Below, one piece after another: positions 1-51,129 of a DNA stretch of 51,129 bases (position 1 is its first letter; each line of letters starts with the position of its first letter). Origin of the DNA: Pseudofrankia saprophytica (GTDB taxonomy: Bacteria > Actinomycetota > Actinomycetes > Frankiales > Frankiaceae). Below the pieces are notes generated by a model that did no database searches, was not told the DNA's origin, and saw nothing but the letters and a program-made list of their open reading frames with translations. A program made the position numbers and the translations under genes. The DNA is taken from positions 4,283,756-4,334,884 of the forward strand of contig NZ_KI912266.1 in assembly GCF_000235425.2 (NCBI RefSeq), in the 5' to 3' direction.

Positions 1-909
1 CTGGGCGGCGGTCGGCACCGGCGTCGGGCAGCGGGCGGCGCCGGCCGGGGCCGGGCGCACCGGTTCCGGCCGTTCGGAGGTGGGATGGGCCTGGTCGGCG
101 GGGACGAGCTGGTCGATGCAGTACTCGACCATCGCGAGCATCTCGTCGAGGTCCTGGCCGCCCTGGGTGAACCAGGAGCGCACGCCGACCTGCACGGCGG
201 CGAGGAACGCCGCGGCGGTCAGCGTGGGGCGCAGGTCGGCGCCACGGCCCGGCGCGGGGCCGGTCGGTGGCGGGAAGCGGGGGGTGATCGCGGCGGCGAG
301 GCGGTCGCCGAGGCGCATCATCCGCTGCAGCATCGCGGCGCTCACCGCGGGCGCGCTGTCGGCGATCAGCAGGTGCTCGACGTAGCCACGGAACGCCGCC
401 GGCCGCGGGCCCATCGCGGCCCAGGCGTCCAGCGAGGCGGCGCGCAGCGCCGCCAGCGGCCGCTCGTGGGCCGGGCGGCGCTCGAGCGCCGCGAGCGCCA
501 GCTCGCCGACCTCGTCGAGCGGGGCGAGCGCGACCTCCTCCTTGTTGGCGAAGTACCGGAAGAAGGTGCGCACCGAGACCTCGGCGCTGACCGCGATCGC
601 GTCGATCGTGGTCGCGTCGTAGCCGTACTGGGCGAACAGCGCGTGCGCGGTGTCGACGATCGTGCGCCGGGTGCGCTGCTTCTTGAGCTCCCGCAGCCCG
701 CCCGGTACCGCCTCGTCCAGGTCCCCGGCCTCGCCGGCACCCCCCGGCTCGCCGGGGAGTGCCGCGCCGCCAGCGGGCTGCCCCCGCTCGGCGGGTGCCG
801 CGGCGCCGTGTCGCCCGACCGGGCGGATCACCGGGGTGCCCGCGGTCGGCGCGGTCAGGCCGGCGAGCAGGCGACGCGCAGCGGTGCCTTTCGACGTACC
901 CGTCGCCAT
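1..909 (-). CDS. TetR-family transcriptional regulator, C-terminus cut by window edge
   Basis: An open frame runs from an ATG at 909 to the window edge, at least 303 codons with no stop. After a 70-residue Ala/Gly/Pro-rich leader comes a TetR DNA-binding domain: a basic stretch reading LKKQRTRRTIVDTA, then FAQYGYDATTIDAIA and the recognition-helix region VSVRTFFRYFANKEE. The remainder is a helical ligand-binding region that I cannot assign to a subfamily. TetR proteins are usually dimeric repressors released by a small ligand. The leader is unusually long, so a later start is possible, although no in-frame ATG lies closer to the HTH. An inverted repeat at 981-1002 upstream could be its operator. 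Confidence 0.85.
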   Translation of the reverse strand, partial: MATGTSKGTAARRLLAGLTAPTAGTPVIRPVGRHGAAAPAERGQPAGGAALPGEPGGAGEAGDLDEAVPGGLRELKKQRTRRTIVDTAHALFAQYGYDATTIDAIAVSAEVSVRTFFRYFANKEEVALAPLDEVGELALAALERRPAHERPLAALRAASLDAWAAMGPRPAAFRGYVEHLLIADSAPAVSAAMLQRMMRLGDRLAAAITPRFPPPTGPAPGRGADLRPTLTAAAFLAAVQVGVRSWFTQGGQDLDEMLAMVEYCIDQLVPADQAHPTSERPEPVRPAPAGAARCPTPVPTAAQ

Positions 910-980
910 GCGTCCTCCCCTGGACAGTGGCCGCCGATGGACGGCTGCCACCTTGTCTGAGGAGATCGTATGACAGGAAA

Positions 981-1002
981 TGGCAGATGGCACCAACTGC
1001 CA
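981..1002. promoter_or_regulatory. Inverted repeat upstream of TetR gene, candidate operator
   Basis: TGGCAG at 981-986 is repeated inverted as CTGCCA at 997-1002 with a 10-nt spacer, 72 bp upstream of the TetR start. Six T residues follow on the plus strand, so a terminator-like hairpin is the alternative reading, but no plus-strand gene ends here. The rest of 910-1175 shows no convincing gene. Confidence 0.35.
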
Positions 1003-1175
1003 CTTTTTTGACAGTCCCTGAGCCCGAGGCGGATCGGTCCGCGCCGACGTTCGCTACCTTGTGCTTACATGGCGAAGCATTCGGTAATTTTCTGTGGCGA
1101 GAAGGATGGATTCGTGGCTTTTCGCGCATGCGACAGTCGCATCTGCCGTGTCCCGACGGCCGGCTTCTGGGAAGG

Positions 1176-1198
1176 CCCCCTCCCGATGCGGGAGGGGG
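1176..1198. terminator. GC-rich hairpin downstream of the kelch gene
   Basis: A perfect 9-bp stem (CCCCCTCCC / GGGAGGGGG) closes a 5-nt loop. It lies about 65 bp beyond the stop of the minus-strand kelch gene. No U-tract follows, as is common in actinobacterial terminators. Confidence 0.5.
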
Positions 1199-1232
1199 TC
1201 GGCGGCGCCGGCGGGAGCCGGCCGGGGAGGAG

Positions 1233-1257
1233 CCGCGCCGGCCGGCCGCCGGCGCGG
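1233..1257. terminator. Second GC-rich hairpin next to the kelch stop codon
   Basis: A perfect 10-bp inverted repeat (CCGCGCCGGC / GCCGGCGCGG) with a 5-nt loop begins 5 bp beyond the stop codon at 1263. Together with the hairpin at 1176-1198 it probably ends the kelch transcript. Confidence 0.5.
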
Positions 1258-1262
1258 CCGGG

Positions 1263-2450
1263 TCACTTCGGCATGAGCTGGGTGACCGAGTTGGCGACCT
1301 TGCCCTTGACCTCGCCGCCAGCGAGGTAGGCCTTGTTGTCCGTGGCCGCGGCCGCCGCGTTCTGGACGCCGTCCGGCAGGTCGCCGGCGTCGGTGACCGA
1401 GTTGTCGCTCGGGTCGAACTTGTAGATCTTCGGAGAGGCCTGACCGTTCGCCTGGCCGCCCGCCAGGTAGGTGGTGCCGTTGACGGTGAAGGCCGAGGCG
1501 CCCTTGAGATCCTGGGGCAGCTTGCCGACGGTCGTGGTCTTGCCGGTCGCCGGGTCGAACTGCTGGATCGCGTCCGTCGTGCCGTTGTCCGACTCGCCGC
1601 CGAAGACGGTGACCTTCTGGCTGGAGCCTGAGCCGGTGGTCGCGACGGCCGCGTTGCGCACCGGGGTCTCCAGTTTGCCGACGTTCTGGAACGTCTTGCC
1701 GTCGCTGGTGGCCAGCACGTCGCTCTGGATCTTGCTGCCGTCGTCGCCGCCGACCAGGTAGGTCTTGCCGTTGGCCGTCGCGACGCCGTGGTTCTCCCGT
1801 GGCGCCGGCAGCTTGCCGACCTCCTGGCTGGTGCCGTTCGAGAACGTCTGGACGACGTCGGTGACGCCGCCGGCCCCCGAACCGCTGGTGTTGCCGCCGA
1901 AGACGGTCGGCGTTCCGTTCACGACCGCGGCGCCCGCGTTCGTCACCGGCTTGGACAGCGTGCCGGCGGAGGTCGCCGTGCCCGCGCTCGGGTCGATGGC
2001 GGTCACCTGGTTGGCGGCCTTGCCGTTGGTGTCCTTGCCGCCCATCACCAGCACCTTGCCGTTGTCCGCGACGGCGCTGGCCTCGGTGACCGCGGTGGGC
2101 AGGGTGAACGGCGCGTTGGAGGCGGTCAGCGCGCCGGCACCCGGGCTCGCCGTGCCGGAGGGGCTCGCTGTGCCGGAGGGGCTTGCCGTGCCGGAGGGAG
2201 AGCCCGTGCCGGTGGGTGAGGCGGTGTCGCTGGGCGAGGCCGTCCCCGTCTCACCGGGGAGCAGGCTCGTCGAGACGCCGGGACCGCCCGTCTCGAATGT
2301 CTGGGCGGAGGCGCCCGGCTGGCTGTCGCCACATCCGGACACCAGCGCGGCCGCGAGCACGCAGGTCGCGACGCCCGCGGCGGCGGTCGTCGCACGGGTC
2401 GCCGGCCCGCGTCGGGGTCGGCGGGACGATGATCCGTTGTGTCTGTCCAC
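1263..2450 (-). CDS. Secreted kelch-repeat lipoprotein
   Basis: The 395-residue protein starts at a GTG. It has a basic N-terminus, a hydrophobic segment (about residues 20-37) and a lipobox LVSGC with the lipidated Cys at residue 40, so it should be anchored outside the membrane. Residues about 55-105 form a Ser/Thr/Pro/Gly spacer containing tandem GTASPS units. The rest consists of about six kelch-like repeats with motifs such as VLVMGGKD, PTVFGGN, TYLVGGDD, VTVFGGES, TYLAGGQ and AYLAGGE, expected to close one beta-propeller. Kelch propellers bind proteins or glycans; no catalytic residue is evident. It stands alone and ends at two hairpins. Confidence 0.85.
   Translation of the reverse strand: MDRHNGSSSRRPRRGPATRATTAAAGVATCVLAAALVSGCGDSQPGASAQTFETGGPGVSTSLLPGETGTASPSDTASPTGTGSPSGTASPSGTASPSGTASPGAGALTASNAPFTLPTAVTEASAVADNGKVLVMGGKDTNGKAANQVTAIDPSAGTATSAGTLSKPVTNAGAAVVNGTPTVFGGNTSGSGAGGVTDVVQTFSNGTSQEVGKLPAPRENHGVATANGKTYLVGGDDGSKIQSDVLATSDGKTFQNVGKLETPVRNAAVATTGSGSSQKVTVFGGESDNGTTDAIQQFDPATGKTTTVGKLPQDLKGASAFTVNGTTYLAGGQANGQASPKIYKFDPSDNSVTDAGDLPDGVQNAAAAATDNKAYLAGGEVKGKVANSVTQLMPK
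2149..2206. repeat. 18-bp tandem repeat encoding GTASPS units
   Basis: About three consecutive copies of an 18-bp unit built around gtgccggaggggct lie inside the kelch lipoprotein gene and encode its Ser/Pro spacer. The unit length is a multiple of three, so copy-number changes would lengthen or shorten the spacer without a frameshift. Confidence 0.7.
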
Positions 2451-2688
2451 GTCGGCATCCTCACCCAGGGTGACGACGCCGACGAGTCGACCATGGCCAG
2501 GGCCGCCTGGCAGGTGAAGCCGCGAAACCGTGGCGTCCTTCAGCCGACACCGGTCGGCGACGAGGATCGGTCGGGTCCATGATGGGTGGCGTTCAATGCC
2601 CGATTCGTTCCCCGGCCCGGTGCCCGCGCGGCCTCAGCTTTCCGGCCGCGGCCGTCCTGTCCGTCGGAGCGCTGCAGGAAGGACGGCG

Positions 2689-3417
2689 ATGCGGCCGTTG
2701 GGGCTGGTGGCGCGGACCGCCACCGGGGTGCTCGTCGGCATGCTGGCGCTGGCGGTCGCCGGCTGCTCGCCGAGCCTGAAGGACGACATCCCCGCGGGGC
2801 TGACCGCGAGCCCGGCGCCGCCGGCGACACCGACCGGCGCGGGGGGCACGGCGACGCCGCGGCCCTCGGCGAGCGCCGCGCTGCCGCCTGGTGACAAGGC
2901 CTACCTGGCGCAGCTCACCCAGACGCTGCCCGACCTGAACGCCGACGAGCAGTGGAAGATCGACCAGGCGACCTGGACCTGCACCCTGTTCGACGCCGGG
3001 ATGACGCTGCGCGGAGCGGCCACCACGTCGGCGCAGGTCTCCGACGACAAGCTGACCGTCGGTGACGCGGTGACCCTCGCCAGGGCCGCGGTACCGAACT
3101 ACTGCCCCAACCACACCGCCGAGCTGGCGGCCGACGGCGACGCGCCGCTTGACCGGAGCCTCGACGCCTACGCCCAGGCCGCCTGCTTCTGGCTCGACTA
3201 CGCCCGCGAGCTCAACAACGGCGGCAAGCAGGTCGGCGACATCAACCTCGCCTACGCGGTGTTCGCCGCCAGCGTGGAGGCCAAGAAGGCGATGCCGGTG
3301 GACTTCCGCAACGCCTGGCTCGCCATGACCAGCGACATCAGCACCCCACAGGGCCTGACGGACCGGCGCACCCTGTGCGAGCAGCACGGCTGGGGCGGTG
3401 CCGGCCAGCCCGCCTAG
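2689..3417 (+). CDS. DUF732-like lipoprotein
   Basis: The reading frame is open further upstream, but the ATG at 2689 is preceded by AGGAAGGA and directly opens a lipoprotein signal (MRPLGLVARTATG, hydrophobic core, lipobox AVAGC with Cys near residue 26). I therefore choose a 242-residue product. A Ser/Pro/Thr linker follows, then a compact domain with the pattern KAYLAQLTQTLPDL, conserved Cys in TWTCTLFDAG and NYCPNHT, and a late pair ACFWL and TLCEQ. This resembles the small cysteine-containing DUF732 domain common in mycobacterial secreted proteins. Function is unknown. The gene is convergent with the next one, 35 bp apart. Confidence 0.75.
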   Translation: MRPLGLVARTATGVLVGMLALAVAGCSPSLKDDIPAGLTASPAPPATPTGAGGTATPRPSASAALPPGDKAYLAQLTQTLPDLNADEQWKIDQATWTCTLFDAGMTLRGAATTSAQVSDDKLTVGDAVTLARAAVPNYCPNHTAELAADGDAPLDRSLDAYAQAACFWLDYARELNNGGKQVGDINLAYAVFAASVEAKKAMPVDFRNAWLAMTSDISTPQGLTDRRTLCEQHGWGGAGQPA

Positions 3418-3452
3418 AACCAGGCTGGCCAGCGCGCTCAGCCAGCGCGCGC

Positions 3453-4490
3453 TCAGCTGGTCCCGGGGGAGGCGGAGAAGTCGCTTTCGGTGGCGTGGAA
3501 GATCGGCGTGGCCGACGGCGCACGCACGGTGCGGCCGGTCGGGCTGGTCGCGATGCTGGGCAGGCCGGGGTCGTACGTGGCGAGCCCCCTGGGCCAGCCG
3601 TCGGCGGTGACCGTCATCAGCAGCCTCCGGGTGGCGGGCCGGTTCCACAGCTCCGCCAGGCCGTCGCCGAGGTCCTCGTAGCCCTCGCGCCGCCAGGTCT
3701 CCTCCAGCAGGACGGCGAACGACGAGTACAGCATCACCTGGCGGATCTCCGCCGCCGCGATCTCGGGCGCCACGCCGTCGTGGCCGCGGATGGCGGCGCT
3801 CGCCGCTACCTTCTCCGCGTTCGCCGGGTCGGTCAGCGCGAGCCTGCGGGCCTCGTCGACGTAGGTCGGCACCGCGCCGAGCGAGGTGCTCACCCAGCGG
3901 TGGCGCCCGACGACCGACCACTCCAGCCCGCTCACGAGGTCGTACTCGGGGGAGGCGGTGAGCCAGCCGCGGATCAGCTCGGCGCGCCGGCCGAGCGAGC
4001 GGTTGAGGTTGTCGTGCGGGCTGAACTCGCGCAGCTGGCGGGTGAGCCCGGCGAGCTCGTGGAACAGCTCGGCGTCGGTCGGCGCCGTCTCGGTCAGATA
4101 GCGCAGCCGGCCCATCATCGTCAGCAGCGTCTCGGCGTCAGCCGTGTCCGACGAGCCGCGCCGGGCCTCCCGCCAGGCCTCCGTCACCCGCCGGTGCATG
4201 GCGGTGACCATGCCGGGGCTCGCCAGCGGCGGCATCGAGGAGCGCAGGTCGCGGTCGCGCCGGCGCCACTCGTCGAGGTCGATCTGGCCGTCGTAGGCAG
4301 CGCGTGACAGGTTGCCGATCTCGTCGATGAGCGGGACGGGCCATCCGAACAAATAGGCCGGCGGGGCCTTGATCAGTTCGCGAATGTCGTCGTCCACGCG
4401 TCTCAGGATGAACCGTCCTCCTGTCGCACCCGACGCCGGGGCGATCGACATGCCCGTCGGCAGCCGGCCCGCGCTCGGCCGGTCACCCAC
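3453..4490 (-). CDS. Hypothetical protein, no recognised domain
   Basis: A 345-residue open frame with actinobacterial codon bias (mostly G or C in third positions). It is rich in charged helices, with no signal peptide or membrane segment. Landmarks are DDDIRELIKAPPAYLFGWP near residue 33 and a Trp-rich middle (GLEWSVVGRHRWV). I do not recognise a family. The N-terminus is uncertain: an internal Met at residue 14 is equally plausible. Confidence 0.6.
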   Translation of the reverse strand: MGDRPSAGRLPTGMSIAPASGATGGRFILRRVDDDIRELIKAPPAYLFGWPVPLIDEIGNLSRAAYDGQIDLDEWRRRDRDLRSSMPPLASPGMVTAMHRRVTEAWREARRGSSDTADAETLLTMMGRLRYLTETAPTDAELFHELAGLTRQLREFSPHDNLNRSLGRRAELIRGWLTASPEYDLVSGLEWSVVGRHRWVSTSLGAVPTYVDEARRLALTDPANAEKVAASAAIRGHDGVAPEIAAAEIRQVMLYSSFAVLLEETWRREGYEDLGDGLAELWNRPATRRLLMTVTADGWPRGLATYDPGLPSIATSPTGRTVRAPSATPIFHATESDFSASPGTS

Positions 4491-4843
4491 GGGTGGTCAA
4501 CAGGCACAGCACAACCGTTCCCGACCGGCCGCGCCCCAGCCACGGCGGCGGGTCGGGCGGGTCGGGCGGGTCGGGGGAGGCAACCGGCCGCCGTGGCGGC
4601 ATGTGGCCAGAACGGGCACATACGATTCGTCCCGCCGGCCGTTCACCAGCGGTTCCGTCATCGCCAGGGGTGGACGGCGCCTCCGTGAGCTGAGGAGCCC
4701 GACGTGCCCGCCGTCGCCAGACCTGACCGCCCAGCAGCAGTCGCCGCCGCTGTCACAGCCGTCGTGACCGCCGCGGCGGTCACCGCGCCGACCATCGCCG
4801 CCGCGGTGACCTCCCGCGCCGCCGCCCGGCCTCGGCGGGCGGC
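4491..4843. other. Intergenic region, no gene seen
   Basis: This gap separates divergent genes and should hold both promoters. The only structure I see is a short tandem run of the octamer gtcgggcg near 4552-4576. Confidence 0.5.
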
Positions 4844-6127
4844 GTGATCGCGGCGGCGGGCGCCCGCCCGCTGGCGGGGCTGCACGTCATCGAGTGCGCG
4901 AGTTTCGTCGCCGGGCCGACCGGCGGGATGACGCTCGCCCAGCTCGGCGCCGACGTCATCCGCCTCGACCCCGTCGGCGGCGGCAGCGACTACCGGCGCT
5001 GGCCGGTGGCGCCGACGGGGGAGAGCTACTACTGGCACTCGCTCAACAAGGGCAAACGCTCTGTCGCGCTGGACATGCGCTCGGCCGAGGGCCGCGAGCT
5101 CGTGACCGCGCTGATCACCGCGCCGGGGCCGGACCGGGGCATCCTCATCGACAACGTCGTCGGCCGCCGCTGGATGGCGAGCGACATCCTCACCGCCCGC
5201 CGGCCGGACCTGATCCACCTGCGTGTCCAGGGCTACCCGGACGGCAAGCCGGCCGTCGACTACACCGTCAACGCCGAGGTAGGCCTGCCCGGCATCACCG
5301 GCACCGAGGAGGGCGGCGCGCCGGTGAACCACGTGCTGCCCGCCTGGGACCTCGTCACCGGCCTGTCCGTGTCGACCGGGGTGCTCGCGGCGCTGCACGC
5401 CCGCTCGCGCACCGGCGAGGGCGCCTACGTCGAGCTGGCCCTCTCGGACGTCGCGCTCGCCGGCGTCGCCAACATGGGCTGGCTGTCGGAGGCCGCGGCC
5501 AGCGGCCACGAGCGGCCCCGGCACGGCAACCACGTCTACGGCAGCTTCGGCGTCGACTTCGCCTGCCGCGACGGCCAGCGGGTCATGGTCGTGGCGCTCA
5601 CCGAGGGGCAGTGGGCGGCGCTGTGCTCCGTCACCGGCACCGGCGCGGTGTTCTCCGCGCTGGAGACGGCCCTGGACGCCGACCTGACGCTGGAGGACGA
5701 GCGTTACCGGCTGCGCGAGACGATCGCCGCCGTGCTGCGGCCCTGGTTCGCCGCCCGGGACTCCAAGCAGGTCGCCGACGAGCTCGACGCGGCCCGGGTG
5801 CTGTGGGGTCGCTACCGGGGGATGACGGACGTCGTCGCCGCGCACGCCCGCGGGGTGCACCCGGTGCTCGCCCACGTGCTGGTGCCGGCGGACGACGCGC
5901 CGCGGCGCGAGGTGCCCTCGCAGGGCGTGCCGTCGATCACCGCGCGCTCGCCGATGCGCTGGGACGGGGCCTACGGCGCCCCCGGCGAGGCGCCTCGGCT
6001 GGGCGCGGACACGGCGGCCGTGCTCGCCGAGGTGCTGGGGCTCAGCGACGCGGAGATCGGCGGGCTCGCCCAGAGGGGCGTCATCGCGGCGACCGACGGG
6101 GCGGCGAAGAACGGTGGGGAGGGCTGA
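4844..6127 (+). CDS. CaiB/BaiF-family (class III) CoA-transferase
   Basis: The 427-residue protein matches class III CoA-transferases throughout: the N-terminal GLHVIECASFVAGPTGGM, AQLGADVIRLDP, and the block LPAWDLVTGL, where Asp169 falls at the position of the catalytic Asp of formyl-CoA transferase. HARSRTGEGAYVELAL follows. These enzymes move CoA between carboxylic acids through an Asp-CoA thioester; the substrate cannot be read from sequence. The start is a GTG. The stop overlaps the ATG of the MaoC hydratase (TGATG), so the two are probably co-translated and act in one acyl-CoA pathway. The pairing recalls mesaconyl-CoA transferase plus mesaconyl-C4-CoA hydratase, which is an inference. 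Confidence 0.88.
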   Translation: MIAAAGARPLAGLHVIECASFVAGPTGGMTLAQLGADVIRLDPVGGGSDYRRWPVAPTGESYYWHSLNKGKRSVALDMRSAEGRELVTALITAPGPDRGILIDNVVGRRWMASDILTARRPDLIHLRVQGYPDGKPAVDYTVNAEVGLPGITGTEEGGAPVNHVLPAWDLVTGLSVSTGVLAALHARSRTGEGAYVELALSDVALAGVANMGWLSEAAASGHERPRHGNHVYGSFGVDFACRDGQRVMVVALTEGQWAALCSVTGTGAVFSALETALDADLTLEDERYRLRETIAAVLRPWFAARDSKQVADELDAARVLWGRYRGMTDVVAAHARGVHPVLAHVLVPADDAPRREVPSQGVPSITARSPMRWDGAYGAPGEAPRLGADTAAVLAEVLGLSDAEIGGLAQRGVIAATDGAAKNGGEG

Positions 6128-7164
6128 TGACGACCGGCGCGGCGCTGGACTCCCTCGTCGCCGAGGGGCCGTACTTCGACGAGCTCGCGGTCGGTCAGGT
6201 GTTCCGCTCGGCCCCGGGCGTGACGCTGACCAGCGGGCTGGTCGACGCGCACCGGGCGATCGTCGGCGGCCGGCTCGCGCTCACGCTGGACGCGGCGCTG
6301 TGCGCGGACGTCACCGCCACCGTCGCGGCGGTGCCCCCGCTCGCCCCGCCGAACGTCGTCTGGGACGTCGCCATCGGCCAGTCGACGGTGGTCACCCATC
6401 ACGTCAAGGCCAACCTGTTCTACCGGGGGCTGGTGTTCCGGCGCACGCCGCGGATCGGCGACACCCTGCGCACCACTACCGAGGTCGTGGCGCTGCGGCA
6501 GAACAAGCCACGTCAAGGCAGGCGCCCGACGGGCCTCGCGGTCCTGCGGATCACGACCGTCGACCAGCACGGCCGCGGTGTGCTCGACTTCTGGCGCTGC
6601 GCGATGCTGCCGCTGCGTGACCCCGACCGGGCCACCGGCCACGGCGACGACACCGAGACCGTCGGCACCCGGCCGGCCCCGGCGGAGCTCGCCGCGGTCG
6701 TCGACGGCTGGGACCTGGAACGCTTCGCCGGGCTCGTCGCCGGCCCGCGGTTCGCGGATCTCGCCGTCGGGCAGGCCTGGCGCGTCGGCGGCGGCGACGT
6801 CGTCTCCAGCGCCCCGGAGCTGGCCCGGCTCACCCTGAACGTCGCCCAGGTGCACCACGACAGCGCCGCCGCCGGCGGGCGTCGCCTCGTCTACGGCGGT
6901 CACACCATCGGCCTCGCGTTCGCCCAGGTCACCCGCGCACTGCCGTCCCTGGTCACGGTCGCCGGCTGGGAGGGCTGTGACCACACCGGGCCGGTCCACG
7001 AGGGCGACACCCTGCGCGGCGAGGTCACCGTCGACGCGCTCACCGCGCTCCCGGCCGGCGGTGGGCTGGCCCGGCTGCGCTGCCTGGTCCGCGCCGATGC
7101 CGAGACCCCGGGGGCTCCCGCGCGCGACGTCCTCGACTGGCGTTTCTTCGCCGTATTCCCCTGA
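6127..7164 (+). CDS. MaoC-like double hot-dog acyl-CoA hydratase
   Basis: The ATG at 6127 overlaps the preceding stop and gives 345 residues. Two hot-dog halves can be seen: the first opens with PYFDELAVGQVF, the second with RFADLAVGQAW. The second half carries an AQVHHDSAAAGGRRLVYGG region resembling the hydratase loop of MaoC-type enzymes (His/Asp with a downstream Gly-Gly). MaoC hydratases add water across 2-enoyl-CoA double bonds. Coupling to a CoA-transferase suggests a short route that activates and hydrates an unsaturated acid; itaconate- or mesaconate-like substrates are a guess. Confidence 0.82.
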   Translation: MTTGAALDSLVAEGPYFDELAVGQVFRSAPGVTLTSGLVDAHRAIVGGRLALTLDAALCADVTATVAAVPPLAPPNVVWDVAIGQSTVVTHHVKANLFYRGLVFRRTPRIGDTLRTTTEVVALRQNKPRQGRRPTGLAVLRITTVDQHGRGVLDFWRCAMLPLRDPDRATGHGDDTETVGTRPAPAELAAVVDGWDLERFAGLVAGPRFADLAVGQAWRVGGGDVVSSAPELARLTLNVAQVHHDSAAAGGRRLVYGGHTIGLAFAQVTRALPSLVTVAGWEGCDHTGPVHEGDTLRGEVTVDALTALPAGGGLARLRCLVRADAETPGAPARDVLDWRFFAVFP

Positions 7165-7546
7165 AACCGTCGGGTGGGCTGCGGTGGTGGTCATCGCGGC
7201 TGCGGTGGTGGTCGCCGCGGGAGGCGGATAGCCTGCCGAGGAAGATAACCGCGCGCGCTTCAGGTCGGTCTGGAGGAACGGTGGGAAAATCCGTTCGACG
7301 GGCGATCCGAGGAACCTGTGAATACCTTGCCGCCGTCGTGACGTCCGTGCTTTACCACGGGCGTCCCCGCTCATACCCCGCGCATCGTGCCGAATACGGG
7401 TGGGGTGGGCGGGGCTCACCGTCGACGAGAACGTCCCAGGACGGCCCGGTGGCGCCGCGTCGGGCAGTGGACGAGCTGACCCGTACCTGAACGGGTAGCC
7501 ACGCCAGGGAAACCGGGAATGCGATGAACCGGGCGAGCCGGGCGAG
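7165..7546. other. Intergenic region with one weak ORF
   Basis: This stretch is less GC-rich than its surroundings. A GTG at 7281 behind GGAGGAACG opens a 69-codon frame to 7490, but its codon use is poor and it resembles no family I know. The repeated ctgcggtggtggtc near 7188 and 7209 is the only other pattern. Confidence 0.3.
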
Positions 7547-8515
7547 CTAGAGGCCTGTCTCGACGATCGTCCGGCGGATTCCCTCCGCCAGCGGGGTGGG
7601 AAGCCAGCCGAGCTCCTTCTGCGCCTTGGACGAGTCGGGCGTGGCATTCCACAGCAGATACTGAAGCTGGCAGCGGGCGATCGGCGGCGGCCTGCGGGTG
7701 ATCCGTGCGGCCGCCTCACCCGCCGCGGCCATCACGGTCATCACCGGCGCCGGGATGGTGACCTTTGGCGCCCGGCCCCGGCCGCTGACCTCGGCGACGG
7801 TCCGGGTGAGGCGCGCCACGGTCGCGTGTTCATCGCAGAAGATGTACCGCTCGCCCGGCCTGCCGTGTTCGGCGGCGAGCAGGTGGCCCTGCGCCAGGCC
7901 CTCGGTGAAGACGACGCCAAACCCGCCGGGTGGGATGGCCGGGAGCAGCCCTCGGAGCACCGGTCGGAACATCTGGGTTTCCATCGACGCGTATCCGGTC
8001 GGGCCGAGGCCGTACACCGTCGCCGAGTTGGCGAAGACGACCTCCACGGCGCCGGACGCCGCGAGCACGGCCTGCTCCGCCCGCTGCTTCGACACCTGGT
8101 AGGGCGTGCCCTTGTCCGTGACGGCGAGGTTCGTCTCGTCGAAGAGGCCACCCCGTGGCGCGTCGAACACGTTGATCGTGCTGGTGTGCACCAGGCGGGA
8201 CACCCCGGCCGCCGCGGCGGCTCGGGCGACATTCACCGATCCCTGGACATTGACCCGTTCGAACAGCGACGGGTCGGCCAGCCATTGTTCAGGTACGCCC
8301 ATGGCGTTGTACACGATCTCACGGCCGGCGCAGGCGTCCGTCAGCGAGGGCGGGTTCGAAACGTCCCCGGGAGCCAGCTCCACTTCGGGGGGAAGAGCCC
8401 CGCCTGCCCGGATGACATCCCGGACGAGTGCGCGCACCTCGTGACCAGCCGCAAGTGCCGCCCTGGCCACGGCGCCGCCGACCTTGCCCGTGGCTCCGGT
8501 TATCAATACTCGCAC
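7547..8515 (-). CDS. NAD-dependent epimerase/dehydratase (extended SDR)
   Basis: The 322-residue protein starts with a Rossmann fold, MRVLITGATGKVG (residues 1-13). It has the SDR features VYNAMGVPE, VHTSTINVF and the catalytic pair in YQVSK. The family acts on nucleotide sugars, steroids or related alcohols; the substrate is unknown here. The start is GTG at 8515. A TATAGA hexamer ends only 9 nt upstream, so the mRNA probably has almost no leader. It is divergent from the SnoaL-like gene. Confidence 0.85.
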   Translation of the reverse strand: MRVLITGATGKVGGAVARAALAAGHEVRALVRDVIRAGGALPPEVELAPGDVSNPPSLTDACAGREIVYNAMGVPEQWLADPSLFERVNVQGSVNVARAAAAAGVSRLVHTSTINVFDAPRGGLFDETNLAVTDKGTPYQVSKQRAEQAVLAASGAVEVVFANSATVYGLGPTGYASMETQMFRPVLRGLLPAIPPGGFGVVFTEGLAQGHLLAAEHGRPGERYIFCDEHATVARLTRTVAEVSGRGRAPKVTIPAPVMTVMAAAGEAAARITRRPPPIARCQLQYLLWNATPDSSKAQKELGWLPTPLAEGIRRTIVETGL

Positions 8516-8524
8516 CCCGGCGAT

Positions 8525-8530
8525 TCTATA
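8525..8530 (-). promoter_or_regulatory. -10 hexamer for a nearly leaderless SDR transcript
   Basis: The minus strand reads TATAGA, ending 9 nt before the GTG start. Transcription should begin about 3 nt upstream of the start codon. Leaderless or near-leaderless mRNAs are common in actinobacteria. The rest of 8516-8890 has no gene that I can support. Confidence 0.4.
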
Positions 8531-8890
8531 GTGAGATCAGTGGAACGCGCCTACCGCAACGCCGGCCTAATAGGTTCTGACGGAGCGGTGGTGTCTGTTT
8601 CGTCCGGCCGGAGCCTATCCTCGATGGTTTGTCGGCCGGCCTGGCGAGTGTCTCGGGCAACGGCTAGGTTGGCTGCCGGGTAGCTTTAGCGAGATCGGTT
8701 CGCGCGAAGAGCGCCAGGTGTCCTCGGATGGCGGCATTGTCGCCTCACCACCGGCCCCATGTCCCGGTTCGGGTTCGAGAATGGCTGGGGCCTGCCTTCG
8801 GTCTTCGTTTCGGCCGCTCGCCTCGGGCGTGCCCGGCGTCGACGGACACCCCACGCACGGGGATCGCTATCGATTAGAGCGGGAGAAACC

Positions 8891-9394
8891 GTGGATATTT
8901 CTATTCTCGGCGAGATCGAGGAGATCAAGCAGCTCAAGGCTCGTTACCTGAGGCTGGTGGACGAGAAGAAGTGGGAGGAGTGGGCCGACGTCTTCACCGA
9001 TGACTTCTGTGGATGGCTCGGTGACGTCCCCGAGGAGGAGTTCAACGGCCGCGACGAGTTCATCGCGTTCATCCGGCGGGCGATCGGGGCCGCGGTCACC
9101 GTTCACCACGGCCATATGCCGGAGATCGAGGTCGTAGGTCCCGGGAAGGCGCGTGGGATCTGGGCGATGTACGACTACGTGAAGTTCGCCGGCCCGGAGG
9201 GGGATCTGGAGCTGGACGGCTACGGGCATTACCACGAGGAGTACCGGAAATGCGATGACGGCCAGTGGCGGATCTGCTCGCTGCGCCTCACCCGCATCCT
9301 GGGGATGGTCGAGCAGCTGGAGTGGAAGCTGCCCAAGCCGTCCATCCCGGCCACTCGGGCGGGCTCCGGCAAAGCGGGGTTCGTGCGCTCCTGA
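8891..9394 (+). CDS. SnoaL-like / NTF2-fold polyketide-cyclase-type protein
   Basis: I chose the GTG at 8891 because GGGAG lies 6 nt upstream and the family N-terminus (GEIEEIKQLKARYLRLVDEK) begins right after it; the upstream extension has poor coding character. The product is 167 residues. Typical features are WADVFTDDF, the DEFIAFIRR helix, the VHHGHMPEIEV strand and DGYGHYHEEY with its conserved Tyr/His. SnoaL_4-type proteins include dehydratases and cyclases acting on steroids and polyketides. Its neighbour is a ketosteroid-dehydrogenase-like flavoprotein, so steroid-like substrates are plausible. Confidence 0.8.
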   Translation: MDISILGEIEEIKQLKARYLRLVDEKKWEEWADVFTDDFCGWLGDVPEEEFNGRDEFIAFIRRAIGAAVTVHHGHMPEIEVVGPGKARGIWAMYDYVKFAGPEGDLELDGYGHYHEEYRKCDDGQWRICSLRLTRILGMVEQLEWKLPKPSIPATRAGSGKAGFVRS

Positions 9395-9429
9395 GGAGAC
9401 GGCGCGCACGGCGCGACCCGAGCATCCCG

Positions 9430-9493
9430 GTGCCGTCGTGCCGTCGTGCCGTCGTGCCGTCGTGCCGTCGTGCCGTCGTGCCGTCGTGCCGTC
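9430..9493. repeat. Octamer tandem repeat (GTGCCGTC)8
   Basis: Eight perfect consecutive copies of the 8-bp unit GTGCCGTC, followed by a degenerate ninth. The array starts 36 bp after the SnoaL-like stop, in noncoding sequence. Confidence 0.9.
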
Positions 9494-9634
9494 GTGCGGT
9501 TGGTCGAGGGGCCGCGGGCCCGGGCGAGCCAGGCTCGGCCGGCAAGGCCGCTCAGGTGAGATAGGCGGCTCGGGATGGTCCGGTCGGCGGGGAACGGCGA
9601 TCGCCGTGAGCGACACTTCGAACGCTATCCGGCG

Positions 9635-9669
9635 TTGACAACCTAAACAAGCAAGCGCATGCTTGGTTT
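9635..9669 (+). promoter_or_regulatory. Promoter with TetR-type palindromic operator upstream of the flavoprotein gene
   Basis: TTGACA at 9635-9640 looks like a -35 element. Immediately downstream, AAACAAGC (9645-9652) is mirrored by GCTTGGTTT (9661-9669); a tighter pair CAAGC / GCTTG lies inside. AGCAAGCGCNTGCTT-type palindromes are frequent TetR operators in actinobacteria. Bound here, a repressor would cover the promoter core. Confidence 0.5.
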
Positions 9670-9827
9670 CCGCGATCGGGAGTCAAGATCCTTCCACTCT
9701 CCGCATGGCGGTTCCGCTCGCCCCCCACGTCCTGTGCGCAGCTGTCATCTCTGCCTGCTCACCCGCGCGAAGCCGTGCCCACCCGAGATACCGGCGCAGA
9801 CTTCGCCGACGCCGAAGGGACCAGTCG

Positions 9828-11642
9828 ATGGATGCCGTTTCGGATCCCGACTTACCGTCGCCCCAGAACGCTCCCCGCCCCGCCCAGCACGCCGGACTCA
9901 GCCGCCGCACGGCGCTGCGCGGCGCGGCCCTGGCCGGCGGCCTGCTGAGCACCGGCCTGTTCAGTGGCCTCGCGACTCCCGCGTTCGCCGCCACCGAGTA
10001 CGACGTCGTGGTCGTCGGCTGCGGCGCCGCCGGGATGACGGCGGCGCTGCGGGCCGCGAAGCGCGGCCTCAGTGCAGTCGTCATCGAGAAGGCGCCGACC
10101 TTCGGTGGTTCGGCGGCCCGGTCAGGAGCAGGGATCTGGATCCCGAACAACCAGGTGATCCTGGCGGCCGGAGTGCCCGACACTCCGGCGAAGGCGGCGG
10201 CCTATCTGGCGGCGGTGGTCGGCGGCGATGTGCCCGCCGCCCGGCAGAGCGCCTTCCTCAGTAACGGGCCGGCGATGATCACGTTCGTCCTCAACAACAG
10301 CCCGCTGCGTTTCCGCTGGATGGAAGGGTATTCCGACTATTATCCGGAGCTGCCCGGCGGGATGCCGAACGGCCGGTCCCTCGAACCGGCCATGTTCGAC
10401 GGCAACCTGCTGGGCGCGGAGCTCGCCCGGCTCAATCCGTCGTACATTCCGGTGCCGGCCGGCCTGGTGATCTACAGCGCCGACTACAAGTGGCTCAACA
10501 TCGCCGCCGTGAACGCGCGTGGGGTCGCGGTCGCGGCCGAGGCCGCCGCCAGGGGAGTCGCCGCGTCACTGGCCGGCCAGGTGCCGCTCACCATGGGCCA
10601 GGCGCTGGCCGGCGGCCTGCGGGCGGGTCTGGCGGCGGCGAGCGTCCCGGTGCTGCTGAACACCCCGCTCGTGGACCTGGCCGTGGAAGGCGGCCGGGTG
10701 GTCGGCGCGGTCGCCACGCTGAACGGGACCAACACCACGATCCGGGCACGGCGTGGCGTGGTCGTCGCGGCCGGCGGCTTCGAGCACAACGCCGGCATGC
10801 GCGCCGAGTTCCAGGCACAGCCGATCGGCACGAGCTGGACGGTAGGCGCCCGGGAGAACACCGGTGACGGCATCGAGGCGGGGGAGGAGATCGGCGCCGC
10901 GCTGGCGCTGATGGACGACTCCTGGTGGGGGCCGGCGATCCCCCTGCCCGACCAGTCCTACTTCTGCCTGGCCGAGCGCACGCTGCCAGGTTCGATCATC
11001 GTCAACCAGGCCGGGCAGCGGTTCGTCAACGAGGCGGCGCCGTACAGCGACGTCGTCCACGTGATGTACCAACGCAACACGACCTCGCCGTGTATCCCGG
11101 CTTGGATGATCGTCGACCAGAACTACCGGAACCGCTACCTGTTCAGGGACGTGGCGCCGCTGCTGCCGTTCCCGGACTCCTGGTACAACAGCGGCGCGGT
11201 GTTCAAGGACTCGACGATCCAGGGCCTCGCCGCGAAGATCGGCGTCCCTGGCTCCGCGCTGGCGAGCACGGTCAGCCGGTTCAACGGCTTCGCGCTGCGG
11301 GGAAAGGACACCGACTTCGGCCGCGGCAACAGCGCCTACGATCATTACTACACCGATCCCGGCGTGGTCCCGAACTCCTGCCTGGCCGCGCTGTGGCTGC
11401 CGCCGTTCTACGCATTCAAGATCGTTCCAGGTGACCTCGGCACCAAGGGCGGCATGGTGACCGACGCGTCGGCGCGGGTGCTCCGGACGAACGGGTCGGT
11501 CATACCGGGCCTCTATGCCGCGGGCAACTCCAGCGCCGCTGTGATGGGCCACAGCTATACCGGCTCGGGGGCCACGATCGGCCCGGCGATGACCTTCGGC
11601 TACGTCGCCGCCAACCACATCGCCGACAATCCGCCCGCCTGA
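9828..11642 (+). CDS. Tat-exported FAD oxidoreductase, 3-ketosteroid-dehydrogenase-like
   Basis: The ATG at 9828 follows GAAGGGA; the frame is open earlier but the Tat signal fixes this start (604 residues). The signal has SRRTALRG at 25-32, a hydrophobic core and AFA cleavage near residue 54. The FAD-binding motif VVVGCGAAGM follows at 61-70. SARSGAGIWIPNN, the C-terminal AAGNSS and YTGSGATIGPAMTFGY match the FAD_binding_2 family and especially 3-ketosteroid delta-1-dehydrogenases and fumarate-reductase-like enzymes. The role is probably desaturation or reduction of a steroid-like compound outside the membrane. Family members are usually cytoplasmic, so a Tat signal is unusual. Confidence 0.82.
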   Translation: MDAVSDPDLPSPQNAPRPAQHAGLSRRTALRGAALAGGLLSTGLFSGLATPAFAATEYDVVVVGCGAAGMTAALRAAKRGLSAVVIEKAPTFGGSAARSGAGIWIPNNQVILAAGVPDTPAKAAAYLAAVVGGDVPAARQSAFLSNGPAMITFVLNNSPLRFRWMEGYSDYYPELPGGMPNGRSLEPAMFDGNLLGAELARLNPSYIPVPAGLVIYSADYKWLNIAAVNARGVAVAAEAAARGVAASLAGQVPLTMGQALAGGLRAGLAAASVPVLLNTPLVDLAVEGGRVVGAVATLNGTNTTIRARRGVVVAAGGFEHNAGMRAEFQAQPIGTSWTVGARENTGDGIEAGEEIGAALALMDDSWWGPAIPLPDQSYFCLAERTLPGSIIVNQAGQRFVNEAAPYSDVVHVMYQRNTTSPCIPAWMIVDQNYRNRYLFRDVAPLLPFPDSWYNSGAVFKDSTIQGLAAKIGVPGSALASTVSRFNGFALRGKDTDFGRGNSAYDHYYTDPGVVPNSCLAALWLPPFYAFKIVPGDLGTKGGMVTDASARVLRTNGSVIPGLYAAGNSSAAVMGHSYTGSGATIGPAMTFGYVAANHIADNPPA

Positions 11643-11677
11643 CCGGGCGGATATCTGGTCGTCGGTGTCCGGACCAG

Positions 11678-11714
11678 CGCGGACCGGGGGGCTGTTGGCG
11701 CACCCCGGTCCGCG
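11678..11714 (+). terminator. Strong hairpin after the flavoprotein gene
   Basis: A perfect 12-bp inverted repeat (CGCGGACCGGGG / CCCCGGTCCGCG) with a 13-nt loop lies 36 bp after the stop at 11642. No U-tract follows. Confidence 0.65.
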
Positions 11715-11816
11715 GCGGATGCACCTCAGCTTTTCGTTTGTTCGTCATCTCTCGGATGCCGGTTGTGGAGGAGGGCGCGCCAGTCTGGGGCCCCCAAACC
11801 TCGACAAGGAGCATCC

Positions 11817-13835
11817 GTGGTCGACATCGATCGCCGCAGGTTCCTGAGCCTGGCCGGCGGGACGGCCGCTCTGGTCGCACTCGACCAGAGCATCGCGCGC
11901 GCCGCCGCGATCCCCGCCAACCGCCGGACCGGAACCATCAAGGACGTCGAGCACATCGTCGTCCTGATGCAGGAGAACCGGTCCTTCGATCACTACTTCG
12001 GCACGCTGCGCGGCGTCCGGGGCTTCGGCGAGCCGCACCCGGTGGTCCTGCCCGGAGGCAAGCCGGTCTGGAACCAGCCCAACGGCACAGGCGAGCTGCT
12101 CCCGTTCCACCCGGACGCCGCCGACCTCGGCGCGGCCTTCCTCACCGGCCTCCCGCACAGCTGGACCGACGGCCACCAGGCCCTCAACAACGGCGTCTAC
12201 AACCAGTGGGTGCCGGCCAAGGGCACGGCCACCATGGCTTACCTGCAGCGCCAGGACGCGGCCTTCCACTACGCGCTCGCGGACGCCTTCACCGTCTGTG
12301 ACGCGTACTACTGCTCGTTCGTCGGCAACACCGACCCGAACCGCTACTACATGTGGACGGGCTGGACCGGCAACGACGGCAAGGACGGCGGCCCGGTCCT
12401 CTACAACGACGAGCTCGGCTACGACTGGAAGACCTACCCGGAGCGCCTTGAGGCCGCCAAGATCAGCTGGAAGGTCTACCAGGACGAGGGCACCGGACTC
12501 GACGCCGCCGGCTCCTGGGGCTGGACCAGCGACCCCTACATCGGCAACTACGGCGACACGTCGCTGCTCTACTTCAACACCTACCGCAACGCCCAGCCTG
12601 GCAGCCCGCTCTACGAGAAGGCGCGCGTCGGCACCAAGGCCGCGGCAGGCCAGGACTACTTCGAGCTGCTGCGCGCCGACGTCAAGGCGAACAAGCTCCC
12701 CAGCATCAGCTACGTCACCGCGCCCGAGGCGTTCAGCGAGCACTCGAACTGGCCGTCGAACTACGGCGCCTGGTACATCGCCAAGGTCCTCGACGCGCTG
12801 ACCAGCAACCCCGACGTGTGGAGCAAGACCGTCCTGCTCGTCACCTACGACGAGAACGACGGCTTCTTCGACCACCTCGTCCCGCCGCACCCGAACAGCG
12901 AGCTGATTCCCGGCGCGAGCACCGTCAAGACGGACAACGAGGTCTACCGCGGCCCGCTCGGCAACGGCCACTACGGCCTCGGCCCGCGGGTCCCGATGTA
13001 CGTCGTCTCGCCGTGGAGCGTCGGCGGCTGGGTGGCCTCGGAGACGTTCGACCACACGTCGATCATCCAGTTCATGGAGAAGCGCTTCGGCGTCAAGGAG
13101 CCAAACATCACCCCGTGGCGGCGGGCGATCTGTGGCGACCTGACCTCCGCCTTCGACTTCTCGAAGGACAGGACTGACAAGCCGAAGCTCCCCGACACCA
13201 GCTCGTGGGCGCCGAAGGACCGCGACCGGCACCCCACCTACAACCCGGCCGTGCCGGCGACCGGCACCATGCCGAAGCAGGAGCGGGGGCAGAAGCCGGC
13301 CCGGCCGACGCCGTACGACCTCTCCGTCCACGAGACCTCGAAGGTGGGCGCTGCCATCCTCGCGGTCGAGTTCGAGAACGACGGCCGCCTCGGTGCGCAC
13401 TTCCAGGCCCGGCTGCTCGCGCCCGTCGGCGTGCCGCACAGCTACACCGTCGGCTCGGGCGCCAAGCTCAAGGCGTCGTGGCCGGTCGCCGGTGACTATG
13501 ACGTCCATATCCACGGCCCCAACGGCTTCTTCCGCCGCTTCGCGGGCACCGTGGGCAAGGACAAGGTCTACGTCGAAGTGCGCCAGTTGGCCAACACCCC
13601 TGTCCTGCAGGTGTCCATCGACGCGCCGAAGGACGTCACCGTCGACGTGCGCAGCGCCTACGACAAGCAGGGCGGGAGCGGCACCGGGGACCGCAAGGTC
13701 AAGATTGACACCAAGGACTTCGGTAACTGGTACGACGTCACTGTGTCCGTGTCGGGCACGAAGTGGGTGCGTACCTTCGCGGGGCATCTGGAGGACGGCA
13801 AGCCGTCGGTGAGCGACCCGCAGCTGGGCGCCTGA
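11817..13835 (+). CDS. Tat-exported phospholipase C / phosphoesterase
   Basis: The GTG at 11817 sits 5 nt after AAGGAG and gives 672 residues. The Tat motif DRRRFLSLAGG is at residues 5-15. The phosphoesterase signature ENRSFDHYFGTLRG (residues 53-66) and TYDENDGFFDHLVPP define the bacterial phospholipase C / AcpA family. The C-terminal 180 residues look like the repeated DUF756 beta-domain that follows such catalytic domains (YDVHIHGPNGFFRRF). The protein hydrolyses phospholipid head groups or phosphate esters after export, and may help scavenge phosphate. It is transcribed alone and ends at a hairpin at 13931. Confidence 0.92.
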   Translation: MVDIDRRRFLSLAGGTAALVALDQSIARAAAIPANRRTGTIKDVEHIVVLMQENRSFDHYFGTLRGVRGFGEPHPVVLPGGKPVWNQPNGTGELLPFHPDAADLGAAFLTGLPHSWTDGHQALNNGVYNQWVPAKGTATMAYLQRQDAAFHYALADAFTVCDAYYCSFVGNTDPNRYYMWTGWTGNDGKDGGPVLYNDELGYDWKTYPERLEAAKISWKVYQDEGTGLDAAGSWGWTSDPYIGNYGDTSLLYFNTYRNAQPGSPLYEKARVGTKAAAGQDYFELLRADVKANKLPSISYVTAPEAFSEHSNWPSNYGAWYIAKVLDALTSNPDVWSKTVLLVTYDENDGFFDHLVPPHPNSELIPGASTVKTDNEVYRGPLGNGHYGLGPRVPMYVVSPWSVGGWVASETFDHTSIIQFMEKRFGVKEPNITPWRRAICGDLTSAFDFSKDRTDKPKLPDTSSWAPKDRDRHPTYNPAVPATGTMPKQERGQKPARPTPYDLSVHETSKVGAAILAVEFENDGRLGAHFQARLLAPVGVPHSYTVGSGAKLKASWPVAGDYDVHIHGPNGFFRRFAGTVGKDKVYVEVRQLANTPVLQVSIDAPKDVTVDVRSAYDKQGGSGTGDRKVKIDTKDFGNWYDVTVSVSGTKWVRTFAGHLEDGKPSVSDPQLGA

Positions 13836-13930
13836 ACCGGGATGGCCGAAACCCAGTAGCCGAACCGGGTAGCTCTGAGGCCAGGGGTGGTTGGACCCGG
13901 CAACCGGGAACTCGGTAGCCAGGACAGCGG

Positions 13931-13966
13931 TCGTGGGGTCCGCGTGCGTACGCGCGGGCCCCACGA
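13931..13966. terminator. Long hairpin between phospholipase gene and tRNA array
   Basis: TCGTGGGG-T-CCGCG (13931-13944) pairs with CGCGG-G-CCCCACGA (13953-13966) around an 8-nt loop. It lies 96 bp after the phospholipase stop and 56 bp beyond the last tRNA on the other strand, so it could serve both convergent transcripts. Confidence 0.6.
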
Positions 13967-14021
13967 CACGTGGCACGGGATATCTCCACAGCGGACACGA
14001 CTCGGCTGGCCATGACTGACC

Positions 14022-14109
14022 TGGCGGAGGGTGGAGGATTCGAACCTCCGCGGGCAGAACCCGACCTGCGCTTAGCGGGCGCGTCCCTTACCGACTCGGG
14101 CAACCCTCC
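14022..14109 (-). tRNA. tRNA-Ser(GCT), C33 variant
   Basis: Acceptor GGAGGGT pairs with ACCCTCC; G73 and CCA are encoded. There is a long variable arm, as expected for Ser, and a canonical T-loop TTCGAAT. The anticodon loop is CCGCTAA: position 33 is C rather than the near-invariant T. The lower anticodon-stem pair 27-43 is mismatched. It is the last gene of the array in transcription order. Confidence 0.85.
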
Positions 14110-14122
14110 ATCGTTCGGCGTC

Positions 14123-14199
14123 TGGTACCCACGGAGGGAATCGAACCCCCAACATTCCGGCTCTGAACCGGATGCCTCTTCCAGTTGGGCTACGTGGGC
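14123..14199 (-). tRNA. tRNA with Leu anticodon CAG on a class I body
   Basis: Acceptor GCCCACG pairs with CGTGGGT (G1-T72 wobble); A73 and CCA are encoded. The anticodon stem TCCGG/CCGGA holds loop TTCAGAG, anticodon CAG. The variable loop is only about 5 nt, whereas bacterial tRNA-Leu has a long variable arm. The D-arm (TAGCCCAA...GAGGC) matches the other Leu-anticodon gene at 15399. Confidence 0.75.
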
Positions 14200-14247
14200 G
14201 TGCACCCGGCGCGCGCCGCCGGCGGCGACATCGGTCCGAGTCTTCGG

Positions 14248-14327
14248 TGCTGGCGGAGAGATTTGAACTCCCACAGCGCAAGCGGCGGCTTTACGGGCCG
14301 TTGGGCTCACCAGTGCCCAGCGCCAGC
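14248..14327 (-). tRNA. tRNA-Tyr(GTA), C33 variant
   Basis: Acceptor GCTGGCG pairs perfectly with CGCCAGC; A73 is followed by CCG, so CCA is not encoded. It is class II with an extended variable arm, as bacterial tRNA-Tyr should be. The anticodon loop is CCGTAAA, with C at position 33. The T-loop is TTCAAAT. Confidence 0.82.
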
Positions 14328-14387
14328 GAGATCCCGCGGAGACATATGTGTCCCACGTGACCGCGGGGTGGAAACCCCCCGGCCTCG

Positions 14388-14460
14388 TCCGCGCAGTAGG
14401 ACTCGAACCTACAACCTCAGCCGTCGGAGGGCTGCGTTCTCTCCGTTGAACTATGCGCGG
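14388..14460 (-). tRNA. tRNA-Arg(CCG)
   Basis: Acceptor CCGCGCA/TGCGCGG, D stem GTTC/GAAC, anticodon stem CAGCC/GGCTG and T stem GTAGG/CCTAC are all perfectly paired. The loop CTCCGAC keeps T33. CCA is not encoded. It is one of the most regular members of the array. Confidence 0.88.
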
Positions 14461-14493
14461 TCGGTCGCGCCTGGCCGTCGTGGCCGGCGCGCG

Positions 14494-14566
14494 TGCCCAG
14501 GGAGGGGTTCGAACCCCCGACCTTCTGCTTGTAAGGCAGCCGCTCTCCCTGCTGAGCTACCCGGGC
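14494..14566 (-). tRNA. tRNA-Val(TAC)
   Basis: Acceptor GCCCGGG/CCTGGGC has one G-T wobble; A73; CCA is not encoded. The anticodon loop CTTACAA keeps T33. The T-arm is canonical (GGGGG TTCGAAC CCCTC, one G-T wobble). Pair 27-43 is mismatched. Confidence 0.85.
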
Positions 14567-14570
14567 GTCG

Positions 14571-14643
14571 CGCTGGTGAGGGGACTCGAACCCCCGCTGT
14601 CCTCCCTGACAAGGAGGTGCCCTGGCCGCTAGGCGACACCAGC
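14571..14643 (-). tRNA. tRNA-Asp(GTC)
   Basis: Acceptor GCTGGTG pairs with CACCAGC; G73 agrees with Asp identity. The anticodon stem CCTCC/GGAGG holds loop TTGTCAG. The T-loop is TTCGAGT. CCA is not encoded. Only four bases separate it from each neighbouring tRNA. Confidence 0.87.
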
Positions 14644-14647
14644 ATCG

Positions 14648-14719
14648 TGGAACTGGGGAGACTCGAACTCCCGACCTACGGTCTGCCGAACCGCCGCTCT
14701 ACCGCTGAGCTACAGCCCC
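14648..14719 (-). tRNA. tRNA-Ala(GGC), C33 variant
   Basis: Acceptor GGGGCTG pairs with CAGTTCC, including the G3-T70 wobble that is the main alanine identity element. The anticodon loop is TCGGCAG: C at position 33 in place of T. The T-loop is TTCGAGT. CCA is not encoded. Confidence 0.83.
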
Positions 14720-14724
14720 AAAAA

Positions 14725-14802
14725 TGGGGTGACCGAAGGGACTCGAACCCTCTCGTACCAGGTTCACAACCTGGTGCCTCGACCACTTCGGCATCGGTCA
14801 CC
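14725..14802 (-). tRNA. tRNA-His(GTG)
   Basis: The gene encodes the extra 5' G(-1) opposite C73, the hallmark of tRNA-His, and CCA. The anticodon stem CCAGG/CCTGG holds loop TTGTGAA. The T-loop is TTCGAGT. Positions 8-9 read AT instead of the usual TA or TG. Confidence 0.87.
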
Positions 14803-14812
14803 ATGCGCCGAG

Positions 14813-14885
14813 TGGAGCCTCGGGGATTCGAACCCCGTGCCTTCTCCGTGCGAGGGAGACGCTCTTCCTAATGAGCTAAGACCCC
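14813..14885 (-). tRNA. tRNA-Ala(CGC)
   Basis: Acceptor GGGGTCT pairs with AGGCTCC and again carries the G3-T70 alanine identity wobble. The anticodon stem TCTCC/GGAGA holds loop CTCGCAC with T33. The T-arm is canonical. CCA is not encoded. Confidence 0.86.
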
Positions 14886-14907
14886 ATGTGCTCCGGACCT
14901 GGACCGG

Positions 14908-14954
14908 CCGGCATGTGGAAACTCGAGCTTCCAGCGCTCTTCCAGCGCTGCCGG
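14908..14954 (-). other. tRNA-like element without a D-arm (Phe GAA-like loop)
   Basis: The minus strand folds as CCGGCA / TGCCGG enclosing two hairpins: AGCGC-TGGAAGA-GCGCT, an anticodon-like arm with GAA centred but G at position 33, and a T-arm-like TGGAA/TTCCA with loop GCTCGAGT. There is no D-arm. The first hairpin arises from a direct duplication of TTCCAGCGCT, which argues for caution. It could be a decayed tRNA or a chance structure. Confidence 0.35.
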
Positions 14955-14971
14955 TCGGACCTCTCGGTCCG

Positions 14972-15050
14972 TGGTAGCGGGGGTGGGATTCGAACCCACG
15001 ATTCCGGGATTATGAGCCCCGTGAGGACGGCCGAACTCCTCTACCCCGCC
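14972..15050 (-). tRNA. Initiator-like tRNA-Met(CAT)
   Basis: The anticodon loop CTCATAA sits on a G-rich stem (CGGGG/TCCCG). The D stem has A11-T24 (GAGG/CCTC), a feature of bacterial initiators, and the 3' end CCCCCGCTACCA is that of actinobacterial initiator tRNAs. Base 1 is G rather than the unpaired C of an initiator, giving a G1-T72 wobble. CCA is encoded. Confidence 0.83.
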
Positions 15051-15051
15051 G

Positions 15052-15124
15052 TAGCCGTGGAAGGCCTCGAACCTTCGCCATGCCGCTTAAGAGGCGGCTG
15101 CTCTGCCGACTGAGCTACACGGGC
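15052..15124 (-). tRNA. tRNA-Lys(CTT)
   Basis: The anticodon stem GCCGC/GCGGC holds loop CTCTTAA. D-arm GCTC/GAGC and T-arm GAAGG/CCTTC are regular. The acceptor GCCCGTG/CACGGCT has a C2-C71 mismatch and a terminal G-T. A single base separates its A73 from the 5' end of the initiator-like tRNA. CCA is not encoded. Confidence 0.82.
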
Positions 15125-15210
15125 AGGTACTACGTAGGCAGGTACTACAAGGTGGCGGTGCCAAATGCCGGTCCGTGCCCGCCATGTCGCGGGCCATGCG
15201 GGCCGGGTCG

Positions 15211-15297
15211 CGGAAGACGGAGGACTCGAACCCCAACGGCCTGCGCCGCCCATCCGTTTTCGGGACGGTGGCCACCCCGACGGTGACTTCATCTTCC
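15211..15297 (-). tRNA. tRNA-Ser(CGA), C33 variant, degenerate
   Basis: An 87-nt class II tRNA. Acceptor GGAAGAT pairs with GTCTTCC; G73. The anticodon stem CCGT/ACGG holds loop CCCGAAA with C33. The T-loop TTCGAGT is canonical but pair 49-65 is mismatched, base 8 is G instead of T, and the acceptor-to-D linker has an extra base. CCA is not encoded. Confidence 0.7.
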
Positions 15298-15319
15298 AGA
15301 AGGCCGCGGCGCGGCCCAG

Positions 15320-15394
15320 TGCTCCGTGCGGGACTTGAACCCGCAGTCTCCGGATTGAGAGTCCGGCGAGTTGACCTTCTTACTCCAACGGAGC
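15320..15394 (-). tRNA. tRNA-Glu(CTC)
   Basis: Acceptor GCTCCGT/ACGGAGC, anticodon stem CCGGA/TCCGG with loop CTCTCAA, and T-arm GCGGG TTCAAGT CCCGC are all well paired. D stem GAGT/ACTC. CCA is not encoded. Confidence 0.87.
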
Positions 15395-15398
15395 ATAG

Positions 15399-15472
15399 TG
15401 CCGCTCGGAGGAGTCGAACCTCCACTGGCCGCGATCTCGGCGCGGTGCCTCTGCCCGTTGGGCTAGAGCGGC
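15399..15472 (-). tRNA. tRNA with Leu anticodon GAG on a class I body, C33 variant
   Basis: Acceptor GCCGCTC pairs with GAGCGGC. The anticodon stem CCGCG/CGCGG holds loop CCGAGAT: anticodon GAG, C33 and T38. The variable loop is short (CCAGT), unlike true tRNA-Leu. The D-arm is nearly the same as in the CAG gene at 14123, so the two probably share ancestry. CCA is not encoded. Confidence 0.75.
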
Positions 15473-15573
15473 ATGGTGGCCCGTGGGCTGGTACCTAGCC
15501 CTTAACCCTGCCTGCCGGTAGCGAGCGGGTGCAGGGGCGCCGCGGGCCGCGGCGCGTGGGAAAGCAGTCACAG

Positions 15574-15647
15574 TGGTCGCCCGAGGACTTGAACCTCGCG
15601 CCCCCCGCGTATCAGACGGGTGCTCTGACCTGATGAGCTAGACGACC
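15574..15647 (-). tRNA. tRNA-Ile(GAT)
   Basis: Acceptor GGTCGTC pairs with GGCGACC (one wobble). The anticodon stem CCCGT/GCGGG holds loop CTGATAC with T33. T-arm CGAGG TTCAAGT CCTCG. CCA is not encoded. The 101-bp gap on its 3' side contains only GC-rich hairpins. Confidence 0.85.
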
Positions 15648-15654
15648 GGGCGAG

Positions 15655-15725
15655 CTGAGGTGAAAGGACTCGAACCTCTATTTCCGGGTCCAGGGCCCGG
15701 CGGCCTGCCATTGGCCGACACCCCA
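15655..15725 (-). tRNA. tRNA-Gln(CTG), C33 variant
   Basis: T1-A72 and G73, typical of tRNA-Gln, are present: TGGGGTG pairs with CACCTCA. The anticodon stem CCGGG/CCCGG holds loop CCCTGGA with C33. The T-loop is TTCGAGT. CCA is not encoded. Confidence 0.83.
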
Positions 15726-15739
15726 TCACGGGTACCGCG

Positions 15740-15811
15740 TGGGTCCGGAAGGTACCGAGCCTTCCTCTCCCGCTTTTCAGGCGGGCGCTGATCCCTCTCA
15801 GCTACAGACCC
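15740..15811 (-). tRNA. tRNA-Phe(GAA) with altered T-loop
   Basis: Acceptor GGGTCTG/CGGACCC and anticodon stem CCCGC/GCGGG with loop CTGAAAA are normal. The T-loop reads CTCGGTA, so T54 is C and the near-invariant A58 is G; both positions normally form the T54-A58 pair that shapes the elbow. CCA is not encoded. Confidence 0.8.
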
Positions 15812-15812
15812 C

Positions 15813-15888
15813 TGGAGTGGGCGGCCGGGCTTGAACCGGCGACCTTCACCATGGCAAGGTGATGTGCTGCCAACTGCACCACGCCCAC
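15813..15888 (-). tRNA. tRNA-Gly(GCC)
   Basis: Acceptor GTGGGCG/CGCCCAC, discriminator T73 and encoded CCA. The anticodon stem TCACC/GGTGA holds loop TTGCCAT with T33. One base separates it from tRNA-Phe. A fully regular gene. Confidence 0.9.
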
Positions 15889-15899
15889 ACGAGAAACCG

Positions 15900-15971
15900 A
15901 GCCCAAGGGCGGATTCGAACCGCCGATCTTCCCCGTACCGGGGGGACGCACTGCCACTGTGCTACAAGGGC
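15900..15971 (-). tRNA. tRNA-Thr(GGT), C33 variant with acceptor mismatches
   Basis: The anticodon stem TCCCC/GGGGA holds loop CCGGTAC with C33. The T-arm GGCGG TTCGAAT CCGCC is perfect. The acceptor GCCCTTG against CTTGGGC has two adjacent T-T mismatches (positions 5-6). CCA is not encoded. Confidence 0.75.
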
Positions 15972-16039
15972 ACGCCATGCCACCGGGAGTACCCGGAGGA
16001 GCCGCGAAAAGCGTACCTTCGCGTCTCCTCCAGGCCCGG

Positions 16040-16112
16040 AGCCGCCGGGCGGGCTCGAACCGCCGACCTGTCGCTTACGAGGCGACTGCTCTACCAACTG
16101 AGCTACGGAGGC
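16040..16112 (-). tRNA. tRNA-Thr(CGT)
   Basis: The anticodon stem GTCGC/GCGAC holds loop CTCGTAA with T33. D-arm and T-arm are regular. The acceptor GCCTCCG/CGGCGGC has one T-C mismatch at 4-69. The 3' end reads TCCG, one base away from an encoded CCA. Confidence 0.82.
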
Positions 16113-16132
16113 ATACCGCGGGGGTTCCCGAG

Positions 16133-16203
16133 AGCGGTCACGGAGAATCGAACTCCGGTCTGATGCTTGGAAGGCACTCGCTCTGCCACTGAGCTACGAC
16201 CGC
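16133..16203 (-). tRNA. tRNA-Gly(TCC)
   Basis: Acceptor GCGGTCG/TGACCGC with one wobble; T73 as in tRNA-Gly. Anticodon loop CTTCCAA with T33; pair 27-43 is mismatched. T-loop TTCGATT. CCA is not encoded. Confidence 0.84.
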
Positions 16204-16227
16204 GTGCGGCGGGACCGGTCGCCCCGC

Positions 16228-16303
16228 TGGTACCCCTCACAGGAGTCGAACCTGTGGCCTCCCGGGTCGCGGCCGGGTGCTCTGTCCTCTGAGCTAGAGG
16301 GGT
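16228..16303 (-). tRNA. tRNA-Arg(GCG), C33 variant
   Basis: Acceptor ACCCCTC/GAGGGGT, A73 and encoded CCA. The anticodon stem CCCGG/CCGGG holds loop CCGCGAC: anticodon GCG with C33. Bacteria normally read CGC with the inosine-modified ACG tRNA, so a GCG anticodon is rare. Confidence 0.82.
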
Positions 16304-16357
16304 GTGCCGCCGGGCGCCGGAGTCACCGTGATGGTGGCCTCGGGCGCGCCGGCGTCG

Positions 16358-16429
16358 TCGGGACGGCCGGATTCGAACCGACGTGGGCCTGATCCCAAAT
16401 CAGGTGGGCGACCTCTACCCCACGTCCCG
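16358..16429 (-). tRNA. tRNA-Pro(TGG)
   Basis: Acceptor CGGGACG/CGTCCCG with C1-G72 and A73, as expected for bacterial tRNA-Pro. The anticodon stem CCTGA/TCAGG holds loop TTTGGGA. T-loop TTCGAAT. CCA is not encoded. Confidence 0.86.
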
Positions 16430-16436
16430 TCTCGGC

Positions 16437-16491
16437 GGCTGTGGGGCAGGATGCCCCGCAGCCACCGGTGTGCCAGGGATGGCGCCCTGGC
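16437..16491. other. Two hairpins in the widest gap of the tRNA array
   Basis: GGCTG-T-GGGGC (16437-16447) pairs with GCCCC-G-CAGCC (16453-16463) around a 5-nt loop, and GCCAGGG (16472-16478) pairs with CCCTGGC (16485-16491). They lie between the Pro and Trp genes and may guide processing or pausing of the primary transcript. No tRNA is recognisable in 16430-16551. Confidence 0.45.
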
Positions 16492-16551
16492 GTGTCATGT
16501 CCGCTGTGGAGTTGTCAATCATGCGAGCGCTTCCCGAAAAGGGCGCGCGAG

Positions 16552-16623
16552 CAGGGACGGAGGGACTTGAACCCCCAACGAACGGTTTTGGAGACCGCCG
16601 CTCTACCTTTGAGCTACATCCCT
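16552..16623 (-). tRNA. tRNA-Trp(CCA)
   Basis: Acceptor AGGGATG/CGTCCCT with A1-T72 and G73, matching bacterial tRNA-Trp identity. The anticodon stem GCGGT/ACCGT holds loop CTCCAAA. T-loop TTCAAGT. CCA is not encoded. It is the first gene of the array in transcription order. Confidence 0.87.
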
Positions 16624-16651
16624 AGGGGATAATCCGCCGGTGGCGATTCCC

Positions 16652-16697
16652 ATGGAAAAGAGAAGACCGCCTCGCGGGTGGATTCCCGGGGCGGTCT
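16652..16697 (-). terminator. Rho-independent terminator just upstream of the tRNA array
   Basis: On the minus strand AGACCGCC (16697-16690) pairs with GGCGGTCT (16671-16664), followed by the U-rich run TCTCTTTT. This is one of the few classical terminators in the window. It lies only about 30 bp before the first tRNA, so it insulates the array from upstream transcription or acts as a leader attenuator. A GATTAT hexamer just before the Trp gene could be the array's -10 element. The remainder of 16698-17108 has a degenerate run of GTGCTG and GTGCCG words at about 16880-16970 and no supported gene. Confidence 0.65.
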
Positions 16698-17108
16698 GAG
16701 TCCAGTGACCTGTCAGGTCAGGACGTCAGCCCCGGGCTTGCGGCGGTGAGCCACATCGGCGCGGCCAGATATGAGAGCCGACCTCGGAAGATATCGGCCT
16801 GAGGGTGCAGGGGCTCGCAGGTCGGTCGCATGCCACTGGCCTCCTCTGGTCGTCTCCGCCACTCGGCGTCGCGCTGCTGGGTGCTGTGCTGTGTCGTGCC
16901 GTTCGGTACCGTGCCGCCGTGCGTCGCTGCTCTGTTCTGTGCCGTGCTGTTCGGTGTTCTGGGCTCCGTTCGAGCGCCTGGAACAAGAATGCCCCGGCGC
17001 CCGCGTCATCTCAAGGGATTTTCCGCGAGAGCCCGCCCGGACGGCGAGCGGCGTCCTCGGCCGGGCGGCGGCGACCGAAGGCCGGGACCCGAGCCGGGGA
17101 CTTGTGGG

Positions 17109-17669
17109 TCAGCGCGCGGACGCGGGCGGCGTCGGACCGTCAAGACCGGCGACGAGGCGCCCCAGTGCTGGGAGAGCGGCGCGGAGGCGGCCCTGGTCGA
17201 CGTCGGTGAGCCGCGCGAGCACCTCGACGACGGCGGAGTGCAGATCTCGCTCGACGCCCGCCACCTCGGCCTGGGCCGTCTGGGACAGGTAAAGGCGGGC
17301 GACGCGGCGGTCGTGTGGGTCACCGCGCCGCTCGATCAGGCCGGCGCCGACCAGGTCCGTGATCAGGGTGCTCAGATTGTGCGGGCGCATCGACAGTGCC
17401 TCGGCGGCATGCCGCACCGACATGCCCGGCTGGCCGGCGAGCAGGCGCAGCACCTGGATGTGGCGCGGGCGCAGCTTCTCGAACGCCGCCGGGGTCGCGG
17501 TCGGCTTCTCGGCACCGACGACCCGCCACAGCAGCCTCGCGGCCTCGACGATCTCGACGGCGAGCTCTTCGGTGCGCCCGTCACGGGCCGCCGTGACCGA
17601 CAGGACGGTCTCGCGCGCGACCCGGTACCGAGCGTTCGATGCGCCTGGGCGTGCGGTCGAGGCGGTCAT
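17109..17669 (-). CDS. MarR-family transcriptional regulator
   Basis: The 186-residue product from ATG 17669 has a clear winged helix: RPRHIQVLRLLAGQPGMSV, HAAEALSMRPHNLSTLITDLV (recognition helix) and the wing GLIERRGDPHDRRVARLYLS. The frame stays open back to a GTG at 17954, but that extension is Pro/Arg-rich and its third-position GC falls clearly below that of the domain, so I prefer the internal start. MarR proteins are ligand- or oxidation-responsive dimers. The inverted repeat at 17988-18011 may be the autoregulatory site. It precedes the tRNA array on the same strand but is separated from it by the terminator at 16664-16697. Confidence 0.82.
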   Translation of the reverse strand: MTASTARPGASNARYRVARETVLSVTAARDGRTEELAVEIVEAARLLWRVVGAEKPTATPAAFEKLRPRHIQVLRLLAGQPGMSVRHAAEALSMRPHNLSTLITDLVGAGLIERRGDPHDRRVARLYLSQTAQAEVAGVERDLHSAVVEVLARLTDVDQGRLRAALPALGRLVAGLDGPTPPASAR

Positions 17670-17987
17670 ACCCGTCGCCCGCGGTCGAGCCGGCTCGGGC
17701 TCGGGGCCGCGGGGCGCCGGGACCCGGACGGGCTGGGCGCGCCGGACGGGTTGGGCGTGCCGAACGGGGGAAATCTCCGCGTGCGGAGGCGTCGGTTGGT
17801 CGTCGACCGGCCGGTGCTCGGGCGGATGGCCGGTAGGGCCGGTGGCGTCGGAGCCGGGACGAGAAGCAGCCGCGGGCGGATGGGCGGGCTGGGGGTGGCG
17901 ACGGGTGGGAAGGTGGACCGCTCGCCCCGGAGAGGTTCCTTGTGGAGTCCGCACATCACGCAGCCTGTTCTACCGGAGTTTCCTCTC

Positions 17988-18011
17988 CGTTCAGTCCAAG
18001 TTTCCTGAACG
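17988..18011. promoter_or_regulatory. Inverted repeat upstream of MarR gene, candidate operator
   Basis: CGTTCAG (17988-17994) is mirrored perfectly by CTGAACG (18005-18011) with a 10-nt AT-richer spacer. It lies in the divergent region between the MarR gene and uppP, in a locally AT-richer patch. The rest of 17670-18360 has no supported gene. Confidence 0.4.
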
Positions 18012-18360
18012 TACCGAGAGTCATAGGTCCTATCGGTCAGACATCCACCACCGGCCGCGACCCCACCATCGACGGACCATCGACGGCGAGAGTCGGTGCC
18101 GCGTCTGAAGGCCCGCCTCAGACGGTAGCCGCCGACGGCGCCAGGCGCGATGCCGGGCGGCCGGATCCCGATGACGGCCGCGGCCGGCCCGCGGGCGGAG
18201 GCTCGTCCGGCGGTCCTGTCCGAGGACAGACTAGCTCTGCCGGGCCAACAGGTCCGGAAAAAGACTCATCGCCGGCAAAGCGGACCGGCCGGTGTGCCCG
18301 CTGTGGGCGGGCATGGGCTGACTGCCGGCAGCGCGATGACGTCGGCTACTGTCAGGCCTC

Positions 18361-18537
18361 GTGACCAGGTACGGAACTCCTCCGGGCGGTCAGCCCGAGA
18401 GCCGTGGCGCCCTTGCCGTAGACGCCACCCACGTCGGCACCCCCGGAGACGCCTCCGCCCTGCCCGCCCGCGGGGTGACCACCCGCGAGGCCGGCCGCCT
18501 GGGCGCCGTCCGGCACTCCCGTGTGGCGGCCGCGTGA
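18361..18537 (+). CDS. Possible 58-residue ORF overlapping the uppP start
   Basis: A GTG at 18361 opens a 58-codon frame whose TGA overlaps the uppP start codon (GTGA). The predicted peptide (VTRYGTPPGGQPESRG...) resembles nothing I know. Overlapping stop/start codons suggest translational coupling, but the ribosome site is weak and the ORF may be fortuitous. Confidence 0.3.
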   Translation: MTRYGTPPGGQPESRGALAVDATHVGTPGDASALPARGVTTREAGRLGAVRHSRVAAA

Positions 18538-19424
18538 ACTGGTTCCAGGGTGGTGTCCTCGGCCTGGTCCAGGGACTCACCGAGTTCCTGCCGGTCTCGT
18601 CCAGCGCGCACCTGCGCATCCTGCCGGCACTGGTGGGTTGGCCGGACCCGGGCGCCGCGTTCACGGCCGTCAGCCAGATCGGCACCGAGACCGCCGTCAT
18701 CCTCTATTTCCGCAAGGACATCGCCAAGATCGTCTCCAGCTGGGCTCGGTCCCTGGTGAACCCCAAGTACCGCGGATCCCAGGAAGCCCGGATGGGCTGG
18801 CTGATCATCATCGGGTCGATCCCGATCTCCATCCTTGGCGTGACGCTCAAGGACTCCATCGAGGGCCCGTTCCGGGACCTGCGGCTGATCGCGACGACGC
18901 TCATCGTGCTCGGCCTCGTCCTCGGCGCCGCGGACTGGTACGCCGCGCAGGCGGGCAGGCAGGGCCGGCATGCGTTCCCACGCCGGCGCAAGACCGTCGA
19001 GGACCTGACCACCCGGGACGGTGTGCTCTACGGGCTTGCCCAGTCGCTCGCGCTGATACCCGGTGTGTCCCGCTCGGGCGCGACGGTCAGCGGTGGCCTT
19101 TTCCTCGGCTACACCCGGGAAGCGGCGGCCCGCTACTCGTTCCTGCTCGCGATCCCGGCCGTGCTCGCCTCCGGGTTGTTCGAGCTGAAGTCGGTCGCGG
19201 ACGGCTCCGACGGCGACGTGGCCTGGGGGCCGACGATCCTCGCCACCGTGATCGCCTTCGTCGTCGGCTACTCGGCGATCGCCTGGTTCCTGCGGTACAT
19301 CTCGACGAAGAGCTTCGCCCCGTTCGTGATCTACCGCGTCGCCCTCGGCGTGTTCCTGCTGGCCCTGATCGCCTCCGGCCACCTCGACGCCCATGCCGGC
19401 GCGGACGCGGCGACCTCCGGCTGA
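18534..19424 (+). CDS. uppP: Undecaprenyl-diphosphatase
   Basis: The GTG at 18534 gives 296 residues, close to the usual length. It removes a phosphate from undecaprenyl pyrophosphate, recycling the lipid carrier for peptidoglycan and related polymers, and its loss sensitises cells to bacitracin. Family signatures are present: LVQGLTEFLPVSSSAHL (residues 11-27, with the conserved Gln/Glu, Ser cluster and His) and PGVSRSGAT (about 176-184, with the essential Arg). Several membrane segments follow (for example WLIIIGSIPISILGV and VGYSAIAWFL). The upstream in-frame extension lacks the family pattern. It stands alone apart from the possible small overlapping ORF. Confidence 0.95.
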   Translation: MNWFQGGVLGLVQGLTEFLPVSSSAHLRILPALVGWPDPGAAFTAVSQIGTETAVILYFRKDIAKIVSSWARSLVNPKYRGSQEARMGWLIIIGSIPISILGVTLKDSIEGPFRDLRLIATTLIVLGLVLGAADWYAAQAGRQGRHAFPRRRKTVEDLTTRDGVLYGLAQSLALIPGVSRSGATVSGGLFLGYTREAAARYSFLLAIPAVLASGLFELKSVADGSDGDVAWGPTILATVIAFVVGYSAIAWFLRYISTKSFAPFVIYRVALGVFLLALIASGHLDAHAGADAATSG

Positions 19425-19611
19425 CCCACCCGGCCCCCGGCCTCGCGCGGACACGAGAGACCCGAGGTCCTGCCGCGTCGGCCTCGCCTGATCTGGCCGT
19501 ACCCGGGCAGGGGCCCGGCGACCAGACCTCCGAGGTTCGCCTGTCGAACCATCGTTCGTAGTCGACCCGAGTTTCGGTTGTCTTCTCATGCGTGTCAGCA
19601 TCAGGAGACCT

Positions 19612-21450
19612 ATGGCCGCCACGACGCCGACGTACCCGACCGGGAACCGCCCCCCCGCCGCATCCGCGGGCGATCGTGACGCCCCCGCCGGCGGCACTGA
19701 CCCCGCCACCGACCGTGGCGACGTCGTCGGGCCGCTCGAGCGGGGCCTGGCCGTGCTGCGCTGGCTCGCGGCCCGCGCCGACTCCGGCCCGGCCGTCGGG
19801 CCCCGCCCGGCCCCGCTGGCCGAGGTCGCCCGCGCCACCGGCCTCGCCCGCGCCACCGTCGACCGGGTGGCCGCCACCCTGGCCGCCGACGGCCTGGTCC
19901 GCCAGGACGGCCGTACGGTCACCCTCGCGCCGCGGCTCGCGGCCCCCGGCAACGCCTACCTCGCCTCGTGCCGGATCCCGGACGTGCTCGCCGCGACCGC
20001 GGCGCGCCTGGCGGACACGTTCGACGAGTCGGTCTCGGTCGCGGTGCCGGACGGCGATGGCGTCCGGTTCGTCCTGCAGGTGACCCGACGGCGCGCCATG
20101 TCGCCGGTGTTCCGGGTCGGCGACCTGCTGCCGGCCGAGCGGTGCGCGCCCGGCGCGCTGTTCGCCGCCGACTGGGCGCCGGCGCGCTGGGCGGCCTGGC
20201 GCGCCCGGGTCGACACCGACCCCGGCTACACCGGCTTCCCCGCGCTGTGGTCACCGGCGTCCCACCCGGCCGGTACTCCGATCGCGGGCCCCGGCGACGT
20301 AGAGGACTCGGCCCCCGGACCCGAGGCGGGCGCCGTCACCGGCTTCGCCGCCCGAAGCGCCGCGGCCGCCCGGGCCGGCCACGCGGTCGACGACCAGCTC
20401 GTCGAGGCCGGGCTGATCGCCGTCGCCACCCCGATCCACGACCGCCGGCCCGGCTCGCCCACCGCCGGCCACGTCATCGCCGCACTCAGTGTCGTCAGCC
20501 ATACCAGCCGGCACACCGCGAGCTCGCTCGCCGCCGACGTCCTGCCCCGGCTGCGCGCGGCCGCCCTCGACGCGGAGGCGGCGCTCGCCGCCGACGCGGC
20601 CGCCCCGAACGCCGGGTCGGACGCCTGGCCAAACGCGGACCTGCTGCGCGAGACCAAGGCAGAGCTCGGTTCCGGCTACCTGCAGTCGATGGCCCGGGGC
20701 CTCGCGGTGCTCGGCGCGTTCGGCGCCGGCTCGCGGGCCCCGACGCTCGCCGACCTGGCGCGGGCCACCGGACTGCCCCGGGCGACCGTGCGCCGCTCGC
20801 TGCTGACCTTCGGCCACCTGGGCTACGTCGCCAGCGACGGGCGCCGTTTCCGGCTGCTACCCCGGGTGCTGGAGCTGGGCTACGCGGCGGTCACCGGCCT
20901 CTCGCTCGCCGACCTGGCCGAGCCGCACCTGACCGAGCTCGTCGCCGCGGTACGCGAGTCGGCGTCGGTGGCGGTGCTGGCCGGGGACGAGATCCGTTAT
21001 GTCGCCCGCGTCCCGGCGAGCCGGATCATGAGCGTCGCGATCACCATCGGAACGCGGTTCCCGGCGTACCCGACGGCGATGGGCCGCGTGCTGCTCGCCG
21101 ACCAGCCGCCTGCCGCCCTCGCTGAGCGGCTCTCCCGCCTGCCGGCGGCCGGCCCGACGGCGCGCGCCGTCACCGATCCGGAGCGGCTGCGCGCCCTGGT
21201 CGCCGACGCCGCCCGCGACGGCTACGCGTTGGTGACGGGCGAGCTCGAGGAGGGGCTGCAGTCGTTGGCCGTGCCGCTGCGCGACCGCGCCGGCCGGGTG
21301 GTCGCCGCGGCGAACGTGTCCATGCCCGCCGGCCGGGTCCCGCCCGAGCACGCCCGCGGTGTGCTGCTGCCTCGGCTGCGCGTGGCCGCCGCCGCCATCG
21401 AGGCCGACCTGCGCACCGTCACCGCCTACCGCGCCTCGCCGGGGGTCTGA
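19612..21450 (+). CDS. Tandem-fused double IclR-family regulator
   Basis: The ATG at 19612 follows GGAGACCT and gives 612 residues, more than twice the usual IclR length of about 260. Two complete modules occur head to tail. Module 1 has the HTH LERGLAVLRWLAAR...LAEVARATGLARATVDRVAATL; module 2 has MARGLAVLGAFGAG...LADLARATGLPRATVRRSLLTF. Each is followed by an effector domain; the second is well preserved (YVARVPASRIMSVAITIGTRFPAY, LEEGLQSLAVPLRD). The first effector domain carries an Ala/Gly/Pro-rich insertion. IclR proteins often control aromatic-acid catabolism of the PcaR type; the target here is unknown. Confidence 0.88.
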   Translation: MAATTPTYPTGNRPPAASAGDRDAPAGGTDPATDRGDVVGPLERGLAVLRWLAARADSGPAVGPRPAPLAEVARATGLARATVDRVAATLAADGLVRQDGRTVTLAPRLAAPGNAYLASCRIPDVLAATAARLADTFDESVSVAVPDGDGVRFVLQVTRRRAMSPVFRVGDLLPAERCAPGALFAADWAPARWAAWRARVDTDPGYTGFPALWSPASHPAGTPIAGPGDVEDSAPGPEAGAVTGFAARSAAAARAGHAVDDQLVEAGLIAVATPIHDRRPGSPTAGHVIAALSVVSHTSRHTASSLAADVLPRLRAAALDAEAALAADAAAPNAGSDAWPNADLLRETKAELGSGYLQSMARGLAVLGAFGAGSRAPTLADLARATGLPRATVRRSLLTFGHLGYVASDGRRFRLLPRVLELGYAAVTGLSLADLAEPHLTELVAAVRESASVAVLAGDEIRYVARVPASRIMSVAITIGTRFPAYPTAMGRVLLADQPPAALAERLSRLPAAGPTARAVTDPERLRALVADAARDGYALVTGELEEGLQSLAVPLRDRAGRVVAAANVSMPAGRVPPEHARGVLLPRLRVAAAAIEADLRTVTAYRASPGV

Positions 21451-21475
21451 GCACGACCCGCCCGCGCGGCGGAGG

Positions 21476-23659
<2,184 letters not shown>

Positions 23660-23805
23660 CCCCCCGCCGCACGACGCGACCCGGCCCCACCCCAGTGACG
23701 TCGACCGAAGTGAGGAACTCCACGGAGGTTATATCGCGCTAACGCCACCATCCGGGCACGACCCGTGTCCGCTGGACGACCTGCCGGCGCCGCGACCGGC
23801 GGCGG
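23660..23805. repeat. Intergenic duplication, copy 1 (matches 28278-28425)
   Basis: This spacer aligns along its length with 28278-28425. Shared blocks include ccccccgccgcacgacgcga, the promoter-like ggaggttatatcgc and cgacctgccggc. On the minus strand a GATATAA element lies about 75 bp before K1, as it does before K3. It is the footprint of a segmental duplication. Confidence 0.85.
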
Positions 23806-26061
23806 TCAGCGCAGGCGCCACAGGCGGACGGTGTGGTCGTGGCTGGCGGAGGCCAGAGTCGCGCCGTCGCGCGAGAAGGCGACCGAGTAGACCCAGGGAT
23901 CGGCGCCGGTGTGGCCGATGAGCTGGCCGCGGGAGTGCGGCCGGCCCCGGTCCGTGACATCCCAGAGGGTGACCGTGCCCGTGCGGTCGCCGCTGGCGAG
24001 AGTGCCGCCGTCGGGGGAGAAGGACAGGGCGAGGACGGAGTCGTGGTCGGCCGCGCCCGTCCTGCCAGTGCCGCCGGCTGCGCGCACCGGCCCGCCCAGG
24101 GCGGTCGGGCTGGTGGGCCGGCGCACGTCCCAGAGCCGGATGTCGCCGTCGGAGCCCGCGCTCGCCACCGTCGCGCCGTCCGGCGAGAACACGACCGACC
24201 GCACGTCGCCGGTGTGCCTCACGGGCGTCTCGGCGAGCAGCCTGGACACCCGGGGGTGGCTGACGTCCCAGAGGCGGACCGCGCCGTCGCCGCCACCGGT
24301 CGCGAGGGTGGCGCCGTCGGGAGAGAACGCCAGCGTCCACACCGCGCCGGTCTTCGGGCCGCGCAGCGTGCGCACGGGCACGGGGTACATCCGGTCGCTC
24401 AGGTCCCAGAGGCGGATGGTGCCGTCGGCGCCGGCCGTGGCCAGGACGTTCTGGCCGGGGTCGAAGGCGACCGCCTTGATGGCGTCCCGCTGGCCGCCCG
24501 ACAGGTCGTCGGTGAGGAGAACGGGACGCGTCCGGTCCGTGACGTCCCACAGGCCGCACCAGCCATGGTCGCCCGCGACCGCGAGGGTCGTCCCGTCGGG
24601 GGAGAACACCGCGGCGAGCGCGGCGCCGTCCCCGGGACGCAGCGAGCCGTCCTCGTGGCGGGTGATCGGCTGGCCCAGCGGCGTGGGGCGCTTCGGATCG
24701 GCGAGATCCCAGAGCCGGACGGTGCCTTCGGCGCTCGCGGTGGCGAGCGTCCCGCTGTCCGGGGAGAACGCGGCCTCGTAGACGCCGGCGGTGAACGCCG
24801 TCAGCGGCCGGCCGAGGAACTGGGGCCGCGCCGGGGCGGTGGCGGTGGGGGTCGCGGTGGTCGATGGCCGAGTCCCGGCGTCCTCCCGCCCGCCCGACCC
24901 GAGACCCGTGGTGAGCGCCGCGGTGAGCGGGACGGCGACCGCCGCCGTGACGACCGCCGCCGCCAGCGCGGTGAGCGGGACCGTCAGCCACCCCCGCCGC
25001 GCCGCGTCGTCGGCAGGGCCTCCCAGGTGCCGCGGCGGACGTGCCCGGTCGAGCGCACGTCGCCACCACGGCCCGGGCAGTACCGCCGTGGAGTCGAGGC
25101 TCCTGCCCGCCCACCCGTACCCGCCGCCCGTGGCCCCTTGGTCGGCGACGTCGACGGGCGCGGGGTCGACGGGCGCGGGGTCGGCGCCGGCGCCGCCGGC
25201 GAGCAGCAGGCTCAACAGCTCCGCCGCGGTGGGCCTGTTCTCGGGGTGCTTGTCCATGGCCCACTCGACGAGCGGGCGCAGCGCGCGAGGCAGGCGGTCG
25301 AGGTGGTCGGGCGGGTCACGCTCGATCCGCAGCAGCGTCTGGGGAGTCGACGCCGCCAGGAAGGGGGGCTCGCCGGACGCGGCGTAGACGAGGACCGCGC
25401 CCCAGGCATGGACGTCCCCGGCCTCGCCGACCCGCTCGTTGCGCGCCTGCTCGGGGGCCATGTACGCGGGCGTGCCGATGATCCGCTGGCTGAGCAGCGT
25501 CGTGGCGTCCGGCGGGCGGGCGATGCCGAAGTCGATGACCCGCGTGCCCTTCGCCGACAGCATGACGTTGCGCGGGCTCAGGTCCCGGTGGACGACACCG
25601 GCGGCGTGGATCGCGACCAGCGCCGCCGCGATCTCGATGGCCAGGCGTTCCAGCTCCGCCGCCCGCAGGGGCCGCGGCTCGGCCCGGCCGTATGGCTCAG
25701 CGTGGCCGTACGGCTCGACCCGCTCGGACAGCGTCGGGCCGTCGATGTACTCCATGACCAGGTACGGGCTGGGGCCGTCCATGTTCACGTCGAGGACCTC
25801 GGCGGAACAGAACCGGGGAACCCGCCGCGCGGCCGCCGTCTCGCGCGCGAAACGCCGCCGGAAGTCGGGCAGCTCGGCCAGGTGGGCGTGGATGATCTTC
25901 ACGGCGACATGCCGGCTCGGGTCACCTTCCGCGGCCCCGGGGCGGTCGGCCAGGTAGACGGTGCCCATTCCGCCGGTCCCGAGCCGTCGGAGCAGCCGGT
26001 ACGGCCCGATCGCGACGGGTCCGCCGTCAGGGCGCTCGTCCACGGCTCGCGGCGTGATCAT
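23806..26061 (-). CDS. Membrane kinase with WD40 propeller and atypical catalytic loop (copy K2)
   Basis: 751 residues from ATG 26061, which overlaps the K3 stop (ATGA). Gly loop RRLGTGGMGTVY, Lys55, DFG Asp177. The catalytic loop is HRDLSPRN (159-165): the Lys conserved in Ser/Thr kinases is Ser162, and the RN ending recalls tyrosine kinases. Residues about 116-129 hold a repeated PYGHAEP / PYGRAEP insertion. After a Trp-containing linker there is one membrane segment (about 380-405), then seven WD40 blades (VRLWDLAD, CGLWDVTD, IRLWDLSD, VRLWDVSH, IRLWDVRR, VTLWDVTD, VRLWRLR). Translational coupling suggests it is made together with K3. The most divergent intact copy. Confidence 0.92.
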   Translation of the reverse strand: MITPRAVDERPDGGPVAIGPYRLLRRLGTGGMGTVYLADRPGAAEGDPSRHVAVKIIHAHLAELPDFRRRFARETAAARRVPRFCSAEVLDVNMDGPSPYLVMEYIDGPTLSERVEPYGHAEPYGRAEPRPLRAAELERLAIEIAAALVAIHAAGVVHRDLSPRNVMLSAKGTRVIDFGIARPPDATTLLSQRIIGTPAYMAPEQARNERVGEAGDVHAWGAVLVYAASGEPPFLAASTPQTLLRIERDPPDHLDRLPRALRPLVEWAMDKHPENRPTAAELLSLLLAGGAGADPAPVDPAPVDVADQGATGGGYGWAGRSLDSTAVLPGPWWRRALDRARPPRHLGGPADDAARRGWLTVPLTALAAAVVTAAVAVPLTAALTTGLGSGGREDAGTRPSTTATPTATAPARPQFLGRPLTAFTAGVYEAAFSPDSGTLATASAEGTVRLWDLADPKRPTPLGQPITRHEDGSLRPGDGAALAAVFSPDGTTLAVAGDHGWCGLWDVTDRTRPVLLTDDLSGGQRDAIKAVAFDPGQNVLATAGADGTIRLWDLSDRMYPVPVRTLRGPKTGAVWTLAFSPDGATLATGGGDGAVRLWDVSHPRVSRLLAETPVRHTGDVRSVVFSPDGATVASAGSDGDIRLWDVRRPTSPTALGGPVRAAGGTGRTGAADHDSVLALSFSPDGGTLASGDRTGTVTLWDVTDRGRPHSRGQLIGHTGADPWVYSVAFSRDGATLASASHDHTVRLWRLR

Positions 26062-28277
26062 CGCAGTGTCCAGAGCTCGATGCCGTTCACGTCGCCCGCC
26101 GCGCCGGTGGCGAGGACGGAGCCGTCGGGGGAGAACACCGCGGTGACCACATCCCCGGTGTACTCGCCGGGGCGGGTGATGCGCGCCTGCTCGATCTCCC
26201 TGGCCTGGGCCGGGTCGGTGACGTTCCAGAACCGGACGTCGGCGTCCTCGCCGCCTGTCGTGGCGAGCGTGCTGCCGTCGGGCGCGAAAGCCATGGCGAA
26301 GTACGCGGGGCCGAGGATGAACAGGGGTTGGCCGAGCGGAACCGGCTCCACGGGGTTGGCGATGTTCCAGAACCGGATGACCCCCGGCATGCTGTCCGCG
26401 GTGGCGAGTGTCCGCCCGCCGGGGGAGAGGACCACGCCGTCGTAGGCGGGGATCTCGCCAGGCGGGTCGAGGCGGGTGGGACGGGCGGGGTCGGTGATGT
26501 TCCATCGATGGCTCCCGGTGACGAGCATGTGCCCGTCGGGGGAGAACGCGACCCCTTCGCGCGCCAGGTAGACCGATTCGTTGGGCAGGGGCTGGCCGAC
26601 GGCCGCGGGGCGCGCCGGGTTCGCGACGTCCCAGAGGCGGACGGTCTCGTCGTTGGCGGCCGTGGCGAGCAGGCGGCCGTCGGGAGAGAAGGCCACGCCG
26701 AACACGATGGCCGTGTGGCCGGTGAGGGACGAGCCCCGCGGGATGGGTGAGGCCGGATGGGTGACGTCCCAGAGGCGGACCGTCTGGTCCTCGCCCACGG
26801 TCGCCAGCAGGCGGCCGTCGGGTGCGAAGGCCACGTTCTCCACCCCGCCGGAGTGGCCGGTCAGCGGCTTGCCCAGCGCGGTGGGAGCGGCGGGGTTCGT
26901 GACGTTCCAGAGGCGGACCGTGCCGTCCTGGCTCGCGGTAGCCAGCGTGTGTCCGTCGGGGGAGAACACGGTGGCGTTCACCGCGCCGGTGTGACCGGTG
27001 AGCGGTGAGCCGGCGAGGCGCGGCGGGGTACGGGCGAGCCGGTCGGCGGTCGTCGTTCGGGGCGTCGCCGCCCGCGTCCCGGTCGCCGACGAGGCAGCGG
27101 GGCCCCTCGCCCCTTCGCGGTCGGACGTGCGGAGAACGATCGCGGTGATGGCCACGACCGCCGCGACGGCCAGGGCGAGCGCGAGGGCCAGCGGGCGGCG
27201 CGACGACCAGCGACCCCGCTGCCGCCCGGGCGCCGCCGCCGCCCCGGCCGATCCCGCCGCCATGGCGGGACGGATGGCGGCCACATCGTCCTCCCGCCCG
27301 GCCGCCACGGGCGACATGCCGGCGGTTCGGGTCCTCGTCTGAGCTCCCGCCAGGCCCGGCGGCGGGGTGGACGGCGTGCCCGTGGGTCGCTCGCCGGAGG
27401 TCGGCGCCGGCCTCGGAGCGGCTCGGAGGTGGTGCAGGGCGAGGAGGAGCTCGTCCGCGTCGGGCCGCCGCGCGGGATCCTTCGCCATCGCGCGCGCGAC
27501 GAGGGGACGCAGATCGGCGGGGACACCGGAAAGATCGGCGGTCTGCCTCACCACACGGCGAAGGATCTCCGGTGTCGGCCCCTCCCCGAAGGGGGGCCGT
27601 CCGGTGGCGGCGAAGAGCACGACCGCGCCCCAGGCGTAGATGTCGGCGGCGGGGGCGGCGGGTTGGCCGAGGGCCTGTTCGGGGGCCATGAAGCCGGGGG
27701 TGCCGATGGTGCCGTGGGTGAGCATGGTGGTCGCGTCGAGGGCGCGGGCGATGCCGAAGTCGATGACGCGGGCGCCGGATGACGAGAGCAGGATGTTGCC
27801 GGGTTTGAGGTCGCGGTGCACGACGCCGGCGGCGTGGATCGCGGTGAGCGCGGAGGCGACCGCGACCGCCAGGCGCGCCAGCGCGGTCGCGGCCAGTGGG
27901 CCGCGCTCGTGGACGGCCTCGCCCAGGGTGGGCCCGTCGATGTACTCGGTGACCAGGTAGGGCAGCCGGCCGTCGGTGCTGACGTCGAGAACCTCGGCCG
28001 TGCAGAACCGCGCGACCCGGCGGGCGGCCTGCGCCTCCCGCAGGAACCTCTCCCGGAACTGCGGGATCCGGGCCAGATCCGGCCGGATCATCTTCACCGC
28101 GACCAGCGGCTGGCCATCCCGAGTGGGCATGGGCTCGGCGGCGTTCTGGCGGCGGGCGAGGTAGACGCTGCCCATGCCGCCGTCGCCCAGCCGTCCGAGC
28201 AGTTGGTAGGGCCCGAGGCTGGTCGGGTCCGTCTCGTCCAGTGGCTCCACACCCGGCGGCATCACGGCCACGCCCAT
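26058..28277 (-). CDS. Membrane Ser/Thr kinase with WD40 propeller (copy K3)
   Basis: 739 residues. The N-terminus (MGVAVMPPGVEPLDETDPTS) is almost that of K1. Gly loop at 28-39, Lys62 in LVAVKM, HRDLKPGN and DFG intact. Compared with K1 there is a short insert between the Gly loop and the Lys (QNAAEPMPTRDGQ). The membrane helix is Ala/Leu/Val-rich (LALALALAVAAVVAITAIVL), followed by a seven-bladed propeller (VRLWNVTN, VRLWDVTH, VRLWDVAN, HRWNITD, IRFWNIAN, VRFWNVTD, IELWTLR). The stop overlaps the K2 start, so the two genes form an operon. It is preceded by the duplicated spacer with the GATATAA element. Confidence 0.93.
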   Translation of the reverse strand: MGVAVMPPGVEPLDETDPTSLGPYQLLGRLGDGGMGSVYLARRQNAAEPMPTRDGQPLVAVKMIRPDLARIPQFRERFLREAQAARRVARFCTAEVLDVSTDGRLPYLVTEYIDGPTLGEAVHERGPLAATALARLAVAVASALTAIHAAGVVHRDLKPGNILLSSSGARVIDFGIARALDATTMLTHGTIGTPGFMAPEQALGQPAAPAADIYAWGAVVLFAATGRPPFGEGPTPEILRRVVRQTADLSGVPADLRPLVARAMAKDPARRPDADELLLALHHLRAAPRPAPTSGERPTGTPSTPPPGLAGAQTRTRTAGMSPVAAGREDDVAAIRPAMAAGSAGAAAAPGRQRGRWSSRRPLALALALAVAAVVAITAIVLRTSDREGARGPAASSATGTRAATPRTTTADRLARTPPRLAGSPLTGHTGAVNATVFSPDGHTLATASQDGTVRLWNVTNPAAPTALGKPLTGHSGGVENVAFAPDGRLLATVGEDQTVRLWDVTHPASPIPRGSSLTGHTAIVFGVAFSPDGRLLATAANDETVRLWDVANPARPAAVGQPLPNESVYLAREGVAFSPDGHMLVTGSHRWNITDPARPTRLDPPGEIPAYDGVVLSPGGRTLATADSMPGVIRFWNIANPVEPVPLGQPLFILGPAYFAMAFAPDGSTLATTGGEDADVRFWNVTDPAQAREIEQARITRPGEYTGDVVTAVFSPDGSVLATGAAGDVNGIELWTLR

Positions 28278-28425
28278 CCCCCCGCCGCACGACGCGACCC
28301 GGACCCCATCCCGACGACCCGCGCCGGAGCGAGGAACTCCGCAGGAGGTTATATCGCCCTAAGGCCACCATCCGAGCACGACCCGTGTCCGCTGCACGAC
28401 CTGCCGGCACCGCGATCGGCGGCGG
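28278..28425. repeat. Intergenic duplication, copy 2 (matches 23660-23805)
   Basis: Near-identical to the spacer before K1, including the minus-strand GCGATATAACCTCC block at about 28345-28360. The copied unit therefore included promoter DNA as well as the kinase gene. Confidence 0.85.
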
Positions 28426-30675
28426 TCAGTGCAGGTTCCAGAGGCGGACGGCGAAGCTGTCCCCGGCCTGGACGAGGACGGCGAGGGCGTGCCCGTCGGG
28501 GGAGAACGCCACGCCGGCGTTGCCGGACGCGGCGCCGGTCAGCGGCCAGCCGATCGCCGCGGCCTTCCCGGGGTCGGTGACGTCCCAGAAGCGGACGTTG
28601 CCCTCGAGACCGTCGGCGCTGACGAGGGTGCTGCCGTCGGGGGAGAAGGCGATGTCGAACCCGCCGTTGCTCGGTACGTCGAAGATCGGCTGGCCGAGGG
28701 GAGTGGGTCCGGCCGGGGCGGTGAGGTCCCAGAAACGGATCGCGACGCCGACGGCCACCAGCGTCCGGCCGTTCGGGGAGAAGGCGACCAGCCAGGCGCC
28801 GCTGGCGTCGACGGCGTCACCGACGGGAGTCGGGCTCGTCAGGCTGGTGATGTCCCAGAGCTGGACCGTGCCGTCGCCCCCGCCGACGGCGAGGCGGTGG
28901 CCGTCGCGGGAGAAGGCGAGATCGACGATGCCGTCGGCGCGGCCGATCGGCTTGCCGAGAGCCTTGGCGGCGGCCGGCGACGTGACGTCCCAGAGCTGGA
29001 CGGTGCCGTCCTCCTTGCTGACGGCCAGGGTGTGGCCGTCAGCCGAGAAGGCGACAGTGGCGTTCTCGGCGGGCACCGGCTTGCCGACGGGCGTCGGGCT
29101 ATCGATCTTGGTGATGTTCCAGAACCGGACCGTCTGTCCCTCGACGGCCAGGGTGCGGTCGTCGAGGAAGTGGAGCGATGCCCAGTCCTCGTGGATGTCG
29201 AGAGGCTGGCCGAGGAGAGTGGGGGTGTCGGGCTTGCTGGCGTCCCAGAAGCGGACGACGCCGTCGCCGCTCGTGGCCAGTATCTGGCCGTTCGGGGAGT
29301 ACGCCACGCTGAACGCCGAGCCGGTGAACGTCCCGGCGAAAGGACTGGGCGGGACCTTGGACAGGGTCTGCGCGGTGGTGACGCGCGCCGGGGCCGCCGC
29401 CGACGCCGACGCGCCGAGCGTGGCCGATCCGGAGGGCGTCGTCGCCGCGTCCGTCCCCTTGTCCCGGTCGGCGGTGGCGAAGATGATCACGGGCACGGCC
29501 GCGGCGGCAACGACGGCCGCGGCGATGGCGACGGCGAGCCGGCGGCGGCCCGCCCGGCGTTTCCCGGGCGCCCCGCCAGGCGCGTCGGCGAAGGACCCCG
29601 GCCGTGCCGGCCGGCCGGTGGTGGCGGCGGTGGCCGGGGCCGCCCAGCCGGCCGTGGTCGATCCGCGTCGGGGCGGCGGGAGTGGGGTGGTGGCCAGGCT
29701 GACCAGGTCGGTGGCGTCGTCGGACCCCCGCGGCGATGGCGCGCCGCGGGGCGCCCTGGGGGCGGTGTGGACGCGGTGCAGGAGGAGGAGCAGCTCGTCG
29801 GCGGTGGGACGTTCGGCGGGGTTCTTCGCCATCGCGCGCGTGACGGTGGAACGCAGGGCGCTGGGGAGACCGGCGAAGTCGGGCGTCTCGGTCACGACGC
29901 GGTGCAGCACGGCCGGGGTCGGGCCCTCGCCGAAGGGGGGCCGTCCGGTGGCGGCGAAGAGCACGACCGCGCCCCAGGCGTAGATGTCGGCGGCCTCGGT
30001 GACAGGCCGGCCGAGGGCTTGTTCGGGGGCCATGAAGCCGGGGGTGCCGATGCTGCCGTGGGTGAGCATGGTGGTCGCGTCGAGGGCGCGGGCGATGCCG
30101 AAGTCGATGACGCGGGCGCCGGATGACGAGAGCAGGATGTTGCCGGGTTTGAGGTCGCGGTGCACGACGCCGGCGGCGTGGATCGCCGTCAGCGCGGAGG
30201 CGACCGCGACGGCGAGCCGCTCGAGCGCGGTGGCCGGCAGCGGGCCGCGTTCGCGGACCGCCTCCCAGAGGGTGGGCCCGTCGATGTACTCGGTGACCAG
30301 GTACGGGCGCGAGCCCTCAGTGCTGACGTCGAGGACCTCGGCCGTGCAGAACTGGGCGACCCGGCGTGCCGCCTGCGCCTCCCGCAGGAACCGGTCGCGG
30401 AACTGGGGAATCCGGGCCAGGTCCGGTCGGATCACCTTCAGCGCGACCAGCGGCGCCTCCTGGCCATGCCCTGGGCCCTGGCCATGCCCGGCGTCGCCAG
30501 CGGGCCTGGTGGCACCGGCAGGTCCGGTGACGGCGCCAGGTCCCGTGGCGCTCCGGCGGCGGGCGAGGTAGACGCTGCCCATGCCACCGTCACCGAGCCG
30601 TCCCAACAGACGGTAGGGCCCGACCGTTCTCGGGTCGGTCTCGTCGAGCGGCGCCACCCCCGGCACCACGGCCAC
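28426..30675 (-). CDS. Membrane Ser/Thr kinase with WD40 propeller (copy K4)
   Basis: I chose GTG 30675 because GGAGG lies 5 nt upstream and the start of K1 and K3 (AVxPGVAPLDETDP) aligns there; the frame is open further upstream without family similarity. 749 residues. Gly loop GRLGDGGMGSVY, then an extended insert rich in Gly, Ala and His (GHGQGPGHGQ) before Lys80 in VALK. HRDLKPGN and DFG are intact. One membrane helix is followed by seven blades (VRFWDASK, VRFWNITK, VQLWDVTS, VQLWDITS, IRFWDLTA, VRFWDVTD, VRLWNLH). Its kinase domain is nearly the same as that of K3 over long stretches, pointing to recent duplication or gene conversion. Confidence 0.92.
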   Translation of the reverse strand: MAVVPGVAPLDETDPRTVGPYRLLGRLGDGGMGSVYLARRRSATGPGAVTGPAGATRPAGDAGHGQGPGHGQEAPLVALKVIRPDLARIPQFRDRFLREAQAARRVAQFCTAEVLDVSTEGSRPYLVTEYIDGPTLWEAVRERGPLPATALERLAVAVASALTAIHAAGVVHRDLKPGNILLSSSGARVIDFGIARALDATTMLTHGSIGTPGFMAPEQALGRPVTEAADIYAWGAVVLFAATGRPPFGEGPTPAVLHRVVTETPDFAGLPSALRSTVTRAMAKNPAERPTADELLLLLHRVHTAPRAPRGAPSPRGSDDATDLVSLATTPLPPPRRGSTTAGWAAPATAATTGRPARPGSFADAPGGAPGKRRAGRRRLAVAIAAAVVAAAAVPVIIFATADRDKGTDAATTPSGSATLGASASAAAPARVTTAQTLSKVPPSPFAGTFTGSAFSVAYSPNGQILATSGDGVVRFWDASKPDTPTLLGQPLDIHEDWASLHFLDDRTLAVEGQTVRFWNITKIDSPTPVGKPVPAENATVAFSADGHTLAVSKEDGTVQLWDVTSPAAAKALGKPIGRADGIVDLAFSRDGHRLAVGGGDGTVQLWDITSLTSPTPVGDAVDASGAWLVAFSPNGRTLVAVGVAIRFWDLTAPAGPTPLGQPIFDVPSNGGFDIAFSPDGSTLVSADGLEGNVRFWDVTDPGKAAAIGWPLTGAASGNAGVAFSPDGHALAVLVQAGDSFAVRLWNLH

Positions 30676-30856
30676 GGCATCCTCCGGCCCGAACGACTGG
30701 CCGTGTCCGTCTTCCCGACAGGCCTGGGAGATCTTCTTCGCGGACCTTATATGCCGCTTCGCTGGCACACGCGGCCGAGTAACCGTTACGACAGGCGCAC
30801 GCCCCTCGCGGTGGATCGCCGGCGCGGGAAGCGGGCCGGCGTGGGCGCGGACAGGC

Positions 30857-31996
30857 TCAGGTCCTGGGCGACCGGAGGCCGCGCAGCAGCCGGGTCCAGG
30901 GCCGAGGGCCGGGCTCGGGCGGCCGGGGCGGGGGTAGGGGTGCGCGCGGCGGGGCACCCGCCCAGCCGGGGGGCGGCGGCCCGGGGTAGGCGCTTGCCGG
31001 GGGAGGGGTCGGGACCGGGGTCGGGGGAAGCGGGAGGAGCGCGGTGCCGGCCGGCAGGCGCAGCGTGGCCTCGCCCGTCGGGTCGGGGGCGGTGACGTCG
31101 GTCAGCCGAAGAAGGAGCTCGCGGGCGGTGGGACGGTCGGCCGGGTTCTTCGCCATCGCCCGGGCGACGACCGGGCGCAGCGCGGCGGGCAAACCGGCCA
31201 GGTGGGGCGCCTCGCACACGACCCGGCGCAGCAGCTCGGTGATGCCCGGCTCGCCGAACGGGAGCTGGCCGGTGGCGGCGTAGATGACGTTGCCACCCCA
31301 GGCGTGCACGTCGGTGGCGGTGGTGGCCGGCTGGTCGAGGGCCTGCTCGGGCGCCATGAACACCGGCGTGCCGAGCTTGCCGATGGTGATGGCGGTGACG
31401 TCCTCCAGCGGCCGGCAGACGCCGAAGTCGATGACCCGAGCCCCGGACGAGGAGAGCATGATGTTGCCCGGCTTGAGGTCGCGGTGGATGACCCCGGCCG
31501 CGTGGATCGCCGTCAGCGCCGAGGCGACCGCCACGGCGAACCGCTCCAGGTCCGCGGGCGGAAGCGGCCCCCACCCGACGATGGCGGTGGAGAGCGTCGG
31601 GCCGTCGATGAACTCCGTCACCAGATAGGGGCGCGGGCCGGAGACGTCGACGTCGAGCACCTCCGCGGTGCAGAACCGGGCGACCTTGCGCGCAGCGTGC
31701 GCCTCGCGGCGGAACCGTTCCCGGAACGCCGGCACGCTGGCCAGGTCCTCGTCGATGACCTTCACCGCGACCAGTGGCGCCGCCTCACGACCGGCGCCGC
31801 CGTGGCCGTGGCCATGACTGGGGCCGTGGCCGTGGGCCGCGCCGTTCAGGACCGGCGTGGCGCCGCCGACGCGACGGGCCAGGTAGACGGTGCCCATGCC
31901 GCCCTTGCCGAGCACGCCGAGCACCCGGTACGGCCCGACCTGGCCCGGGTCGTCCGGGCCGAGCGGCGCCACGTCCGGCAGGCCCACCACGCACAC
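30857..31996 (-). CDS. Soluble Ser/Thr kinase without propeller (copy K5)
   Basis: 379 residues. A complete kinase domain: VLGKGGMGTVY, Lys79 in VAVK, HRDLKPGN, VIDFGVCRP and APEQALDQP. The insert between the Gly loop and the Lys is His/Gly-rich (HGHGPSHGHGHGG, residues 55-67). After the kinase domain the protein ends in a Pro-rich tail (PPPRPPEPGPRPW) with no membrane helix and no WD40 blade. It could be a natural soluble partner of the propeller kinases or a truncated copy; the frame is intact and codon use is normal. Confidence 0.9.
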   Translation of the reverse strand: MCVVGLPDVAPLGPDDPGQVGPYRVLGVLGKGGMGTVYLARRVGGATPVLNGAAHGHGPSHGHGHGGAGREAAPLVAVKVIDEDLASVPAFRERFRREAHAARKVARFCTAEVLDVDVSGPRPYLVTEFIDGPTLSTAIVGWGPLPPADLERFAVAVASALTAIHAAGVIHRDLKPGNIMLSSSGARVIDFGVCRPLEDVTAITIGKLGTPVFMAPEQALDQPATTATDVHAWGGNVIYAATGQLPFGEPGITELLRRVVCEAPHLAGLPAALRPVVARAMAKNPADRPTARELLLRLTDVTAPDPTGEATLRLPAGTALLPLPPTPVPTPPPASAYPGPPPPGWAGAPPRAPLPPPRPPEPGPRPWTRLLRGLRSPRT

Positions 31997-32155
31997 TCCT
32001 ACCCGAGAGCTCGGCGCCTTCCCGGCTCGCCGCGGTCCGCGTTACGAATCTCCCCGTAGGGCAGGCTATCCCGCGGACCACCCCGGAGCCGGACCACCCC
32101 GGAGCCGGACCACCCCGGAGCCGGGCCAGCCCGCCGGTCGCCGGGTCCGGCGGGG

Positions 32156-33436
32156 TCAGCGCAGCCTCCAGAGGCTGATCGTCTGGTCGTTGCCGCCGAC
32201 GGCGAGGACGTTGCCGTCGGGAGAGATCGCCACGGCCCTGACGAACAGGCGGAACGTGAGCCCCTGGCCGATGGGCCTCGGCCTCGACTTGTCGGTGATG
32301 TCGTAGAGGCGGACGAGGTTGTGGCCGGCGCTCGCGGTGGCCAGAACGGTGCCGTCGGGGGAGAGCGTCACGCAGTAGATGTTGTCGCCGCTCTCGATCG
32401 GCTGCCCGATGGGAGTCATCTGGCGCCCGACGGCGCGCCGGTCGGGTCGACCAGAGGCACCCCTGCCGGATCGGTCGGGGCTGGCGGGTAGGAGCCCGGG
32501 GCGGCGCCGGTCCACGGCGCGGTGTCCCCGGTCGTCGTGGGGGTGGCGGCGCCACGCGGGTCGGGTGGCCGGGTGAGCGCGGGTGAGATGGCGCCATCCG
32601 CGCCATGCAGGTGATGCAGGAAAAGGAGCAGCTCCTCGGCCGTGGGACGTTCGGCGGGGTTCTTCGACAGTGCTCGGGAAACGACGGGCAGCAGCGCCTC
32701 GGGAATGCGGCCGAGGTCGGGTTCGTCGTCGACGACGCGGCGCAGCACGACGGGCGTCGCACCCTGCCCGAATGGGGAACGGCCGGTTGCGGCGAACAGC
32801 AGGACGGCGCCCCAGGCGTGAATGTCCGCGGCCTGGGTGGCGTCCAGGCCAGTGCCTGTTCGGGGGCCATGTAGGCGGGGGTGCCGAGGCTGCCCTGGGT
32901 GAGCCCGGTCGTGGCGTCGAAGGCACGGGCGATGCCGAAGTCGATGACACGGGCGCCCGACGGCGACAGCAGGATGTTGGCCGGCTTCAGGTCGCGGTGG
33001 ACCAGGCCGGCGGCGTGGATCGCGGTCAGCGCCGAGGCGATCGCGACCCCGAGCCGTTCCAGCTCGGCGGCCGGCATGGGTCCCCGGTCCCGCACCGCGG
33101 CCGCGAGCGTCGGCCCCTCGATGTACTCGGTGACGAGGTAGGGCCGGCCCGCGGTGTTGACGTCGAGGACCTCGGCGGTGCAGAACCGGGCGACGCGCCG
33201 CGCGGCCTGGGCCTCCCGCAGGAACCGGTCCCGGAACTCGGGGATCCGGGCGAGGTCGGCCCGGACCATCTTCACCGCGACGAACGCCGCTCACCGCCCG
33301 CAGCGGGGCCGTCGGTTCGCCAGGCCAGGTAGACGCTGCCCATGCCACCGTCACCGAGCCGTCCCAGCAGCGTGTACGGCCCCAGAGACCGCGGATCGTC
33401 GTCGTCCAGCGGCGCGACACCGGGCACACCGACCAT
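32156..33436 (-). pseudogene. Decayed WD40 kinase (copy K6)
   Basis: The ATG at 33436 begins a good K1-like N-terminus (GVAPLDDDDPRSLGPYTLLGRLGDGGMGSVYLAW), but this frame stops at 33272. The kinase resumes in a second frame (VAVKMVRADLARIPEF through HRDLKPANILL and GTPAYMAPEQAL), shifts again near 32850 (LDATQAADIHAWGAVLLFAATG) and stops at 32416. The membrane segment and most blades are missing; only about two blades (SPDGTVLATASAG..., ISPDGNVLAVGG..., ending in LWRLR) remain, in a third frame. At the second site a G appears lost (CTGGGCC to CTGGCC). Three lesions make real decay more likely than a sequencing slip. Confidence 0.85.
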
Positions 33437-33634
33437 GCAATCCCCCCGAAAGGAAGACCGGTGCGGACCCTCCCCAGGCAGGCCCGCAGGTCGAGCCCTC
33501 CGCGCTTCTGACATTACGGAAACCTCGCTCGAAGCGCCCGTCCCACGCAGGTCGTCGAGACGACAGGGAACCGTTCGGGGCGAAGCGGGGAGAGAACTCC
33601 GGATCCCGCGGTCACGAGTCGTTCCGTGTTCCGC

Positions 33635-33664
33635 GCCCGAATGCCCGAATGCCCGAATGCCCGA
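33635..33664. repeat. Octamer tandem repeat GCCCGAAT, 3.75 copies
   Basis: Consecutive copies of an 8-bp unit occur in the gap between the decayed kinase and the WYL regulator. No gene is supported in 33437-33807. Confidence 0.8.
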
Positions 33665-33807
33665 TGGCTTGTGTCTGGTGAATGCGGACACGCGAATTCA
33701 TCGAATTCTCCCGGCGTTCCCGGATCCGGGATCTGGGTCCCGGGGACGCGATCGCCCCGGCAGACCGGCCGGCGGGCGATGCGGCCAGCCGCGCGGCGTC
33801 GCGTCGG

Positions 33808-34992
33808 TCAGCCGGGCGGCGCCGCGGTGGTGAAGAGGCGGCCGACGGCGCGGATGTGCTCGGCGAGTTCCGGCGGGCCGAGCACCTCGAACGGCGCGCC
33901 GACCCGGGCGAGCAGCAGCATCGCCCAGGCGGGGTCGTCGGCGCCCATCCGCAACCGGCACGGGCCCCTGTCACCCGGCTCCCCGCCGGCGCCTCCTCCG
34001 CCGCTCCCGGTACCGGCCCGCCCGGCGGTACCCGTCTTCCCGGATGTACCCGCCGGCCTCGTGGCGTCGCCCCGCTTCGCGGGGTCCCAGGGCTCGACGG
34101 CGGCCCAGCGGCCGACCACCCGAGCGACCTGGTCGGCGGGCGCCCAGATCAGCACCTCGGCCTGGCGGCGCGCCGGAGCGGACCGGACCGCGGCACGGAC
34201 GAACGCCGCCGCGTCCCCGCCGGGAAGCTCGCGCGGGCGGAACCGGCCGCCGGTGGTCAGCGGCTCGGTGATCCGGTCGAGCCGGAACGTCCGCCAGCCG
34301 GACCGGTCGACGTCGAAGCCGACCAGGTACCAGCGCCCGCTGAGCGACACCAGCCGGTGCGGCTCGACGTGGCGGTGGGTCGCGGCGCCCTCGCGGTCGG
34401 TGTAGCCGAAGCGCAACCGCTCCTCCGCCCGTGCCGCCAGCGCGATCGCGGTCAGCATCCCGGCGTCGACGGCCGGCCCGCCGACCGGCACCGGCACGGT
34501 GTAGGCGCCGAGCGCGTCCGCCCGGTGCCGCAGCCTGCGAGGGATCACCTGCGCCACCTTGGCCAGCGCACGCACGGCGGCCTCCTCGACCCCCGCCACC
34601 GAACCGGCCACGGCGGCCCGCAGCCCGACGACGATCGCGACCGCCTCCTCGTCGTCGAGCAGCAGCGGCGGCACCGCGGCCCCGGCCTTCAGCTGGTAGC
34701 CGCCGGCGACGCCCCGGCTGGCGAGTACCGGATAGCCCAGCTCGCGCAGCCGGTCGACGTCGCGGCGCAGCGTCCGGGCGCTCACCTCGAGCCGGTCGGC
34801 CAGCTCCACCCCCGTCCAGTACCGGTGGGTCTGCAGCAGCCCGAGCAGCCGCAGCATCCGCGAGCTCGGCGAGGTCCGGTCACCGGCGTTCCCGCCGCGC
34901 CCGCCCGCCGTGGCTTCGGCTTCGGCTTCGGCCTCGTCGAAGGCGTCGCCGAGGACGTCGTCGGGTGGGTCGCTCGCCATGCCTACCAGCAT
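33808..34992 (-). CDS. WYL-domain transcriptional regulator with DeoR-type HTH
   Basis: 394 residues from ATG 34992 (Met5 is an alternative start). After an acidic leader, an HTH_11 domain is clear: RMLRLLGLLQTHRYWTGVELADRLEVSARTLRRDVDRL. The WYL domain includes GRWYLVGFDVDRSGWRTFRLDRI. The C-terminal WCX region is interrupted by a Gly/Thr-rich low-complexity stretch (GTAGRAGTGSGGGG). WYL domains bind nucleic-acid or nucleotide ligands, and such regulators often control DNA-damage or defence genes. No obvious partner gene is adjacent. Confidence 0.9.
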   Translation of the reverse strand: MLVGMASDPPDDVLGDAFDEAEAEAEATAGGRGGNAGDRTSPSSRMLRLLGLLQTHRYWTGVELADRLEVSARTLRRDVDRLRELGYPVLASRGVAGGYQLKAGAAVPPLLLDDEEAVAIVVGLRAAVAGSVAGVEEAAVRALAKVAQVIPRRLRHRADALGAYTVPVPVGGPAVDAGMLTAIALAARAEERLRFGYTDREGAATHRHVEPHRLVSLSGRWYLVGFDVDRSGWRTFRLDRITEPLTTGGRFRPRELPGGDAAAFVRAAVRSAPARRQAEVLIWAPADQVARVVGRWAAVEPWDPAKRGDATRPAGTSGKTGTAGRAGTGSGGGGAGGEPGDRGPCRLRMGADDPAWAMLLLARVGAPFEVLGPPELAEHIRAVGRLFTTAAPPG

Positions 34993-35073
34993 GCCCGGGA
35001 TTGCGGCCAGATCCTGGCCGCAATGTGCCGCAGGCCGGGTGGCGGGCCGGCCTTGGGCGGTGGGTGTGGAAGG

Positions 35074-35751
35074 TCAGCGGCCGTGCGGGCGGTCGCACTG
35101 CATGACCCGCGTGATCTCGCCCGGGGCGAGCGCGGGGTGCGGCAGCGGGCTCGGGGCCGCGCGGTCGGTGCGCAGGCCGTCGAGCACGAGGGCGAGGAAA
35201 CGGCGCCACGACTCGGGTGCCACGTCGCGGGTGAAGTCGGCGACGGCGGTCAGCATGAGCTGGACCAGGGCGAGGTCGGTGCCGGCGACGTCGGGGCGCA
35301 GCGCGCCGGCCCGCTGCGCCCGTTCCACCAGCGCCATGAACAGGGGGCCGATGCGGTCGCGGTCCGCCGCGATGCGGGCCCGGCCATGCGCGGTGCTGAA
35401 GACCAGCTCCTTCAGACCCCGGTCGGCGACCTGGCGCGCGGTCGCCTGGTCGAGGAAGGACACGAGGCCCAGCCACGGGTCCTCGGCGCGCAGGCACTCC
35501 TCGGCGAGCTCGGCCAGCTTGCCGATCCGGTCCTCGAACAGGGCTTCGATGAGCAGTTCCTTGGTCGGGAACCGACGGTAGAACGTGCCGATGCCGACGC
35601 CCGCACGCCGGGCGATCTCGTCGGTGGTGACGTCGAGACCCTGCTCGGCGAACGCCGCCGCCGCGCCCTCGAGGATCCGTCGCCGGTTGCGCTCGGCGTC
35701 GCGCCGCAGCGGCCGGTCGGCGGCCGTCGCTCGCGTCGCCTGCTCCGTCAC
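35074..35751 (-). CDS. TetR-family transcriptional regulator
   Basis: I chose GTG 35751 (225 residues) because TetR sequence starts soon after it (RRDAERNRRRILEGAAAAFAEQGLDVTTDEIARRAGVGIGTFYRRFPTKELLIEALF) and because a TATGAT -10 hexamer lies 6 nt upstream, giving a leaderless mRNA. The C-terminal region (FLDQATARQVADRGL, LMLTAVADFTRDV) resembles the common tetracyclin_repressor_C-like domain of actinobacterial regulators. The upstream in-frame extension to 36186 runs through palindromic repeats and is not coding. Confidence 0.88.
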   Translation of the reverse strand: MTEQATRATAADRPLRRDAERNRRRILEGAAAAFAEQGLDVTTDEIARRAGVGIGTFYRRFPTKELLIEALFEDRIGKLAELAEECLRAEDPWLGLVSFLDQATARQVADRGLKELVFSTAHGRARIAADRDRIGPLFMALVERAQRAGALRPDVAGTDLALVQLMLTAVADFTRDVAPESWRRFLALVLDGLRTDRAAPSPLPHPALAPGEITRVMQCDRPHGR

Positions 35752-35757
35752 GTACTG

Positions 35758-35763
35758 ATCATA
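35758..35763 (-). promoter_or_regulatory. -10 element of a leaderless TetR transcript
   Basis: TATGAT on the minus strand is separated by 6 nt from the GTG start, so transcription should begin at or next to the start codon. Confidence 0.5.
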
Positions 35764-35989
35764 GGCGCGGGCCCCGCCGCGGGGTCCGCCTCGTCGTCGC
35801 CGCCGTCTGCGGCCTGGTCCTGCCCGGCGGCCGGACACTGCCGCACGTCGCCCCCCCGGCGAGGGCGCCGACGGCGCCGAGGGTGAGCCCGCGCCAGCAG
35901 CGGTCCACTTCTGACCCCGCCGAATCCCGCCCCCGCCCCCGCTCCCGTCCCCGGGGCGCTGGCGCCGGCAGCGGCCCCACCGCGTCCTT

Positions 35990-36033
35990 CCGTGGTCGAT
36001 GGTCGACCGCGGGGACACCACAGTCGACCACGG
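35990..36033. repeat. Palindromic intergenic repeat, unit a
   Basis: CCGTGGTCGA (35990-35999) is mirrored by TCGACCACGG (36024-36033). The central part contains GGGGACAC (36011-36018), shared with the two units at 45966-46070. Confidence 0.8.
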
Positions 36034-36054
36034 ATCCACCATCCGCCGATGGAT

Positions 36055-36096
36055 CGTGGTCGATGGTCGACCGTAGGAAGTCGACCATCGACCACG
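36055..36096. repeat. Palindromic intergenic repeat, unit b (17-bp arms)
   Basis: CGTGGTCGATGGTCGAC at 36055-36071 is repeated as a perfect inverted copy at 36080-36096 with an 8-nt loop. It is the strongest hairpin of the four related units. It ends 17 bp beyond the pirin stop and could also terminate that transcript. Confidence 0.88.
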
Positions 36097-36112
36097 CTTC
36101 CGCCATGGAGGG

Positions 36113-36889
36113 TCAGCCGCGGACGGTGGCGTGCATCTCCCAGACGAGGATCTCGCTGGGCTCGGTGGCGGTGATCTCCTGGCCACCGGAGGCGGTGAAG
36201 CGGACCGCGTCGCCGGTGTCCAGCGCCCCCGCGCCCTCCAGGGTCACCGCTCCGCGCGGCACGAACAGGTGCAGGTACGGCGCGTCGGGCAGGGTGACCG
36301 ACCGGCCGGGCTCCAGGCGGGCCGCGTGCAGCGCGGCGTACCGGTTGCTGATCCGGATGGCGGCGGCGTCCTTGTCCCGTTCCATACCGGAGGCCACCGG
36401 CACCAGCCCGCCGGCGAGCAGCTCGCCGTCGATCTCCAGCTGCTCGTAACCCGGCTCGATCCCGGTGGTGTCCGGGACGACCCACATCTGGACGAAGTGC
36501 ACCGGGTCGGTGTGCTCGCCCTCGCCGGTCAGGCGCCAGGAGTCGTTCTTCTCCGAGTGCAGGATCCCGGCGCCGGCGCTCATCCGCTGGGCCAGGCCCG
36601 GGTAGATGACGCCCGAGTGCCCGGTCGAGTCCTGGTGGACGAGGGCGCCGTCCAGCACCCAGGTGACGATCTCCATGTCCCGGTGTGGGTGAGTCTCGAA
36701 GCCGGTGCCCGGGTCGACGACGTCGTCGTTGTTCACCAGCAGCAGGCCGTGGTGGGTGTTGTCCGGCCTGTAGTGGTGGCCGAAGGAGAAGGAGTGCTTC
36801 GAGTTCAGCCACGACATCCGGGTCGCGTACCGGTCCTGTGCGCGCCGGATGTCGACACTCGCCTCGCGGGTCGCGGTCGCAGCGGCCAT
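36113..36889 (-). CDS. Pirin-family cupin protein
   Basis: The ATG at 36889 follows an AGGAAAG ribosome site and gives 258 residues; the longer frame to 36961 would run through the operator. The bicupin shows the pirin pattern: RMSWLNSKHSFSFGHHY, then metal ligands His67 and His69 (THPHRDMEIVTWVLDG), His111 and Glu113 (ILHSEKN). Pirins bind iron; several are quercetin 2,3-dioxygenases, others are redox-sensing co-regulators. A palindrome at 36946-36965 lies 57 bp upstream, suggesting control by a MarR-type regulator. Confidence 0.93.
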   Translation of the reverse strand: MAAATATREASVDIRRAQDRYATRMSWLNSKHSFSFGHHYRPDNTHHGLLLVNNDDVVDPGTGFETHPHRDMEIVTWVLDGALVHQDSTGHSGVIYPGLAQRMSAGAGILHSEKNDSWRLTGEGEHTDPVHFVQMWVVPDTTGIEPGYEQLEIDGELLAGGLVPVASGMERDKDAAAIRISNRYAALHAARLEPGRSVTLPDAPYLHLFVPRGAVTLEGAGALDTGDAVRFTASGGQEITATEPSEILVWEMHATVRG

Positions 36890-36945
36890 GGTGACTTCCT
36901 TTCCTGCCCGGTCTCCCGGTCCGTCCTCCGGTTCAGCCGGTCCAG

Positions 36946-36965
36946 ATAGTTGCTTGTGCAACTAT
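36946..36965. promoter_or_regulatory. Palindromic operator upstream of pirin (ATAGTTGC-N4-GCAACTAT)
   Basis: Two perfect 8-bp arms with a 4-nt spacer form a 20-bp site of the kind bound by MarR-family dimers. It lies in the divergent region between pirin and the PARG-like gene. The half-site TAGTTG recurs in the palindrome before the 2-oxoacid dehydrogenase genes. Confidence 0.7.
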
Positions 36966-37143
36966 GAAGCGTCCCTGTCGGTCGGTCATTCCCACGGTTC
37001 CTGACCGGCGGTGGCGATCTAAGCTTCCGGCATCCGTATCTCATCGTGCGAGCCCGGACAACGGCCACCGACCAGGCGGGCTGGCAGCCGGTCGGCGGAC
37101 CGGAGGGACGGACGGGGCCGACGGGGCGACGGGGGTGGGGCGC

Positions 37144-38016
37144 ATGAAGGAGCGGCTGCGGAAGATCGCGGAGGAGACGGTCAGGATCGTCGACGCCGGC
37201 GGATACACAGCGCCCGACGGTCGACGGGTCGACATCTCCGAGCGGGTGCGCCGGGCCGTCGAGGGCACCGTCCTGTACGGGCCCGAGCCGGTCGACGCCG
37301 TCCCTCCCGCGACCGTCCCTCCCGGGGCCTCCGCCCCCGCGGCGCCGGGCCAGGCACCGCGGCCGGCCCGCCTCGAGGTGACCGGGGAGACCACCTTCGC
37401 GGCCGCCCGCCGGATGCTCGCGGCCAGCCCCGGGCCGGTGGCGGCGTTGAACTTCGCCTCGGCGCGCTGGCCTGGCGGCGGCTTCCTCAGCGGCGCCAGG
37501 GCGCAGGAGGAGTACCTGTGCCGCCTGTCGGCGCTGTACGCCTGCCTGGTCGGCGTCGACGACTACTACCGGCCGCACAACGCCGCGGGCACGTCGCTCT
37601 ACAGCGATCGGGTGCTGCACTCGCCGGCGGTCCCGGTCTTCCGGGACGAGGACTTCAGCCTGCTGCCGGAGCCGGTGGACGTCGGCATCCTCACCGCGGC
37701 GGCGCCGTACGCGACGGGCCTCGCCCGCGACGAGCCGCACCTGCTGTGGCTGCTTCCGCGGACCTTCCAATCTCGCTGCCGGCAGGTCCTCGCGGTCGCC
37801 GCGCGCCACGGCTACCGCCGCCTCGTCCTCGGCGCCTGGGGCTGTGGCGCGTTCGGCAACGACCCGGCCGTCGTCGCCGCCGCGTTCGCCGAGCTGCTGC
37901 TGCCCGGCGGCGCGTTCGCCGGCCACTTCGACGAGGTCGGCTTCGCCATTCTCCGTCAGCACGAGTCCGAATCCGGCACCGGCAACGTCTTCGCCGCCGC
38001 CCTTGGCCTTACCTGA
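37144..38016 (+). CDS. TIGR02452-type macrodomain protein (bacterial PARG-like)
   Basis: The ATG at 37144 opens the family N-terminus MKERLRKIAEETVRIVDAGGY; 290 residues. The PARG signature (GGG, 6-8 residues, QEE) is visible as PGGGFLSGARAQEEYLCR, where the second Glu is catalytic in poly(ADP-ribose) glycohydrolases. Other family features are LNFASARWPGGGF, YATGLARDEPHL and LGAWGCGAFGN, a phosphate-binding loop. The likely role is removal of ADP-ribose from macromolecules. A Pro/Ala-rich insertion lies at about residues 52-75. Its end overlaps the end of the convergent gene by 8 bp. A sirtuin and an acetyltransferase lie within 4 kb. Confidence 0.88.
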   Translation: MKERLRKIAEETVRIVDAGGYTAPDGRRVDISERVRRAVEGTVLYGPEPVDAVPPATVPPGASAPAAPGQAPRPARLEVTGETTFAAARRMLAASPGPVAALNFASARWPGGGFLSGARAQEEYLCRLSALYACLVGVDDYYRPHNAAGTSLYSDRVLHSPAVPVFRDEDFSLLPEPVDVGILTAAAPYATGLARDEPHLLWLLPRTFQSRCRQVLAVAARHGYRRLVLGAWGCGAFGNDPAVVAAAFAELLLPGGAFAGHFDEVGFAILRQHESESGTGNVFAAALGLT

Positions 38017-39046
38017 CGACGCCGGGAGTGGCCCGTGGGTGGTCGGTGAGGACGACGGGGGCCGCCAGGACCGTGTCGTCGTGGCAGTGGTCGTCACCGC
38101 TGACCAGGACCGGCCAGGCGCGCTCGTTGTGGCAGCACGCGGTGAAGGTGACGGCCCACCAGGGCGGGTCGGTCAAGGAGAGGAACCGCCAGCCGGGCGC
38201 GTACAGCACCAGGTGCGCGGCGAGCAGCGACCGGCGCAGTGCCTCGTCGCGGGCGGCGGCGCGCTCGGTCGCTCCCGGCGCGGCGAGGCCGTCCGTCGTC
38301 GGGCCGGGCGACCAAGGTGAGGTGTTCCGCAGCTCGGCGTACAGGCGCGCCACCCGGAACGGGCCCGGGAGCCAGCGGGCGGACAGGCACAGCTCGGCGT
38401 CCAGCCGATGCCAGGCGCGGACCACCCGGCCGCTCGCGACCAGCGCCTCACCGGCCGAGGACGACTGGGACGCGGCGCCGGGGTGCCACGCGCCACCGGG
38501 TGGCGGCGCCGCGAACGGGGTGGCGGTGAGCAGGACCTCGCGGCCGGCCGGGGCCACCAGCGGGATCGTGCGCGGCGCCGGATCGGGGTCCGGATCACCG
38601 GGCGTGCCGAGCAGGTCGGTCAGCGGGACGAGCACGTCCTGCTCGCACGGCGCGGACTCCCGCCAGGCGCGCAGCTCGCCGTGCGGGTCGCGGACGGCGT
38701 CCACCGGGGCGAGCCCGCCGCGGCGGCCCGCCCACACCGACCGGTCGACGAGCCGCCGGAACCGGACCCGCACCCGCAGCACACCGAGGTCGGCCTGGTG
38801 GTCCACGTCCGTGACCAGGCCGGCACCGCGGCCAGGTTCGTGTTCGAACAGGCACTCAGCGTGGCAGGAGGAGTGCTCGCCGACGCCGGCGGCGAACGCG
38901 GGCGGCGCCAGCACCCCGACCTGGCCGCACGCCTCGCGCGCCTCCTGGGTCGGCCCGCCCGAGAGGTAGGGGAAGGGCTGGTAACCCTCGTAGAGCACGG
39001 CATCGGCCACCGCCCGGGCCGTCTCGACGCCGGTCCGCCCGCTCAT
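38009..39046 (-). CDS. Hypothetical protein coupled to a DUF6084 protein
   Basis: 345 residues from ATG 39046, which overlaps the stop of the upstream DUF6084 gene (ATGA). The N-terminal ARAVADAVLYEGYQPFPYLSG pattern recalls proteins that, as I remember, accompany DUF6084 in actinobacterial [NiFe]-hydrogenase gene clusters. There is a Cys/His-containing stretch (HSSCHAECLFEHEPGRG) that might bind metal, and a C-terminal CCHNERAWPVLV. No membrane segment. No hydrogenase gene is in the window, so the role remains open. Confidence 0.7.
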   Translation of the reverse strand: MSGRTGVETARAVADAVLYEGYQPFPYLSGGPTQEAREACGQVGVLAPPAFAAGVGEHSSCHAECLFEHEPGRGAGLVTDVDHQADLGVLRVRVRFRRLVDRSVWAGRRGGLAPVDAVRDPHGELRAWRESAPCEQDVLVPLTDLLGTPGDPDPDPAPRTIPLVAPAGREVLLTATPFAAPPPGGAWHPGAASQSSSAGEALVASGRVVRAWHRLDAELCLSARWLPGPFRVARLYAELRNTSPWSPGPTTDGLAAPGATERAAARDEALRRSLLAAHLVLYAPGWRFLSLTDPPWWAVTFTACCHNERAWPVLVSGDDHCHDDTVLAAPVVLTDHPRATPGVVR

Positions 39047-39858
39047 GACCGCACCGTCCCACGGTCCGTCGCCGACGGTCCGCCGGCGTTGCGGGCGGCC
39101 TCGCGAGCAGCCGGCCGGGCGCTCCTGAGGCCGGCACCACCGGGCGCCCGGTCCGTCCAGTCCGTCCGGTTGGCGATCACCTGTTCGGCGGATCCCGGCG
39201 CCGTGACCTCGGCGGTGGCGAGCAGGGCGAGGATCGCTTCGTCCCACGAGGCGATGGCCTTCGTCACCTTGTAGCGGGCGACGGCGTCGACGGTGTCGCG
39301 GCGCAGCCGCATCCAGGCCTCGCCGGGGAAGTAGGCGTCCATCAGCTGACCCCAGACCTCCACCGGCAGCCGGTAGCTCGCCTGGAGGTGCCAGGGAACC
39401 GGTTCGACGCACGGCCCCGACAGCGTCGAGCGGAACACGGTGCCGCTGAACAGCAACGACAGCGGGACGACCCCGTCCCGCAGCGAGTGGAAGTACTTCC
39501 CGGCGGCGACCTCCAGGTCATAGCTCACCGGCACGTGCAGCTCGGCCCCGGTACTGCCGACGAACGGGCCGACCATGGCCGACACCGTCGCGACCGGGAA
39601 CGACCGCATCGAGCGCGACCATCGGGCCGGGCCGCCGAACACGGCGCAGAGCTGCTCCCGCTCGTCGTCGCGGTAGCCACGCTCTGATGGCTCGACCCGG
39701 ATCTGGCAGCGCAGCGCGATCGCCTGGATCGAGGCCCCGGTCGTCTCGGCGATCCGCAGCCGGGCTACCAGCGTCGGGCTCGCCCCATGGGGCATCGGAG
39801 CGATGTCCAGACACGCGATGTCCAGATGGTTGAACGCGAACTCGGCCACTCCCGTCAC
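39043..39858 (-). CDS. DUF6084-family protein
   Basis: 271 residues from a GTG at 39858. The beginning VAEFAFNHLDIACLDIAPMPHGASPTLVARLRI, the RWSRSMRSFPVATVSAMVGPFVGSTGAELHVPVSYDLEVA block and FSGTVFR fit DUF6084, a family I know from hydrogenase-associated loci. Function is unknown. It is translationally coupled to the downstream gene through an ATGA overlap, so the two proteins probably work together. Confidence 0.75.
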   Translation of the reverse strand: MTGVAEFAFNHLDIACLDIAPMPHGASPTLVARLRIAETTGASIQAIALRCQIRVEPSERGYRDDEREQLCAVFGGPARWSRSMRSFPVATVSAMVGPFVGSTGAELHVPVSYDLEVAAGKYFHSLRDGVVPLSLLFSGTVFRSTLSGPCVEPVPWHLQASYRLPVEVWGQLMDAYFPGEAWMRLRRDTVDAVARYKVTKAIASWDEAILALLATAEVTAPGSAEQVIANRTDWTDRAPGGAGLRSARPAAREAARNAGGPSATDRGTVRS

Positions 39859-39936
39859 CCCTAACGGGTGATGCCCGCCCTGGCCGCCGATAACGTCCCG
39901 ACCGTAGGCCGGCCTCCGGCTGGCCGCCCCGCGGGC

Positions 39937-40599
39937 TCAGCCGGCGGCGGGCTCGCCGGCGGCGGACCGTGGCTGGGAGGCGACGAGCGGCTTGGACAGG
40001 ACGGTGAAGGCGAGGTCGTCGCGCCGGGGGAGGCCGAAGCGCTCGTCGCCGTACGGGAACGGCCTGATGTCGCCGGTCGGCCGGTAGCCGCGGCGGACGT
40101 ACCAGGCGATCAGCTCGGCGCGCTGGGAGATCACGTACATCTCCATCCGGTCGGCGCCCCATGCCTCGCGGGCCCGCCGCTCCGCCTCGGCGAGCACCGC
40201 CGAGCCGAGCCCGCCACCCTGCCTGGTCGGTCGAACCGCGAACATGCCGAAGTAGCCCGTCGAGCCGTGTCGCTCCAGCTGGCAGCACGCGATGATCCGC
40301 CGCCCAGGCGTCGCCGCGGCGCGGGCACCGTCCTCGCGGCCTTCGACGTCATCCGCCCCGGCACCGCCCGCGGCCTCCTGCGCCACCAGGATCATGCCGT
40401 CGGCGCTGGTCACGATCTCGACGATCGCCTGGGCATCGGTGCGCTGGCCGCCGAGCAGGTCCGCCTCGGTCGTCCACCCCGCCCGGCTCGCCTCGCCCCG
40501 GTAGGCCGAGGTGATGAGCGTCAGCAGCTCGGGCACGTCGTCGAGCGTCGCCGCCCGGAACCGCGCGTCCACCCGCCCCGCCGTTCCATTCGTCCGCAC
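39937..40599 (-). CDS. GNAT-family N-acetyltransferase
   Basis: 220 residues. Acetyl-CoA motif A is clear: YFGMFAVRPTRQGGGLGSAVLAEAERRA, with the RQGGGLG loop. It is followed by MYVISQRAELIAWYVRRGYRPTGD (motif B). An Ala/Gly-rich insertion (about residues 77-95) is atypical. The start is an ATG on the minus strand at 40599. The substrate cannot be inferred. The neighbouring sirtuin is on the same strand, so an acetylation and deacetylation pair is conceivable. Confidence 0.88.
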   Translation of the reverse strand: MRTNGTAGRVDARFRAATLDDVPELLTLITSAYRGEASRAGWTTEADLLGGQRTDAQAIVEIVTSADGMILVAQEAAGGAGADDVEGREDGARAAATPGRRIIACCQLERHGSTGYFGMFAVRPTRQGGGLGSAVLAEAERRAREAWGADRMEMYVISQRAELIAWYVRRGYRPTGDIRPFPYGDERFGLPRRDDLAFTVLSKPLVASQPRSAAGEPAAG

Positions 40600-40766
40600 G
40601 CCCCCATCCTCGCAGCGCCCGCCAGTTCGCGGCCGGGGCCCGGCTCGCGGCCGGGGCCTGGCGTGGTGGCCGGAGTCTGGCCCGGTGGCGGGGCTCGGAC
40701 CGGCGGTGGTGATCGTGGCGGCCCGTGGTCGACGGGCCGCCGCCGACGGCCCGTGGGGCGACGGCC

Positions 40767-41861
40767 TCAGGAGGTGACGGTGAGCTCGTGGGCGAGGGCC
40801 GGGAGGATGTCACCGAGGGGAGCGTCGACGAGGAGGGCGGCACGGGCGTCGGCGCGGGTGGGGCCCTGGTTGACGATGGCGACCGGGATGCCGAGCTTGC
40901 CGGCCCGCAGCACGAACCGGTAGCCAGACATCACGGTAAGCGACGAACCAAGGACCAGCAGGAGGCGGGAGCGCTCCACGACATCCATCGCGGCCGCCAC
41001 CCGGTCGCGTGGGACCGTCGCGCCGAAGAAGACGACGTCGGGCTCGAGCCGGCCGTCGCCGCAGCGCCCGCAGCCGACCATGGCGAACCGGGTGATCTCG
41101 GCCTCGGCCAGCGTGGCGTCACCGTCCGGGTTGACCCGGCCGGCCGGCGGCGGCGCCGCGCCGGCCGCGCCGCCGCCCTCCCCGGCCGCCGCGGGCGGGC
41201 CGCCCCCGCCGTCCCATTCCTCTGGCGGGCCGGGCTCCTCGGCGCCGGACACGCCGGCGTCGACCGCCTCGGGGCGGAAGTCGGGGTTGGCGGCGGCGAG
41301 GCGCGCCTCGAGCTCGGCGCGTGGGCTGACGTCACCGCAGTCGGAGCAGAGCACCCGGGCGAGGCTGCCATGCAGCTCGACGACCGAGCGCGCGCCGCCG
41401 GCCTGGTGCAGACCGTCGACGTTCTGCGTCACGATGCCGGTGAGCAGGTCGGCACCTTCCAGCGCGGCGACCGCGGTGTGCCCGGAGTTGGGCCGCGCGT
41501 CGACGATGTGCCGCCAGCCAGCGTGGCTGCGGGCCCAGTACCGCCGGCGGGCCGCCGGGTCGCCGGTGAACTGCTGGTAGGTCATCGGCGCGTGGTTGCG
41601 CCGCAGCGCGCCGCTCGGTCCGCGGTAGTCCGGTATCCCGGACTCGGTCGACATGCCGGCGCCCGTCAGCACGGCGACGCCGCCGCCGGCCGTGACGCCG
41701 ACGGCGGCCGCGATGGCCTCCCGCAGGGCCATCACTCCGGCCGCCGCGTCCCTGATCACCGGCACGTCCGCCGGGCGTGGGCCGAGGGCCGCGGCACGGG
41801 TGAACGGCCTGACGCGGTAGGCCAATGGTGTCGCGCCCGCGGCCAGCCCTTCGGTTGCCAT
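40767..41861 (-). CDS. Sirtuin (NAD-dependent protein deacylase) with zinc-module insertion
   Basis: 364 residues from ATG 41861. NAD-binding GAGMSTESGIPDYR (67-80), TQNVDGLH (145-152), catalytic His164 in ELHGS, and GSSLTVMSG. Four zinc cysteines occur as CSDC (172-175) and CGRC (264-267). The spacing between the two pairs is about 90 residues and contains a Gly/Pro/Ala-rich block (about 207-242), much longer than usual. Sirtuins remove acyl groups from lysines, forming O-acyl-ADP-ribose. The frame is also open far upstream (to 42992), but that part is antisense to the ATPase gene. Confidence 0.92.
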   Translation of the reverse strand: MATEGLAAGATPLAYRVRPFTRAAALGPRPADVPVIRDAAAGVMALREAIAAAVGVTAGGGVAVLTGAGMSTESGIPDYRGPSGALRRNHAPMTYQQFTGDPAARRRYWARSHAGWRHIVDARPNSGHTAVAALEGADLLTGIVTQNVDGLHQAGGARSVVELHGSLARVLCSDCGDVSPRAELEARLAAANPDFRPEAVDAGVSGAEEPGPPEEWDGGGGPPAAAGEGGGAAGAAPPPAGRVNPDGDATLAEAEITRFAMVGCGRCGDGRLEPDVVFFGATVPRDRVAAAMDVVERSRLLLVLGSSLTVMSGYRFVLRAGKLGIPVAIVNQGPTRADARAALLVDAPLGDILPALAHELTVTS

Positions 41862-42257
41862 GGTCCTATGGTGCCGCCTCGGCGGGCAGCGGCACCCGGC
41901 AAACGGCTCGTGGCGCCGTGTTCGGGCCGGGATCGCGGCAACCACGACGGCAAGGGCGCCCGTTCCAGCGGTGGGCGGCGCGTGAGTCCGCGTCCGTGGA
42001 ATCGCCCACGTGAGACCTACCTCATAGCCGGACGCCGGTGCGCCTCGCGTCCCGCCCGGCGCGTCTGCCCGTCCGCCGCCTTCCATTGCGCGCCTGGCGG
42101 GCAGGCCGTGGGCCCCCACCGGACGCCGACCCCGGCGGGCCAGGGTTCCGTCACCGGCTGGTCGAACTCCTCGCATAGGTTGGCGATGTACGCGCAGAGT
42201 GCCGGTCGCTCCGCCGCGCCGCGGCCACGCGTCCGACTGAGCGAGGGGAACCGAAGC
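41862..42257. other. Divergent promoter region, no gene seen
   Basis: The gap between sirtuin and ATPase should hold both promoters. The long plus-strand open frame through it (continuous with the ATPase) is the antisense of the sirtuin and lacks family similarity. Confidence 0.5.
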
Positions 42258-44945
42258 ATGGAGCAGCGGGTCGACGCCGGCCCGGCCACGCCCGGCCTGG
42301 CCGGCGACGGCGCACCCGCGAGCACCCCGGCCGGTCCCGCCGCCCCGGCCGCCCCGGCCGACGGCGCGTCCGCCAGGGCCGCCAGTGGTGGCGGCGTGGC
42401 CGTCCCACGGGAGGCGTCCGCTCCTGACGACGCGGACGGCATCTCGGCCGCGCCCGCCCTGCCGGCCCTGGTGGGCGGGCTGGACGGTGCCGGGAGCGAC
42501 GGCGGGTCCGCGAGCGACGTCCTGGTGTTCTCCCCGGGCGGGCTGACCGCCGCCGAGGTCGCGAGCCGGGTCGCCGCCGGCCAGGTCAACGACGTGCCGA
42601 CCAGGTCCAGCCGGACCGTCCGCGAGATCCTCACCGCGAACGTGTTCACCCGGATCAACCTGATCATTGGCGTCCTCTTCGCGCTGATCTGCGTCGTGGG
42701 GCCGATCCAGGACGGCCTGTTCGGCGCGGTGATCGTGGCGAACTCGGTGATCGGTATCATCCAGGAGCTGCGCGCCAAGCGGACCCTCGACCGCCTCGCC
42801 GTCATCGGCGAGGCCCGCCCGACGGTCCGCCGCGACGGTCAGGCCGTGGAGCTCGCGCCGGGCGAGATCGTCCTCGACGACCTGATCGAGGTCGGGCTCG
42901 GTGACAAGATCGTCGTCGACGGCACGGTCGGCGAGGCCGACGGCCTGGAAGTCGACGAGTCGCTGCTCACCGGCGAGGCCGACCCGGTCCACAAGCGTCC
43001 CGGCGACCCGATGATGTCCGGGAGCTTCGTCGTCGCCGGCACCGGCGCGTTCGTCGCGACGAAGGTCGGCACCGAGGCCTACGCCGCCCGCCTCGCCGCC
43101 GAGGCCAGCCGGTTCACGCTGGTGAACTCCGAGCTGCGCAACGGCGTCAACAAGATCCTGCGGATCGTCACCTACCTGATCATCCCGGCCGGGATCGCGC
43201 TGGTCATCAGCCAGCTCACGATCGACGACAACGACCTGGCCGAAGCGATCCGGCGGATGGTCGCCGGCCTCGTCAGCATGGTGCCCGAGGGGCTGGTGCT
43301 GCTCACGTCACTGGCGTTCGCGGCCGGCGTCGTGCGCCTCGGGTCGCGTAACTGCCTGGTCCAGGAGCTGCCCGCGATCGAGGGGCTCGCCAGGGTCAGC
43401 GTCGTCTGCCTGGACAAGACCGGCACCCTGACCGAGCCGGCCATGGACGTCCTCGAGGTCCGCCCCCTGGGGCGATACGCCGACGACGCGTCCGGCGACG
43501 GTGATGCGCCCGCGGACGGTGGCGGGGCCGGTACGGACGGGCGGGTGGCCGCGGTGCTCGGCGCGCTCGGCGCGGCCGACCGGCGGCCGAACGCGAGCCT
43601 GCAGGCCATCATCGACGCATACCCGGCGCCGGACGGCTGGCGGCCGGTGGACGCCGCGCCGTTCTCGTCGGCCCGCAAGTGGTCCGGGGCTCGACTCGCC
43701 GAGCCGGACGGCGCGGAGTCGACCTGGCTGCTCGGCGCCCCCGACGTGCTGCTCGACCGCGGCCACCCGGCGCTCGCGGACGCCGACGCGTTCGGCGAGC
43801 GCGGCCTGCGGGTGCTGCTGCTCGCCCGCTCCGACCGGTCGCTGGCGGACGCGCTCGCGGGCGGCGTGGACGGCGCGGTGGAGCCGGCGGCGCTGGTCGT
43901 CATCGCTCAGCGGCTGCGCGCCGACGCCCCGGACACGCTGCGCTACTTCGCCGAGCAGAGCGTCGCTACCAAGGTCATCTCCGGCGACAACGCCCTGTCG
44001 GTCGGCGCGGTCGCCCGCGAGCTCGGCCTCGCCGGCGCCGACAACCCCGTCGACGCCCGCTCGCTGCCCGAGGACCGGGCCGAGCTCGGCGTCGAGCTCG
44101 AGACGCACACGATCTTCGGCCGGGTCACCCCGCACCAGAAACGGGAGATGGTCGGCGCGTTGCAGGCCCGTGGCCACGCCGTCGCGATGACCGGCGACGG
44201 CGTCAACGACGTGCTCGCCCTCAAGGACGCCGACATCGGGGTCGCGATGGGATCCGGCAGCCCGGCGACCCGGGCCGTCGCGCAGATCGTGCTGCTGGAC
44301 AACAGCTTCGCGGCGCTTCCGTTCGTCGTCGCCGAGGGCCGCCGCGTCATCGGCAACATCGAGCGGGTCGCGAACATCTTCCTGACCAAGACGGTCTACT
44401 CGGTGCTGCTGGCGATCGTCGTGGTCGCCGCGCAGGTCCCGTACCCGTTCCTGCCCCGGCACCTGACGCTGATCAGCTCGCTGACGATCGGCATCCCGTC
44501 GTTCTTCCTCGCGCTCGCGCCGAACCACGAGCGGGCCCGGCCGGGCTTCGTCTCCCGGGTGCTGCGCTTCGCCATCCCCGCCGGCGTCCTGGCGGGCCTG
44601 GCGACCGTGGCCACGTACTTCCTGGCGCGCGAGGTCTTCTACGACCACGACCTGAAGGCCGAGACGTCCCTGTCGACGTTCACGCTGTTCCTGGCCTCGA
44701 TGTGGGCGCTCGCCATGATCGCCCGGCCGTACACCTGGTGGCGGGTCCTGCTGGTCGCCGCGATGGGCGCGCTGTTCGCCGTGGTGCTGGTCGTCCCCTA
44801 CCTGCAGGACTTCTTCCAGCTCTCCCTGGTCGGGACCACCGGCCCGCTCGTCGCTCTCGGCATCGCCGCGGCCACGGCCGTCCTCATGGAGATCGTCTGG
44901 TTCTTCGTCCGCCCGCCGAACGGAACCTCGCGGTCGGCCGGCTAG
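42258..44945 (+). CDS. ctpE: CtpE-like P-type cation-transporting ATPase
   Basis: The ATG at 42258 follows GAGGGG and gives 895 residues, about 100 longer than mycobacterial CtpE because of an Ala/Pro/Gly-rich N-terminal tail. P-type signatures in order: LLTGEADPV (actuator TGE), MVPEGLVLLTS in M4, phosphorylated Asp386 in DKTGTLTEP, KVISGDNALSVG and TGDGVNDVLALKDADIGVAMG. About ten membrane segments can be seen. CtpE of mycobacteria is a calcium importer needed for cell-surface integrity; calcium as substrate here is by analogy. Two small membrane-protein genes follow on the same strand. Confidence 0.9.
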   Translation: MEQRVDAGPATPGLAGDGAPASTPAGPAAPAAPADGASARAASGGGVAVPREASAPDDADGISAAPALPALVGGLDGAGSDGGSASDVLVFSPGGLTAAEVASRVAAGQVNDVPTRSSRTVREILTANVFTRINLIIGVLFALICVVGPIQDGLFGAVIVANSVIGIIQELRAKRTLDRLAVIGEARPTVRRDGQAVELAPGEIVLDDLIEVGLGDKIVVDGTVGEADGLEVDESLLTGEADPVHKRPGDPMMSGSFVVAGTGAFVATKVGTEAYAARLAAEASRFTLVNSELRNGVNKILRIVTYLIIPAGIALVISQLTIDDNDLAEAIRRMVAGLVSMVPEGLVLLTSLAFAAGVVRLGSRNCLVQELPAIEGLARVSVVCLDKTGTLTEPAMDVLEVRPLGRYADDASGDGDAPADGGGAGTDGRVAAVLGALGAADRRPNASLQAIIDAYPAPDGWRPVDAAPFSSARKWSGARLAEPDGAESTWLLGAPDVLLDRGHPALADADAFGERGLRVLLLARSDRSLADALAGGVDGAVEPAALVVIAQRLRADAPDTLRYFAEQSVATKVISGDNALSVGAVARELGLAGADNPVDARSLPEDRAELGVELETHTIFGRVTPHQKREMVGALQARGHAVAMTGDGVNDVLALKDADIGVAMGSGSPATRAVAQIVLLDNSFAALPFVVAEGRRVIGNIERVANIFLTKTVYSVLLAIVVVAAQVPYPFLPRHLTLISSLTIGIPSFFLALAPNHERARPGFVSRVLRFAIPAGVLAGLATVATYFLAREVFYDHDLKAETSLSTFTLFLASMWALAMIARPYTWWRVLLVAAMGALFAVVLVVPYLQDFFQLSLVGTTGPLVALGIAAATAVLMEIVWFFVRPPNGTSRSAG

Positions 44946-44985
44946 GATCGGGTTCTACGGCATGTAGTAGAGGTGGGCGCGAGAG

Positions 44986-45339
44986 ATGGTCAGGGTCATT
45001 GCCGTCGCGGTGGCGGTCGCGGCGCTGCTGCTCGCGGCCTGGGTGTTCTTCCTCGCCTGGCGCAACCGGCCGATCGGGCAGTCGGTGCTCGCCGGGGCCG
45101 GGGTCGTCGAGGCGCTGATCCTCGCCCAAGTGGTCGGCGCGATCGTGCTGGTCGCCCGGGGCGAGCACGCCGACGAGCCGCTGACGTTCGTGCTCTACCT
45201 GGTCGCGTCCGTCGTGGCGCTGCCCATCGGGGCATGGTGGGCGGTAGGGGAGCGGTCCCGGTCGGGGACGGCGGTGCTCGGGGTCGCGGCCCTCGTGGTG
45301 GCGGTCATGGTGCAGCGCCTGCAGCAGACCTGGTCGTGA
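44986..45339 (+). CDS. Small four-helix membrane protein
   Basis: 117 residues with four hydrophobic segments (AVAVAALLLAAWVFFLAW; VLAGAGVVEALILAQVVGAIVL; FVLYLVASVVALPIGAWW; VLGVAALVVAVMV). It begins 40 bp after the ATPase stop, so it could share that transcript. I recognise no named family; similar small membrane proteins are widespread in actinobacteria. Confidence 0.75.
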   Translation: MVRVIAVAVAVAALLLAAWVFFLAWRNRPIGQSVLAGAGVVEALILAQVVGAIVLVARGEHADEPLTFVLYLVASVVALPIGAWWAVGERSRSGTAVLGVAALVVAVMVQRLQQTWS

Positions 45340-45460
45340 CGGGGGTCGACGCCCGGACCTGCCCCGAGGCTCCGGGACTCCGGGGCGTGCGCGGCTTGGC
45401 CACCACCGGGGCCTTCGGCCGGAGCCGGGGTGAGCCAGACAGGGACGGCGGGAGGACGGG

Positions 45461-45943
45461 ATGACGACCGAGACGGCGGGGGAGCCGGCCACGGTGGGCG
45501 GTACGCCTCCGGAGGACACGGCGGCGCCGGTACCGGGCGCGCGGCGGACGTCGAGCGGGCCGGGACGGCTGCTGGTCGCCGTCTACGCGGTGTTCGCGGT
45601 CGCGGCGACGTCGCGCGCGCTCGTACAGATCATCACGAAGTTCGACGAGGCGCCGGTCGCCTACCTGCTGTCCGCGTTCGCGGGCGTCGTGTACATCCTG
45701 GCGACGATCGGGCTCACCCGGTCCTCGGCCGGCGGCCGGCGGCTGGCGACCGCCGCCTGCGCCGCCGAGCTCGCCGGGGTGCTCACCGTCGGCACGCTCA
45801 GCGTCGTCGACCGGGACCTGTTCCCCGACGAGGCGGTCTGGTCGGTCTATGGCCAGGGCTACTTCTTCCTGCCGGTCGTGCTGCCGGCGCTCGGCCTGTG
45901 GTGGCTGCGCCGCACGGCCCCGCCTGTCCGCCTGCCTGACTGA
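45461..45943 (+). CDS. Integral membrane protein, conserved actinobacterial type
   Basis: 160 residues. After a 35-residue polar N-terminus come four membrane segments: LLVAVYAVFAVAATSRALVQI, APVAYLLSAFAGVVYILATIGL, LATAACAAELAGVLTVGTLS and YFFLPVVLPALGLWWL. The motif SRALVQI.TKFDEAP before the second helix recalls a family of small actinobacterial membrane proteins of unknown function. Same direction as the preceding gene, 121 bp apart. Confidence 0.75.
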   Translation: MTTETAGEPATVGGTPPEDTAAPVPGARRTSSGPGRLLVAVYAVFAVAATSRALVQIITKFDEAPVAYLLSAFAGVVYILATIGLTRSSAGGRRLATAACAAELAGVLTVGTLSVVDRDLFPDEAVWSVYGQGYFFLPVVLPALGLWWLRRTAPPVRLPD

Positions 45944-45965
45944 CCGACGGCCGTGAGCCGTGAAC

Positions 45966-46007
45966 CGTGGCCGACCAGCGATCGTGGGGACACGACCATC
46001 GGCCACG
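45966..46007. repeat. Palindromic intergenic repeat, unit c
   Basis: CGTGGCCGA (45966-45974) is mirrored by TCGGCCACG (45999-46007), with the shared core GGGGACAC at 45986-45993. Confidence 0.78.
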
Positions 46008-46028
46008 TTTCGCCTTCCGGTCGTGGAT

Positions 46029-46070
46029 CGTGGTCGATGATCGACCGCGGGGACACGCTCACCGACCACG
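46029..46070. repeat. Palindromic intergenic repeat, unit d
   Basis: CGTGGTCG (46029-46036) is mirrored by CGACCACG (46063-46070). The left part CGTGGTCGATGATCGACCGCGGGGACAC closely matches units a and b 10 kb away. Confidence 0.78.
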
Positions 46071-46128
46071 GTTTGGGCGGTCGCCGTCGCGTCGGTCGGG
46101 TTGTCGTGGGGCTTGGGAAGGGGGCGCG

Positions 46129-47055
46129 ATGCGGTTCGTGGGGTTCCGGGAACGCGGCAGGTCGGTGGTCGGCGTCCTGACCCGGGCCGGTGGTGGCGCG
46201 CCGGGGGCGGCGACGGCGGCCGGGTCGATGCCGGCCGGGCCCGGGGTGATCGGGCTCGCGCCGGTCGAGGAGTTCTATGCCGACGTGCCCCGCTGGCGTG
46301 ACCGCGCCGCCGAGGCGCTGGCGCTGCCGGGGACCGCGGCGCGGCCCGTCAGCGAGCTGACGATCGTCGCGCCGGTCCCGCCGGCGGCGCGGGTGCTGTG
46401 TGTCGGGCTGAACTACCGGGCGCACGCGGCCGAGACCGGTCTCCCGCTGCCGAAATACCCGGCGATCTTCGGGCGGTGGACGGTGTCGCTGACCGTCGAC
46501 GGGACGCCGGCGCCCGTCCCGGCGGGGGAACGCGGGCTGGACTGGGAGGGCGAGCTGGGTGTCGTCCTCGGCGCGACGCTCGCCGACGCCGACGAGGCGA
46601 CGGCCCTGGCCGGGGTGCTCGGCTATGCCGCGTTCAACGACCTGTCGGCCAGGCGGGCCCAGGGGCGTTCGCCGCAGTGGACCCTCGGCAAGAACTCCGA
46701 CCGAAGCGGGCCGCTCGGCCCGGTGGTCACCGCCGACGAGGTCGGCGACCCCGCCGACGGGCTGCGCGTCGTCACCCGCGTGCGCACCCGGGCGGACGAC
46801 GGCTCTCAGGTCGAGGAGGTCGTCCAGGACGGCGACACCAGCGACATGATCTTCAGCGTCGGTCAGGTGCTGTCCTTCATCAGCCAGACGATGACCCTGT
46901 ACCCCGGCGACCTGCTGGTGACCGGCACCCCCGCGGGCGTCGGCTACATCCGCAGGCCGCCCCGCTACCTGGTGCCCGGGGACTGGGTGGAGGTCGAGAT
47001 CGAGCGGGTCGGCCGGGTCGCCACCCCGATCGTCGACGCCACCGGTCGCGGCTGA
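46129..47055 (+). CDS. Fumarylacetoacetate hydrolase (FAH) family protein
   Basis: 308 residues from ATG 46129, preceded by GGGAAGGGGG. FAH-domain landmarks: VLCVGLNYRAHAAE, PAIFGRW, the metal-binding region GLDWEGELGVVLG (two acidic residues), GYAAFNDLSARRAQ, GKNSDRSGPLGPVV, DMIFSVGQVLSFISQTMTLYPGDLLVTGTPAGVG. The family hydrolyses, decarboxylates or isomerises beta-diketo acids in aromatic-acid breakdown (2-hydroxyhepta-2,4-diene-1,7-dioate isomerase and acylpyruvase types). The exact substrate is unknown. Confidence 0.92.
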   Translation: MRFVGFRERGRSVVGVLTRAGGGAPGAATAAGSMPAGPGVIGLAPVEEFYADVPRWRDRAAEALALPGTAARPVSELTIVAPVPPAARVLCVGLNYRAHAAETGLPLPKYPAIFGRWTVSLTVDGTPAPVPAGERGLDWEGELGVVLGATLADADEATALAGVLGYAAFNDLSARRAQGRSPQWTLGKNSDRSGPLGPVVTADEVGDPADGLRVVTRVRTRADDGSQVEEVVQDGDTSDMIFSVGQVLSFISQTMTLYPGDLLVTGTPAGVGYIRRPPRYLVPGDWVEVEIERVGRVATPIVDATGRG

Positions 47056-47599
47056 CTGCCGCTGCGCGCATCCCGGCCGAACGGCCCGGTCTTGTCCCGT
47101 GCCGACTCAGCCAGGCCGGGCCGCGGGCCGGACTCGTGACCATGCCCGCGGCCGGGTACCGACGCCCCGGAGCCCGGGCGGGGATGACCTGACCGATGGT
47201 GCCCGCCGGCATGGCGGACGGCCGTGGGAGGTCGGGCACTTGTTCCCGGGAATACTGTCAAGCACCGGCACCGGTCGGTTCCGTGATGGCTCCACCGGTC
47301 TTCTAGGCCGTTTTCTTCCGGCCCATTTCCGTCGCCGGAATCGATGGAATACGCGGATATCGTCGGCGCCCTGCCTGGCTTTGGAGCTGGTATGACCGGA
47401 ACCGGCGCGAAGGCCGGGACGGGAACGTATAAGCCGAAATGGCAAGACGCTCCCTGATCCTTTTTTCGGCTGGGCGAAATCCGGTTACGCTGCGTCGCGA
47501 AGTCATTCCGACGTCGCATTCAGCGGCGGCCGGCCGACGTCCGCGCGAGAGAGATCCCGCCGGGCCGCAGGCCATCAGGTGATATGGGGGACCGGTTAG
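47056..47599. other. AT-richer leader region before the repeat-protein gene
   Basis: This 544-bp stretch has no convincing ORF. Its second half (about 47280-47500) is noticeably less GC-rich than the rest of the window and has a T6 run at 47460-47465 and the inverted pair GCCGAAA / TTTCGGC (about 47433-47470). It may hold a regulated promoter or a structured leader; I could not match a known riboswitch. Confidence 0.4.
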
Positions 47600-47908
47600 A
47601 TGAAGAAGTCGATTGGTCGACGCGCGGCCACCATTGCCGTGACCGGCGCCGTCGCCGTGGTTCTTGGATTCGGCCCGGGCGTCGCTGCCGCGCAGGCCTG
47701 CGACTGGGGCTGGGGCGACAAGAAGGACGGTGGCTGGGACAAGGGCAAGGACGAGTGGGGCAAGGATGGCAAGGACGGTTGGGGTAAGGACGGCAAGGAC
47801 GGCTGGGGCAAGGACCGTAAGGACGGTTGGGGTAAGGACGGCTGGGGCAAGGACCGTAAGGATGGCTGGGGCAAGGACCGTAAGGACGACTGGGATTGGG
47901 GCTGGTAG
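47600..47908 (+). CDS. Small secreted Trp/Lys/Asp/Gly repeat protein
   Basis: 102 residues. A classic signal peptide (MKKSIGRRAA, hydrophobic core, AQA cleavage near 33) is followed by a mature part of only five main residue types. It repeats an eight-residue unit GWGKD(G/R)KD about six times and ends DDWDWGW. Twelve of 102 residues are Trp, and there is a single Cys34 next to the cleavage site. There is no homologue I can name. Alternating Lys and Asp with regularly spaced Trp suggests a repetitive extended or beta structure, or polymer or wall binding. The gene has its own terminator (47987) and a GGGGGA ribosome site. Confidence 0.82.
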   Translation: MKKSIGRRAATIAVTGAVAVVLGFGPGVAAAQACDWGWGDKKDGGWDKGKDEWGKDGKDGWGKDGKDGWGKDRKDGWGKDGWGKDRKDGWGKDRKDDWDWGW

Positions 47909-47986
47909 TCGTCGCTGCTGGACCGGCCGGTCGGCTCCTGTCGTGACCATCCGGAACGGCTGATGCTCCGGAGGTCCTGATGGGCT

Positions 47987-48022
47987 GGGGCGGTGCCTCC
48001 TGTCGAGGCACCGCCCCTCTTT
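47987..48022 (+). terminator. Strong rho-independent terminator of the repeat-protein gene
   Basis: A perfect 13-bp stem (GGGGCGGTGCCTC / GAGGCACCGCCCC) with a 5-nt loop is followed by TCTTT. The clearest intrinsic terminator on the plus strand. Confidence 0.85.
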
Positions 48023-48363
48023 CGTGCGTCGCCGGCTTCCGGGTCCGGCGGCGATGCCCGTTATCTCGCGTATGCCCATCGCCCATGGAGCTGTCCTCGC
48101 GGATCCGGTGATACCGGAAATGGCCGGCGGTCGGGCTGGCAACGGCTACCTGTCGACACGCGATGAGTTCGGAGGGCGTGCCGGGGTGCCATCGGGCGGG
48201 CCGCTCGTGTGCTCGCGGCGGCTGGTGGCCGAGGACGCGCAGGGGCGGTGCGACCAGGTCGCCGACCTCGGCTTCACCGAGCGCGTCGCCGCGGGCGACC
48301 GCATGCCTCCCACCGGTGGTGACCTCCCGGTAATAACGTAACGCATCCAGGTGGACTCCTACG
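48023..48363. other. Intergenic region with no supported gene
   Basis: Short frames exist on both strands (for example minus-strand GGRHAVARGDALGEAEVGDL), but none has a ribosome site, family similarity or consistent codon use. I cannot exclude a remnant of a regulator gene. Confidence 0.4.
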
Positions 48364-48386
48364 GTAGTTGTCGGGCGTACAACTAC
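48364..48386. promoter_or_regulatory. Palindrome GTAGTTGT-N7-ACAACTAC upstream of E1-alpha
   Basis: Perfect 8-bp arms with a 7-nt spacer, 88 bp before the E1-alpha start. The half-site TAGTTG is also the half-site before pirin. It is a candidate operator for the dehydrogenase operon. Confidence 0.6.
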
Positions 48387-48387
48387 A

Positions 48388-48405
48388 TCGGTATTCGATT
48401 ACCGA
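48388..48405. promoter_or_regulatory. Second palindrome TCGGTA-N6-TACCGA upstream of E1-alpha
   Basis: Six-bp arms with a 6-nt AT-rich spacer directly follow the first palindrome, in the stretch where the promoter is expected. Confidence 0.45.
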
Positions 48406-48473
48406 AAGTGGTCGAAATATGGTGAGTCTGTATTTGTGGTGGTCACGGCCAGCTCAGAGGGGGAGTGCGCTAC

Positions 48474-49595
48474 GTGAGTTCGGGTGAATCGTCCGACGAC
48501 TACGGCGTGCGGCTGCTGAATCCGGACGGGTCGGCGGTCGAGCATGTGGACTTTCGCCCGCTGCTGGGTGTCGAGGAGCTGAAGGGCTGCTATGGGGCGA
48601 TGCTGCGGGCGCGTCATCTCGACGAGGCGGCGACGGCGTTGCAGCGTCAGGGTGAGCTCGCGCTGTGGATCCCGCTGCGTGGCCAGGAGGCGGCCCAGAT
48701 CGGCTCCGTGCGCGCGGCCGCACCGGCGGACTTCATCTTCCCGAGCTACCGGGAGCACGCCGTCGCCTGGGACCGGGGCCTGCCCGCGGTCGAGGTGATG
48801 CGGCTGCTGCGCGGGATCACCCATGGTGGCTGGGACCCGGCCGCGCACAACCTGGCCAACTACGCGCTCGTGCTCGCCTCGCAGACGCTGCACGCCGTCG
48901 GCTACGCCCTCGGTCTCCAGCTCGACGCCCAGCTCGGCCCTCGGCTGGAAGCCCAGGCCGGCGTGGCGGGCGGGCAGGAGCCGGCGGCGGTCCTCGCCTA
49001 CCTGGGTGACGGCGCGATGAGCCAGGGCGACGCCAACGAGGCGTTCGTGTGGGCGGCGAGCTTCAAGGCCCCGGTGGTGTTCTTCTGCCAGAACAACCAG
49101 TGGGCGATCTCGACGCCGGCGGCGCGCCAGTCGCGGGTGCCGCTGGCCGCGCGGGCCGCGGGTTTCGGGTTCCCCGGGGTGCGGGTCGACGGCAACGACG
49201 TCGTCGCCGTGCATTCGGTCACGTCGGCGGCGCTCGCCCGGGCACGCGCGGGCGAAGGCCCGACACTGATCGAGGCCTATACCTACCGGATGGGACCGCA
49301 CACCACCTCGGACGACCCGACGCGCTACCAGCCGGCCGGCGAGGTCGACCTCTGGCGGGCGCTCGACCCGATCGACCGGGTCGTGCGGGCGCTGGCGCCG
49401 GTCTGTGACGCCGCCTGGTTCGACGGGCAGCGGGCCGAGGCCGAGGCGGCCGCCGCCGAGCTGCGGGCGGAGACGCTCGCGCTGGCGGATCCTGCGCCGG
49501 ACGCGTTCTTCGACGAGGTGCTGGTGACCGAGACGGAGGAGGCCCGCGTCCAGCGAGCCCGCTTCCGCGAGTACCGGGAGTCGTTCCAGGTATGA
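48474..49595 (+). CDS. 2-oxoacid dehydrogenase E1 component, alpha subunit
   Basis: I prefer GTG 48474 (373 residues), 8 nt after AGGGGGAG; GTG 48465 in the same frame overlaps that ribosome site. With the beta subunit it forms the thiamine-diphosphate decarboxylase of a pyruvate or branched-chain 2-oxoacid dehydrogenase. The ThDP motif is GDGAMSQGDANEAFVWAASF...FCQNN (from residue 178). FPSYREHAVAW and TYRMGPHTTSDDPTRY match E1-alpha; the latter is typical of branched-chain (bkd/pdhA-type) enzymes of actinobacteria. The stop overlaps the E1-beta ATG (ATGA). Confidence 0.93.
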   Translation: MSSGESSDDYGVRLLNPDGSAVEHVDFRPLLGVEELKGCYGAMLRARHLDEAATALQRQGELALWIPLRGQEAAQIGSVRAAAPADFIFPSYREHAVAWDRGLPAVEVMRLLRGITHGGWDPAAHNLANYALVLASQTLHAVGYALGLQLDAQLGPRLEAQAGVAGGQEPAAVLAYLGDGAMSQGDANEAFVWAASFKAPVVFFCQNNQWAISTPAARQSRVPLAARAAGFGFPGVRVDGNDVVAVHSVTSAALARARAGEGPTLIEAYTYRMGPHTTSDDPTRYQPAGEVDLWRALDPIDRVVRALAPVCDAAWFDGQRAEAEAAAAELRAETLALADPAPDAFFDEVLVTETEEARVQRARFREYRESFQV

Positions 49596-50638
49596 GCACA
49601 CGCACACCGCCACCAGGCACACTCCTGGTCCCCGAGGCCAGGGCCGCCACCGAGCCCGCGCCGGCCGCCGTCCCGATGGCCAGGGCGCTGGGCGCCGGGC
49701 TGCGCGACGCGATGGCCGCCGATCCGAAGGTGGTGCTGTTGGGGGAGGACGTCGGCCGCCTCGGCGGGGTCTTCCGGGTCACCGACGGGCTGCAGGAGCA
49801 GTTCGGGGAGGCACGGGTGATCGACAGCCCGCTGTCGGAGAGCGGCATCGTCGGCGCCGCGATCGGGCTCGCGATGCGCGGTTACCGGCCCGTCTGTGAG
49901 ATCCAGTTCGACGGCTTCGTCTACCCCGCGTTCGACCAGATCGTCACCCAGCTCTCCCGGCTGCACCAGCGCTCCGCCGGTCACCTGCGGATGGCTGTGA
50001 CGATCAGGATCCCCTACGGCGGCGGGATCCACGCGGTCGAGCACCACAGCGAGTCCCCGGAGGCGTATTTCGCGCACACCCCGGGGCTGCGGCTGCTGAC
50101 GCCGTCGACGTCCGCCGACGCCTACCTGTTGCTGCGCCAGGCGATCGCCTGCGACGACCCGGTGATCTTCTTCGAGCCGAAGCGGCGCTACTGGGAACGT
50201 GGCCCGCTCGCCGTCCCCGAGGACCCGGCGCCGCCGATGGAACGCGCCCGGGTGGCCCGGCCCGGCACCGACGTCACGCTCATCGCCTACGGGCCGACGG
50301 TGCGCACCTGCCTGGACGCGGCGAGCGCCGCCGCGGCCGACGGCCGCTCGGTCGAGGTCGTCGACCTGCGCTCGCTCGCCCCGCTGGACTGGCCGACGCT
50401 GGCCGACTCGGTGCGCCGCACCGGCCGAGCCGTCGTCGTGCACGAGGCGGTGGTGACGGCCGGGCTCGGCGCCGAGATTGCGGCGCGGCTGACCGAGGAC
50501 TGCTTCCACCACCTGGAGGCGCCGGTCGGCCGGGTCGGCGGGTACCACACTCCCTACCCGGCGGCGCGCCTCGAGCAGGAGTACCTGCCCGACCTCGACC
50601 GGGTGCTCGACGCCGTGGACCGCACCTTCACGTACTGA
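49592..50638 (+). CDS. 2-oxoacid dehydrogenase E1 component, beta subunit
   Basis: 348 residues, coupled to E1-alpha by the ATGA overlap. Signatures: VLLGEDVGRLGGVFRVTDGL, IDSPLSESGIVGAAIGLAMRGYRPVCEIQF, IRIPYGGGIHAVEHHSESPEAYFAH and, near the C-terminus, EAVVTAGLGAEIAARL and VGRVGGYHTPYP. The pattern is that of branched-chain or pyruvate E1-beta. The last codons lie inside a tandem repeat of ACGTACTGAC that contains the stop codon. Confidence 0.94.
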   Translation: MSTRTPPPGTLLVPEARAATEPAPAAVPMARALGAGLRDAMAADPKVVLLGEDVGRLGGVFRVTDGLQEQFGEARVIDSPLSESGIVGAAIGLAMRGYRPVCEIQFDGFVYPAFDQIVTQLSRLHQRSAGHLRMAVTIRIPYGGGIHAVEHHSESPEAYFAHTPGLRLLTPSTSADAYLLLRQAIACDDPVIFFEPKRRYWERGPLAVPEDPAPPMERARVARPGTDVTLIAYGPTVRTCLDAASAAAADGRSVEVVDLRSLAPLDWPTLADSVRRTGRAVVVHEAVVTAGLGAEIAARLTEDCFHHLEAPVGRVGGYHTPYPAARLEQEYLPDLDRVLDAVDRTFTY

Positions 50639-50675
50639 CCGCACGTACTGACACGTACTGACCGCACGTACTGAC
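50630..50675 (+). repeat. Tandem repeat ACGTACTGAC, four copies, starting at the E1-beta stop
   Basis: Copies at 50630, 50643, 50653 and 50666, separated by CGC, nothing, and CGC. The first copy supplies the last two sense codons and the TGA stop of E1-beta, so the array gives repeated in- and out-of-frame stops. Confidence 0.85.
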
Positions 50676-50748
50676 CGCGCCGAGGGCGCCGAGAGCGCCG
50701 AGGCCACGGCCGGGACGGCCGACCGCCAGACCGGTGGAAAGAGGCCAG

Positions 50749-51129
50749 ATGTACGACCAGTTCCACCTGCCAGACCTCGGCGAGGGCCTCGCCGAGGCGG
50801 AGATCGTGCACTGGCTGGTACAGCCAGGGCAGACCGTGGAGCTCAACCAGCCGCTCGTCGAGGTGGAGACGGCCAAGGCCGCGGTCGAGATCCCGTCGCC
50901 GTTCGCGGGTGTCGTCCATGCCCTGCACTGCGCCGAGGGTGACCTCGTGCCGGTCGGCTCGGCGCTGCTCACCGTGGCCAGGGCCCAGGCCGAGGAGGCG
51001 CCGCCCGCCCTGGTCGTCGGCCACGCGCCGGTCGAGACCGCCGGTGGGGAGCCGCCGCGCCGCCGCCCGCGCCGCCCGCTGGGCCAGACGGCGCCCCGGC
51101 CCGTCGCCGCGTCGCTGGCGCTCGCGCCG
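50749..51129 (+). CDS. 2-oxoacid dehydrogenase E2 (dihydrolipoyl acyltransferase), N-terminal part
   Basis: The ATG at 50749 follows GAAAGAGG. The first 127 residues are visible; the frame runs off the window. Residues 1-80 form a lipoyl domain (FHLPDLGEGLAEAEIVHWLV, with the lipoylated Lys43 in ETAKAAVEIPSPFAG). An Ala/Pro/Arg-rich hinge follows (PPRRRPRRPLG). The peripheral-subunit-binding and catalytic domains should lie beyond the edge. It transfers acyl groups from E1 to CoA. Confidence 0.93.
   Translation, partial: MYDQFHLPDLGEGLAEAEIVHWLVQPGQTVELNQPLVEVETAKAAVEIPSPFAGVVHALHCAEGDLVPVGSALLTVARAQAEEAPPALVVGHAPVETAGGEPPRRRPRRPLGQTAPRPVAASLALAP

Follow-up and report, generated by a model that had tools for sequence, protein, structure and literature searches.

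Cytidine at position 33 in a long tRNA array of Pseudofrankia saprophytica and in the Leu-UAA tRNA of Frankiaceae

Eight of the 24 genes in a long tRNA array of Pseudofrankia saprophytica have C instead of U at position 33 of the anticodon loop, and CC precedes the anticodon in seven of the eight; an earlier note on this DNA had named exactly these genes, and its interpretation is partly supported by the comparisons presented here. U33, with the U-turn that it makes, is taken to be the rule among elongator tRNAs. We lean, with slightly better than even confidence, towards reading the locus as a backup long tRNA array whose C33 tRNAs still decode.

The array and its C33 genes

The window (the whole stretch of DNA analysed) comprises 51,129 nt of P. 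saprophytica DNA (GCF_000235425.2, contig NZ_KI912266.1, forward-strand positions 4,283,756-4,334,884). ARAGORN identified 23 tRNA genes at 14022-16623, of which 22 passed the Rfam tRNA cut-off in the window scan and all 23 did so in the genome search; a 24th gene, Ser-CGA at 15211-15297, was overlooked by ARAGORN and was read from the sequence by eye. With 24 genes in 2.6 kb, the locus is a long array in the sense of at least 20 densely packed tRNA genes. The array starts at 14022, as first proposed, but does not end at 16303: it extends to 16623 and takes in Pro-UGG and Trp-CCA. It sits on a large contig, between phospholipase and BacA genes:

11763..13835, plus strand: flanking phospholipase C type phosphoesterase gene (PF04185, PF05506)
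14022..16623, minus strand: long tRNA array, 24 genes (23 by ARAGORN, Ser-CGA by eye)
14022..14109, minus strand: tRNA-Ser(GCU), loop CCGCUAA; C33 in 4/4 homologous arrays
14246..14327, minus strand: tRNA-Tyr(GUA), loop CCGUAAA, C33; U33 in all three homologous arrays
14647..14719, minus strand: tRNA-Ala(GGC), loop UCGGCAG; C33 shared with P. asymbiotica, U33 in the remaining two arrays
15211..15297, minus strand: tRNA-Ser(CGA)-like gene, loop CCCGAAA; C33 in 3/4 arrays, U33 in F. nepalensis
15398..15472, minus strand: tRNA-Leu(GAG) with a short variable loop, loop CCGAGAU; C33 in 4/4 arrays
15654..15725, minus strand: tRNA-Gln(CUG), loop CCCUGGA; C33 shared with F. nepalensis, U33 in the remaining two arrays
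15899..15971, minus strand: tRNA-Thr(GGU), loop CCGGUAC, C33; U33 in all three homologous arrays
16228..16303, minus strand: tRNA-Arg(GCG), loop CCGCGAC; C33 in 4/4 arrays
16357..16623, minus strand: tRNA-Pro(UGG) and tRNA-Trp(CCA), both U33, the array's first genes in the direction of transcription
18150..19424, plus strand: flanking BacA family gene (PF02673), presumably an undecaprenyl-diphosphatase

The array is largely redundant with the 47 native tRNAs found outside it by the Rfam genome search. All but one of the 23 ARAGORN array anticodons also occur natively, the exception being Arg-GCG, whose only potential native counterpart is a weak candidate (L081, 31.3 bits); the Ser-CGA anticodon likewise has a native copy (L071). 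In 23/23 cases the discriminator base of the array gene is found among native tRNAs of the same amino acid, although native Arg and Lys discriminator bases themselves vary. The loops are more distinctive: 13 of 22 are unlike every native loop of the same anticodon, with C33 among the differences. Non-standard pairs occupy only 8 of the 391 stem pairs checked, so that the proposal of otherwise intact stems mostly holds; four of the eight, however, lie in C33 genes (Ser 27-43, Tyr 27-43, Thr-GGT 5-68 and 6-67), and Ser-CGA, read by eye, has an unusual D arm and a weak anticodon stem of only about four clean pairs.

Position 33 stands apart from the rest of the tRNA body. Outside the array, 46 of the 47 tRNAs in the same genome have U33, and the frequency of C33 differs accordingly (8/24 in the array against 1/46 outside, leaving out L081; Fisher p = 0.0005). 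Within the array, 7 of the 23 ARAGORN genes depart from the norm at position 33, compared with 4/184 departures at eight other near-invariant positions pooled (p = 2e-5). Codon usage was considered as a driver and rejected, given that C33 and U33 array tRNAs read equally frequent codons (Mann-Whitney p = 0.65). The promoter and terminator scan, which turned up no promoter-like site on the array strand, was uninformative.

That position 33 is singled out in this array speaks for selection of C33 as a shield from anticodon nucleases that cut beside U33 or recognise it, a role already suggested for the tRNAs of phages. PrrC is described as cleaving 3' of U33 (PMC2610378), phage tRNAs are reported with anticodon-loop changes at nuclease targets (PMC10264068), and in Ser-GCT and Tyr C33 is the sole loop difference from the native tRNA. 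Against this, the loop changes of one Shigella phage are judged, in the account of that phage, unlikely to serve nuclease evasion (PMC12482277), and no defence nuclease was recognised among 10 window proteins compared with PADLOC (which matched WYL regulators only) or 18 compared with Pfam. We regard nuclease escape as unlikely but a serious rival. The same 18 proteins yielded no recognised mobile genes in the Pfam comparison. A 392-aa ORF at 16830-18008 was considered as a protein partner and rejected as noncoding by comparison (frame-breaking gaps, no third-position excess).

Homologous arrays and variation at position 33

The array is present in four of the eight genomes of the genus and in none of the other genomes among 35 Frankiaceae (E 1e-25), with one further genome (G022) showing weak array matches and a six-gene tRNA cluster; the order-level search added no genomes to these 35. 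The flank at 11000-13990 was matched at E 1e-50 in the same four array-bearing genomes only. At class level, matches occurred in 76 of 393 genomes, and outside the family these span approximately one tRNA each, mostly Trp. The four arrays compared are those of the window, P. asymbiotica, Frankia nepalensis and strain BMG5.36.

The tRNA genes are consistently better conserved than the DNA between them: identity to the window array is 96.1% for tRNAs and 76.2% for spacers in P. asymbiotica (about 96% and about 76% for the nearest two arrays), and 91.6% and 61.9% in F. nepalensis. Across the four arrays, 14 of the 391 stem pairs are compensatory (both sides changed, pairing kept), the remainder comprising 20 with a one-sided change that still pairs, 11 that vary with some unpaired and 346 that are invariant. 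Anticodons, followed by alignment column since matching sets by anticodon would be circular, change at only 1 of 69 positions in 23 genes, and this change belongs to the interrupted Leu-GAG copy of BMG5.36 (loop CCGCGAU). Because the tRNAs outconserve their spacers and 14 stem pairs are compensatory, the array genes are, judged from sequence comparison, maintained by selection.

Insertions interrupt two genes of the BMG5.36 array; single array genes can hence be lost, which counts against a backup function.

Plain decay, in which the array drifts towards pseudogenes and C33 is one lesion among others, draws on these two interrupted genes, on the redundancy of the set, on some non-standard pairs and the odd Ser-CGA, and on the gain or loss of C33 between close relatives. 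Yet conservation no better than that of spacers, with drifting anticodons and stems, is not what the four arrays display, and no purine occurs at position 33 in any of them; together with the rarity of departures elsewhere among the near-invariant positions of the window array, this makes decay improbable. The earlier note had likewise considered random decay a poor explanation, and the conservation of tRNA bodies, anticodons and discriminator bases bears this out.

Position 33 itself varies in 5 of the 23 genes across the four arrays, exclusively between U and C, and Ser-CGA varies too. Whether C33 is conserved in the same genes of relatives, as had been suggested as a check, thus has a divided answer: it is for Ser-GCT, Arg-GCG and Leu-GAG (4/4) and largely for Ser-CGA (3/4), whereas Ala-GGC and Gln have it in 2/4 arrays, Tyr and Thr-GGT in the window only, and the F. 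nepalensis array has C33 in Glu instead. On this sequence comparison the pattern fits neither a C33 class that has become fixed nor the noise of pseudogenes. Because C33 is mixed among the arrays and the base is always U or C, the constraint at position 33 appears to have relaxed from U to pyrimidine. GC-biased mutation was rejected as the sole cause of C33, since most of the changes along the window's own branch are from G/C to A/T (14 of 26). Two of the four T-to-C changes on this branch hit position 33 (Fisher p about 0.02), an excess that hints at something beyond relaxation.

The same pattern weighs against nuclease escape, as a shared nuclease would be expected to produce a shared set of C33 genes among four close arrays. 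Phage and plasmid arrays bear on this reading in both directions. C33 recurs there at a low rate (14 of 255 tRNAs of the actinobacterial and actinophage loci examined, excluding L154 with its one tRNA, genes without a readable loop and one misparse), and Val-GAC has C33 in 4/4 of the loci that hold it and in 50 IMG/VR stretches, both of which would suit escape. In each of the 14 genes at least 4 of the 5 anticodon-stem pairs are formed. However, U33 Val-GAC is at least as common (at least 120 IMG/VR stretches), and position 33 is not singled out in viral contigs, where 16 of 482 unanchored tRNAs depart at 33 compared with 16 to 25 of 482 at positions 53, 54, 55, 56 and 58. C33 occurs in 1 of 35 tRNAs with a readable loop in two cyanobacterial plasmid arrays (L144, L145) and in 1 of 80 in three mycobacterial plasmid arrays once the misparse is removed. 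The misparse, a C33 Arg-GCG reported by ARAGORN in the Mycobacterium plasmid array L146, is apparently a Leu-CAA gene and was dropped.

Leu-UAA and the probable use of C33 tRNAs

The single native exception to U33 is Leu-UAA, with the loop CCUAAAA. Its sequence is matched in 32 of 35 family genomes, and the CCUAAAA loop, with C33, is present in 30/30 Frankiaceae genomes in which the gene was read, whereas three Leu-UAA relatives from two other families have U33. In the second genome surveyed (G010), Leu-UAA is the sole C33 tRNA among 45, the other 44 having U33. Leu-UAA is the only UUA-reading tRNA found in either surveyed genome (G000 and G010), a result that rests on Rfam searches, a search by pattern for a Leu gene with a long arm having been badly spaced and having given fewer matches than its control. 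UUA codons are in use, with 20 in 67,367 codons, distributed over 17 of 124 crudely called ORFs, and 11 of the 20 lie beyond codon 60. Because the sole UUA reader has C33 in 30/30 genomes, C33 is probably functional in Frankiaceae; and because this holds for every family genome read, the family seems tolerant of C33. A housekeeping tRNA with C33 also weighs against nuclease escape.

Two further explanations concern what becomes of C33 in the mature tRNA. Post-transcriptional editing of C33 to U, or another modification, in array tRNAs and Leu-UAA would leave mature tRNAs normal and would account for C33 both in a housekeeping tRNA that does not vary and in many array genes within a single family. 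We know of no C33-to-U editing in bacteria, no deaminase was recognised among 18 window proteins compared with Pfam, and other native tRNAs retain U33 in the DNA; we consider this very unlikely. Alternatively, the array tRNAs might be decoys that absorb nucleases or donate aminoacyl groups, as C33 could reduce decoding yet keep fold and charging. This is extremely unlikely: U33 is retained in two thirds of the array genes, the only UUA reader itself has C33, which speaks against C33 abolishing decoding, no partner gene was recognised among the window proteins scanned, and nothing was found in support of decoys.

We hypothesize, in keeping with a backup array whose C33 tRNAs still decode, that the locus provides a supernumerary second tRNA set for most amino acids, redundant with native genes, whose members would be selected as chargeable, foldable tRNAs (conservation coming from the comparison, charging by extension). 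Position 33 would have relaxed from strict U to pyrimidine, with U-C changes in either direction accepted repeatedly, and the C33 tRNAs would probably still be used on the ribosome, perhaps less efficiently; by analogy with known arrays, weaker decoding may suit a reserve that is called upon only after damage to the normal pool or a block of it. A stronger and, in our view, unlikely version is that Frankiaceae have a real C33 class: a ribosome, tRNA modification or editing that makes C33 fully usable and U33 dispensable could have left the sole UUA tRNA, along with as much as a third of a stress set, free to change, perhaps gaining resistance to U33-needing nucleases.

A yeast tRNA-Gln U33C mutant has a phenotype that its authors, in the account available, link to poor decoding or charging (PMC3664417), an observation that counts against C33 tRNAs that still decode.

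A family-conserved, single-copy tRNA that must read UUA with C33 offers a natural test of the role of U33. The arrays of sister species supply natural U33/C33 pairs in near-identical genes, which could show whether a spare set of tRNAs gives up decoding in exchange for protection.

Comparison with known systems

Titles and abstract openings among the best-ranked literature matches, a body from which subscription journals are mostly absent, mention C33 neither for Frankia Leu-UAA nor for the tRNA arrays of bacteria. A natural elongator tRNA without U33 is the G33-bearing tRNA-Ser(CAG) of Candida; it differs in having a purine at position 33, in being eukaryotic and in being tied to codon reassignment. 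The Streptomyces bldA tRNA is, like Leu-UAA here, described as the sole UUA reader (PMC4255298, PMC2000904), whereas in the Leu-UAA of Frankiaceae the variable loop is short and position 33 is C, a contrast drawn from descriptions of bldA. Phage tRNAs with anticodon-loop changes are similarly supernumerary, with loops that differ from those of the host, but as summarised their changes are linked to VapC and to further known targets of nucleases, whereas the Pseudofrankia change is at position 33 (PMC10264068). The tRNA array units of Mycobacterium, phages and plasmids resemble the present array in being actinobacterial, having at least 20 genes and carrying redundant anticodons, although arrays of the Mycobacterium type are often described on plasmids or phages with HNH genes (PMC5966550, PMC12803027), in contrast to an array on a large contig with no mobile gene recognised among the 18 window proteins scanned. 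The trn operon of Anabaena PCC 7120 is likewise a run of 20-odd redundant tRNA genes beside a full housekeeping set; that long array is reported to be a silent locus under repression by TrcR, which translation stress induces (PMC10272220).

C33 genes within a maintained array

The genome holding the window spans 9.98 Mb in two contigs. ARAGORN placed 23 tRNA genes at 14022-16623 (minus strand), of which Rfam recovers 22 in a scan of the window and all 23 in a genome search; a further gene was overlooked by ARAGORN and found by reading the sequence:

15211-15297, minus strand, tRNA-Ser(CGA)

Reading the anticodon loops bore out the earlier note's claim that eight named array genes carry C33, and exactly those eight do so, whereas 46 of 47 tRNAs elsewhere in the genome carry U33. 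Position 33 departs in 7/23 array genes, compared with 4/184 at eight other near-invariant positions pooled (the U8 and A14 counts rest on mechanical numbering and may err by one or two genes). What is unusual in the array is the number of otherwise sound tRNAs carrying C33.

We aligned the window with the homologous arrays of Pseudofrankia asymbiotica, Pseudofrankia sp. BMG5.36 and Frankia nepalensis, which are related rather than independent, the closest pair being P. asymbiotica and BMG5.36. Identity to the window is 96.1% in tRNA and 76.2% in spacer for P. asymbiotica, 96.2% and 75.9% for BMG5.36, and 91.6% and 61.9% for F. nepalensis. Across the four arrays 346 of 391 stem pairs are invariant, 14 have changed on both sides and 20 on one side with pairing retained, and 11 vary and are unpaired in some sequence. 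By alignment column, only one of 69 anticodon positions in 23 genes has changed, in a BMG5.36 Leu-GAG gene (loop CCGCGAU) broken by an insertion, as is BMG5.36 Gly-UCC; array discriminator bases match those of native tRNAs for the same amino acid in 23/23 cases. Together, the identity, stem-pair, anticodon and discriminator data indicate that most array genes are maintained as tRNAs and that individual genes can drop out.

The BMG5.36 insertions (locus L084) measure ~115 bases in Gly-UCC (2615-2802) and ~60 bases in Leu-GAG (3560-3694). The F. nepalensis array (L083) additionally carries Asn-GUU, Arg-CCU and Arg-UCU genes and is reversed relative to the adjacent homologous DNA. Upstream of the window's array, the ~1.4 kb between it and the BacA gene (16640-18100) is found in two relatives at about 81%, is non-coding by comparison and is possibly a long regulatory region. 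A run of Ser/Thr kinase genes occupies 21476-33275 on the minus strand, with WD40 propellers in three of the four scanned.

Position 33 across the four arrays

In every case position 33 is U or C. That C33 would be conserved in the same genes of the relatives' arrays held for Ser-GCT, Arg-GCG and Leu-GAG and failed for the remaining sets with C33, which are mixed (6/24 gene sets differ at 33).

Distribution of C33 among the four homologous arrays
Ser-GCT, Arg-GCG, Leu-GAG: all four arrays
Ser-CGA: three of four arrays (U33 in F. nepalensis)
Ala-GGC: window and P. asymbiotica
Gln: window and F. nepalensis
Tyr, Thr-GGT: window only
Glu: F. nepalensis only

This variation exceeds the expectation from U8, U54 and U55 pooled (p = 0.003), where our count, excluding one misparsed Trp gene, gave two real differences in 69. 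It is no greater than at some ordinary stem or loop positions: four gene sets vary at each of positions 27, 31, 32 and 43, five at each of 67, 68 and 72, and 9/23 at 59. Among 26 changes specific to the window branch, 14 are G/C to A/T and four are T to C, two of the latter at position 33 (Fisher p about 0.02, computed from 16 U33 sites, 17 being more accurate); independent changes are few. Taken with the variation figures, this share indicates that position 33 acts as a site open to either pyrimidine, and it hints at something more.

A native leucine tRNA with C33

The sole native C33 tRNA in the window's genome is a leucine tRNA (anticodon UAA) whose variable loop is short and whose anticodon loop reads CCUAAAA. 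Its sequence has matches in 32 of 35 Frankiaceae genomes, the match being absent in G021, G023 and G034 (two of these three are <90% complete), and the loop is CCUAAAA in 30/30 Frankiaceae copies read, a count that excludes the matched genomes G022 and G030. Three Leu-UAA relatives (L176-L178), drawn from two further families in the class, carry U33. In a second Frankiaceae genome (G010; a single contig of 5,433,628 bases), 45 tRNAs were read, of which Leu-UAA is the one with C33 and the other 44 carry U33; the remaining leucine anticodons there are UAG, CAG, GAG and CAA, so Leu-UAA is the only UUA reader found, as it likewise is in the window's genome. UUA codons number 20 per 67,367 in 124 crudely called ORFs, with 11 of the 20 past codon 60. 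From this conservation, sole reading of UUA and codon use, we infer that a C33 tRNA is in use and strongly conserved in Frankiaceae, unless its RNA is edited. Editing of C33, which from DNA alone is indistinguishable, strikes us as quite improbable. Unusual, too, is this family's possession of a native C33 tRNA, one that seems irreplaceable.

The array's two leucine tRNAs are of a short type, as are both UUR-reading leucine tRNAs in each of the two Frankiaceae genomes surveyed, which lack the extended variable arm typical of bacterial tRNA-Leu:

G000:C1:2346125 (L080), window's genome
G000:C2:603790 (L079), window's genome
L707 and L708, G010

C33 in other loci and its interpretation

Outside Frankiaceae, position 33 was sampled rather than fully surveyed. 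Other actinobacterial and actinophage loci gave C33 in 14/255 tRNAs (one misparse removed) and G33 in three, and the window's 8/24 exceeds the former (p = 0.0001); four other bacterial plasmid loci gave C33 in 1/67. G33 occurs in the array tRNAs Gln-UUG of Salinispora fenicalii (L159), Gln-CUG of Miltoncostaea oceani (L147) and Ala-UGC of the Frankiaceae genome G022 (L086).

The best rival explanation, which we consider unlikely, is that C33 represents escape from anticodon nucleases. Two sources favor it, in that the PrrC cleavage site adjoins position 33 (PMC2610378) and loop changes are present in phage tRNAs (PMC10264068); however, position 33 is not special in the viral sample, unlike in the window. 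In viral contigs retrieved by a U33 pattern, C33 occurs in 14 and A33 in two of 482 tRNAs (anchors left out), and departures are as frequent at the other near-invariant positions, with counts of 16 to 25 at 53, 54, 55, 56 and 58, eight at 61, and higher counts at 8 and 14, whose numbering is uncertain. By pattern, viral stretches with a purine at 33 total 48 and those with C33 at least 120. Val-GAC stands out, with C33 in 4/4 actinobacterial and actinophage loci carrying it and in 50 viral stretches; at least 120 stretches have U33 Val-GAC, and the least biased viral sample has C33 in 2/6. Viral C33 in IMG/VR seems concentrated by isoacceptor (Val-GAC 23/28, Ile-GAT 38/77 read), counts biased by retrieval with a C33 pattern.

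The simplest account, towards which we lean slightly, is that C33 is tolerated and that the array's C33 tRNAs would be still-functional variants within a reserve set. In a yeast study, a U33C change in tRNA-Gln is reported to cause a phenotype which the authors associate with impaired decoding or charging (PMC3664417), so full efficiency of C33 tRNAs should not be assumed. The array belongs to the long, supernumerary kind described in Anabaena (PMC10272220) and Mycobacterium (PMC5966550).
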